A stretch of DNA of 64,000 nucleotides. Origin: Bugula neritina. Its lineage: Eukaryota > Bryozoa > Gymnolaemata > Cheilostomatida > Bugulidae. The notes under the pieces were generated by a model, which had not been told where the DNA came from, ran no database searches, and worked only from the letters and a program-made list of their open reading frames with translations. Position 1 is the first letter of the stretch. Each line of letters starts with the position of its first letter. The stretch spans positions 10,859,722 to 10,923,721 of the forward strand of contig OZ037766.1 in the NCBI GenBank assembly GCA_964035545.1, read 5' to 3'. Shown piece by piece: positions 1 through 64,000 of the stretch. The translations under genes were made by a program, and so were the position numbers.

Positions 1-647
1 TACATGAACAAGATATGCTCATGGTTATTGCATTATAAAAAAATTCGTTTCAAGCTAGATTATCTAAGCAAATAAATCTTTAAATAAAATGAGAATAAAA
101 TATTCTAGCTTGACTAGTGAGTAAAATATATGCTAGTTTGTAGAAGGCACACGGATTTCTATGGTAAATAAATTATTGTACTATATTATGATACAGATGA
201 AATACCTGTGTTTGCTGAAGACAGCAATGCAGCCACTAGAGAAATCATAGTTTATAAGTATACACAAATAATATATCACAAAATGTTATTCATAAATATC
301 CAAAATTATTGAAGGTAAAGTTTTTTACTCCAGCCACATGTATAATAAGTGAGATAAAATTTAAAAAACCAAGCTCAAGTCCAGCTGTTCAAACAAGAAA
401 CCAATGTTGAAAGATTATTTAATTTACTTTCTTATTAATTTGGTAAAATGCTGTCCATTCAACAAAATTAATTTAGTTTGGCATTCTAATTTAAAAGATA
501 AATTTATTTAAGTTCTGATACATCATAGGTTTAAAAAAACAGGACTTAATTTATTTGTTGGCCCAGAATAATATAATTTTAGATTTTTCACACTAATTCC
601 AGTATAAATATAAACGGGATATAATATGATAAAAGATTTAAACTCAC
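1..647 (-). other. KIF17 intron, incomplete at the window edge
   Basis: This stretch follows the last recognised KIF17 exon, which ends with a GTGAGT donor at 642-647. It is AT-rich and I see no further exon that I can support. The next KIF17 exon should lie to the left of the window. Confidence 0.6.
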
Positions 648-3600
648 AGTCTATGTTTCCATCTCCCATCTGTCCAGCAAGCAGAGCTCTGAGTTTAGTT
701 ATCTCCTCTTGATACTCCCGTAGCAGGGCGTCTTTTGGGTCTTCATTTATCTTGGGTTTATTCTTGATGTTTTTAGCTCGATTAGCATATCTATTTAATG
801 ATAACACATTGCCCTTATCATAATAGTATAATGCATATTACATATATATAATAGTGTAATGCATATTACATATATATATAATAGTGTAATGCATATTACA
901 ATAGTATAAGACATGTAATAGTGTACTACAATAGTATAAAACATGTAATAAAGGAAGAATAAACATCATTTTAACTCTGCTAACTAAGAATTGCAAGATC
1001 AAAAAATTAAGTAAAGCAACAATTTTGGTCTCCTTTTATGACTAAAGCTGACATTGTAACATAATGTGTCAGTAAACAGCATAGTAGGTAGGTCAAAGTT
1101 GTACCGATCCCTAAATGAATTATTACTATTCTGATACTTATATAAAATTAGGATAATTTCAATAAATATAAGACCATGTCATCATCCCCTAATCAGAAAA
1201 TCACAATTACATGATCTAAATAAAGTATGAAAACTATCATGGTATCACTGAAAACTCAACAGTTCTCAAGTTGCTAACTGTTACATGTATACTCAAAGTA
1301 TAGTGGTACCCACATGTGTATAAGACATAATGGTGTATAAGACATAATGGTGTATAAGACATTACATAGACACAATACCTGAGGGTGCTGAGTGTCTCAT
1401 CATAGTTATTATCAGCAGGTGAGAGACAGGCCACCATCAAAGTTTTAGTATTTCCTCCCAGCGAATCCTGCAGAAGTCTAGTCAATTTAGAGTCTCTGTA
1501 CGGTATATGTTTGGACTTGCCATCCACCAGGGCAGAGATCACGTTACCCAGTGCAGACAATGAGAGGTTGATCTTAGTGGCTTCTTTCAGTCTGTCACCT
1601 GTAGCTCCTACAAATACATACACACATAGTAGCTATATTGTTTACTGATAATCACTTTTGAGCATACAAGCACTAGAGAGTTGTACCTTTACTTCACAGC
1701 GAAGTTCAAACTACCATTGGTGGTAAAAGCATGAGTTCCGCTTAAGACAATAATGTGCAAAAAATAAATGGTTTTCAATTAAGTCGAGATTTTAATTGTT
1801 TAAGTTTAGTTTTGCTGGATGTGTGAATTTCTTGACTTTATTAATTACTTTCTTAAATATGGAAATTGTTAAAAACAAATTTTTCATTTAAGATAAAGCA
1901 AATATTAATGATGAGACTCAAAATTATTCAGTCAACATGAGTCCAAGTTTTACTGTTTGTGATTTAAGCCAGCTTTAAGAAGATGCATGTGTAAAGCACT
2001 TTACTACACAGTATACATGTCCAGCACAAGTCATGACAGCCATAACTAACCTGTCTTGGCTTGTCGTTCACTACCAGCCAAATCAACGAGATTCAGTTTT
2101 CCAGCTTTGATGTGTTCCTCTCCTGCCTCATCAACTGTTGCCATCTCCAGTTGTATGGTGAAGATGGAGTGACTGCGTGACGAGTCTGCATTCATTAGAG
2201 TTGCACCGACAGATCTGTTCTTCCAGCCCAAAGCCATGACTTTCTCACAATCTCCCACATTGTGTACGGGATGCAGAGACAGGCCTACATAGAAATTACT
2301 TGCTTAAAGGGCAAAGGAAAATACATTCATGTAGCAAAACTACTTGATTCAATCCCTTTAATAACGGTGCTGTAATTGCTTTTATAGTATTTAAACTCTA
2401 ATTGCATCCATATAAAAGTCATATTTAAAAACTCACGTGGGTTATATCTTGTTCAACAAAAACAATGCAAACAACCTTAAAAACAAAATTTTATTAGCAC
2501 AAGACTGAAAGCAATATACACAGCCATATATAATTTCTTTTATAAATACTTGAAAAATTAATCTACTGCAATATTATGCTATGGCTACAAACTGAACACT
2601 GCTCTTAACAGTGTCTGTGTGTCATAGAAAGCAGCACTTTATGTGAATGATGTTGAAGAAAACATGCAATGGTAAACTTAGTAGCCCATGAAAGAGATTT
2701 ATTAGCCTGTAGGTATTGCTAAGACAGCTGGCCGGAGTTACTAATGCTACAGTAAAACTCTATTTTTTAAATAAAAACAAATAAATATACTTGTTTAAGA
2801 TTTCTAACAAAACATGTTTTCTTTTAGGCTAGGTAGTTGCTGCTGATGTATCTTGATTCTGATTGTTATGTGAATGTCTTGAAATACGTCATACATCACA
2901 AACTGCATATAGCTGGCTCTTGTTTTAAAGTAAATGAGTGATTTGTGAATCAAAATTTTTACAATAGCTGCAGGAATCAATAAACTTTTGCACAACTAAA
3001 TTAAAGTCACATAACACTATTTAGTTTTGAGCCAGTTGTTAACTATGAGTGTGCAAAATATAGTATGAAGTAGTCTGGAGTTTTGTATAACATGATTGTA
3101 CTACACAGAAATCAATTAGCAGCATATTGTATGTTGATGCAAAATGTTTGAATAACACAGCTTAAGCTATTGAAAAACTTTATTAGCAGCTAATATACTA
3201 TTGAAAATCTGTCAACAGAAACAGAACAAATGAAAATACAAGCAATTAAAGCCAATGTACAGCTACTGCACCTTTGGAACAGCTGAAAGTTACTATTTAT
3301 CATTTGTGAGGTTTGTTTTGTGTCTGTTTAAAATGTATACAAAAAATAAAATTTGTCATAACAAGGCAACTGTATTGTATATTGTGTGTGAAATAGTATA
3401 CCAGCTAACTGTAGTCAAAACTACATGAAACACAGGCATGCTGCATAAATAGCAAGTTAATAATTAATATTATAATTTGTGTTTGTAGAAATATGCCACT
3501 ACAATTTAGTATGGTGGTTTCAAAAGTTTTTAATAAAAACCCAGCTTTCTGAAAACTTTTGTTAACTATTAGATCTGCAAATTAATTTTCATGAGTAAGT

Positions 3601-6538
3601 TATGGATACTATACAATACTGGGATACTATACAACACTGAGATACTATACAATACTGGGATACTATACAATACTGGGATACTATACAACACTGGGATACT
3701 ATACAACACTGAGATACTATACAACACTGGGATACTATACAATACTGGGATACTATACAATACTGGGATACTATACAATACTGAGATACTATACAATACT
3801 GAGATACTCTACAACACTGAGATACTATACAACACTGAGATACTATACAATACTGAGATACTATGCAATACTGAGATACTATACAGTACTGGGATACTAT
3901 ACAATACTGGGATACTATACAATACTGAGATACTATACAATACTGAGATACTATACAATACTGGGATACTATACAATACTGAGATACTATACAATACTGA
4001 GATACTCTACAACACTGAGATACTATACAATACTGAGATACTATACAACACTGAGATACTATATAATACAGAGATACTCTACAACACTGAGATACTATAC
4101 AACACTGAGATACTATACAACACTGAGATACTATACAATACTGAGATACTATACAACACTGAGATACTATACAACACTGAGATACTATACAACACTGAGA
4201 TACTATACAATACTGAGATACTATACAATACTGAGATACTATACAACACTGAGATACTATACAACACTGAGATACTATACAATACTGAGATACTATACAA
4301 TACTGAGATACTATACAACACTGAGATACACCAATGCATGTACAAATGCATAATGTTGCGTATCAAAGAATGAATATATTCAAAAACTTACCAGAAACAT
4401 AAACGCCCTTTTCAGGATGCTCCTTGAGATCTAACTTCTGTTTTGCATCTTTACCCAACAAATCTCTAACATCTTCATTATAAATCTCAAGGTAAGATGC
4501 ATGCACTAGGAATCTACACCCTTCTGTTACAGATATGGTCTCAAATATGTGATCAAATGCCCTGTGAACAACATAAAACATGTTTGTGGCTATCAAAATG
4601 ATTAAAATGTACTATAAGAAAAGGCAAGAGAAACCATGTCATGTTTACTATTGGCAATTGGATTGATAATTCTACAAGCAATGAACAAATATTACATAAC
4701 ATAACAAATGTTGAAAATAGAGACATCTCATATTACACAAATTATTCCATCTTCTTGAATAGAGAAAAGCATGCATGCATTAAAATTCAATTACTAAAGT
4801 AATGATAGACTATATGCATATAACTTTTCAAAAAAAATGGTCTTAATTTTTTTGATGCAACATATGGGTTAGTCGTCAATTAAAATTATTCAGTGTCCTT
4901 TTTAACATGAAAGTCGACTCAAACCAGCACAGGCTGGTGCAAGGTGTACCTTGGAATTATCCCTCGCTGACTTGCAGGGTCGGTGATGCCTTGCATACTA
5001 AAGGACTTTCCACACCCAGTTTGACCATAAGCAAATATGGTGCCATTATAACCTTCTGTCACGCCCTGTACAAAATAGGAAATCTCAAACTAGTAGTCAA
5101 TAATCAGCTGATTAGGCAAGAGAGACAACTTTGCAAGGTCAAATATTGTTTCACTTATAGCAAAACTTTTGACTTTATATTTAAGTGAATCATTTGTATA
5201 CTGTTAGCCTAATGCTACAGGCTTAGGATAATATACAATACAAAAACTAAATAATCATATTTCACTGTTTAAGGTTTGTTGTTACTACTGGTTGCTATTT
5301 ATAATATTACTGCATATTGATCAGCATATTGATTACCTTTGACATCACAACATAAGAAGATAATAATGACATAAGCAAATTCTAGTACTGGCTGAGGTGT
5401 ATTCTATATAAAATTAAAACAGCTGATTTGAAGGTGGAGCATTAAAGGCTACATATGTTTCTACATAAAATTAAACTGGAATTAGGTATTTATGTAAGTG
5501 GCATTACTGCTTTATCCAAGTTATATAACAAGCATCAGGTTAATAACCTAAAGATTAGAAAAACCAATAGTTTATTCAATGCAGTATCTGAGCTGTACTT
5601 GTTATAATCTTTATGTTACAGACTTGTATGTAGATAAAGTACAACATCTACTACAGCGGATTTTTAGTTCTTTATATTTTCATTTAGCAACTGTGCTTAT
5701 TATACACAGAAATAGTATCACACAAACAAACAAAATTGAGAGCAAATTTTAATATTTGAGAAAATCACAGTCTGGTAAATTTAGCTTACTTTTAAATTTT
5801 GGCAACAGCATGGTATTATATGAATGCTATGTATAAATTGTTAACCAATATAACCATCAGTATAATATGCATATGAAACTCATATATGACCAATTTGTAA
5901 ACAATAATTTAGTATATACTATCGAGCTTTGTAGTAATGATAGTTACTGCAAAGTAATGATTAGACCATATTTACATCCCTCACTCATTTGTAGCACAAA
6001 GTATCACAATTATACTTGTACGATCTTACAAGCCTACACAAATTCAATTGGGTAAGACTATAACTGCCAAGTAACACTTAAAGTATTTGGAACTTAATAT
6101 ATATGCTTATATGCTTACATGTATAAACCAATGGAAATATAAAGATTTTGCACAACATGAATCTTCATTATATTGCACAGGCATAATTATGCACCTATAA
6201 GTCATTTTGTATTGCAAGCTTTACAAAGTACAGCACATGTAGAACTGGCATAAATCACATTACAAATTAGAGAGTACAACACATTGAAAATTGTGCATAC
6301 AATTTCTCACCTCAACTAAAGGATAAGCAATATCAGCATAGATATTTTCTGTTGTTGAATCAACAAAATAAGCTCCATCAAACGTAAATGTCTTTGGTGG
6401 TGCTTTTTCGTCAGCAGGATTGACTATTGAGCATTGGCCTTTGGCTCCATTCATAGAAACTACACATTTGCATTTGAGATCTTTTTCTCTGGTATTTATA
6501 GGACGGCACCTGACTATGACTTTTACTGATTCAGACAT
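648..6538 (-). CDS. KIF17: KIF17/OSM-3-type kinesin-2 motor, 5' part (partial)
   Basis: This is the N-terminal motor of a homodimeric kinesin-2 that moves cargo toward microtubule plus ends, in cilia (intraflagellar transport) and dendrites. Exons on the minus strand are 6311-6538, 4950-5065, 4392-4561, 2051-2284, 1379-1607 and 648-790, giving 373 codons plus one base; all junctions are GT-AG and in phase. The protein starts [13 protein letters not shown]. The P-loop GQTGCGKS is at residues 90-97, switch [10 protein letters not shown] at 203-211 and switch [10 protein letters not shown] at 237-244. The neck begins after YANRAKNI near 327 and continues [17 protein letters not shown]. The motor matches KIF17 and OSM-3 much better than KIF3A/B, especially in [12 protein letters not shown]-like and [10 protein letters not shown] stretches. 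The coiled coil and tail exons must lie beyond base 1. The start is the first ATG before the conserved VKVIVRCRP strand. Identification as KIF17 is near certain. Confidence 0.95.
814..935. repeat. AT-rich short tandem/palindromic repeat
   Basis: Three copies of a unit containing TAATGCATATTACATATATA are followed by shorter ATAGTATAAGACATGTAATA-like units. The core TAATGCATATTA is a perfect palindrome. The tract lies in the intron between KIF17 exons 5 and 6 and has no coding content. Confidence 0.7.
1309..1370. repeat. short tandem repeat, unit about 20 bp
   Basis: Three units of GTGTATAAGACATAATG type lie in a row just beyond the donor site of KIF17 exon 5. They are intronic, and nothing suggests a function. 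Confidence 0.7.
3602..4329. repeat. 18-bp minisatellite, about 40 copies
   Basis: The unit is GATACTATACAATACTGG or a close variant. The third-last bases vary between GGG and GAG, and AATACT alternates with AACACT. The array fills about 730 bp of the 2.1-kb KIF17 intron between exons 3 and 4. Because 18 is a multiple of three and the unit has no stop in several frames, long spurious reading frames appear on both strands (for example a 260-codon ILYNTE/G repeat on the plus strand). These are not genes. Variants are interspersed, as expected from unequal exchange or slippage. Confidence 0.97.
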
Positions 6539-9500
6539 AGTTAGCCCTTAGCAACCTCAAAGAAGAAAAATAATTATGAAAGACACAAGTGGTGACAAAA
6601 TTTAATGAGATGAAAAAACGAAAAATCAGTAAATATGATTATTTTTTATACATTTTTCTTGCAAATAAATTCAACATGAAAAAACATTTTTTCACCATCT
6701 TTAGCCTTAAAATATTAGTAAATACCAAAGTTCTTTTTATACATTTGAAAATTTGCAGTAGTGACCATATGTTGAAACTCATTGTTTGCAATTTTCATTC
6801 TAATATACTTCTAATAATGCAGGCTGTGGCCACAATAGCTAAGCCTATAGACAACATAAAAATAATTTACATTTGTTTAAATGTTTTTGTTTGCTAGTAT
6901 TATGCATGCAGAAATTTTTTTTCAACAATAACTTTGGCTAACAATAGGCTAAAGATTCTACAGAATATTGGCCAGTTTAGTGTCACAAGGTTCAAACCTA
7001 GCGTGAGAAAACATTCCTTGAGTTATATTTATACAACTATATCTATATATTACCAGTGTATAAGTTTCCCTAAGAATTAAATATGCTTGTTAGCTACAGT
7101 AACTGAGAATATATTTATTAACTTTAATAAGTAGTAAACTTTTAAGGTTTATCATTATTGCTATTATATAATTACTAGAACAAGCATTTTACTCATGCTA
7201 ATATTTACCAGGTTTAGTATTAGTATTATTATCACAAACTCTAAATTGATCAATAGCAGTATTGGATTTAGTTCAGCTGCTACAGAAATAGTTATAGTAA
7301 CCAAATTGTAACTCAACAAAATAAGTTAGAATAGACAAGTAGTAGAAAAGAATAAAGTAGCAATAAATAACCCAAGTATTTTGTCAAATTAAGAATTTTA
7401 TCCCAACATAACATAGATCTTAATTCACAATAAAAAATATTCAAATTAAATTATATCTCATCACATAGTTTCTTTGTCACTGGAACTTCAAATTGTTTCA
7501 ATCAACTGTGCTAAACCTCTAACAAATTAGTATATTTATTCCATTAATACTACTAGTTTTAGTTATACTGCAAGTGTAAAAGCAATCATGATTGCTAATG
7601 GCCTATCACTGATGGCATTAATTAGTAGCTCTGACCCTTATAGTGACAAATTTCTTGTACTAAAACCAAGCATGAAAAACTTCTTACTGCTATAATAATG
7701 ATAACAGTAACTACTGAATTGTTAATATAACTACAATCATTATACTAAGCAATATTTGTATTAACATTATCATTATGATCATTATTATAACTATAAGTAT
7801 AACTTGAGCCATAGTCAAACGTTGTGCTCATTTAGTCATTATATGAGTAATTCTATTAGCATATTTATATGAATAAATAAATTTCAGAGCTATAAGACCA
7901 AGTATAAGCAGTAATTCAACTAATTATAGTTCTGCAGCTACAAGTACAAGTACAACTGCAAACTAGTATAGGTGAGTGTACAAGCATTTTCGCTTTGATT
8001 GAGTCACACTCACAGTCACTGTCATTTACTATTAATAATACTATTATACATATAATTCTAAATTTCAATGTCTGTCTAATGTCTATAACATGCTTTTTAA
8101 CACTTTAAAGATACACATAGCAAAAATCATGATCGTTTTAGACAATTATCCTCCAATTTGTTAGTAGGCTTTGCTATATCCCTGCCATTCATTGCTGATT
8201 GCCTAGCGATCAGCTAACAATATTTTATTGGAAAGGAATTTGCTATAGCCTCTGCATAGAAATGTTAAAGGCAAAAGGATATTGCGAGAAAGTATCGATA
8301 ATTACAAAATTATGTTCGCAAGAATTAACTTTCTAAGTGTAAATCCCACGCTATACTTTCGTCCTTGGCCCTAAAGATTATTCTGAAATTAAATTTTATT
8401 TGCCAAAAATCGGCTACGCGCCCAATTAAAAGCTTCGAGAGGCAGTTCAGCAGTATCAGTAAAAAAACATGTAGGCTCTGTAACTTGTAGTTGTACACCC
8501 TAAGTTTACAGTGGCTTTAACAAGCTGAGACTGAAGGCTGAACGAAGTGTGACTGTTACTATTATACTCACAACAAAGGAGTATATTAATTCATTAGTTT
8601 TTCATCAGTACTTTAGCTGTATAACTATAACCATACCATAGGCATGTCACTAAATGAGATATAGCCATAAGTCTGAGACTAAGTCATAACTTCCATATTG
8701 ATATTCATATTGATATTCATTTTTCATATTGATATTCATACTCATATTTGATTATTGATATACTTATACTTATAATAATAATTTTTACTAGTAGTAATAG
8801 TTATACACTACAGTGAGTTAATGTTATAGTTATACTTCTTTATACTTATACTTATAGTTATTACTTATTACTATTAGTTATATTAATACTAATACTAATA
8901 CTGTAATAGTAATAGTAATACTTGTAGTTGTACAATTTTGTGGCTACACCTACAGTTGCAGTTAAAGTTAATCACTTTAATGTATAATAAATCAAAATAT
9001 TAGTGTTGCTCATGCTGTTACTCATTACTCATTAGTGTTACTGTAAATTTGCAACTAAAGACAATTGCAATGTAAATGTTACACTTACTGTAACACTTAC
9101 AGTTACTGTTAGTGTTACTGTTAGTGTTAGTTATAGAAGTATCATAGTCATACTTTCATACACCATAGTCAATGTCATACTCATATCGAGTGATATTCAT
9201 AAATCATAAGGTATACTGATATTTGTACTGTCATAGTGAATGTGATAGACTCATACTTATTCTCATACGGATATTTTGCACTTTCACTTTGACTTGCAGT
9301 AACAGTTACAGCTACTGTAAGTGTAAATGTTACTTGTAGTTGGTGTTAGAGCTACACCACTTGTAGTGGTTAGTTGTTACTAAAGTTACTGTTAGTGTTA
9401 CACTTACTATGACTTAATCTTACTCTTGCAGATATATAATTAAAATAATTATTATTAAGCAAAAAGTAATAATGATCAGGTTTCACGTGATATTCAATTC

Positions 9501-10458
9501 TATGCATGCATTAATTGGATAAATATTTTTTATAAAGCTGCCATGGTAAGCTGAAAATTTAGCACATGTAGTTCAAAGTTGCTCTAGCTGAAGTGTCGGT
9601 TATTTGTAAAATTGTCAGTGGCCATACTCAAGAATTTTGGCCTTTTTTGTTAACAAATCCAGAGAAGAAAAACTGATTTACTTGTTTTGCTCTTGCCAAA
9701 GTTTGTGCTGAATTAACTGAAGGTCGTGTATTTGGTATTTAGGAACTGTATTTTATACATTTAAAAGTATTCTAACTGGATGACACTAGCTTGTGTGTGC
9801 TAGATATTTTGTGAGAAGCATCATTCCTTTATATGAAACTTGAATTTAAGTCACTTTCTTTCTTAGTCATTTCAGAGATACTCAATTTTGAACAATATCT
9901 CAAGTTGGTTGAAAAGCTAAGTGTTTTGATCAAATGATTGGAACACTTGGATATGTTTTGCCATACTAAGATCATTGGTCACTACAATATGATCTTTGTA
10001 TTGCAAAATTTTTATATCTACTCTTAATATCTGCAAATTGACATTAGTGAATATTAAAACTCACATGTCAACAAAATACCTTTGGAGAATAACAATAATG
10101 CAAATAATTTCCAAAAGCAGGTTCAATTTGCACTATGCAAGTTTTATTTTTCTGCTAGTAATTTAAGCTTTGATTATTATTGTTATTATCATTATTATTA
10201 TTATTTCAATGCTCATGTTAGAGTGGTTTTATTATATCTGAAAAGTATTTTATATTTTGTCGAACTTTTAAGTTTCAATAAAGTCATTTTATATAATTTT
10301 TTCTCACAAGTTGGCAAAAAACAAACTAGGTTGACTCATAAATAGAACATGTTGCTCTTTATAGATATCATAGCCTACATAAATGTTGAAATAAGTGGTA
10401 AGAAGGCACTCTTTTGAATTATGGAACATCTTACCTTTGCAGATTATACTGTGAAAAA
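6539..10458. other. intergenic region between divergent KIF17 and WLS
   Basis: This 3.9-kb stretch separates the KIF17 start (leftward) from the WLS start (rightward), so both promoters and 5' UTRs should lie here. No supported coding exon was found; open frames near 6589-6897 and 10082-10345 are AT-rich and look random. The segment 7150-8000 is AT-rich with many ATTAGTATTA-like words, and 8690-9440 is cryptically simple. A tract near 8390-8460 is less AT-rich, but I cannot assign it a function. Confidence 0.6.
8690..9435. repeat. cryptically simple DNA (GTTACT / ATATTCAT words)
   Basis: The tract is built from imperfect, irregularly repeated short words. CATATTGATATTCATATTGA dominates at 8690-8760, TACTTATACTTATA at 8760-8900, AATACTAATACTAATACTG at 8890-8920, and GTTACTGTTAGTGTTA with its complement at 9080-9140 and 9300-9420. 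There is no fixed period and no open frame. Similar DNA occurs near 23440-23560 and 52440-52740. Confidence 0.75.
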
Positions 10459-13400
10459 ATGGCTGGAGTGATACTTGAGAATCTGAGCACCAAGAAGCTT
10501 GTACCAATTTGCATTCTTTTAATGGCATTTTCATTGACTTGCTTTATTATTGGAGGAAAACTAGGTATGTGCGATAAAGTTTTACAAATAACTTACTGGG
10601 ACACACGCACAGATGTGTTTGAATGCACTTACATGTATGTTTATGTCCCTACTAACTTACCCTATTTTTATCTATAAGCAGAGAAAGTTTAATTGCCACA
10701 GTTTTTCAAAAATATTCCGATTTAGGTATGGTATTTTTCGAGTAGTTCATGAGGTAGTATAATATAACCTTTTAGTAGGTCTCAGGTTGTAGCTGTTGTA
10801 GCAGCTGTTTCTATTTTTAGCCTGTTACATATCAATAGCTGTTCGATTCAATCTTCATGTAATACTGTAATATCTCCTATACACTGTTTGAATATATTGC
10901 AGAATAAAAACTGTGCACTTATTTGTTTGAGTTCCAACAGTATCAACTTGACACGTGACCACTAGCACATAGTGCCATTGTCTTAGCAACTGCTGATGCA
11001 GATATTATAGATATTGAAATGGATCGTTTTTCCTCTGCACGTGGTGAGAGTCACTGCAGCTAGTCAGTATGTACTAGTAGTGTGTGATTCAGGTTATATA
11101 CCCCAGCATTGTGTCAATAGTCATTAAAGCCATATCAAAGCATTCCTTCTTTCATTAAGCACTGTACTGTTCTACTCTATTGTTCAGATTATAATTAAAT
11201 TTTGATGAATGTGGCCTGACTCATAGCAAGTTTACAACCTCAACCACAATATTTATGGTTTATGTGCGACTACTGTCTATAATATTATATATAGCCTAAA
11301 GTTAAAAGACAATTTTAGAAGTCTTGTTATGACCTGACAAGTAATGTTAAGAATATATAATCTTTTTACATTATATGTGATTAGGTTTAGTTAGCTTCAT
11401 ATGCCAAGTGCCAAGCTACTTTTATAACCAACCTATAGTGATATGTATAGCACTCTTATACACTACACACGCACACACACACCCATACTATGTGTGTATG
11501 ATTTTGTGAGCACAGCATTTAGTTGAGTTTGTTCTACACTTGCTGAGCTTACCTACTGTTATGGCTGAACAAGGTGTAATTGTTGTAGTCCCTGACCCGG
11601 TGCACACACAGAATGCTATAGGTAACTGGTGTAAGAGGCAGTTTGTAAACAATACTGAAGTGAAGTGGTATCCTTCCAGAGGCAAGCAGCCGTGTGACAG
11701 ATTGGATGGTCCTGATGACAAAAGGATCTCCACCGTAAGACATAGCTATCTGATCTCACATGCACATGTCAAGAAGAGTTGTATGTTGTTAGCCAGGTTT
11801 TAGGGTATATACAAAATACCATTATTGATAATATATAACATTATTGATACATCGAATCACTTTATTATAACTACTGCACACCAGCTTTCATTGCTAGGTG
11901 ATTTGATATTAATTTAAATTCCCATATGACAAGGGTTTTCAATATACTTTTGGTTAGTAGATCTTCATTTCTGGAAAATCGTAGGATTATAGTTGAGTTG
12001 ATCATATTTGATGTATATTCAGCTCCTACTTTCCAAACATATATCTGTATGCTTTTAGCTGAAAGCTGAGGACATTGTATTTAGTTTTCAATATCCATTA
12101 CCCCGAGACAATGAGGAGAAGCTAATGAGCAGGTGGTTCATGTATCACTTTGCTATTGTCAACTTCAATATTGAATATAAGCAAAACAACAATCCAGGTA
12201 TGTCTTACCTGCAGCAGCCTTGTTGGTCTAAACTTGAAATCTTTATGTTAATGAAGACTTAGGAAATGCAGTGTATTATGTCCAAACTATAAGAAACTAT
12301 AAAAATAAGTTGAGTGAGACAATAATCTTCTCTAATACTAGACTCTGTAAACAGTGCCACAGTGTCTGCTACGCTTAGTGAAGAACTGATGTATTGGCAG
12401 TGATAGGTGTTGCTACTGTGTCGAGCAGGTGAGAATGCTAAGCTAAAGCTGATTGTCAGTGTTGGGTATAAAGATGATCCAAAGAGTGATCAGTGGCTAA
12501 CATTGCACCATGAGAGAGAAGTTGATAGAACACTGCAGTGTGCTCCACCTAGCACTGTGAGTATTCGCACCACCCACCCGCTTTACCTGAGGTATTGTTC
12601 AGACCCCTGTCTATTGGCTGTTGCTGTAGGAAATTGCTAGAAGCAGCACCTAGGTGGTGGTCACTGAGTGGCTCTCCAGTTTGGAGTCTGAACAAACTAT
12701 GTCTATGTAAACTCTGCACTCAGTCACACCCAATTCAGTGCTGCCTCTAGCGATTCCTGATGCTGTATAAAAGCACTTGGTACATGATGTTTTAGCTCAA
12801 GGACGGCTACCGGTGGGAGTGTGATTTTATAGACCTGTTTGAGTTTGGTAGCATGCCACACAAACAGTACTTGGTGAACATAAGACTGCCACCCAACTCA
12901 CAGACAGGGGATAATATAAACATTGGCTACCTTTCTGGAATTGATCTTGTGGTAAGACAACCCAAAATATTACATTGTCAAGTACCCATGTTTTTATGAG
13001 GTAGCGTGAGACCATGTATGCTTATAGTGTGCAGTACTCAAACTGTAATATGTTGTTATTACACACTTCATGGGAATATTTTTTTAAATTACTTTCTATG
13101 ATTAATTGACATAAATTTTACGATGCAAATAAAAGCAATACTGCTCTTGTGTGTTTAATATAAACAAGTTTATGATGTAGTGGTTTGCCCAGACTGGAGG
13201 TTTTACTCTCTACTTTATGGTTATGAAGACTGTGTTCTTTGCTATGATTTTACCTCTCACAATATGGAATTACAAGCGTGTGTCCGACCTCAACAGACCT
13301 GCAGTCTTCCTAGAAAAGTGAGTCTTTAGACAGCATAAAATGCTAGTAATGTTTTTTCTATAGGTCTACTATCTTACAGCGTGTTACTCTTATGCTGTTT

Positions 13401-16400
13401 TAATGTTGTAGACTTTCCCTGGCTTTGGCAATATCAGCGTTACTTCTCAACTGTAAGTATAATTTGTATAACTTTTCAAACGAAGCATTTAATCAAATTA
13501 AACAATAGTTATATATATCAATGCTTAAGGATTTAGTGTTGTTTTCACTGTGCACTAGCATTTTTTGCAATTCTGAAAAATTCGCTAAATTGGGTTGTTG
13601 AATGATATGACTTCTGTTTTGTTTCATGTTTAAAATATTATTTAACATAATATAATATACATGTCATCCTGCTATATAGTTATTAATATTTTTGATAGTT
13701 GATTAATTTCTAAAATAAGTTGTGCTGTAACAAGTTTGAAGTGATGTGTAAATTGTCAAAGGTGAAAGTTGACGTTAAAATTATAAATTGTTAATTCAAT
13801 ACCTAACATTAATACCTTATGTTTGGAAGTTAAGATATTAGCAAAAATTAAAACTGAACAGTTTATATGCTCTTTAAGACTGATTGGCTTCTCTATCAAC
13901 ATAATTACATAATATACAGTAATTTCTTATTTAATACTACTTGTATTATATACCTACCCAGTTGTTATAGAAAATATTGTTAATGAAAGCATTAAATATG
14001 TAACATTTTAGTGCCAATTGACTGGCTGACTCTGGTGATTGAGATGAAGTTCATGCTGCTATGGAGTGACATAAGACAGGGCTTGTTCCTTACTGTACTA
14101 CTCTGCTACTGGGTGGTATTCGCTAGCGAGCATATGATGGTAAGTTACTACGGCTAGAGTTGTCTTCTTATTAAAATTGTCTTTTATTACTTATAATTAG
14201 CCCTAAATGTTTGAAGTTTTCTAGTTTTATCCTGTTACTATGCATACATGTACTTTAAAAATAAGTTTACATAATGATAACATATTACAGTAATGATAGC
14301 TTTAGATTTTCACTGAATAATTTAATAGAAATTAGTTTCTGTATTAACATATTGTATGTTTTACTTTGTCTTGTGTCTGTTTTAGTGATAGAGGTTCTGT
14401 GGTTTAATAATTTCTTACAATATGTTCATTAGAAAACCTGATCTAATAATGTCTACTTGTTATTTCTAGTTTGTTTTCTGTGCTTCTTGTTTTGCAATAA
14501 TTATTGAAGAAAAATTGGTGAATTCTTTTTTCTTTCAGGATGATGTAAAGAGGGGACAGCTGAGCAGTTATTATAAACAATTATCTTTTGTTATGTTTGC
14601 AAGCGCCCTTATGTTTGTTTTCGACATTTGTGAAAGGTTAGTCAAAATGATCCAGTTATGTTCAGAGCAATTCTCTTACTAATGATGAAATGCAAAATCT
14701 TATCTTCAAGTTATGTTCATATGCAGGTCAATTTGTTTAACTAAATACTTAACAAGCAGTTCTGTCTAATTGGCATTTTCATTAGCAAGAATTAAATTAT
14801 TAGCTGTAATTGTAATTAAATTAAACTTGGAATCAATAATCAATAATAAATTAACTCTTCTACTGTACTTGTATTCAGAGGAATCAGAATAATGAACCCC
14901 TTCTTCACCCTCTGGGCGAGCTCTACTGGAACCAAAGTGGCTAAGGCTTTTCTTGGACTCGCCGTGGCATCTGCAATCATCTATTTCTTGACGTTGGCTG
15001 TCATTGTCATCAAAGCCATTTACAACATTTGGAAGAAAAAATCTCAGTTTAAATTTATGGCAAAAGGCTTGCAAATACATTACATGGTGAGTTGATGTAG
15101 AGCCAAAGGTTCAACTATCGTATAAATTTCTACTGATGTTACTAAATAATTATAATTGTTGATGATTTGTATTTAGTGAAAGAAAGTAGGAATTATCGTG
15201 CCTTGCTAGCATGCATTATAATTGGTTTCCGTTTTATCTGAAGAGATGAAATGGAGAAATTTTGAAAAATGATGATTCAATTATTTATTACTTTAAAAGT
15301 TCAATGATATCTACGCAAACATCATCAGCTACTTCATCAACTCTCGTAAATGTTTTATAGCCCAAGTTTTACAAACCGTGTTTCACTTCTCTCACCATGA
15401 AATTGTGTGATTCCCTTCATATCTATATAATATTCTAATCTCTGTTTTGCAGAGTATAATCTACAGATTTTACTTTGCGCTGATGTTCAGTGTGGTATGT
15501 TCTATCTTGACTGTGGCGGCATTTGCTATGGGGCAAATATACGAGAGTCGATGGCGATGGGAATTGGATGAGGAAGTAGATGTTGATGAAGTCGGTGTTG
15601 TGGATGGACAGCACGCATGGGATGTGAATCTTAAAGATTTCAAAGTCACAACAGCATTTCAGTTAGGTAAGTTGAAACCTCAAACCTAACTAGTTATGTT
15701 ATTATGAATTATTTTCTCATAAGTGAGGGGTGACATACAGTTGTGTGACGTAAGAAATGTAGAAGTTCAGGTCTTGTAGTCTTTTGATGTTTCTAATTCT
15801 AATATTTCTTGATTTAATAGACTATAATGTTTTATTTTCATAAATCTTCTAGCCATCCTGTATTGTGAATGTATAAGCTAGTGATGTAGTAAGTGCACGC
15901 TATTTCCATCTGATTGTATGCACAAGTAGGATGTGGAGTGTGTATGCTTGCTATACATCATGCTATTGTACTGTTCATAGGTGTATACGGAACTTGGAAT
16001 GTCTATGTTATGGTGATGCTGATATTCTATGCTCCTTCTCATAAGCAGGCTGCCCTGCCTGTTGATGCTGATGGTGAGACTTAAGAACTCTTTGGTTGCA
16101 TTTCTCTAACCATAACCTTATTCAAAATTGGGGCACACATTTTAACTGTTTAACAGTGAAGAAATATTCACCCCCTAAACCAGTTCATTTTGTTCACTTG
16201 TGGACTTCTTTTATTCACTAATATTTGATTGCTTTATGCAAAGTATTTGCATTGAACATTTTTTGATCACCTTTGTAAGTTTGAAAATGTTTAATATATT
16301 TTCTGTATTATAATTACTTTATAAGCTTTTCATCAACTTCTTGCAGGAAATGAAGAGGATGAAAGAGTTGAACTGACTTCTCTATCTTCTGGTCCAACTA

Positions 16401-16948
16401 CTAGATCTCGCTCTGCTGCCGCTGTTTCTACCTTTTCAACTGGTAAGTTAAATTATTTCATTTGAATTACTCCAATAGTTTTATTATTCTTCTACAGGTA
16501 TTGTTTGAAGTTGTCCTCTCATAACGTCAAATTGAAGAATAATTATTAAATACTGAGCTGTAATGAGTTATTTTAATGTTATAATGAATTGAAATATTCT
16601 CAAATGGTAAACAGTTTGTATCGTGTTTTTTTCTGAAACAACATAAGTGTGGTCCTCTTGTATTTAGCTTGTTGCCAACAATAGAGTATGTTTTGCTACC
16701 TAAAAACTTTATTGCTTTCAGCAAGTTATAAACCATTAAAGGTATTTTTTTTAATTATACCATTTCTTAATTTGTGGCTGTAATAACAAATTATTGTTTC
16801 TGAAAATCTGTTCTCTAATTCTGCTCTCGTACAATTCACAGAAGATGCTACTGACGAGACAGTCAACTTGACCTCTGGGCAGCAGGTCAGCGACCAGCAC
16901 CAGGCTCAGATACACTCTCTGTCTAGCCGACCATCACATCTAGACTAA
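10459..16948 (+). CDS. WLS: Wntless, Wnt cargo receptor (GPR177/Evi)
   Basis: Wntless carries lipidated Wnt proteins from the ER/Golgi to the cell surface. Fourteen exons: 10459-10564, 11589-11734, 12059-12197, 12429-12556, 12796-12951, 13181-13317, 13412-13452, 14012-14139, 14539-14636, 14879-15086, 15453-15666, 15981-16073, 16347-16442, 16842-16948. They total 1797 nt, or 598 aa (human is about 541). The N-terminus MAGVILENLSTKKL is typical, followed by TM1 near 14-33. Then come a luminal domain, the TGGFT segment before TM2 near 228, the conserved LWSDIRQGLF near 306, NPFFTLWAS after the DICERG-like exon junction, and a GIYGMWN-like VYGTWNVYV with YAPSHK near 525. The cytoplasmic tail after about 530 is acidic and Ser/Thr-rich and specific to this gene. 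The acceptor of exon 2 was chosen at 11589 by alignment; an alternative lies slightly upstream. A polyadenylation signal AATAAA is at 17534-17539. Confidence 0.95.
12628..12759. mobile_element. foldback (inverted-repeat) element, copy 1
   Basis: The arms AGGAAATTGCTAGAAGCAGC and the reverse complement of the block ending CTAGCGATTCCT at 12759 pair with few mismatches. An inner pair, GGTCACTGAGTG near 12659 and GCACTCAGTCAC near 12716, extends the hairpin. The element takes up more than half of WLS intron 4. The inner words AGCAGC, ACTGAGTG and GTTTGGAGT recur in the same order in the hairpin at 62193-62346, so the two look like copies of one non-autonomous family. Confidence 0.6.
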
Positions 16949-17560
16949 CTGCCTTACACTGCGTTTCCATCATTCACATTACATGAATGGATTTTTCATT
17001 GCTGCTTGGAAACAGTTACATCGAATGAGACCACAACCAGTTCATGGAAACCGCAACCACAAATTAACCCCTTCAAGCATCCATTCACATAATGCACAGT
17101 CATGGAAATGCAGTGTTACACTACTTTGTACTACCTTGTAGCTTCAAGTTGCTACACCACAAGTACATAATTCGTAGACAGACGCTGCTTTGAGGGTGGG
17201 AGACTTCCATACTTCATTTTTCATTGTTGATATTTTAGCAGAACATTTTAACTAAGACAGATCTTAGACCTGTGAAGAAATTTAAGATAAAATAGTTGTA
17301 ACTTTTTAAGTTATAGATCTCTTAATGATTGTAGCTTTAGTCATTTTGTTATCCATGACAAAAAATTTTAGTCAATTTTTATAGATTTTATAATATTGTA
17401 TCTCTCTGTATCTCTTATTGCTCTACTTATTGGAGATTCTTGAATCTGTACTTATACACATCTCATGTGCTTTTATATTCTTCTTTATTTTGTGATTGTA
17501 AATGGTTGCATTTTAACTCACTCAATGTACTCAAATAAATTCATGCTCTTTATTGAGACT
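16949..17560 (+). other. WLS 3' untranslated region
   Basis: The stretch from the WLS stop to shortly after the AATAAA at 17534-17539 is read as the 3' UTR of WLS. It contains a MITE at 16957-17115 directly after the stop codon. No coding content is seen. Confidence 0.6.
16957..17115. mobile_element. MITE with TTA target duplications (Harbinger-like)
   Basis: The left end reads CACTGCGTTTCCAT and the right end ATGGAAATGCAGTG, its inverted complement with one mismatch. The element is 159 bp and is flanked on both sides by TTA (16954-16956 and 17116-17118). Short TIRs and a 3-bp TTA duplication are typical of PIF/Harbinger-derived MITEs. Inside, further GGAAAC/GTTTCC words make the element partly self-complementary. 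It starts nine bases after the WLS stop codon and is therefore probably transcribed in the mRNA. Confidence 0.75.
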
Positions 17561-18256
17561 CTGTTAGTCTTCACTCATAGTAACAATATGTCAACTTTAT
17601 TTTCCACCCTAAAATATTTTGAAAGCATGTAGCTGGTCTATTTCAAGTTAGAAATTGCAGCAACTATTAGTATTAAAACACTACAGCAATAAGGTTTTAA
17701 TACAGCATACCATTGCTTTGTATAAAACCGTCTTTATTTAAATGCCAGCTTGTTTCTAATCAACATTTTTGGTACTGTTACCATAGCACTGTTTGACAGA
17801 CAACTTTGTAATAAAAACCAATTTTTCTTTCAATTCAGCTGAAGTGTTAAAATCCAACACCTTGAGTGGCAAATCACTAGATTTAGGAAGCTTAGCTGGT
17901 GCTAGTAATTGTTAAAATACAGCTGTGAAGTACTTACACCGTTTATCCATTCAAAACTTATTTGTTAACATCTCATTAGAGCAAATACAGCTTTTTACCT
18001 GATCAAATACTTGTCTTTATTGTTATAACTTATACATAGTGATAGGCTTCAGCTTTTTGTAGGGGCTATTATATCATTTCAAAGCAGTGCACCAAGTTCT
18101 ATTGGACATTTGTGTGAAATTTTAAATCCTGCAAACATTTTGCTCTAGTATTAGGCTATTGATTAAACAACATTCAATTTATGGTGGTAACAGGCTTATA
18201 ACTAACTTATCTTATTTTTTAATTGATTGTTATATTTCTTCCAATATACCATAACT
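17561..18256. other. intergenic, WLS to IQ-motif gene
   Basis: AT-rich sequence without a supported exon. The promoter and 5' UTR of the downstream IQ-motif gene should lie here. I see no clear motif. Confidence 0.5.
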
Positions 18257-21200
18257 ATGAGTTATAACATGGAAAATGAACCAGTTATTCAACTAACTGA
18301 AATGACTTGGGAAGATCTTTCAGCATTTAAAAAGCGAAAACGACCGTAAGTATTGCTATTATATTATATTATTTCCAACTGTAAAGTTGCCTTTAAGTAA
18401 AAGCTTGTTAGTGAAATTGTTGTGATAAATTTTGTCATTAAATAACATCACTGTATGAAATATGCAATCTGCCACATTTTACCTGAATGGTAGAGATTGA
18501 CAGCACTTAGTATATTTAAAATGGTTTGTAGGAAGAAAGCAGTAGATCTGACAGAGGAAGAAATCATCTTAAAGGAGTCTCGCCAGAAGCAGCTTCAGAT
18601 AGCAGCTGAAAGAGAAAGAATTACATATTTCAGAAGATACCACAAAGCTGCTCTTATCATCCAGAAAGCATGGAAAATGTAAGCATAACAACCTGACCAT
18701 GTAGTTGACATTCTTTTTATATAATTATGTAGTTGATGAATTAAATGTATATCATATCTATTTCGTAGAGTTTTGGTATCATAAAATATTATATTGTAGC
18801 TACACTACAAGTCAAGTTGAATCTCTACTGTTTTGACCCAAAAGTTGTTGTTGTGATTTAATGACAACAATTAATATGTATGTGTCAATTTTTTAAAATG
18901 AGATGAAACTAAAGTTAAACTTTATCAGGTGGAACCGCTAAAAGTAAAAATGTGAATCTGCACTAATTTTGATCCAAATTTAAAGAGGAAAATTATATAC
19001 AAGGTTTTAATTATAGGTATATTATATGTATTATAATATATAACTAATGTTGTTATTATAGTCAAAACATGATTGCTATTTAGGAATTTGTTTTATACAA
19101 ATTATAAACAAGCTAAAAAACATTGTCAAGACTCAACACAAGTAGTGATTAAATATAGAATTTTCCTTTTTTATTGTTATCTTGAGCAATGTTTTAGATT
19201 ACGCAGTGTTGTATTAAGTGTAGACAAGTTTACAGGATTTTAGAGTTAATATTTGTACTTTGTTAAGCAAGGAAAAAATAATGTTTATTACAGCCAATGG
19301 TATAGCAAAATATTAAGTTACTGCAGAAAACCCCACTTCTTCTATTGTAGCTTTGGTGAAAAATTATTACTTGCTGTAAAAGATCAACTTTGCCACCTCG
19401 TCCTGTATTCTCACCTGCTGCAACAATGCCCCAGTATGCAATTATATCTCACGTTTCAACAGTCCACAAATCGCACAATAACTACAAAGCTATACCTTTC
19501 ATGAGACACAGAATATTGTGTTCCCCTTATTCTAGTTTATATGATTTAAACATTGGTTATAATCAAAAATATTTGATTATATATTTTTTCATTTGCTAGG
19601 TTTAAATTTAAGACTAAAGGGATTTTGAAAAATGCAAGAGATGCGGTTAGAAAGAAGAGGCTGGATGCGGGAGAGTTAGAATGGAAGATGCAAATAGCAG
19701 CGTGTACCATACAGCTAGCGTGGCGAAAGTATGCCAGACGGCAACTAATGAAGAGGATAAACAGCACTACAAACGTAACTCTACATATGTGGGACGCAGA
19801 GATGTTAGCTATGAAGCAAAAATACAACTTACAAAGAATTTACAGTAAGAAACTACATTTAATAAATTTAATTAATATAATTCTGTGCCCCATATTTCAA
19901 TTAACTAAAAAGAATTTCCATATATTATGACTTTTCTGTTGACAGTTATTCTTTCATCTTATGGCTATTAAATATAAGATTTGATTAGAACCATTTTTAT
20001 TAGAGGTTCGCCCAAAAAAAGCAGCTATAAACCCACGTGAGTTTTATGGGTTTTGGGAACTATGTTCGAACTTGAAGAAAGATTTTAACTAAAACATAAA
20101 AGTTGTTTATAATTTGATATATATTATATATATGGCTGCTAACAAGATATTTCCTTTGTTTGAAGTAGTTTAACTAGCAATTACTGCTGGTACTGTTAGT
20201 TGTTGGTTGTCATATAACATTCTTTATGTTCTTTTCATGACTCTAAACAATAAGCACAATTTTATAGCTAAACATCTCCCATTTAAATTATATCCATTGA
20301 AGGGTTTTACCAATATTGCATGTCATTAGTGACTTTTCTTCTTTTGTGATAAGAAATATTGATTGATGTTAAATGAAATCACATTTGAAAAAAATTGATT
20401 TACTATTTGTTTGCTTAAAGAGTTAATGTGGTGTAAATTGCAAATAATACGTATATTTGCCTGGTCAACCTTTTCAGGGATTACAATACATACCTTGTGT
20501 CAGCGATCAAACAGGATACGGCAAACATAGACGGTCTGTTTGCTTCGCATTGCTTGGCAATAGCACTTTATTTAGCTAATGCCATGAAAAACTAGTGAGT
20601 TAAAAACCCGATTAGAGTTTCCTGCCAAGCATCCCAATATTATGTTATAACTTGATCCTTCAGTCTAACGATGATTACAGCTAAGTAAATGCTGAAAATA
20701 ACATAACAGTGCAATGTTTAAACTGTAACTTATATGCTGATATTTATATGTTTAGACATACCTGAACAAAATGTTATATTATTGATTAAAAACATCTAGG
20801 GTTATTTTTAAAACATTGTCCGCTTTTGTCAAAAAAATTCTTGATCTATTGCCTGACATGAGTTTTCTAAGTTTTAAGTTTCTGAAACATTAATTTTAAT
20901 ATCTGTTTTTATAGTTATTGTTATGTTGTTCAAAGTTTAATCGATTTAGGTATGACAAAAGTGGCATCAATAATTGTGAAAGTTAAAGAGGTTATTTTAA
21001 AATTTGAAATATAAATGTAAAAGCTAATATATTTTATTTTATAATGAATAATTACAATGCATTATAGTTATTATTTTTCTTATACATTTAAAAACCTTTA
21101 ATAAATTAGAACTATTTACATCTGGTGGCATTAATTAATATAGCAATAAAAACTATAAGATGAGTACAAAGTATATTTAGAAGTAACCTTACAGTCTTAT

Positions 21201-22055
21201 AGCATAATTTTGATTGTAATAAAATCTAGATAAGATTCTTGTTTCATAGCATAATATTCTGAAATAATGTTTCTTGTTGACAGGTGAACAGCTGTATGCC
21301 CCACACTGGCACCCATCTTCACTCTCCATAGAAAGGCCAGAGTGGCTGTCCTCTCACCCTTCACCTGCTGCCTTGTCATTTAACTTTGCCATCAATCAGT
21401 ATACTCAGCCATTAACTCTGTGCACTCAAGACTTTTTCAACTCTGAAAAGAGAGCCAACAGTATTCAATACAGCCAAATAGAGGAGCTTGACAGGCAAAT
21501 TCAAGGTTAGTCTAAACTCTAAAGTCATGTGTCAATATGCAAGTTTTGATTAAAGCTTACTATCTGTGTAACTTTTTAACAACTAAAAGCAAATCATTTT
21601 CTAAATTTGGATAATGCCATCAAATATCTGTAAGCAATACCATTGAAATAGTAAATAATTTGCACAGATTGACTTTTTTATTGTCATTACTCATTAGTGA
21701 AGTAGTGTTGAGGTAGGTTCAGTAATGGAGAAATTGAGAAAAGCCTGTATTCTAGATTAGAAATGTAGCAAAAGAAGTTATGTTCTCGCAAGAATTTCAA
21801 CCCACGGCCCCAACCAAAATTTAGCAATAAAATTGAAGAACTTAGGCCATCTCCATTTCTCCACGACTGCTCCCAAATGGTGGTGTTTTATGCACTTGAA
21901 TTCCATGTCATGTACATAAATATATATAATATTGGTGTCAGTAGTCAAAAATGTATAGCAAAGATTGACTCTTGTTTGTAGAAGGAATAGTTCAGCTTCA
22001 CTTGCCTCTAAATGCAGCAGAGGAGTCTACGCATTACTCATACAACATGACTTAG
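18257..22055 (+). CDS. IQ-motif protein, function unknown
   Basis: Five exons, 18257-18345, 18532-18678, 19600-19844, 21284-21505 and 21982-22055, join in phase to 777 nt, or 258 aa. I do not recognise an ortholog. The start MSYNMENEPVIQL has a second in-frame ATG four codons on. An acidic/basic helix (residues about 30-60) leads into a first IQ-like motif, AALIIQKAWKMFKFKTKG, which spans the exon 2/3 junction. The second, AACTIQLAWRKYARRQ, lies near residue 110. IQ motifs bind calmodulin or calmodulin-like light chains, so calmodulin binding is a fair inference. The C-terminal part is not helical-looking: it is rich in Pro, His and Trp (LYAPHWHPSS, RPEWLSSHPSP) and may be the family-specific part. 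Many small IQ proteins of this kind are ciliary or sperm-associated, but nothing here proves that. The exon model is solid; the function is open. Confidence 0.8.
21710..21897. mobile_element. short TIR repeat, copy 1
   Basis: The left end CAGTAATGGAGAAATTGAG and the reverse complement of the right end (CAGTCGTGGAGAAATGGAG) are alike. The interior shares long stretches with a second copy at 55200-55371, including the words GTTCTAGATTAGAAATGTAGC-like and GTTATGTTCTCG. The structure suggests a non-autonomous DNA transposon of about 170-190 bp. Exact ends and target duplication are not clear. It lies in the last intron of the IQ-motif gene. Confidence 0.6.
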
Positions 22056-23274
22056 TTTGAGAAAGCTACTGTATTTTATTTATATGAAAATATTATTTTA
22101 TGCTGCTTAAGCTACTTGGTTTTCCTTCTTATGTTCAGGTTTAATAAATTCTCTGTATTTGAAACTCCTGTTGATTATTTTTTGCTTTTAACCCAAGATT
22201 TAAACTATAAAACTAGGTGTTTAAACAAGTTAAAGCCGCATAAATACTGGAAACTGGAAAATAATGACCACATAATATTATCAATTAAACATGATAGGTT
22301 TGGTTAATATATCTAGTAAATTTGTGCATTACTACTCTGTAATTTTGCAACTAATATGCATATCTGTGCACATAATAGTGATCTAAACTCTAAAGTATTT
22401 TTTCTTACAAAGCAATTTCATAGTAATAAATTATGTTTAAGATTCTTTTCCTATTCTTTGTTTTTGCTCTTCTTCACACTTCTATGTGTTTTAAAGCAGA
22501 TATTTAATAACCATCATCATTCAACTGACTATAAGGTAGAAATATTGAGTTAACTAAATAAACTTTAGCTATCTGTTCACTTTTTATTACTCTGCAATAC
22601 TATTTTTTATTATCATGTTTCATTAAAATGTATTACATAGTAGGCATAAGGGAGTGTCTAGGGTTTAGAGTGTTTGGCTTAGCAAACACGAAATCATGGG
22701 TTCGAACCCCAGTAAAGGCCAAATTGGTGATGCTAGGAAGAGCATCTAGTCATAAATGCTCTTGTGCCACATATGAATAAGTAGTCGGTAGCCCGCTTTA
22801 AAAAAACTTTTCCATCAGGGCTAGTGGCTGTAAACTTGCGCGAGTGTTTTATTACATTATAATAGGTAGGTAGAGAAATTATTACTTAATTAGTTAACGC
22901 ATATAGCTCTATAAGCATTGCTTTTTAGACAGCACTCTACAATCTACATGATAGCATTTAGAACTCAATATATAACCTATATTATTTTTAAAATATTCTA
23001 AACTCAAGAAAAGCTCGACTATAGTTTAATATTTGCACCAAGCCAGACCAAACGATTTGCCAACATAATATTTGACTAAAATAAGAAGTTATCTCTTCTC
23101 GCAAACTGTAACAAAGTATTGCGTTTCAATAATAATAACATACTTTAGTTCGTGATTTTATATACAGTGTGTAGAAAATAAGGGCCATACAACAACGTTC
23201 ATTTAGCGATACATTATAAATAACTTTGTAATGATTTTGCAATAGAACATTATTTTAGAAAAGAAATAGAAAGC
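22056..23274. other. intergenic, IQ-motif gene to NOB1
   Basis: After the IQ-motif stop the sequence is AT-rich and lacks supported exons; open frames at 22116-22553 look random. A tRNA-derived SINE sits at 22647-22850. The NOB1 promoter should be in the last few hundred bases; no motif was recognised. Confidence 0.55.
22647..22850 (+). mobile_element. tRNA-derived SINE, copy 1
   Basis: A tRNA-like head carries a good B-box, GGGTTCGAACCCC, at 22698-22710, preceded by a degenerate A-box region with GGTTTAGAGTGTTTGGCTTAG. A central block with TGCTAGGAAGAGCATCTAG follows, then TGCTCTTGTGCCACATA, and the 3' part ends with GCTGTAAACTTG. The same order of blocks occurs at 37021-37240 and 39713-39930. 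It does not fold as a functional tRNA. Confidence 0.8.
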
Positions 23275-26200
23275 ATGGCCACTGTTGAGCATGTGATTGT
23301 AGATTCTGGTGCTTTTATCAGAAATGCTCCCGTAAAGGTGAGTTAGTTATTAACTAATATAATTAATATATAACCAATATTTTATATATATTTTCCATTG
23401 TTCCAACCTCAGCAAGGCCTAGGCCCTAGGGCTAGAGTAAGAGTAGGCCTAGACTAAGACTTAGAGTTACTGTTAGAGTAGCCTAGTGTAGTGACACTGA
23501 CTGTGAGTGTGAGTACTGAGTAGTGACTGTGAGTGTGAGTATGGCTATGGGTATGAGTATTGATTCTTTAATCTTTTGCATTTTCGCTTGACACTTCTGA
23601 CTTCTGGCTTCTCACAGTGAGTGGTGGCAATCTGAGTCACTGTCCCGTGTCAGACTCAGTTAGTTACTGTCAATGTTACTGTGAGACTGGGTGTCATTCA
23701 CAAAGAATTAATAGTCATAGTCATACTGTGTTTTATCTGGCAGTAGTAAACAATTAGTAGTACTAGTAGTACTATAATAATAATTTGCAAGGCAAATTGA
23801 AAATGAAAATTAACTGATATATCATACTTTCATAGTAAAAGAATTTGCCAACATTCCCATTGTATTTGCAGTATGAGCACTGTGAGTATATCTAACTTGC
23901 TACCTAGTCATAACTAAAGGTACTACTACTAGTAATAATTGGATTAGCTGTAGGTCAATGCCACTGCAATGTCTCAAATCAAGTTGGGTTATGACTTATG
24001 ATTATATAAATAAGTATAGGAAACATACACCAGGCCCAGCTGCATAATTATAACAAAAGTTCTTAGGATGCACAACATAAGTTTTTTTTGTTATATCAAT
24101 TGTGTGAAATATAATGTTTTGTCTGTAAAAGAGAAAATAAATAAAAAAATGCCTTTAGTGTTTTAGGTGTTTTAATAAAACAAAATGTCCTGGTAGATCG
24201 CATGCTTGCATATATTTGACTGTGATTTAAATTCTTTTAATAGTTTTTGGTTATAGGCATTGGAAGTCATTCATAGCCTTACGATGACAAAAGTTATGTT
24301 CTTAAAGACATGAAAGTTTTGCCAGAAAGACATTGTATGTAATGAAATGACTATAAATTTTGATCGTTTTTAGGATATCAGTGAAAATGTCTACACAATA
24401 GCAGATGTCGTGTCTGAGATAAAAGATAAAGCTACTAGACAAAGACTGCAGGTTCTCCCATATGTTATAAAGTTTGTTGAACCTGATAAAGATTGCCTGC
24501 ATATTGGTTAGTAGTTGCTCTTTAATCTGTTGGTAAAAAAAAACAATAGAATTTAGAGCACAAGTTAGTATATTACTATTATGATACATAATATGAATGC
24601 CAGCAGTGCTTGCTAGCTTAAAGTTCTGAAAATTATTTACTCTTGCTTTTTACAGTCACGGAGTTCACAAAGAAAACAGGAGACTATATTAGCTTGTCGG
24701 CTACTGATCTTCGACTCATTGCACTGACATACCAGTTGGAAAAGCAACACGTTGGCACTGAACATTTAAAAACTGTGCCAGATAGAAAGGTAGAATTGTG
24801 TATTTTTTGTTTATACCTTTTTTATTTGTCTTTGCATTTTATTAGGTCCTCAATTGTTTTAGTTTAAAGTGTGAGCAGTGCAATTTGAGATTTAGAGCCT
24901 GAAGTTTTTTTATGATATCTATATGTTAGCTCTACATTGCAATGTTTCATTACAGCTCACATTATCCCAGTTACCCCATTCACATTGATACTAATGGCGT
25001 TGTGTTTTCTCTATTTAGATAGAGCTAAATTCAGGCCATCATGGGGGTTTTGGAACAGAGATCGCAGGGTTTTACCTGAAAAACAAGGCCAGTGGTGTGT
25101 CTACAGCAGAAAGTGAAGATACAAAAAGCACAGAAGACCCTCCCTCTAGTTCAGGTATACCGAACTGTGACGAGGAAAGCAATGGCACTGATGAACTGTC
25201 ACCCAGTGAGAACCTCTCTACCGAGGAAGTTAATAAGAGGTCAGTAATTTTAAGGCATTTGCATCTAGTTGCTGTATTCCTTCTCTGGATTTTGAGATAA
25301 TTATATGCAATGCAAGCTTTATAAAGTACCTACCAATATATATGCAATCTTGACTCTTTATTGGGTAATAATTGTAGAAAAAATTTAAAGGAGCTCTTGT
25401 GTTTTATTATAAACACTCAAGTCAAGCTTTGGTTCAATGCTTGATGTCTTCAAAATGCTGGCTGGTAAAATATCGATCTTTTCTAGCCTCTAAAGTCTAG
25501 CAAGTTCAGAAAAAAGCTAGCTATGTTGGTTGTTTTCTCTTTGAAAAAGAGTAATCAAAAAGAAGGCATCCGCAACTGTAGAATATTGGCTACTGAAGCT
25601 CCTGTAAAAATTCAAATGCTTGGTTTTAAGATTTTGGTCACGATCAGGTTTATATAGTGTGTTTTATGGTCTGTAGGTAGATTTGTTCGTAGTTGTCTTC
25701 CCACAGTATGTTGTGGTAAGATCTAAGTGTCGTCATTTGTTTTAATGAGACTTTTTTACAGTTTGTCTACTTCTTTCTACTTCTCAGTTAGCTTGTGCTT
25801 ATGGAAAGGAACTGGTTATGCTCGTGAAGTTATATTTCTCAGCAAATCTTTCATATTCTTCACTGACATAGCAATACTTGTCTATACTTGATTATAAAAC
25901 ATCTCCACCCTAATTGATATGCACTCTCCAAAATGTGGTGGGATCATTTTGCCGGTCAATGTTTAGGCTGCCGAATGATGGAGATGTTTTAAATGAAGAC
26001 ATACCTGAAGGTGACTCATCCAGTGATGAAGTTGCATCAGATGATGATGATGAGGGGTGGATTACTCCAAGTAATATTGGTGAGATGAATAAAATGATGG
26101 CCGGTACGTCTATTGGCGGGGAGACAACTTCATCATGCAAAGTCGGTTGTCTTACCACAGATTTTGCAATGCAGGTTAGACTAGATTATTTAGCATCAAG

Positions 26201-27611
26201 TTTAAAATAAACTATTTTAATAGTATTCAGTTGAGGGAATGGAAGTACAAAACCATTTTTATTTGACAGTAATTGTAGAAGCTTGGCAGTTTTTAACTTT
26301 TAGATCTTGGATTTTAAAATTCTAGTCATTAAAATAGACTTTTTTGTGCTCCTAATTGTTTAGCTCATTAAATTTCTGCTTATTTCAGAACCAGTTTGTG
26401 TTATTTAGGTGTCGGCTTTGCATGTACTTAATTGAGATGTATTTAAAGCCAATATGTATATATGATATATGGATAGTGGATACATAGTAAATTACAATTT
26501 ACTATTCACTGCTTGTAAATATAAGATGTAGTTCAAGTAAATAGAAATGCATATCTTAACCTTCCTTAGTTTTTGTAGAATGTACTCATACAGATGGGAC
26601 TGAATGTTGTATCAGTTGATGGTCTTCTTATCAAAAAAGTGAGAAGTTTTGTGCTGAGGTGCTTTTCTTGTTTCAAGTGAGTTGTGTACATGTAAAGTAT
26701 TTTGCCTTTTTAAAGCTATAAACAAGTTTTTATAGAGTTAGTGTGTAATCTTGTAGTTTCAAATTGATGATGTCTCAAAATATCTGAACTAAGCCATCTC
26801 TATTTGGTGTCGAGAGCTTTTTTATAGCTGTTTTACTATTATATAACTGCCGTTACTCACTGGCAATTATGTTGTGTGTATATTTACTTAAACTGTTTGA
26901 ATATATAAGAAGTCCTCTCCAGGAATGCCATTGAACCAGGTTTCTGTTATTTCGTAGAATATCGACAGATACCAGCAGACAGTTCTGTCATCACTGTGGT
27001 AATCAAACTCTGAGGAAGTTGACTGTATCTTTGAATGAAGATGGTACGATGCAATACTTCCTCTCCAAGAAGCAGTTCCGAATTCGTAAACAGGTTAGTG
27101 TTGTATTCAGGGAATGTTGGGCTGCGATAGTAGACAAAGGACTACTTTCACTCTTGCCACCTATTGGCCATTCCCAAGGCCATTTTGTTCTACCAACAAC
27201 TCAATGCTATAAAAGTAGACGGTGCAAAAGCCAATAGTATAAAAAAGATTGGCATTCATATTATATAAAATCTATTGCACCACAGTTATCAAAAAATGGT
27301 TAATTTACAAAGCATGCTCACACATTGCACCAGATGAATTGACAACAGTTATTCTCTTTTAGCCATCAATACCACTTCCTAAAGGAGGTAAATATTCTAA
27401 CTATCCTAAACTAACGGAGGACCAGAAGCTACCCCAGAGGAGACAAGCTAGACAGAAGAAGCAGCACTACGGTGTGTTTGACCCAGACTATATCGCTAAC
27501 AGCTCTCCATTTGCTTTGCGTGACACGACCAGCAGGTCAGCTATGCTTGGAGCTGGCAGAAACTTTAACAAACGTGATCCCAACGCCGGACCACGTCGCC
27601 GTAAGAAGTGA
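23275..27611 (+). CDS. NOB1: NOB1, PIN-domain endonuclease for 18S rRNA 3' end
   Basis: NOB1 makes the final cut at site D that releases mature 18S rRNA from cytoplasmic pre-40S particles. Eight exons, 23275-23337, 24374-24506, 24656-24789, 25019-25239, 25967-26174, 26579-26676, 26958-27093 and 27363-27611, give 1242 nt, or 413 aa, the usual length. The N-terminal PIN domain begins MATVEHVIVDSGAFI, with acidic residues D10, E36 and D83 (in LSATDLRLIALTYQL) expected to bind the metal ion. Residues about 125-245 form an acidic, low-complexity linker (SDDDDEG). The zinc ribbon uses CFSC at 281-284 and CHHC at 296-299. The C-terminus carries PLPKGGKY, the conserved PDYIANSSPFA and a basic end. 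It lies tail to tail with the secreted-protein gene that ends at 27778, only 166 bp away. An AATAAA follows at 27645-27650. Confidence 0.97.
23440..23565. repeat. cryptically simple DNA (GTGAGT/TGACTG words)
   Basis: Irregular repeats of GACTGTGAGTGTGAGTA-like words lie in NOB1 intron 1. The style is the same as at 8690-9435 and 52440-52740. No open frame or fixed period. Confidence 0.55.
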
Positions 27612-27777
27612 TGGGCTGTCTTGAAAATTCTCTTTTATTCAACTAATAAATAAATTTTCTTCTAAATATAATAATGTGTCTCATCAAAATTAAAATTTAT
27701 GTAAGCATTTTGTTACAAATTATAATTAAATATTGAAATAGATATTTCCTTTTGAACCTGGTTCTTTAATGTTTCTT

Positions 27778-30700
27778 CTAGCCAATTACATTCTTCTGAC
27801 AAGTGCTTGTAGTGCCGTAAATGTTGCAGCAAAAGTTTTGGTCGTAGAACTTTCCAGTCCTGAGACTTGTGGTACAGGTAGATGGTCTAGATCTCACCAC
27901 AAAATCAATCTCTTTGGTAATGGATCTTCTCAACTTCTTGCAAATAGCTGAATCTATATAGAACACATTTAGAATTTGTAAAATGTTACTGTAATTTATG
28001 CCATAAATGTTTGGTAGAATTAAATTAATGAAGTGTTTTCAGGCTGAAAATATAACCACCTTTATATCTGAATAAAGTATTGGATGTTCATATATGGAGT
28101 TATAGATTTAAAGAAAATTAATGATGGAATCATAAATATTTGCAAATAATATATTATAGTTGGTGTAATCGAATAACACTCACCAATGCCAATAGTTCCA
28201 TAAGGTGTGATAGCAGCTTTTTTCTGTTTTACTACCTTTTCAACTGGAAAAATTATAATATAATATAAACTGAATATATATTAAACTGAAAATTATATAT
28301 GCCAAAATTGTCACCCACAAATACGAAGTGATTTCATATAGCACAAGTAGCATGTTGATCTAGACATTTCTATTGGCATTGCTATGGGGAACAACTATTG
28401 AAATCATTTCTAATCATGGTGTATGGAATTAAACCTGTAACCAACTTCTATAGTTAAGATAGCAGCATGTATATAGAAGCTATACTTACGTCTACTCTGA
28501 CACAGTGAATTGCAAATACTTGAGAAAGTTGTGCAGCTGTACCGGGTTGAAGCAACTGTTGGCTTGACCTTAAACTCATTCGATACATCAGAAGCTCGAA
28601 TATTTTGAAATATGGTAGAATATCCACTATATCTTAATCCAACATAGCAGTCACAACTGTAATAGTAAAAATTATTTTATATTACTCAGTGACTTATATA
28701 ATGTAGATATTTTAACCATGATTTCTTGAACTATGATTGCTTATATATGTTACACACATATATATAAGTAGTCTACTATAAGCATGTTATAGGTACTTCC
28801 TCTATAAAGTGTACCAATATTTGCCATGAAAATTTCCTTGAATATGGTTGGTGTAGAATAGCTGAATAACTAACCTGGCTCTGTAGACTGTTGACGGCTT
28901 TTTAGTGCTTGCATTGGGCCTGTAGGTGCTGTTGAAGGGTTTGTAGGTGGTGCTAAAGTAAGGCTTGTCGGTTGTATTAGAAGGGTAGTATGTGCTTCCC
29001 GATCCAGCTTTGCATCTTCTATAATAACTGCTAGTACCTCCTGAGCAGCAGAAGTTATAATCCAGTGTTCGGATGTACGAGCGGTATCGTGAGTTAGAAC
29101 ATTGCCAGTTGTCTAGCACACTGTACAGCTTTAGTTGAGAGGACTTGCCAGTGTAGTAGATGGGCTTGTATATTCTTCTACAGGCATTATTCTCTGCAAT
29201 ATCATCAACAAACTTAATGCATACTACTGAATATATGGTATTACTAATAATAATATTCAGTTCATACTATAGAATGATAATACAAACTGCAATAACAATC
29301 TCAATATCTTTTAGTAAATTTCATCAAATAAGTTAGTATGTAGTATTATTTATATTAATATAAATGTTCTGTGTATAATTATTAAACTTACTTATTCCAG
29401 TTACAAGGTTAGTATTGAGAGGCAATCCAGAAACTGGCTTCACAACTAAAATAAATTTAACATTAGTGGTTTTCATAGCTGTTGGGCACAACTTTGGTAC
29501 CCACAATAAATATCCACAATATTACAACTACATACCCCCAATAAACGCCCACAATAATAATTGTATAATTTGTTAAGTTAATTATAGCAATGCCCAAGCT
29601 ACACAGGATAGTTAAGGGCAACCTTTTAGCTGCAACTGCCTTGCTGAGGTTTGCATTGTAATCATATAAGAATTCAGTACCAGTAAAATAAAATCTCACC
29701 TAATTGTGCTTATAGAGTCAAAATTTAAAAACTATGTTGTAGATCTTGTTTTTCCCCAGTGCAACTTTTTTGGAAATTTCAATTTTCATTTTTTTTGCAA
29801 AGTTATAGACAAAAAACTGCCCAATTTTGGCCAATTTTGCCAGAAAAGCTGACTTTTCAGTACCAGTAAAATATCTCAGCAGCAAAAGATGATATCTGAA
29901 TAAAAATTGCACTGCTGGAATCCTGAGATATTTCTCCAGTGCATCTTTTTTTCATTTTCCAATAACTCTGCTAGATTGCCCATAAATTGGTGATTTATAC
30001 ACTGAAAATGCCATATTTTTTCATAAGAAACTAGCAGCGCGCAGTGCTTCACGCTTCAATGAGCACTTAGGGATGAGAAGATATTGGCGCGTACATGCTA
30101 ATTATAGGCTTGCTAGCTGGCAGGCTATTATGAATAGCTCGCTTTGTACTTTGTTTATGTAGCACCCATAATGGAATGTTGATAGATAACGCAGCCCTAA
30201 TGAAGGTTGTTGCTCATTGGCTGTAGTTTAATCTTAGGCTAAACAAATGCAAGTAGGCAACACGCATGCCACCCGCAGAGCAATATTATTCTAGAACCTG
30301 AACTACATTTTGAGAGAAATTTATGATATTCTTAGTGAGGATGCCCTTAACTATCCTGTGTAAGTCTCTCCATGCTTTCTTATAGCATGATCACTGCCTT
30401 CTTCCACATTTTTAATTTAATCTCGGAAAATTTTTGCTATGAGTGGCGGCATTATTCGCTATGGGAAGGGTTAGAATAAACATGTGATCAATATTTATTC
30501 CAAGGATATAATACAGCTCTACAAAATGGTGAATATTTAGCTCTTTTATGTTTGAAATTTGTTAATGTTACCAGATTTCACAATATAGGCCAACTATTTG
30601 CACAGACATCATCTAAATTCTCAAATTTTTGAATATTAAGATTACATGAGTTTTAAAAAATAATTGATCTAATTGAAAACTGTTGAAGTTACATGGCAAG

Positions 30701-33700
30701 ACTGCATATGCTATACACTCAACACAACCTATAAACTTATAAATGGTTACCTGCTTATACAAAACAACATACAATAGCATACGAGCAACTATTAGCATTA
30801 CAATTCAACTTTAACTTAGTGTAAAATAGTTGGAAATGCATACCAAATCTGGTGCAGCTTTGTTTGCAGAGTTGCTGTGCCGGGTAGCACCCCTTGGTGA
30901 ACGATACAGTGACCGTGTAGGCAGCTGACAGCAGCTGCTCCACTCCGTTGTTTATATACACAGGAACACACTGACATCTTCAAACAAAGTAGTTTCTAGT
31001 TCACCATGATGTCTTATATGCAGCAGCTTGAACATTTTATGCTTTACAAGGATTCTCATTTTTTCATATAATTGGCTGAATTGACTTACTTTATGGTCTG
31101 AGATGATTTTGGAGTTGTGGAATAGTAAGGAGTAGATCTGCAATCAGCAATTAAAATTAAGCAAGTTTATGATTATAATAATTCATCTTTAGTAACTATA
31201 AACCTGATTTATGAAATATAAATATTCTACTATGTTGCATCAGCAATTATTGCGACCTTCTAATATATCTGCTTAGGCCTATACATGTATAATAGATGTA
31301 TTGCCAACATATAGTAATTGAGGCTTACTTTGTAGTGTAGATTTTAGGGGGTCTGCTTGCTGTCGTGTAAGAGGCATCACATTTCTTGGTATATCTCTTA
31401 TTGTTACAGCAAAAGTAACCAGTATCCAGGGTGGCCACAATCGATGATGTCATGTTGGTGCATGTCTTCAAATCTGAAGTAAGTAACAGCTTTGCTCTGT
31501 TCCCCGAGTAGATGTTCTTTTCTACCCCACAGATTCTGTCACCTTGAATTATAAAATTACGAGAGTTGAAAGCATCCTTCGCTTAAAAGTGAGTAAAACA
31601 GATTTGCTATAAAAAGTTAATTATCAGCATTTTTAATGAGTTTTAGCTACTTTCAGGTGATAGACGTGGAAAAGTCTTGCTAGTAATTCATTGACTGAAT
31701 CATCTAAATAATGCTGCAAAGTGGCATGCAGACATATCAGCTGCTTAACTATGTTTATTGCAGTTTTTGAGATAAATCTTGATGCAGCATTTTAGCAGAA
31801 ACTAGATTTTTAAAATTTTTCCCTTATTTGTAGCATGTAATGTCAAATTTAAGTTGTATAACAAAAATGTGATCAACTGCACATAATGTCACGATGTAAC
31901 TAAATACACATGGGACGTACCTACAGATCTGCCAAAGTAACTGGATGAGAATGGATCAGACTTTGTGTAAGAGTAGGTATTGGCTCCAGATCGCATGAGG
32001 TTCCTATACTGATTGGCTGTTAAAAACGCAAAGCGAATAATATTAGTTTATAGTTGGTATTAAAACTCTAATAATTAGAGAAGAAGACTTTTTGAGGTGT
32101 TGTCTGTATAATTTATAACAATTATATTTGTGAATCTTGGAACTGTCCATAAAAAGAGTTAACAAATTGAGTAAATAATTAGTGTTATAACGACATATTT
32201 ATGAAAGAGAAAATTATTGTCTAGACGTCACAGTAAAATTTTTTTATCTATTACTAGTTAACAGCAGCCTAATGTTAACATTGACATGTAGCTCAGTAAC
32301 ATCTCATGCAGATGCTGAACTCTTTTTATATTAAAAAATAGTTAATTAGACAAACTTGCTGAACTAGTATACTTGTTCAAATAGGCTGTGTTGTATGATG
32401 TAACATTACCACTAATAGTATACCAGATGCTATACTAAAGAAATGTTTCAACGGTGAAAATGAAAATGCTAAAAAATGGCTTACTGGTTTTGCAATATTG
32501 CTTGCATTTTTGCATGCCTGCATCACAGTCTTCAGAAGAGAGAATTGTGATATTAGTAGGCGGTGGGAGAGCTGTTCCAATAAACGTGTCGCCATAGTTT
32601 TTGAACACGGTCAGCACGCATTTACACCTTAAAGCAAAGTATTATACATAATTTACTGTAATATATCTACAAAAATAGTTCATTATCATTTTAATTTCAT
32701 TTTCAATCAAATGAATTCTTCATTAGAACAGCGGAGGAAGGTAAAGGCTGCTAAAATCTTAGACTTCACTCATAATGCACCAAAATTTTTCCCAAATAAT
32801 GAAATTCATCAACTGAGAAAATGCTGTAGAAAATATTCTACAGTATCCTCTACATATAGTCTACAGTATACTCTACAGTACATCTTACACTCTACAGTAT
32901 TTCCTACAGTATATACTACAGTGCACTCTACAGTATATTATATAATACACAGATGCAATTATAATTACTAGTTCCATTATTACATGGCTGTATATTGTTG
33001 CACTGAGTGCGTCTTCAATCTCTTAATTCAGATAAAGAAGTAATATAATGAGATGACTTACGGCAGCACTCGAGGTGGCCTGCTGCACTTTATATTTTGC
33101 CCTTTTCCATCACAGCAGAAATTCTTTTCCAGTAAGTGAACCTCTTGGGGTCTAAACCCACATTGAGGGAGGTGGCTGTATACATACAACTCGGCCCCAT
33201 CTCCAAGCAACTTCGACTTGTAATCTTCACATACAAACTCACCTGTAAATCAATTGAAAAGTATAAAGGAAAAAAACTCATCTTAAATTGTACAATATAG
33301 GCATTTAAAATAGTAGTAATAATTACATATTATTATAATTATAATAGTATTATACATTATTAATTGAAAATGTATGTGAAACTTTTAAATCATACTATAA
33401 TAATAAGAAACACTATGCTGTAACTACAACTAGCCTATTGTTCCTTGGAGCTTAGGTCTTTGGGAAACTGGAATCTTTAACAACTTAAGGAAGTCTTGTC
33501 GAACAATAATCTGTCTCAAGCCACCAATATTGTTCACACGAGTTTTCACATCTGGAAACATATTAGCTAACTGTAACATGTGTAACTACAATGAAAACAT
33601 ATGTAGCTACATTGAAAACATGTGTAACTACAATGAACACATGTGTAACTACAAACAAAGCAATGTAATTATAAGGGGAACATAATATAAAGAATTCTTT

Positions 33701-36700
33701 TTTAAAACTAGCTATCTACAATTTTTGAAATTTTAGTAATAATACATAAATTAAGAAATACTTTTTACTTTTTTTATGGATTAATGCACAGAAAAAGGCA
33801 TTTGTAGTCTATTCAAAATATATGTTCTCATAAATGCACTTTATGATAGAAATATTTCTGCTTTGCTGTTGTGAAAATCTATGTTTTGTCTCAAAAGCAG
33901 CTAATTCATGGAAATAATTAGTTTTGTTGCAAAACAAAAGACTATGTTCTCTCATGAGCATCAATGTCTGCGAACATCAAAACAATGTGGTGCCATTGTT
34001 ATTATTTTACCACCAACTCCTTCACCATTTGTCAATGGTTCCTAATTTACCGAGCTAGCTATTTTTAAAAAACTATTATATACCTTTGCATATGCAGTAG
34101 TTAATAAAAGTTTAAAAACTTTTCTAAAAACATAGCTATTCTACGTGTCAATTATTTGGCAACTTATAGAGATTTTTAAAAAAGCGGTTTTTGCAACAAA
34201 ATGGTACATGCTTTGTTGAAAAACGTGAAAAGGTAAATTTCAGAAGTAAAAACTGCTTATGCTATTACATTAGTACTTGTATATAAACATTATAACACAA
34301 AGTACTGGACAAATAAAAGTATAGCTGGTCTTGGAAATACATACACTCTATATGCATAACTGGAAGAACGGAGACTATGCAAATTGAAGTTAATAGTTTC
34401 CTTTGTAAACTATTTTCAGTCCTTAAAATATAGTCAAACTTACACAATTTGCAGAAAGCATCACATTTTTCTTTAGCAGCTAAGCAAGGATCTTTGAACA
34501 CATCTGGGATATTAATAGTGTAGGTACCCTCTGGCAATGCATTTGGAAAGTCTCTCAACAGTTGGTGTGAGCCATCTTGTTCAAATCCCAAGGAACAAGT
34601 GCAGTCCAGTGAAGTGCTTTGTTTGCTAGGCATAGTAGAAGCTGGAGTTTTGGTAGCTTTTGTGGTAGGTTTAAACTTAGCAGTAGTTGTAGTGTCAGGC
34701 TCATCAACAGTTGTAGTTTCAAGTTCTTTAACAGTTGTAATCTCAGATTTTCCACGAGTTGTAGTTCCAGGTTCTTCAACAGTTGTAGTTTCAGGTTCTT
34801 CAACAGTTGTTATCTCAGGTTCTTCAACAGTTGTAGTTTCAGATTCTTTAACAGTTGTAGTTTCAAGTTCTTCAACGGTTGTAGTTTCAAGTTCTTTAAC
34901 AGTTGTAATTTCAGGTTTTCCAAGAGTTGTAGTTTTAGGCTCTTCAACAGTTGTAGCTTCAGGTTCTTCAACAGTTGTTATCTCAGGTTCTTCAACAGTT
35001 GTAGTTTTAGGCTCTTCAACAGTTGTAGCTTCAGGTTCTTCAACAGTTGTAGTTTCAAGTTCTTCAACGGTTGTAGTTTCAAGTTCTTTAACAGTTGTAA
35101 TTTCAGGTTTTCCAAGAGTTGTAGTTTTAGGCTCTTCAACAGTTGTAGCTTCAGGTTCTTCAACAGTTGTTATCTCAGGTTCTTCAACAGTTGTAGTTTT
35201 AGGCTCTTCAACAGTTGTAGCTTCAGGTTCTTCAACAGTTGTAGTTTCAGGTTCTTCAACAGTTGTAGTTTCAGGTTCTTCAACAGTTGTAGTTTCAGGT
35301 TTTTCAACAGTTGTAGTTTCAGGTTCTTCAACAGTTGTTATCTCAGGTTCTTCAACAGTTGTAGTTTCAGATTCTTTAACAGTTGTAGTTTCAAGTTCTT
35401 CAACGGTTGTAGTTTCAAGTTCTTTAACAGTTGTAATTTCAGGTTTTCCAAGAGTTATAGTTTTAGGCTCTTCAACAGTCGTAGCTTCAGGTTCTTCAAC
35501 AGTTGTAGTGTCGTCTATGATTGATTCAGCTGTAGTTGTGCTTGCTGAACCAGCTGTAGATACACCATCATCACTTGTACCGTGGTCGATCTCTGTAGTG
35601 GTAAAGTCTTGCTCAACAGAATGAGTTACTTCCAGATCTGGAGTGGTGGGTTCGTCAGAGATTGTGGGAGGTTTTACTGGCCAAATGATTTCCTCATCAG
35701 ATTCCTTGGACTCTATATAGGTTGTCAAGAACACATGAATTAGCCTTTTAACTTTTGACTTTCTTTCTGACAAATAGTGTTGCATACATAATGAAACAAA
35801 TGGATATGTAGGCTAAAAATGTAACCTACATGTATTATAGTACAGATGCGTGTTACAGTAAGAAAGACAACATATTGTTGCAATACATGCCAGGGAACAA
35901 ACCAATTTTACACAGTATACATATCAGACATTTTTTATAGTCCCAAACCATGATTTTTGCCAGGCAAACTGTTTCCCCCTCATCCCTCCTCCGCTAATTT
36001 TATCTAAACTTGGGAAAGCCACTTTTGTTGATTCATACTTTTATTTGACCAAATTATTAATTTTATAGCTGCCTTCTGACAAGCCTATTTATATGTGCTA
36101 TGGAGCAAATATGTTCTACTTTGTTAAGTAATGAAATGTGGGAATGTGGTAAACATAGTAAATAATGAAATTAGATTTTCCTTATAATAATTGAATATCT
36201 GCAGAAAGCTTCAACAATACCCCATGTATAACTACCCAAGTTGTGAACCTTGAATCTCTTGAAAATTCCTGATTTAATTTTCATTAGCTGCTATGTGAAC
36301 TATGAGATTTGCATTGCTCAAGAGTAACTGTGTATAAGAAATACTTATAGATCCAAAAAAGTAATTACAAAAACGAATAAACTTATTCAAACTTTTTATT
36401 TGTTTTGAAAAGCTAAAATATATAATTAAGATTTTACTTTGGTCTAACTTCTCTATATTCTAAATATAGATACATGACTGACAATTGGAATGAGGATGTG
36501 CACTTTGATACAAATTTTCAAAAAATATAGGCCCTTGGCCTTTGGCTCTTGTCAACACCTACTCACTTGTACTGTAGTCGAATAAGAAGTTGGTTTCTTT
36601 TCCAAAATTTTGAGAGCCATGGCTAAACCTTATTTTACATCTAGAAGTTTCCTCGTCAAATTGCAATGGCATTGAAACACCTTCGGTGTTCTTCCCACAG

Positions 36701-38933
36701 TAATAGGGAAGAGAAAAGAAGGCGGTCTCTTCAAAGTTGTTCGACTCGTATACTACTTGAACCAGTTCATCACAGCTGGTATTTATTGCCTAAAGATAAA
36801 ACATGTTGAAATTTTAATAATTTTGAATATAGCTTTTTGTAAATATATTTAATTAGCCACATGCTAGAAATTACAAAATTGCATTTTTAGTGTTGCAAAT
36901 AGGGCTGAAAATTATAATATCACATGAAAGTTGTTTTTTACAAATACAGTAGCAGCTTGCAATGTTTGAATTACAGTTAATTAACATACTATATTTTCAT
37001 TATTCACATATTAAGAAGAAAAGAGGGGTCTAGGGGTTAGAGCACTGGCCTAGTAAACATAAGGTCAGTGGTTCGAATTCTATAAGTAAACGTCATTGGA
37101 TATGTTAGGAAGAGCATCCAATTATAAAATTTATTCCTTTGCTACAATAAATAAAAGTCCTTAGTCCGCTAAAAAACCAGTCTATTACGGTTTCTCGCTG
37201 GGATGGTAACTACAAACCCATGCATGAGTGTTCTTTTACTTAGTAAAAAGTTCCTATACATCCAATAATTTAGGTAAGGGGTCTCTTTTGAGGCAGGCAT
37301 TCTTATAACAAATGGTAGCACGCGGAGAAGTAGATTGAGATGATATTTATAAATTTAAGTTGCATATAGTCAAACTAGGCTAACAAGCTCAGTAGTAAAA
37401 AGGTAGGAAATTTTAAAAAGCATGTAACACTTCTCAGACAAATAAGATATCCCTAATTTAAACCCTTACTCTTGTTTATATATTTATTAAACAAACAAAT
37501 ATATATTTTTATCTATTGCAAAAGTCAATATAAATTAATTTGTAATAAAAAATATTAAAAATTTAAGCTTTACATTTGAAATATAATTCATATAGCTAGG
37601 TATTGTAAGAAAATTTATTTTTTGGCCAATAAAAATATAATTGTATTTATTGTATTCATCTACTGACGCATGACATAGCATTAAGCATGAGCATGACGAG
37701 CCCCATTTAATGTTGAGATACTAAGAAGCGCTATAATTCAGTATAAAATTGTTACCAGCAGACGTAGATGAAGGGAAAGTCTTTTACCAGCCTCCACGGT
37801 AACTTCACAGTCATCAGGTATATTTGGCACTTGGTTTTCATCACTAGGGAAGAGTCTTATGAATCCATTGATAGAATAATCACCCACAGATACAGTTTTG
37901 CCACAATTGTTAGCCACAATCACTGAAAACCCAAAAAAAGTAATCAAAGAATAACAAAAAATAGTAAATTAATAAAAATTAAAGTTCCCGAATAGTTTCC
38001 TTCAGTTGAAAAAAAGGTAAAAGCGTCTAAAGAATTGAAATTTATAGTGCAATTTTAATTGTAGCTGTCCTAAAACAAAAATGGCTTACTGCGATTATTT
38101 ATTGTCACTTTTATGTAGAAAAACAAGCTCAACAAATATAGATTAAAGCACCATTCTTGTATATATGTACATTTCTCCTTATAATATAATATAAGATGTG
38201 AAACAAAAACAATATTTCTAGGAGCAATTAAAGAAACAATATATTAGAATAATAATGTTGTGTGTCTTTTATACATTATTAGAAGTTAAAACATAAACTA
38301 AAACTTTATATTAATTTGGCTAATAAGTGATTATTTTCAAATACTTGGTGATATAATAGGCTTTTATCCACTATTGGTCACCTCCATTTAAATGAACTAA
38401 AATTTATCGCTAACTGTTTCGAATTCTGATAATGATATTTCATAGCAGAGTTTATATCTGAACATCCTTTTTACTAATCAGAGTCTTTTGTCACATTGTA
38501 GGAAGCACTGTTATCAACTTGTCATAACACTAATATGATTGGCATTCTGCTAGTTTTTATTCAACGAAATTACCAAGACTGGTTATGTAATGGTAAGTTA
38601 GAAAAACGTCCTGCAGCTATAAGTGCTGCCAAATATTTGTCTTACATATACATGAAAATCCGCGAAAAATAATGCAAGCAAAAAGATTTTTGCTAGTAGT
38701 AGCCAAATCAGAGATATGATTGATATTAGATCAATGGACTTAAAATACAGAAAGTATGAGTAGCAGGTTTTGATCCGGTCTGCATGCATAAACTTAAATA
38801 TATCTATATTAATCTGTCATATAACTGCTGTGTATAATATTTGAATGTGGTATATAAGTACGTGGTACCTACCATCAGCTTTACCTTGACCTACTAATAG
38901 ACAGCCAACTGCCAAAATGGTGATGAGCTTCAT
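27778..38933 (-). CDS. secreted CUB / acidic mucin / four ten-Cys-module protein (paralog A)
   Basis: I do not recognise this protein. Sixteen exons: 38873-38933, 37756-37922, 36567-36789, 34444-35712, 33435-33551, 33062-33242, 32485-32627, 31921-32016, 31329-31542, 31090-31137, 30844-30977, 29392-29445, 28875-29193, 28490-28656, 28184-28243, 27778-27953. They total 3429 nt, or 1142 aa. A signal peptide (MKLITILAVGCLLVG) is followed by a CUB domain at about 21-150, seen from its cysteines, the YYCGK segment and the final FLFDYST strand. Residues about 220-472 are an acidic Thr-rich domain of TTTVEEPE octads. Four ten-cysteine modules follow, at about 521-672, 673-823, 840-1008 and 1009-1142, each with C-x6-C-x3-C and FCC. 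The donor after exon 5 is GC, not GT; exon length (117) and phase equal the paralog's. An extracellular, disulfide-rich role is inferred. Confidence 0.8.
29602..30360. mobile_element. non-autonomous TIR transposon with TA flanks (Tc1/mariner-like)
   Basis: The left end reads CACAGGATAGTTAAGGGCA (29602-29620) and the right end TGCCCTTAACTATCCTGTG (30342-30360), perfect inverted complements over 19 bp and nearly so for a few more. Both ends are flanked by TA (29600-29601 and 30361-30362). The 759-bp body has no transposase frame. It contains a direct repeat of CAGTACCAGTAAAAT near 29675 and 29859. Superfamily assignment rests only on the TA flanks. It sits in the intron between exons 11 and 12 of paralog A. 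Confidence 0.75.
32835..32950. repeat. CTACAGTA-rich short repeat
   Basis: Words of CTACAGTATA type recur every 9-20 bases in both perfect and degraded form. The tract is intronic in paralog A (between exons 6 and 7). No function is evident. Confidence 0.65.
33576..33660. repeat. 21-bp tandem repeat, about four copies
   Basis: The unit is TGTAACTACAATGAAAACA followed by two bases; single-base differences separate copies. It lies just upstream of the acceptor of exon 5 of paralog A, within the intron. Confidence 0.75.
34720..35510 (-). repeat. coding 24-bp repeat array of paralog A (VEEPE octads)
   Basis: About 33 tandem 24-bp units encode TTTVEEPE and variants (ATTVEEPK, TTTLGKPE, ITTVKELE, TTTVEELE, TTTVKESE). 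Variants recur in the same order in longer blocks of about 190-240 bp, showing that multi-unit segments were duplicated. Dense Thr suggests mucin-type O-glycosylation; the Glu makes the domain strongly acidic. Open frames on the opposite strand of the array are artefacts of the repeat. Confidence 0.9.
37021..37240 (+). mobile_element. tRNA-derived SINE, copy 2
   Basis: The head GTCTAGGGGTTAGAGCACTG has a clear A-box-like region and the B-box is GTGGTTCGAATTC at 37068-37080. The central block TGTTAGGAAGAGCATCC and the 3' end with TAACTACAAACCCATGCATG agree with the copies at 22647 and 39713. It is intronic in paralog A (between exons 2 and 3). Confidence 0.8.
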
Positions 38934-39449
38934 GTCAACGCATTAGCTTTCAAAATGCAGCTGAAAATACGCCCAACCATGCAAAGAGAGAAGGTAAAAT
39001 TGAGCATAGTTCAACTTTCAACTTTTATTAATAGATTAATCTTATCAGATATATCTTGGTTCATGGTCAAATGTCTGCAGATAAGTAAGTATGATAATGC
39101 CTTCGATCTGGTTAATACAATCAAAATAAACAAACAGGTTGGCATGCGTTATCTAAGGTCTAGTTCAACAGCAAAATAGAAAAGTTGCAAATAATTTAGT
39201 ATTCTTGATCAGCAATTAAACGAAACGTCCATTAAGCTAGAAACTATCATGTATTTGCTAAAAATAATTCAAACCAATAATTTGTGAAGTGTTTATTTAT
39301 AAAGTCAAAAAATGTTTGAAGAATAGAACTGGGCATGTATTATTTACATTTATTATTATAAAAAGTAGAATATAAAAAAAATTGAGTTTAATATATATTG
39401 GCGTTAATTAGAAGAGTAGGGTTTGTTAGTTTAACATAATCAAACACAG
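38934..39449. other. spacer between the tandem paralogs
   Basis: This 516-bp spacer holds the 3' flank of paralog B and the promoter region of paralog A, both on the minus strand. It is AT-rich. TTTATT words (AATAAA on the minus strand) occur near 39294 and 39347 as possible poly(A) signals for paralog B. No TATA box was assigned with confidence. Confidence 0.5.
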
Positions 39450-42400
39450 CTACCCCCAGACATTCTTATTGTAACAGGAAGTAGTATCAAAACCATCGCA
39501 ACAGAATTGTGAATCGAATATAGCTCCATCGTCTACAGCACTTCCACATTCAGATGGTCTCGATTGCATGACAAGGTTGATAGGGGTGTTTACTTCATAG
39601 CCCAGGTTTGAACAGATGGCAGATTCTGGAAGCAACATCATACTATTTACTTCATTATAATGCTACACCACAAGAGATATGAATATGAGTATGAATGTAT
39701 GAATATAATTCCAAAGGGAGTAGCCGTGGTGCAGTGGTTAGAGCAATGCCTTCACATTTCACTAAGCCAGCGGTTTGAGTGCACTTCATCGATGATGTTA
39801 GGAAGAGCATTCTGTCATAATTGCTCCTGTGCCACATATAAATAAATCAACAGCCCACTTTGAAAAATGCCCTTTCTAACAGAGGTTCTCACAGGGACAG
39901 TGACTCTAAACTTGCATGAGTTTTTGTAAATGTCATTCAAATAAATTTCTCTCTAGTAGGTTAAAAAGCAGTGACTATAAGTTTAAGCAAATTTGTAGAC
40001 CTCAAAATACTAATGTTCTAAATCTTAGATAGTAAGAGAGACCTACCATAAAATGGCATATCTTCATCAATCACAAATCTTTCCACTACAACAATAGAAT
40101 TTATAAAACTTGACACAAATTAAAGTAACCCATCAAAATAAGCAATAAAATACACGATTATTGGTTTTCCTAAAATACTGAATTGAAATAATATAGGTGA
40201 CTTATGAGCATTACAAACTGGCGGCCTTTCGATAATAATTTTGTAGTGCATATTAATTTTAAAGTAATTTTTGCTGATTCTCCAAATTAAATTTTACCAA
40301 ACCTACCTTTTTGCTGGCATTTAACTTGGCAGATGTCACGAGCTTCACCACAATTGCGCACTTTAGACGTGCTGACGGAAGGAAAACCACCAACAATATC
40401 TGATACTCTCATAGAGTCAAAGCTAGCATGAAATGTATTCTCATACTGAAGGCCAACAGAACAAATGCATCTAAAAATTATATAATATATCGTAGTATAC
40501 TATAGCAATATATTTTATAAATTGACTTGCTAAATTTTAAGCAGGTAAGTAAATAACAAAAAATTATCTGGTCAAAAATTTGCATGTGCTAAACTCTGAT
40601 GTTGGCTCTTTGAGTTGTTTAACTGGAAGCTCAAGATATTATTTTAGTAAAAAAAGTAATCCATAAAAATTTCCCCAGTCTTAAATTTTATGCTACAAAA
40701 CTTTATTATAATATAAGATTATGTTTACATCCAAACTAAGTTAACTTATAATAATGTAGAAATTTAATCCAGTTGATTTCTATTTTTCAAAGATACATAC
40801 CAAACAACCGGATTATAAAGCATGCCATTCAACTAAAATATTGAAAATGCATTTTGAAAAAGTTTTTTTTACTAAAACATACTTGTATTTTTTTAGTCCT
40901 TTTGCCCTCTTAGTAGTAGGGGGGTCAGTGTAATACATGAACGGCGTTGTAGTGTATTGGTCAAGTAGAGACTGACAGCTAGTGTAATATGGGTCACGGT
41001 ATGGCAAGAGGTTTCCGTAGAAATCATTCGTCCAATCATATTGGGCAAACTGGTCATGATGTCCTCCAGCGCAGCAAAAATCTTTTTTCAAAACTTGGAC
41101 CAGCGTCTGATGATGTACATTACGGCACTGTACGTTATCCAATGCGCTATAAACTTCCAATATTGAAAGATCTTTTCCCACATCTGGATTGAACTGAGTG
41201 TTTATTTTTGTACACACGTCATTGGCTGCAAAACGTTGAAATCTAAGCATTATTTGACTTTAAATAATTTATTAACAGTTAAATATTATTGCCTTAGGTC
41301 ATCACAATTATAAAAGATATCAATAGATTGAGAGTAGAAAACACTTGGTTAATGCTTTCTAAAGAACTGCAGAAACATTAGACATCTGTTAACTTACACC
41401 AATTTTGTATTTTTATAATTTGATTATGTGCAACAAAATATTTATAATAGCTTACCAATTTTTTCAACTAGTAAAGCAGGATCTTGAGGTTTCTTGCCAG
41501 CTAGCCCATTCACTGCAAAATGTTTATGTTTATGTTTAATACACAAAATACAATCTATATTGAAAGTAGAGATAAAATCTAAAGTTGCGTTTATACCTTC
41601 ACGATTTTCGGTCAAAAATTCAATTTGGCCGGGTTGAAATTTCTCCGAGTTGCATTGCATTGTAAAAGCCACTCGTTGAAATTTTTGTACTGCGATAACT
41701 TAATCGGCCAATTTTAGAATAGGAGTAATAACTCCTTGTAAACATCGTTATTTAGTTATTACTTTGGCGATTAAACAACGTACTTATACGGTTATAATTA
41801 TATAGCCTACGCCTTCTCAATTATCGCTTTTATGCTTTCCGCTTCACTAATTCACGACGTTTACAAAGGGCATCAAATAGCTATTATGCGAGTCAAATTT
41901 CAATTTCGAAAAGTGAGCAACCGCATCAATATGATTTCAACGAGTTTCAGCTTGACTATAAAGGGGTACCCGGACAAGCATTATTAACTTAAACTCGGTA
42001 CTTTTTTCAGCAGAGGTATAAACGCAACTTTATGTTGTTAGAATTAAACTAGTAGTTTTACACGGAAATATTTGAAGCAAAGTAAGAACTTTTAGTGCAA
42101 CATAAATATAAGTTAGATTATGGATAGCACTTCCATACTGTTCAGTGCTGCACGCATAGAATTAGCCTAAAATCAAGACTCGGCTACAACAGATTCTCAA
42201 GTGAAACCTTATTTCTGTGTAAAGTCTTGATTGCACACCATTATATGCTTACAAAACTTGAGACACTGTTGCTGACACTGGCTTTCTGCAGATGAACAAG
42301 ATGAGAAGGGTATGTCAGCAGTATAGACGGGATAAAATCTTCTCTCCTTGTTGAATTTCTTAGTTCCATTATAATATACTGGAACACACTTACACCTATT

Positions 42401-45400
42401 ATAAAAATACAACCAAAACAAATCTAACAACGATGCATTCTATTATGCATATACACTATACAGTAATATGTGGTTTTGATTCTAAAATTCCAAATTAGTA
42501 TCATAATCAATATTTTTATTTTGAAAAAAAATTAAGTTAAATAAATTATAACACCCTATCTTAAGCAATTTGAGTGCCTAAAATTAGTTTCCAAGAAAAA
42601 TTTGTTAAGCATTCATGACAGCCTCGCAAAGCTTGCACAATTTGCTAATTTTGAAACTTGCTGTTTAATTTAATTCCATAAATATAAAAACCGACACAAC
42701 CTACAAGTGATTGTTTTCAGTAAACATAAGGAAAAGCTAAATGAAATCATATTTGGTTCATTTTCTTAAAAGTATTATTTGTGAAAAATAAAAAGAACTA
42801 AATCAAATTTGATATTAAAATTCAAACTTGCAATATAACCAATTACCATCCAGGAATTGCACTACAATTAGCTGTGATTGGCCAAAGCTTGATTGTAAAA
42901 CTAGGTCAACTTTCTGTTGATTGCAGGCCATTCAATACAATGGCTTCTTTCTAGGGCCACAAAAATTTGTCAAAGCGTACTATTCTATGGTGGCAATAAT
43001 ATTTTCAACCCAATATCGAAACTTGCCTACATGAGCGTAGTAATAAAAGAAATATAACAAATTGCGGTACTTACTTTATGGTACCGGTTGGAGAGGGGGG
43101 TGTAGTAGTACTTGTAAATTTCACAGACGTTTCACTAGTGGGTTTGGTTCTCAAACTAAAATATTAAAAACATACCAGATGACAACTTGCTTGTTATTAT
43201 GACAAAAATATTGTTCTAATCATTACTAAGTAAAACATACTGTAAAACACCATTTAAAATTTCTGAAAAAGCTACAATGAGTTGGAATTTGTTTTATGAT
43301 CAATTCATAAAAAAAATTACTTTACTTTAAATAATGTATTATTTTAAATACTTTATATAGCACATAATTCTTAAACTATTGAGACATAGTGTCAACCAGT
43401 TTACTTTGCCCTGACCTTGTAGATGGTACTGTCGTAGTGAAACAAGGCACACGATTTCCTTTGTCATTGCAACAGAAATTGTTTTCTATTTGGTGTACTT
43501 GAAGTGGGTCAGCAGTACATTGGGGAAGATGGCTGAAGACATGCAGTTTGACTCCTGGAGCTGTTATTGTTTTGTTGTAGTCTTCACAGACAGAGTCACC
43601 TGGTTCCAACAAGTATGTATATCAAAGTTAATGCTAAGCTTACATTCATTACCTTATTTACTATTCCTAGCATTAAAACAACAAACTCAGCTTGAAAAGT
43701 GGAAAACATCCTTTACTTCTAGCCAGCCTCTTATAACTAATTTGCTTATTTTTACTATATATACATATATACAATATATAAAACCAAGAAGCTATTATTA
43801 CTCTAAAATTTACAATTTGTTGTTGCAATTGCTTGGGGTTTTGTTATATACGCTTGTGCAATTTCTATAGTATTGTAACTTATTTTTAAAATCATGTTTA
43901 ATAGTGCAAGAAAAATAGTTAGAAGTAGGATTTTTTTATTTTGCAATCACCAGTTCAGATTTTATGAAATAGTTGTATAGCACAAGAAGTTACTCCATCC
44001 ACTAACTGAAAAGTCCTAGATCCAAACTCCGAGTTAAGAGACAAAATATGGTAGCTATAAAAATTCAGTTGTTAAATATGTCGTGAATTGTGGCACATAA
44101 TATATAACCTTGACTTTGTGGTTATTTATTTAACATAGGTTTCAGCTTCTTTCTGTTTTAATTGAATGTAACCACTAATTAGAAAAAACTCAACTTCATT
44201 TAAAGTCCCTAATCCTGTAAGAAACTCTGATGGTAGGAGTTTTATGCAGCCTTATAGGGGCAGTGCTGCTCAAACCACTTTAGTTGGGTTTCGGGTAGTT
44301 CAAAGTAGTACAGCAGGAATGATGACTGCACCAATAAATCACTATGAATTCGCACTTATGAACTAGTGTGTAGGCTAAGCCAGTGCTTTAATTACCAATA
44401 TGCACTGAGGCTGTTCTCTGAATGGCCATTTATGAAATACTAAATATAAATAAATTGCTAAACTTGAAAGCAATGTTAAAAGTCTCAGTTTTTTTAAAAT
44501 CAAATACGATATACAACATTTTAATAATATTATATTTAATAATTATGTGCCATGCTTAAACCATACGCTGCATAAAACAATATTATAGCTGCTTATTATG
44601 TGTCATAATAAATAAAATACCTAGAGGCTTCAGCAGCTGGGGTCGCTGACTGGGGTCAAGTTGAAGGTACTTGAGGAAGTCATTCCTTGTGACAATCATA
44701 TCCAAATCGTCACTACTGCTCACCCTTGTAACAACGTCTGCAAATAAATTCATAACTGCTATACCAATTTTGCATCACATCTCTTTTTTTCTGTAAAATT
44801 ATATGTTATTTTGGATAACCAGCTTTAATCTAGTTTTATATAGTAGTATGACTTGTTTGGCAATCGTCTTACATAATCTGACGTAGCAGTATAATACTAA
44901 ATTAAGCATTTTATACTTTAGTCTGATGCAAGAGTGCAACCACAACATGATTTTCCACAAATAAATACATTTTTAGGCAGTTTTAATTTTGAATAATTTG
45001 CCATACAATAAACCCCCACCTCTATATTAGAGGTAAATGTTTATACAATTATTAGATAAAACATAACAAAAAAGCACACTTACAAAGTTGACAAAATTCC
45101 GTACACCTGGCTTCGGCAAACGAGCATGCTGACTTTTTAGATGACAACGGCAAGGTAATAGCATAAGGTAGCTGAGGAATGATAGTTGGAAATGTTTTAG
45201 AGATATGGTAAGAACCTTGCTGTCTAAACCCTAAAGAACAGGTGCATTGAAAAGATGTTGGGGTGGTAGATACTGTGATTGTTGATAAAGTTGATGGTTC
45301 AGTTGTTGGTTTAGTTGTTGGCTGAGTGGTTGGCCTAGTAGTTGGTTTAGTGGTTGGCCTAGTTGTTGGTTTATTAGTTGGCCTAGTAGTTGGTTTAGTG

Positions 45401-48177
45401 GTTGGTTTAGTGGTTGGTCTGGTAGTTGGGTGAGTGGTTGGCCTAGTAGTTGGTTTAGTGGTTGGCCTAGTTGTTGGTTTATTAGTTGGCCTAGTAGTTG
45501 GTTTAGTGGTTGATTTAGTGGTTGGTCTGGTAGTTGGTTTAGTGGTTGGTTTAGTTGTTGGCTTAGTTGTTGGTTGAGTGGTTGGCCTAGTAGTTGGTTT
45601 AGTGGTTGGTTTAGTGGTTGGTTTAGTGGTTGGCCTGGTGGTTGGTTTAGTGGTTGGCCTAGTGGTTGGTTTAAAGGTTGGTTTATTAGTTGGCCTAGTA
45701 GTTGGTTTAGTGGTTGGCCTGGTAGTTGGTTTAGTGGTTGGCCTAGTGGTTGGTTTAAAGGTTGGTTTATTAGTTGGCCTAGTAGTTGGTTTAGTGGTTG
45801 GTTGAGTGGTTGGCCTAGTAGTTGGTTTAGTGGTTGGTTTAGTGGTTGGCCTGGTAGTTGGTTTAGTGGTTGGCCTAGTGGTTGGTTTAAAGGTTGGTTT
45901 ATTAGTTGGCCTAGTAGTTGGTTTAGTTGTTGGTTGAGTGGTTGGCCTAGTAGTTGGTTTAGTGGTTGGTTTAGTGGTTGGTTTAGTGGTTGGCCTGGTA
46001 GTTGGTTTAGTGGTTGGCCTAGTGGTTGGTTTAAAGGTTGGTTTATTAGTTGGCCTAGTAGTTGGTTTAGTGGTTGGTTGAGTGGTTGGCCTGGTAGTTG
46101 GTTTAGTGGTTGGTTTAGTTGTTGGCTTAGTTGTTGGTTGAGTGGTTGGCCTAGTAGTTGGTTTAGTGGTTGGTTGAGTGGTTGGCCTGGTAGTTGGTTT
46201 AGTGGTTGGTTTAGTTGTTGGTTGAGTGGTTGGTTTAATGGTTGGCTTGGTAGTTTGTTCAATGATTGGTGGTGGAAAAGTTTTTGATACAGGTTTAATT
46301 GGCACAGGAAGGGCGCTGAGTTTGGTTGTCAATTCTTCTTGCTGTTCTGTATGCTGCACTGTTGTGGTGGTCAAATTTTCTGTGAAGCCAGTATTATCAG
46401 AGCCAATGGTGGTGGGAATCAATGGCCACTTCAGTTCCTCTTCAGCGTTAATCAGCTCTGCAACATTTCAGGCAAATTTTATAGCATTTTTATTTGTTGT
46501 TGAAATAAATGTGTACCTCCAGCAACACTATCTTTTTTGTTTGCTCACAATAGGATAGCAATAAAAACTATATAGATTGAATGCTTTAAGCTGTATTTAC
46601 AGAATTCAAAATACTAACTAAGAATATTTTTTCATGATGCTTCGCATAAAACAGAACTAGTTATATGACAGAAAATAATATGGTATAAGGACTTGATACT
46701 AAAATTTAATAATATTTCTAAAACTGGAAGATAAAGAGTTGTCTGATGTGCACAACAATAAATAACAGAATTCTTTATAACGAATAATTAGCAAATTTTA
46801 AATTGGTGAAGAAGGATGGCTTGACAAATAATTTTAACAGATAAAGATCTTACAAATGCTGAAAATGAAAAATGATGACTATTGAAGCGGTTTCTATTGA
46901 CTTTAATCTCAAAAAAACATCATTATTTTAAACAGCTTCAAACTTGAACATATCAAATCTTGTCAACAATTCATTTTAATAAGTGGTAAAAGTTAACAAC
47001 TGAAACCCATACATGAAACCAGCAGCCTATATATTTCATTGACGGCCACAAACAATCACCACATCTTCTATTCAAATATTGGTAAAACAGTAACTGCAAG
47101 TGAATTACATACTAGTACTATAGTCAAGAAGTAAATCACTCTGCTGCCATGTATCCTTGCCATTATGTTCAAAACGGAATTTGTATGCAGTGGTGTCACC
47201 ATCAAACGTTAAGGGCACTGGCTGAGCCTCAAATATCTTGTTGCCACAAAAATATGGAGACGATGAAAAAATCGGTTCATTAACACCATTTTTCTGGTGC
47301 CAGATCTGCAGTGTTGTACTACATTCAATAAAATCTATCATCTGCAACATATGTAACAACTTCATCATTAATAAATCATGTAACTTCATCGTGAATACAG
47401 AGTTATAATACAAATTGAAAAGTTGTGTGCTTTATATAATTAAAAAAGTCTAACCGAAATTGGTTCATGGGGAAATTTTATCATTAAACAATTGTAACAA
47501 CTGTGTAAAGTAGGTCTATATAATTATTAGCTTTTAGAAACAAGAATGTGCCTAAAGACTTCTAGGCACATTTTTGTTTAAAAAAATATTTAGCAGATTT
47601 AAATATGTTATACTTTAAGAGTAAAAACATACAATAAGGCGTATATGCAGAGATAGGCCTTTTCCAGCTACCAGTCTAACTTCACAGCTATTAGGGATAG
47701 AACCTGTGACATCGCCATCTGACTGCAGGCTGACAAATCCATTTACTGATGACTCACCAAGAACTACTGTCTCCGCACACTTATCAAGAAGTTTCACTAT
47801 AACGTAGCAACAAATAAGTCTTTCAATAAGTGTAATAAAAATAGAATACATCTTTTCTATAATCTGGATTATATTTTGCTATAAGTAAGGCAGGCAGCTT
47901 GACATATAATACTGGAAATGCTAGTCTATAAAACAGCATATAATATATATTTCTTTCTCACCTTTCTTCGCCATTTTTTGATCAGGTGGCGAAGCATACA
48001 ATATATATAAATTTTGCAATTTGGATTTTATATTTTTGCCGAAGCAGCTCTGTTGAACCTGCAGGTCTGCTTAATATTTGTAATTAAAGTAGTATTATAA
48101 GACTTACCATCAAATGTCTGCAAGGAAGAGCCGGCATTAAAAATACCAAACAGCAAGAGTAACAGTTTAAAAGCCAT
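39450..48177 (-). CDS. secreted CUB / basic mucin / three ten-Cys-module protein (paralog B)
   Basis: This is the tandem paralog of the gene at 27778-38933. Thirteen exons: 48108-48177, 47633-47796, 47113-47341, 45084-46457, 44621-44737, 43416-43599, 43075-43155, 42253-42395, 41456-41512, 40883-41225, 40307-40470, 40047-40085, 39450-39625. They total 3141 nt, or 1046 aa. A signal peptide (MAFKLLLLLFGIFNAGSS) precedes a CUB domain at about 24-154 with SSPYFCGNK and LLLDYST. Residues about 216-545 are nearly pure PTTK/PTTR/PTTQ tetrads, strongly basic. Ten-cysteine modules lie at about 559-712, 740-920 and 921-1046, each with C-x6-C-x3-C and FCC. Exon 7 is an 81-nt Ser/Thr/Pro linker. Exons of 117, 143 and 176 nt match paralog A exactly in length and phase. 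The function is unknown. A matrix, mucus, adhesive or defence role would fit the architecture but is inference. Confidence 0.82.
39713..39930 (+). mobile_element. tRNA-derived SINE, copy 3
   Basis: The head AGCCGTGGTGCAGTGGTTAG has the best A-box of the three copies; the B-box is decayed (GCGGTTTGAGTGC). The central TGTTAGGAAGAGCATTC, then TGCTCCTGTGCCACATATAA and the 3' GTGACTCTAAACTTGCATGA match the other copies. It is intronic in paralog B. Confidence 0.8.
44215..44400 (-). mobile_element. possible degenerate tRNA-headed SINE
   Basis: Read on the minus strand, the stretch from 44397 down begins GGTAATTAAAGCACTGGCTT and continues to a B-box-like AGTGCGAATTCATAG. This resembles the head of the SINE at 37021 (GGTTAGAGCACTGGCCTAG). 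The body downstream does not match the three clear copies, so it may be another family or a strongly decayed copy. Confidence 0.35.
45285..46275 (-). repeat. coding 12-bp repeat array of paralog B (PTTK/R/Q tetrads)
   Basis: About 82 tandem 12-bp units encode PTTK, PTTR, PTTQ, PTNK and PTFK. Larger blocks such as PTNKPTFKPTTRPTTK recur at least four times, which indicates duplication of multi-unit segments. The region is almost free of acidic residues. Unit length in multiples of three keeps all lengths in frame, so array size could vary between individuals without breaking the gene. Frames open on the other strand here are artefacts. Confidence 0.92.
47538..47579. other. short perfect-stem hairpin
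   Basis: Arms AAACAAGAATGTGCCTA and TAGGCACATTTTTGTTT pair over 17 bp with one mismatch around an 8-base loop. It lies in an intron of paralog B between exons 2 and 3. It is shorter than a usual animal pre-miRNA hairpin, and it could be a foldback remnant. Confidence 0.6.
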
Positions 48178-50134
48178 TCTTGATCTTAGTTTTTATTAGT
48201 ATTACTTCAATAACCCTGGTGAAAGATGGCAGCTTTTGTCACAGTTTATTACTTATCTGTTTAATTAAGTATGAAGTGGATGCTAGAGAGTATTAGTGCA
48301 GTGTTAGATTCATCTGCAAACTTCAATATCATGAATATCAAAGGTGAAGGTTAATCTGATAAAGGCAGGAAGATAACTTTTGGATTTAAGAGACATTGTG
48401 TCTATGAGGTAGCCAAAAGATATAAATAGAGTGGCTGATGTCACCAGATTGCAATCTTCATATTATGATCAACAGGGTCAATGTCAAGTGATGACAACAG
48501 ATAACATACTAGCAGATATAGTTAAACTTTTGTAAATCCTTTTATACTAAGAATAAAAGTAATGCTTATATTATTTATGAGATCTACTAAAAGAGTACAA
48601 GTTGTCTTCTTTTATTAAACAAGTGAAACCCAGTCTAATATAGTTTTTTGCTAATTAAATAGGAAATGTTTATGTGAACCAACAAGGGATTTGGCTATAA
48701 AAACATGATTAGAGCATTCTTAACCATTTCTATGTTATTGCAAACCTGCCCACACATCTCTGTCCTCTATACAGATGTCTTTATAGTTTAATAGAATATT
48801 TACATGCTGTGAAAACAGGACTCACTTCTGTTGAAAAACATGAGCTGGCACTGTACCTCAACAACGGTGAACTTACTTGACAAAGTTACACTTTATTAGA
48901 AAGATTGCAACTTGTGAGGCTTGCCTCAGCTTTTACTTTTCTTGAGAGATAACTCCAGAAAGCCAAATGTATATATTTTTGTTACATTACTCAGCACAAA
49001 GTGATGCAGAGCAATCACATTTTTGTGAAACGAGTGAAACTTTTCTCCACAAAAATTTTGCAAAACCAGCTGGTGGTTACTGCCCTATAAATATAAAATT
49101 ATTTTGAGCAACCAAAAGACCTCATCCGATTCTTATTCTGCCCTAATCAACAATTGATCAACTTTAAGAGTAGTGCAGTTTGAGCAAGGCTTTAGGAATA
49201 TGGTAAAGATATAGTAAAGTTGGTCTCCTATAGGCCTAGAATATACTTTTACTTTTTTACTATGCAATTATTTGTATATAATGAGAGATCTCAATAACAG
49301 ATCTGTACAATACTTCACACGGGAAGTAACTAAGCCACAAATTCATATAAAGCACAATAATATTACTAGCTGATGGATATAGGTATACAACATTAAACTA
49401 CACATGTGGCATTAATAAGTCAACTAAGAAAATCTAGCCTAAATCTCTCTCTACTCAAGTCTTTCCTTGACGACAAATTATAAAATATGCTTCATTTTGT
49501 AACTTAATTGGGTTCACAGTTGGTTTCAGTTTATCAACAACTAATGAACAGAAGTACCAGCCTGTTTGAAATATAGTGCAGTGTGAAAAAATGAGAAAAT
49601 AATATTAATATATTACATAAATTTTATTTAAATATAGAGACAAATGTTGTTTATGAATGAAATGCTTTCAGAGTCAATAAGAATCAATATTTATAACCTT
49701 TTTATTAAATTAAACCATGGCAAGCTGGCAAACTTTGCAAACATACATAAATTTACATATGGCCATTAAAAAGATTAAATCACAACCAACTTCCACAATA
49801 TCTTCAAAACCAAACTAACATCTCTAGACTCTGGTAAGAGAAGAGGTTTTGTATATCAGAATGTACCAGTAAATTAGTAAAGAGTTCATTAAATACTGTT
49901 CTAATAACAAAGTTGTCTTCCCTAGAAAACAGCAAGTGTTTCACTCCCACATGCTCATTTATATTGCCTACGTGGATGCGACTACTTATTAAACATAGTG
50001 ATATACGTATATTACCTAGATTACAGTAGTAAGCATACGTTTACAACCGCACAAATACATAAATACTTGAATGTTAAATGATTACAAAAATAATGTCATT
50101 TGCCACAATTTTTATATAAATAAAATTCAATTCA
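48178..50134. other. intergenic, upstream of paralog B and downstream of C18orf32
   Basis: About 2 kb of AT-rich DNA. The paralog B promoter should be near 48200-48500 and the 3' UTR of C18orf32 near 49700-50134. No exon or repeat could be supported. Confidence 0.5.
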
Positions 50135-51224
50135 CTAGTCCTTCTTTTTATCAGCAACGTCAGCTGTATGTCCATTCAACTTCACATCTTGAGTAACACC
50201 ATTTTCATGTGGATTTTCATCACCCTGGAGAATAGAACATATACTCAATAGCAATTTAAAGAATAGTGTGAGCAACTGTTAACAAGCATTACAATAACCA
50301 ACTTTCAATAAATCTTATTCAGTTGTCAGAAATAATATAAATGATAAAACTCTTTAGAAGTGTACATACTCTTGAAACACTAACACGGTTTCACAATATA
50401 TGATATTAGCGACGTAAAAACTTACAATAATGTAACTATGTTATTACATAACTGGCCGAAGCTATTTGTTTTTTTTTAAAAATCATCTTGTACCTAACAT
50501 CAAACTTGCAGAATTTTATAATATTTTCATAACTCGGCTCAACAGCCAGCCATGATCACCTATATTATGTGTTTGTAAAACAATAATTTGATCAAACTAT
50601 ATCATCTTCCAAATAACCTTATTTCATCTAAAAAATATAAAACCCCATCAAATGTTGAAAAAACGTTATTGGTAGTTTACCATAGCAGTAACTATAGAAC
50701 AAAAATAGCATAAGAAAAAACCTGACAAAGAGGCTGCGTGACTACTTGGCATACCTGCTAAGTGAAACCGACAGCAGTTGTCATGAGTAGGCAACTTACA
50801 TTCTATTCAATTATCGTGGTTACTAAGTTAGATCTAATGCAAAATATTTAAGATAAGAGCCTTTACCAACTGTATGAACAAATGATAATCCCACAGTGGA
50901 TATGAAAACATGTAAGCATAAGCTAAATGTTGCTAGCATTAAACCTATCATGTCTAAAATTGTTTAATCAATTTTGATTATTCACAAGAAAATCAGGTAG
51001 GATAAACAACAAACATTAGATACCTTTGATGTACTAAATGGACATTTTAAGCCAGCAGTAGAAGAATCCTGTGCCGATTGAGATGTATTTTCGTCAGATT
51101 TTGTAACAGCCGGGGTTGGAGTAGTTCTGAAGTATTTGTCTATTATAGGCATCACAAATGGGCGAATCCAGGAGTGCCACACGTAGAGTAAGGCAGGGAT
51201 AACAATGCAAGATATACAAACCAT
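50135..51224 (-). CDS. C18orf32: C18orf32 / UPF0729 small ER and lipid-droplet protein
   Basis: Two exons, 51024-51224 and 50135-50224, encode 96 aa. The N-terminus MVCISCIVIPALLYVWHSWI is the family hallmark: human C18orf32 begins MVCIPCIVIPVLLWIY and is about 76 aa. This hydrophobic, Cys-containing N-terminus acts as a membrane hairpin or anchor; the human protein has been placed on the ER and lipid droplets and linked to NF-kB activation and GPI-anchor biology. The middle, residues about 36-90, is polar and poorly conserved and slightly longer here. The end ADVADKKKD matches the conserved CDKKKD tail, which resembles an ER-retrieval type lysine motif. A possible 5' UTR intron ends at CTCCCAG just upstream of the ATG. 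Identity is firm; the exact role remains poorly known in any animal. Confidence 0.9.
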
Positions 51225-51684
51225 ATTGGTAACTTACAGGTAGTCTGGGAGAAAGCTAAAAATACAGTAAATATTATAGATGGATATGTATACTTGCTAA
51301 GTTAAGAAATTTTTATAAATTAGTTTAAGCAAAATAACCGCTGTAAACGTAGTAAATGAACATGATCTAGATATTAAATCAAAACTGTTCAAAGGATTGT
51401 CTTAATAAATATTCAACACTAGTATAAAATTCACTGCCTATAGGCCTACATGAAATCGAAATACATGGTGTTTACATGCAGTAGAGCAATTTTTTTGTGG
51501 CAACAAATAAAAAGTCTGTATCAGTATTCAAAAATTGAAAAACCCACATGAAAAAGCATTTCTAATTACTGTTTGATTTAAAGCCCATTTAGAGAAGGTT
51601 GCAAATTTCATTGCTATCTCTTTAACCATTGATTGCAAAAACTTCCAATGACAAATAGAAAAACAATGAAAACAATTTCACTAT

Positions 51685-51745
51685 TAGTATTACTATTACT
51701 ATTACTATTAGTATTACTATTAGTATTACTATTAGTAATACTGTA
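51685..51745. repeat. ATTACTATTAGT microsatellite
   Basis: Roughly eight copies of the hexamer pair ATTACT and ATTAGT alternate here. It lies upstream of C18orf32. Confidence 0.85.
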
Positions 51746-52439
51746 AGTGTATTAGTATTAGATTTATCATTTAGTATTTAAATTACATTTACAATTACTC
51801 TACTGATTAAATTTACTTTTACTTTCAATCATTACTCATTTTCATTTTAGAAAAAAAAACTAATGTAGCTGTAAACAACTTACTTGAATTTTCAGTGTAA
51901 CTACGTCTACTAACTATGAAGTATGAGTCAGAGTAAGTATCACAAGAGGATATCTGAATAATTCTCTTGATAAAATTTACAAAAAAAACTAGCAGCTGTT
52001 GTAACAAAGACGGATATACAGATAATCACAAAATGTAATAAAAATTATCGGAGTCATCCAAGAGTGAGTCGAAAACTTAGGGGGAAAAATACAAGATTAC
52101 TCAAAACAATTTAATGGAATCATTATACACAAACGGTAATACTATCGTCCTTTATAGTTATAATGCTGATCTATTTATGAATGGTAGTATATGAGCTAAA
52201 AAGAAAACCTAGAAAGTAACGTTAGTATAGTGTCGCTTTCACTTTCGAGCGAAGCTTGCAGCTTCTCACCATGAAAAACTACAAGAGTCAACTAAGCCCA
52301 CTATTACTATAAGGTAATTTCACTAATTGCTCGGGGCTTTATTTTTTACATTTTTTTTGTAAAATTAATTTAAATTAAAGTTTTAAGTTTTTAGTTTATT
52401 ATTTTTGTTGGCTTACAGTTGGTGTTACTCCTACTCCTA

Positions 52440-52745
52440 GCGCTTTTGCTTTGCTGTAACAGTGTAAGACTAAGACTAAGAGTGTAACTGTAAGACTAAG
52501 AGTAAGAGTAACTCAAACTCAAACTGTAAGACTAAAATTAACAGTAACAGTAACTCAAAGTCAAACAGTAGCATTCACTCAATCATTCAGTATCACACTA
52601 TAAGTATAGCTGTCAGTGTTAGTAACAGTTACACTTACTCTTAGTGACTTACAGTTACAGTAAGTGTAATCTAATTCTAAGTCTAAGTCTAAATCAGTAA
52701 GTGTAGCACTAACTGTAAGTGTAAGTGTAAGGGTAAAACTAAGAT
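52440..52745. repeat. cryptically simple DNA (AGTAAC/TAAGACTAAG words)
   Basis: Words such as GTAAGACTAAGAGTAAGAG, AACAGTAACAGTAACTCAAA and CTAAGTCTAAGTCTAAATC recur irregularly for 300 bp. The composition closely resembles 8690-9435, read on the opposite strand. Confidence 0.75.
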
Positions 52746-54468
52746 TATGTCAAATTATATCATTATTACTTCATACTTCAACTTGTTTTATGGATTTGTT
52801 GATAGTATCATACATAGTCAATGTCATTGTGGCAGTGTTTTGTATATTCAATATTGTGAGATTATATTTATAATATGCTATATTCATATTAGAAGATAAA
52901 ATTATCCAAAATTAAAATACTGTTGAATTTAAAATTAATATTTTACATTGCAGTTTGCACAGCATGAACATAACCATAGTGATACTGATAGTGGTAGTTC
53001 ATAGACCCACAGTTACAATGATAACGCACTCAAAGATTCATAGAGCACCTACTGACCTTGCATTTGCCCTTTTGGTTTTATACCATAGAATTTATTTTTA
53101 AAACAGGAATTTGCATGTAGATTGACTTAGCACATTTACAGCTGTCAAATGCTGATGGTGAAAAAATGCGGTAAATGAAAGAAACTTAAAGTTTATAATA
53201 TTATTGTGAATTAATTTTGAAGAGAAAGTTGAATGATTACGTATGGTTACTGTCTTTGAAATTCTTAAAGTTAATCATTAAATTAGCTAGGGTTTTAATA
53301 AAATCCCAGCTGTAATTGAACCTGATGCAAAATTTTAAATTGCAAATTTCTTTTAATAGTTGTTGGGAATATTTTTTAACAGAAAATTGTTTGTCTCAGT
53401 GTCTTTATTGTGATATCCAAACCTAGTAGGACTAGGGAAGTTTTTTGTGTACAGAAGATAGAATTTGATAATTTGCTTTTAGTTCCATTGTTGTTTTTAA
53501 ATTCTTGCCACTTTCTCTTTGGCTTTATTGCACCATCTCATGGGTGACCACTGGCTTTCATGGACAGCTTGTTTAGATTGCATCATAACAATCTTATCTA
53601 TTTTAATTAATCTTTGAATGGAATAATTCAAATAGCTAGCTATTATTTTTTTTAGTTTATGTAACATATTTTATTAACCAGGTAGATTTTTTAAAATTTA
53701 GATTCTTATATTCTCATGTCTTTGAAAATTAGATAATTTGTTTGCACCCTCAGAAGACTCACTTGCAGTAGATAAATTATAATTGTTAGAGACAAGCTGT
53801 TTGTCAGCTAATCAAAGCCTTCACTTCTACTCCGGTCTTTTTAACAAAAAAAATCATACACTAGAAACTAGCTTTTATACAAATGAGTAGAGGGTTCAAA
53901 TCTATCAACTTACTGAGAATATAAAATTAGCTGCAATAAAAGTAGCTAATTCTTGCAGGTAATTAGATGTTATTACTCTCAGGTGAAGATCTCATTATCT
54001 TATATAGCTACATATTCTAAAACCTGGAGCATGAGTGAAGTTATAAGGGCATACTGTAAAGACTGTTGGAATAACATAAAAATAGATCATAGTTTATCCG
54101 TTGTTATTGAACTTACAGTTATACTGTAGTTGCTTTCTACCACAATCTAACATATATATGAAACATAAGCTATAAGCAACTCTTCTAATTTAGCTTTATA
54201 TACTATACTTAAAAGGTAGGTATGCCGTATACACCTCGCCATTGTTACCCTAAAGTCAAAAGGATGCATTTTAAAAATTGAAATATTTTAGCTACTGAGT
54301 AAAATATCAGAACATTTACATGTGTTAGATCGCACCTGTTTTGTTTTCACCGCTGTTCTATTTTGATTGTAGAAAAAAGTTATTAGTTGAGCTACTGTGG
54401 CTGACACTGGTAGTTGTATTAGTCAAGCTGAATGGCATTATATTTGAGTAGTAGTAGTTGGTCTGAAG

Positions 54469-57400
54469 ATGTTGTCCATACTACAGGGTATTCCATCAGA
54501 TCAGGTAGGTAAAGAGCATGTGTATACTAAGCTACATAGATGTAATAATCAGTGTAAACATTTCTTTTATTCAATCCATAGCCATAACACCAAACAAAAC
54601 CAGAAGTTGAGACAATGATACCATACATTATTTGCTTGATATGCAGGCAGTGATAAAACACCCGCACATGATGACTCATCAAACCTTATCATTATTCCCT
54701 TATATATTATAGTTTCAATTTAATTGTCAGCTATTAAAATATATTAGTTATATATGCCATTCACCTATCCAGCCTGTTGCTAGAATATTCTACTCCCAAA
54801 ATAACAGGAGAAATGAATTGTTATCTATTTCTCACAGTGATAATTTGCCTGAGTAAATGTGTGTTACACAGGCTAAATAAAGTTTGATATCAACACACTA
54901 TCTGTCTCTGTATTGTAGCTCACAGCTATGGGCTGTCAGCTGTTAACTTTGATGGCAGGGGTGCTCTTTTATCATGTCTTCCACACCAAATATAGCAGCA
55001 CAAATACTCGTCATCTAATCTCATTGACAATTGGCCTGACAATCGCTATATTATGTTATAAAACGTAAGTGTAGACTAACTAGACTTTATCTGTGTGCAT
55101 AAACTGGGCTATTGGGAATAAGTAAGTAGGAAAATGCAGTTTGCAAACGTTTAAATTCAAAGAGACAATGAGTACACTTCAAGCTACACAACACCTCGTT
55201 TCTGAGGAAGATGCAGTAATGGAGAAGTTGAGGAAAGCCTGTGTTCTAGATTAGAAATGTAGCAAAGGAAGTTATGTTCTCGAGAGAATTTCAACTGAAC
55301 TCACATTTAATAAGAAAATTAGAGAACTTAGGCTATCTCAATTTTTCCACTCCTGCTCCTAAATGTCATTTATTGTGTAATAATTAGTGTACATGTTTAT
55401 TATTATAAATCCACTGGTTTCTTGCCTGAACTTGCATTTTTCTCCTGTATTTTTTTATCTTGAATCAAGAGTTGATGAAGTCTAGGCATAGCATCTACTA
55501 AATACAGTTTGAGAGTATCTCGGTTACTAAAAGTCAAATCAGTTCTACTAACTCAGTCTGTAGTCTTTAACCTTTGTTATTAATAAATTATCCAAACATT
55601 CTGCAGCTCCATATTCATGATGATTTAGATTGAGTATGTGTAGCTAGTATTATTAAATCAGAGATAAAGTCAAAGGTTAAAATGCTATCAGCTGTTGTGA
55701 CACATTGTTCTATTTCAGATTTTGAATTAATTGTTAATGCTTTAAGTTGTACATATGTCAGTTTTCTCTTAGAATTTTCCCCTTAAAACATTTGGTAATT
55801 TTATCTTAACTCTGCTGCAAGAGTTATGCAGGCCCAGGCTCATATAATTGGCCGGATTTTAATAAATGCAAACAAGTTGTAATAGCTTGGGCTTTGTAAA
55901 TATACAAAAGCCAATTGTCTCAGTGCACGCAAGGTTTTGTGTAAAATTACGCTTATTCAAATATTTGACTTTACAAGTTTTTTAAAATACACCCAATGGA
56001 CTAGTTAAGATAGAGTGTTAATTAACAATTTGGCTGCGTTTGGTTAGTAGCAATCAGTTGCTCTGTTTAGGCCACTGTTAACTGCCCCAACACTGTTTGT
56101 TGGTGAAGGAGGAGTGATATCATAGCCAACAATATATATGAAGTTGTATAACGCAGTGAAATCAAATATTTATGAAAGTACCAGTGTTTTTTCTAGAAAA
56201 TTGGTTTGTTGAAGTTCAACTTCATTACATGTAAATAAACAAAGCTCATTTGGTTAATATCCATTTTACCCCTGGGAGTAGTTATTACTGCTACTTATTA
56301 GATTTCTAGTAGTGTAAGAAACCACAAACATTCAAATACCCTGTACCTGAGTATTATAACGTACAGTTGTAGCTTTGTTGCCTGGCAACACAAGTTCTCA
56401 ATGACCAATTTATATTATAGACTAATATAAACAGTGAAGCTGTTAATTTATTGATGAGTTATTCTGCATTTTCTGCAGCTGGTAGTAGTATGAAGTTGTT
56501 TATTGTTCATTTGCAGAAGCTTTATTCATCTGTTGGTGTTATGTATACTAAGCTACACAGTCCTGCTGTACGTTCCTGTGGGATTCCGTGGATGGTAAGG
56601 CAACTCCAATTATTGCCCACTTACTAAAAAGTTTAATATCTAAAATCTATGTTCTCAATTCTGAAACTGTTGCTCTTCAAATAACTATTGTTATTCACAG
56701 TTATAAGGAATAGTTTATCTTAGACACAATGTTTTGGGTTGTAATCTGTTGTTATTGTCATTTGATGTGTGGATTTTAGACTTTTACCTTTCTGCCATCA
56801 TTTGCTTCTTTATTTATAGGCTAACATTTGCATTGTGTTTTGGACACGTGCTTTTGGTACATTTAGATAGCTATGTCAACCACTACATGGAATTTCGGGT
56901 GGAAATCAGCAAGTAACTATTATATAATCTCCTTTCTTACTTCTTACCTCGGCTGCAAATTGCTCTGTTTCTGGGTTTTTATGGTCAATAAAGCCGGTTC
57001 CCTGAACAGTTCAAGCTATTAAATACAGCAAGTTTTTAGTTATGAGTTGTATATTGCAAGTTCCAAGAGTTAGCCTAGCATTTGGATATATCAGAAAATT
57101 TGCCATCTGGTTACACAGCCCTAACAATAATGGGTTGTTTACTGTAAAGTAGGGTTTCAGCATACCGACTGATGACTTTAACTTACATGTACATTTAAAA
57201 CCGGCCATTCACTGTACAACTACAGCTGTATTTTTCTAGCTACCTGTTTGAAACTTGGAATCTCCTATCTTACCACTTGCCCCATTACCTCTGTCATGGG
57301 TCTCTGAAATTTCAGATGACCTTTGAAAGTGGTCAAAGTGAAGTTAATAGTTGGTTATCATGAAAGACTTGGCCATTTCCAGTCTTTTCAGACTTTCTCA

Positions 57401-60400
57401 GACTTAATTAAGAGCCAACTGTTCCCATAGCTTCCTACTTGGTCAGTGTAGAGTTATAAGATAAAGTTTTTGTTTTGTACTCAAAATTTTCTGATAGGAG
57501 AAAATTCTTAAGAATGTTTCATACCTACAGTTACTTGAAATTTTTAAAGTCAATTTAATAATAAGCAGATTTCTTGTGTCATATAACTGGACAAAGCAAC
57601 ATTTTAGTATTAAAAGTGCGTTAATTAATTAGATTTTGAACTTTTATTGTTGTAACTTGTTATTTTTTGTCTGATTCAGTTATAGATTGATTGCCTGTAC
57701 TATACATATGTTGTGTCTTTTCAGACAGTGTGCTACATAGCTAGTGAGGTGAGTTTATATGTGTCATCACTGTCTATCACAACATTGAATGTTTTAGCTC
57801 ACTAATGGTGCTTGCCAGTAAAGTATCGTATACTGCATTCTCACTTGATGATAACTTCAAGAGATCTAAACTCACACCAAATCAAGTTAAATATAAACTA
57901 ACGTAAGCCATACTCTCTCTCTCTCCATTTTTGCTCTCAACTTTCTTAAACTAGCACTTTTCCTGGTTCTATTAGTAAAATTCTGTTGCACACTTTTCTG
58001 AGGTTTTGCCACATAAAGCAATTTTTATTTTAAGAAGGATTTGCTTGTGATGTAGTGGTGTGCTGAATGAGGTTTGGGTTACAAAATTTGCCAATATTAG
58101 ATTTCATTTTTTAAAAGTAATAAAGTTATTGGTTGAAAATATGTTTTATAATTTTACTGCTTCAAGTTAACCATCTATTATAGTGTGATCACCATTATTA
58201 TTCTATTTTGTTTATGTATTATTTATTTTTTTACATTCATTTCGCCAAGTACACTCATTTTTGCACGAAGCTCTGCTTTATCTGGCAATACCTTTACTCT
58301 CTATTAACTCCCATGTTATTTCCTTTCAACACAAGCAATACAAGTGGTGGTTGGGTTTCTTTTGCAGGGCTACTCCAACCTTTTTTGAATATTTTTCGTA
58401 CTGTTTTTGTTTCCTGGGAATTCTGTTTGGTCCATGTTACCACTTCAGTGAGTACATGAGTTTCATTCGAGGCGACCAATACAAGGAGAAATGGCCAGCT
58501 GTAAGTTCCACTTGCTATAACTATGACTTCAGCGTGAGTTATTAACAGTGAGTTATTAACAGTGAGTTATTAACAGTGAGTTATTAACCGTAGTATATCA
58601 TAATATTTCTGTGGAATGTCCTAAGGGGCAGCTGCAGTCATGTATTCACTATTGAATTAGATGACCTTTGTAAGACCTCAGCTGGAAGTAAAATCAACTT
58701 GTGACTTGAAACTCAAAGAACTGAAGACTGGAGAGCTTTAAATGGGCTCTCAACAATAGACTACAGTGTTTCTTGTATGAGTCAATTGCTGTCACACGAA
58801 GTACTGCCCCTAAATTAACAGAGCATACATGATTACTGCCCTTTAATTTCAATGAATAATTTAAGGCAGAATGTCTAAACGTGAATATAATTTTATGCTG
58901 TTTATTTCTTCATTTAAAAACTAGCTTAAAAAGGTCTTTACTGCTCATACACCGAATGAATTTTTTAAAATTTATATGTTGTTTCTAGCACTTGGACAAA
59001 ATTATCTTACATTGTATATTTTGATGTATTGAACTTGCATACTTTAAGATAATTGTCGAATTCCACAGGTTATGTTGAGTGTAGTTTTAATGTATGAGGT
59101 ATTGTATATACTATATGCTTTGTTTTACAGCGTAGAGCCTTCAAGATGCTGCTTGTTGCGCTGACTTGTCTCCTTCTCCATTTTATTTTTTCTCAACAGT
59201 TCAGTGCTCAATACAATTTATGTAAGTGTTTCTTTAGAATATAGTATATTTGGGTGCAGATCATAGGTATAGGCAGTCTCTTTCCACAGCCTTTGTTTTA
59301 AATAAATTGGCAATTTCCATGATTTCGTAGCTTCTAGATAACCTATAAAGACTTGGTACAATATTTGGATAGGTGTAGGTGAGCAAAGCAAAGCCAGGTG
59401 TCTTGCCAAGTCACATTGAACTGAATACTTGCTTTTATATGAACTTGAGATTTAAGTGTTTGAAATTTATACTGGACCAATTTTAAAATTATTCGATTTA
59501 TATTTTAAAGTTTGACATCGAAACTTTTTGACTATATCTATATTTATGGAACTTAACTGAAGCTATTCCAAGTAATTTAAACATTAAACCTTTTTCAGTT
59601 AGGAGCTTTGCTGGTTAGCATACATAGGCAATAGTTTTATATTACATTGACCTAATTATTTAATTATTCTTCATTTATTGTAGATGCATTATTATTTTTA
59701 TGACAGTTAAACTGCTAATTAAGTCTGACATTTTCAGATTTCAATCAAATGTACACATAAATACTTTACAGATGATTGCTAATATTGAAATTCTTGTAGG
59801 TCAATTCAAATCAACTAGTGTATTTAGGTCATTTCTTTGTTTGACATGATTGGTTTTTTTTCTGGCCCATTACTTGATTATAGTTTCAAAGATGTCTACT
59901 GCAGACAGCTCTATAAAGTATACATAGTCTCGCCTCACATTTCATTGCCAACAATACAAGGAAATAAAATTAGCGCTATTTGCTGTTGAACTTAAAGTTA
60001 TCTTCTTTTTAGCTAAGCATGTCTGCTTCTCTCATAGAAAAACACTTTTCATCTCAGATGCAGCTGGTATCTATTTGCTAAGATGATGATCAACTTAATT
60101 ATAATTTCAGAAGTAGGCAATGAAATGAAATATAAGGGATGGAGATAAAGTTTTTCAACTTAGAATGTCCCATACTCTTGTAATTTACTACCCTTAGCAT
60201 TTTACAGACTCCTGTTTTAAAAATACAATTTCTGTAATTTAGCTCCAGCAGTGGCTGATATGCCCTTCTTAAAGAGACATGTGATTTTATGGCTCACCAT
60301 GTTTCTGGCGAGGTGCAAGTACTACTTTGGCTGGTTGTCATGTGAGTATGTGCTGTGTGATCACAACGTTAGTATTTACTTGGTAACCATTATTTCACTT

Positions 60401-63400
60401 ACTGACTGATATCATTTCAAATTAAAAAATTGCTATGTTTCTCCATAACACAAAACTTTCAAACTGCTAAAACTCATTAAAAACATATCAAGATAACAGA
60501 AATTACTTACATTGAATTCTAATTATTTATTGCTCTGTGCCTGGTCTAGCTACAGTGTTATTGTGCTATAGGCCTGGTCATCAATGCTTTTTAAATTATA
60601 TTTCTTTTCCACATCAGATTGATTTATAAAACAAGTGAACTAAGAAGATCTTTTTTGGTACCGAACATGTCAAGTTCTAATGAAGAGAATATAAATATTG
60701 GCAGGATTTTTTGTTGAGTGCAGCACTTGGATGGCTGAGACATGATGGCCACATGCAGCTATGCTGTTGCTTATTGGTCGTATAGCTTGCTGCTAGTAAA
60801 AACAGTTATTTGAGTTATTTTAGCAAAACTGATTGTGTTATTTTTTCTATAAATTAATCTAATTCCACGTGGTGTGTTGTAGGAGAATCATTGGAGATCT
60901 ATAGGAGTTTTGAAGACTTGTAGTCTTGCAGGAGCCTGTAGCATGCATCACTGTGTGAGGCTCAACGTAATTTTCTGCTTATTTGTTGTAGCCGAGTCTA
61001 TCTGTCATCTTAGTGGCCTTGGCTATGAAATATCAACCGATTCTGAGTGGAAATCTGCTATTCCCACTGTTAGAGTTCTTGGTGTTGAGGTTAGTAAATA
61101 GTAAATACTTGCACAGATGAGAGTGAAATGTCTTTTCACAATTGTTTCTTATATATTTTTGAAAATTCGTAGCAAGTTGACCTTGCCGTAATAGTTTGGA
61201 TTAGTCAAGCGGCTTTTTTAGTAATATAGTAGATACATCTTACTGGTAAACCTAAAGGATTCAACACATTTTATAGGATGACAAAAGCGAATGCTCATTT
61301 TTATGCACACTCAACATCTTATTAGTTATAGAGTTGTGAGACATGTATGGTGTCATTGAGAAAAGATGTACCAGCACGAGAAACAAATTATCTACTTTTT
61401 TTTAGCTAATATTATAGTTAAGAAAATCGTAAATATACAAAAGTATATATATACATTGAAAGTATTAATATTTAAATACCCATTCATTTGTGTAAATAGA
61501 TTGGGCTATCCACTTTTCCTCAATTATGTTGCCAAAACTCTTTTTGATTACCTTCAATATGAGTATTATGCTTTTTTTAGGTTTTTAAAATATTGTACTA
61601 TCGAGTTGAAATTTTTTAGGTTACTAGTTTGTCTTTGAAACTATATTTTCAATACAAAGTCTAAAGCTACACATGTAAATGCCGAAAATATGGTGTAATT
61701 GGAATAGATGTTTCCCAAGTTTAAAGCAACAATTTGTAAAAGATCTCAAGTTTTAGTTTTTAAAGTTGGTTTCATAGCATTATTTATAAACCTGAACAGA
61801 CTCTACTAGCTGGGTCCCAAGGCTAACAGAGAAAAAGAATTAATTAAAAAAATTGTGACAATTTTTCACTTGATACCAATATTGTCCACTTGTGAGATCT
61901 GTCATTCTACATGTACCTTTATCTTTGTTTTTATATATTTTGTATCTGCAGGTTGCCACAAGCCTAAAAGTGTTTTCTGACAACTGGAACATATTTACAG
62001 CTCGTTGGTTGCATTTTTGTATTTATGAAAGGGTGCCACAATACAAAGTTCTTTCAGTGTTTATTTGCTCAGCAGTATGGCATGGTTTCTATCCCGGCTA
62101 CTACATGATGTTTGGGCCTCTTGCGGGTGGTGTTTTATTGGGGCGAAAGGTAGGACTAAGGCTATATAAAAACTTCAATTACTCAAGCTTTTCTATAAGC
62201 AGCCTGATTTGAAGGTGACTGAGTGCAATAGTTTAGGGTCTCGTTTTTGGAGTTAAAGTTCAAAGTTTCGTCTTAAACCCTTAACTCCAAACTTGAGAAC
62301 TTTAAACTACTGCACTCAGTCTCCTCCAACTCCCCGCTGCTTATATCAACTTTCCAATTACTCATGTGCTGTAATATTTTCTCTGTAGCATCACTTTCCT
62401 ACTTGCCTTTTAACTCTACATGTAGGTTCGGCAGACTATACGCCCAATGTTTCAACACTCAAAGGCTACTAAACTTATTTATGATGTCATCACCTGTTTG
62501 GCAACCATATTAGTGATTGCCTTCAACAGCTGCGCTTTCGAGTTGAAAGATTGGCAGCTGATTTATCAATTTCAAAGGTTTGCACTGATTATTTTGCTAT
62601 ATTCTTTTGCCAATAATTTTCTTTCAGCAATCTATATATGCTGTAATTGTTCAGTTTCCACACCCACTCCCATATGCGGGGATATACATTTCATTAAAAC
62701 AAAATTGACTGATAATCTAATTTGGCCAAAATTTTCAACTGAAAGATACTGAACCAAAAGTAATTAATTTGTTAAAATGATATTTATTTTTAGAAATTTG
62801 TTGTAACCAATAAAACTTAGCAGTTGGTAATTCCGTAATAAAATAGAGTATGCTGTAAAAAGGTTAGGCTCACCTGTCATGAAAATTAAACTTGTAGGTG
62901 GCTTATTAAAGTGTAGCTGAGATATTTACCATGTCCTACGACCTACGCTACCAGCAATAAGATATAATAATGGAAGCTGTTGTGTAAATTTAGGATAGGA
63001 AAAAATATTGTTGATTTTACCAGTTTTGAAATGCAAGCTACGGAGCTCAGGTCCCTAAAATGAAGGAATGGCAACTCCAAACTCCCCCTGTGCGAAGTTT
63101 GGCCGATCAATGAAGTGTTGTATAATAGAATCACACCAAACTCGTTGGCTGTGGTTGTAGAATTGTATAAAAATAGTTTATTAAAATGAAAAACTCTCCG
63201 ACAGATATATTTCTACGCATCCTATTGATCCAACCAAACCATACAAAAAATAACCAATTTCACTCCCCAGCAACATTACTGTATGCCATTATTGTAGGTC
63301 TCTGTACTTTTGGCCACACTTCGTTTTGCTCATAGGATTGATTCTGGTACCCAACAAGAAAGCAATTGGCCAACCAATGCTGAATGGCAATCAGCATAAA

Positions 63401-63415
63401 AGCCATCTATCATAG
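54469..63415 (+). CDS. MBOAT2: MBOAT1/2-type lysophospholipid acyltransferase
   Basis: This membrane-bound O-acyltransferase re-acylates lysophospholipids in the ER (Lands cycle). Twelve exons, 54469-54504, 54919-55064, 56517-56594, 56820-56912, 57798-57902, 58368-58500, 59131-59221, 60243-60341, 60992-61089, 61952-62149, 62426-62577 and 63298-63415, give 1347 nt, or 448 aa; vertebrate MBOAT1/2 are near 500. The protein starts MLSILQGIPSDQ; the short first exon is the least certain part. Hydrophobic segments run throughout. PTFFEYFSYCFCFLGILFGP matches the family's LLEYLSYNCNFMGILAGP region. The catalytic Asn is N306 in SDNWNIFTARWL and the catalytic His is H337 in SAVWHGFYPGYY. The C-terminus is shorter than in vertebrates and lacks their long polar tail. 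The symbol marks the subfamily; MBOAT1 (fly nessy) and MBOAT2 cannot be separated by eye. It is tail to tail with RPS12, 187 bp apart. Confidence 0.92.
55200..55371. mobile_element. short TIR repeat, copy 2
   Basis: The left end GCAGTAATGGAGAAGTTGAG pairs with the right end near CAATTTTTCCACTCCTGC. Over its length it aligns with 21710-21897, sharing CTAGATTAGAAATGTAGCAA and GAAGTTATGTTCTCG. It lies in MBOAT intron 2. Confidence 0.6.
58540..58592. repeat. 14-bp tandem repeat, nearly four copies
   Basis: The unit GTGAGTTATTAACA repeats head to tail directly after MBOAT exon 6. Each unit begins with a sequence that looks like a splice donor (GTGAGT), 40-80 bases downstream of the real donor GTAAGT at 58501. 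Confidence 0.85.
62193..62346. mobile_element. foldback (inverted-repeat) element, copy 2
   Basis: The left arm starts near TATAAGCAGCCTGATTTGAA and contains GGTGACTGAGTGCAATAGTT and TTTTTGGAGTTAA. The right arm carries the complement, TTAACTCCAAACTTGAGAAC, CTACTGCACTCAGTC and GCTGCTTATAT. Arms of about 64 bp surround a loop of about 25 bases, so the whole element folds into a long hairpin. It is in MBOAT intron 10. It shares word order with 12628-12759. Confidence 0.8.
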
Positions 63416-63602
63416 CAGCTGTTCTATTTATATTTTTTACAAGTATCATTTATGGTGAAATTTTTTACAGCTAGTAATGTTTATATTTGCAGTTGAAATT
63501 TTATATTTATTATTAACTTAGTAATTGCAGATTATTGGACTGTAGGAATTTATTTTTTTCTTATTTTTTATTACACTTCAATACATCAGCACATAGACTA
63601 CA

Positions 63603-63951
63603 TTATTGATTCTTGAAATGTTCTGTGAGAATATCCATAGCTTGTGAATCTTTGCCATAGTCTTTTACAACCACACAACTACAGCCAACAATCTTTCTTG
63701 GGTTTCCTTCTTTGTCTATCTTGCACAATCCAACCCACTCTCCCAGCTTCTTTTTGTCAGCAACCTGCACAAGACAGATTACTATGTAATACATTATGTG
63801 GTTATAATAAGGAACTTTAGCTATAAAATATAGGAATGGAAATATTACCTTGATGAGGTTGATGCTATGCTCAGCGCATAGAGCCTCCACCAACTTGCTA
63901 TACTGCGCTTCATCACAGTTCTCAGCTAGGACACAGAAATGGGCTTGTCGC
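63603..63951 (-). CDS. RPS12: ribosomal protein eS12, 3' part (partial)
   Basis: This is a component of the 40S ribosomal subunit (head region). Two exons are visible, 63849-63951 and 63603-63764, split by an 84-bp intron; the 5' exons lie beyond the right edge. The first visible exon encodes [20 protein letters not shown] and on to EHSINLIK. The second begins [20 protein letters not shown], contains [18 protein letters not shown] and ends EHFKNQ. This matches animal RPS12 closely and in order; human has [21 protein letters not shown] and [20 protein letters not shown]. The intron was checked for a snoRNA, because RP introns often host them, and none was recognised. Confidence 0.97.
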
Positions 63952-64000
63952 CTAAAATAATTATTACATGCATTAGCATTACAGTGTTAAAATCACAATG

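Follow-up and report, generated by a model that had tools for sequence, protein, structure and literature searches.

A ten-cysteine module repeated in three predicted Thr-rich secreted proteins of the bryozoan Bugula neritina

Gel-forming and other secreted mucins carry long PTS repeat stalks between Cys-rich folded regions, and the sandcastle worm uses charged repeat proteins. Among the described Cys-rich extracellular domains, the LU domain offers a close comparison to the module examined here. According to the sections of the source articles that were available (PMC6600238, PMC4839075), the LU domain is 60 to 90 residues in length and contains ten cysteines, of which the eighth and ninth form a CC pair and the tenth stands alone at the end; it starts with CxxC and ends with CC-x4-C, with an Asn past the tenth cysteine. 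The same sections describe a three-finger fold with disulfides 1-5, 2-3, 4-6, 7-8, and 9-10, encoded by two exons between phase-1 introns (PMC6600238, PMC4839075).

We analysed a stretch of 64,000 nucleotides on chromosome 2 of Bugula neritina (contig OZ037766.1), referred to below as the window, in which a sequence-only reading had described an apparently new ten-cysteine module in two paralogous genes. That reading had proposed to look for relatives in spiralian transcriptomes, a choice that fits the bryozoan source. For this species, the available part of the genome description lists the assembly tzBugNeri2.1 with 216.00 Mb and 320 scaffolds, together with an Ensembl annotation (PMC11480708).

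Two tandem genes and a third on another chromosome

The two tandem paralogs, both located on the minus strand and here called gene A and gene B, were rebuilt from raw DNA, with the splice sites and reading phases checked and the exons joined by hand (Table 1). Together they occupy the span 27778-48177 of the window, which is delimited by the gene B stop codon on one side and the gene A start codon (ATG) on the other. The first exon of gene B was the best of five candidates when phase-1 exons beginning with hydrophobic residues were sought. The joins in the two genes included a single non-canonical donor, located after the linker exon 33435-33551 of gene B, where the next intron opens with GC (gctagt) and the paralog has GT, which suggests a GC-AG intron.

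Table 1. Predicted features of genes A and B in the window, and location of gene C.
Feature	Position (strand)	Exons or parts	Remarks
Gene A	48177-39450 (-)	13 exons	1046 aa; three modules
Gene A exon 1	48108..48177 (-)		Signal peptide MAFKLLLLLFGIFNAGSSLQTFD, by eye; donor gtaagt, phase 1
Gene A exons 2-3	47113..47796 (-)	47633-47796, 47113-47341	Divergent CUB-like region, four cysteines
Gene A exon 4, first part	45259..46457 (-)		EExxWP motif and Thr-rich stalk
Gene A module 1	43416..45258 (-)	First half 45084-45258 (in stalk exon), linker 44621-44737, second half 43416-43599
Gene A spacer exon	43075..43155 (-)		Thr-rich; separates modules 1 and 2; phase 2-2
Gene A module 2	40883..42395 (-)	42253-42395, linker 41456-41512, 40883-41225
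Gene A module 3, terminal	39450..40470 (-)	40307-40470, linker 40047-40085, 39450-39625	Includes stop
Gene B	38933-27778 (-)	16 exons	Four modules
Gene B exon 1	38873..38933 (-)		Predicted signal peptide MKLITILAVGCLLVGQGKAD; phase 1, donor gtaggt
Gene B CUB-like exons	36567..37922 (-)	37756-37922, 36567-36789
Gene B stalk	34616..35712 (-)		Thr-rich, VEEPETTT-type repeats
Gene B module 1	33062..34615 (-)	34444-34615 (in stalk exon), linker 33435-33551, 33062-33242
Gene B module 2	31329..32627 (-)	32485-32627, linker 31921-32016, 31329-31542
Gene B spacer exon	31090..31137 (-)		Separates modules 2 and 3; phase 2-2
Gene B module 3	28875..30977 (-)	30844-30977, linker 29392-29445, 28875-29193
Gene B module 4, terminal	27778..28656 (-)	28490-28656, linker 28184-28243, 27778-27953	Includes stop
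Gene C	Chromosome 7 (contig C7), 13010743-13023119	18 exons	1125 aa; four modules

Gene C was first found through a lone match with an E-value of 4.8 on another contig when the whole genome was searched with module queries. The cysteine spacings of this match were those of the terminal modules A3 and B4 (21 residues, 14 residues, then CC), and its end resembled theirs. The predicted product of gene C contained a signal peptide, a CUB-like region, a Thr-rich stalk, and modules, and the plan common to all three genes consists of a signal peptide-like hydrophobic start, a CUB-like region, an EExxWP motif, a Thr-rich stalk, and three or four modules. Next to gene C on its upstream side, and in the same orientation, there seems to be a gene that we labeled by eye as Ig-like, at about 1723-5300 of locus L026.

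The genome searches covered 215.8 Mb in 295 contigs, from which all counts are lower bounds, and used all 11 modules of the three genes as queries, with the linkers mostly omitted, plus one typed consensus-like module. Module B1 was queried as two separate halves, and modules B4 and C4 were queried twice; the E-value limit was 0.001 in one search with module A2 and 10 in all others. No fourth module-bearing locus was found in these searches, which sets three genes as the lower bound. Two other matches were discarded as unrelated, one with an E-value of 0.75 in a frame full of stops (locus L025), and one with an E-value of 3.2 to what we take to be a PAN-like domain (locus L081).

It was also noted that a short dispersed repeat (TTAGGAAGAGCAT...) with a SINE-like look was present at window positions 22713-22755, 37085-37127, and 39778-39820, the second copy being inside an intron of gene B and the third inside the last intron of gene A. 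A 93-base repeat, perhaps an interspersed element, was present in two copies that were 90% alike (21709-21801 and 55203-55295), and an 18-base tandem repeat of about 40 copies, open in more than one frame, was located at 3605-4329. The window also contained RPS12 exons at 63603-63986, for which the named matches were mostly to 40S ribosomal protein S12, and frames that we presume to resemble a kinesin motor exon (1237-1632), a C18orf32-like protein (50982-51233), and an MBOAT enzyme (61874-62212). Rfam and tRNA scans were empty.

The ten-cysteine module and the searches for relatives

The order of ten cysteines previously described for the window modules (CxC, Cx6Cx3C, C, C, CC, C) was exact in 7 of 7, and all seven of the C-x6-C-x3-C strings that had been quoted were present in the rebuilt genes. 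Phe preceded CC in all seven modules. The description of the last cysteine needed one adjustment: its position was variable, being 7 to 10 residues past CC in six modules and displaced to 31 residues past CC in module A2. The count of seven copies was correct, with three in gene A and four in gene B, but their restriction to two genes was not, since gene C adds four modules outside the window.

The total number of modules was thereby 11 (3 in A, 4 in B, and 4 in C). The spacings x1, x6, x3, and x0 were fixed in every module, whereas the variable spacings ranged over 26-41, 20-79, 21-28, 14-22, and 7-31 residues, resulting in a span from the first to the tenth cysteine of 118 to 195 residues. 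An alignment of the 11 modules placed nine of the cysteines in invariant columns; the tenth was present with variable placement. Phe was located directly before CC in 10 of the 11 modules. The slice taken for module C2 held an eleventh cysteine at its start, which is the last cysteine of module C1. When the three proteins were scanned with the strict pattern, 11 matches were returned, whereas 2000 shuffles of their module regions produced no match.

In every module, a linker exon without cysteine separated the first half (CxC, Cx6Cx3C) from the second (C, C, CC, C). The two internal introns were in phase 1 in 11 of 11 modules, the entry intron was in phase 2 in all nine modules that have one (the first halves of A1 and B1 are located in the stalk exon), and the exit intron was in phase 2 in all eight non-terminal modules. 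The hand-made exon joins on which the sequence-only reading had relied were borne out for the window modules by consistent intron phases in 7/7 internal pairs, 5/5 entries, and 5/5 exits. Furthermore, every exon of genes A, B, and C was open in frame.

The pairwise sequence identities between modules were only 12% to 35%, with the exception of A1 and B1, which were 45% identical. In a tree inferred from the modules, the terminal modules A3, B4, and C4 clustered together (95/91), as did A2 with B3 (100/99), while B2 was placed beside C1-C3 (93/94, not starred). The branches were very long and the meeting of long branches was warned of, and we have therefore used only the positional correspondence between modules, with caution.

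Consistent with the previous suggestion that the cysteine pattern of the module differs from those of familiar extracellular domains (EGF, TSP1, VWC, trefoil, WAP, LDLa, ShK), it was recognized neither in Pfam, NCBIfam, and PDB nor, for genes A and B, in a large protein database. None of the 11 modules reached the curated cut-off in Pfam, where the best match was to a DUF with an E-value of 0.045 and a score of 13.7 bits against a cut-off of 27; whether the query was a joined gene, a single module, or a CUB-like region, Pfam returned sub-threshold matches only, which did not agree with one another. Nor did any of the 11 modules match the Pfam models of the LU superfamily at cut-off, the only match being of one module to Activin_recp, presumably a member of this superfamily, with an E-value of 0.27 (12.7 bits against 20.9). 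In NCBIfam, the 11 modules yielded two matches, each from one module, with E-values of 0.041 and 0.1. The best E-value in a profile search of PDB with the modules was 1.1, and sequence searches of PDB returned nothing below an E-value of 0.19.

In a database of 5.8 billion proteins, no match was obtained at an E-value of 10, either for protein A (modules scored, most of the stalk repeats omitted) or for the module regions of A and B. A control search with RPS12 returned 1075 matches, and among the 120 listed, Flustra foliacea (93%) and Watersipora subatra (86%) ranked at the top, from which it follows that the database includes bryozoan and other animal proteins. Since no near-identical RPS12 was seen among the matches listed, Bugula itself is seemingly absent from the database. 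The method needs exact shared five-residue words and applies length limits, and its null result thus excludes only fairly close relatives. Among the matches listed in a search of the open-licence literature, no description of a ten-cysteine module of this type was found, which does not imply that none exists. We conclude that the module is genuine, that it is commoner than first stated, and that it has no detectable relative in the libraries searched.

The two halves of the module were modeled separately from seven-row alignments. The model of the first half, of low confidence (mean pLDDT 66), contained strands followed by a helix at positions 38-57 that carries C45, C52, and C56; cysteines spaced as i, i+7, and i+11 would share one face of such a helix. 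The model of the second half was poor (mean pLDDT 53) and contained two strands. A Foldseek search with the first-half model gave no match at an E-value of 0.001, which given the low confidence of the model is weak evidence. From the cysteine pattern we infer a five-disulfide fold, and with five cysteines in each half, at least one bond should connect the halves if all ten cysteines pair within the module.

N-terminal regions and Thr-rich stalks

The N-terminal regions of the three proteins, encoded by two or three exons, could be aligned with each other and contained four common cysteines and the EExxWP motif in all three sequences. The four cysteines were arranged in two pairs, with CG at the fourth, in 3 of 3 sequences. 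The order of the cysteines and the phase-1 borders are like those of the CUB domain (PF00431), as is a C-x-V-x(n)-A-G-x-x-L motif in genes A and B, and the cysteine spacing is slightly longer than that of a typical CUB domain. The Pfam model PF00431 recognized none of the three regions even at an E-value of 10, and a genome search with this model listed no row at the three loci (150 of 183 candidates scored). A profile comparison of the CUB-like region with five CUB pieces from Bugula gave a weak match in the right register (P 0.0029, probability 10.7%), while a control in which the modules were used instead gave a P-value of 0.58. Taken by their sequences, the N-terminal regions resemble CUB domains that have diverged. 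Elsewhere in the Bugula genome, CUB-domain exons were seen in dense arrays at 4.957-4.996 Mb of chromosome 5 and at 10.334-10.362 Mb of chromosome 4.

The stalks of proteins A, B, and C were 391, 357, and 281 residues long with a Thr content of 43%, 31%, and 46%, respectively. Thr, Pro, and Ser together made up about 67%, 44%, and 63% of the residues in A, B, and C, and with their long tandem repeats the stalks qualify as mucin-type PTS regions. The repeats in stalk A were of the types TTKP, TTRP, and TTQP with a 12-base unit, and those in stalk B had an unrelated 24-base unit. The stalks of the adjacent paralogs A and B had net charges of nearly equal magnitude and opposite sign, with 73 Lys/Arg and 7 Asp/Glu residues in stalk A (net +66) and 23 Lys/Arg and 94 Asp/Glu residues in stalk B (net -71). 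Stalk C contained 14 Lys/Arg and 28 Asp/Glu residues (net -14). The net charge of the module region was +1 in A, +46 in B, and -5 in C, and the entire protein B is therefore less negative than its stalk. The effective charge could also be changed by O-glycans on the stalks.

No segment of transmembrane strength was identified past residue 30, the highest mean hydropathy over 19 residues being 1.43 and the usual limit for transmembrane segments about 1.6, and none of the three proteins had a hydrophobic C-terminal tail.

Interpretation and comparison with known systems

Hand-made joins based on DNA alone, one of them with a GC-AG donor in gene B, could in principle have produced the modules from wrongly joined exons or pseudogenes. 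We have rejected this explanation, which is hardly credible given that the intron phases agree across 11 modules, three genes, and two chromosomes, that all exons are open in frame, and that no shuffled sequence reproduced the pattern. A more specific proposal treats the module as a much enlarged or derived form within the LU (Ly6/uPAR, three-finger) superfamily, with which it shares ten cysteines, a CC pair at positions 8 and 9 in 11 of 11 modules, a single last cysteine, and a presumed extracellular location, and to which the sub-threshold Activin_recp match of one module also points. However, the cysteines of the module span 118-195 residues compared to 60-90 for the entire LU domain, the start is C-x1-C in all 11 modules rather than C-x2-C, the end is CC-x7..31-C rather than CC-x4-C, and Asn follows the last cysteine in only 2 of 11 modules (C1 and C4). 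The module is furthermore encoded in three coding pieces with phase-2 borders and two internal phase-1 introns, whereas LU has phase-1 borders and one internal intron, and a long helix is predicted, at low confidence, in the first half. Membership in LU is on these grounds very improbable, and the assignment was dropped on length, flanking spacings, Asn, and intron phases. That the module is some other known extracellular domain, diverged past sequence detection and recognizable by structure only, deserves greater weight, as such divergence is common in Cys-rich domains, Pfam also misses the CUB-like regions of the very same proteins, and the structure was modeled for halves rather than for the whole module. 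Against it stand the lack of any module at the Pfam cut-off, the profile search of PDB with nothing below an E-value of 1.1, and, more weakly in view of the low-confidence model, the absence of a Foldseek match for the first half at an E-value of 0.001; we consider it unlikely but worth keeping in mind. By its sequence, and within the libraries searched, the module is best described as constituting a family of its own among secreted Cys-rich modules, and since lineage-restricted modules of this kind are not rare, the surprise is limited.

With regard to function, we consider it somewhat more likely than not that the products of genes A, B, and C are secreted, lack a membrane anchor, and serve as mucin-like structural glycoproteins in mucus or an extracellular layer. 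This reading builds on the consistent gene models, the occurrence of the same plan on two chromosomes, and the retention of the cysteines despite divergence, as well as on the EExxWP motif in 3 of 3 proteins, the stalks with 31% to 46% Thr, the lack of a membrane segment or tail, and the weak CUB-like profile comparison. Counting against it are the failure of Pfam to recognize the CUB-like region in any of the three genes, the poor half-module models, and the fact that secreted proteins with CUB and Cys-rich domains also act in immunity and fertilization. The main functional rival is that the products are secreted recognition proteins of immunity or colony allorecognition, in which case microbial or self glycans would be the ligands of the CUB-like region and the diverse modules, with the stalk as a mere spacer. 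The strong divergence of the modules, outside the A1/B1 pair, and, weakly, the CUB-like N-terminus fit such a role, but only three genes were found (a lower bound) with no large cluster, the Thr-rich stalks are very long, and no membrane anchor was seen, which makes recognition a distinctly less likely function.

As structural glycoproteins, the three products would carry an O-glycosylated, extended stalk, and each module would form one disulfide-stabilized unit of strands and a helix with the Cx6Cx3C cysteines on one face, the helix-bearing first half being joined to the strand-rich second half. The module array may serve as the binding or cross-linking end in cuticle, organic matrix, or mucus, and may have grown when a unit with phase-2 introns at its borders was duplicated, the copies then diverging but keeping their cysteines. 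From the opposite stalk charges, we conjecture, as a bolder possibility, that A and B may pair electrostatically. A further step, which we regard as rather improbable, would be that they constitute a matched two-component system, in which the polycation and polyanion stalks draw the two homologous proteins together extracellularly into a gel or coacervate, with the modules subsequently locking the assembly through binding or disulfide exchange. If true, this would be a bryozoan extracellular material made of two parts, with a new domain family as its foundation. Two candidate secreted proteins of opposite charge are of interest in a fouling animal, for which attachment and cuticle are of practical concern, and the three-gene family, whose module is well defined and has distinct exon borders, could serve to test how Cys-rich modules of secreted proteins originate and multiply.

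The DB module of nematodes (PF01682), which we take to be similar in having CC, then a Gly-containing loop, then Cys, was not matched in Pfam by any of the 11 modules. Like mucins, the predicted proteins have a long stalk of Thr/Pro-rich tandem repeats with Cys-rich folded regions on either side and are putatively secreted; they differ in that Pfam scans of their N-terminal and module regions gave no match to VWD, C8, TIL, or CTCK, and in that the Cys-rich part is formed by the new module, with a CUB-like region at the opposite end. A and B also recall complex-coacervate adhesives of the sandcastle-worm type, in which, according to the source excerpts available, oppositely charged macromolecules associate, the likeness for A and B being one of computed charge. 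By analogy with LU, the module may pin its core with ten cysteines and a CC pair.
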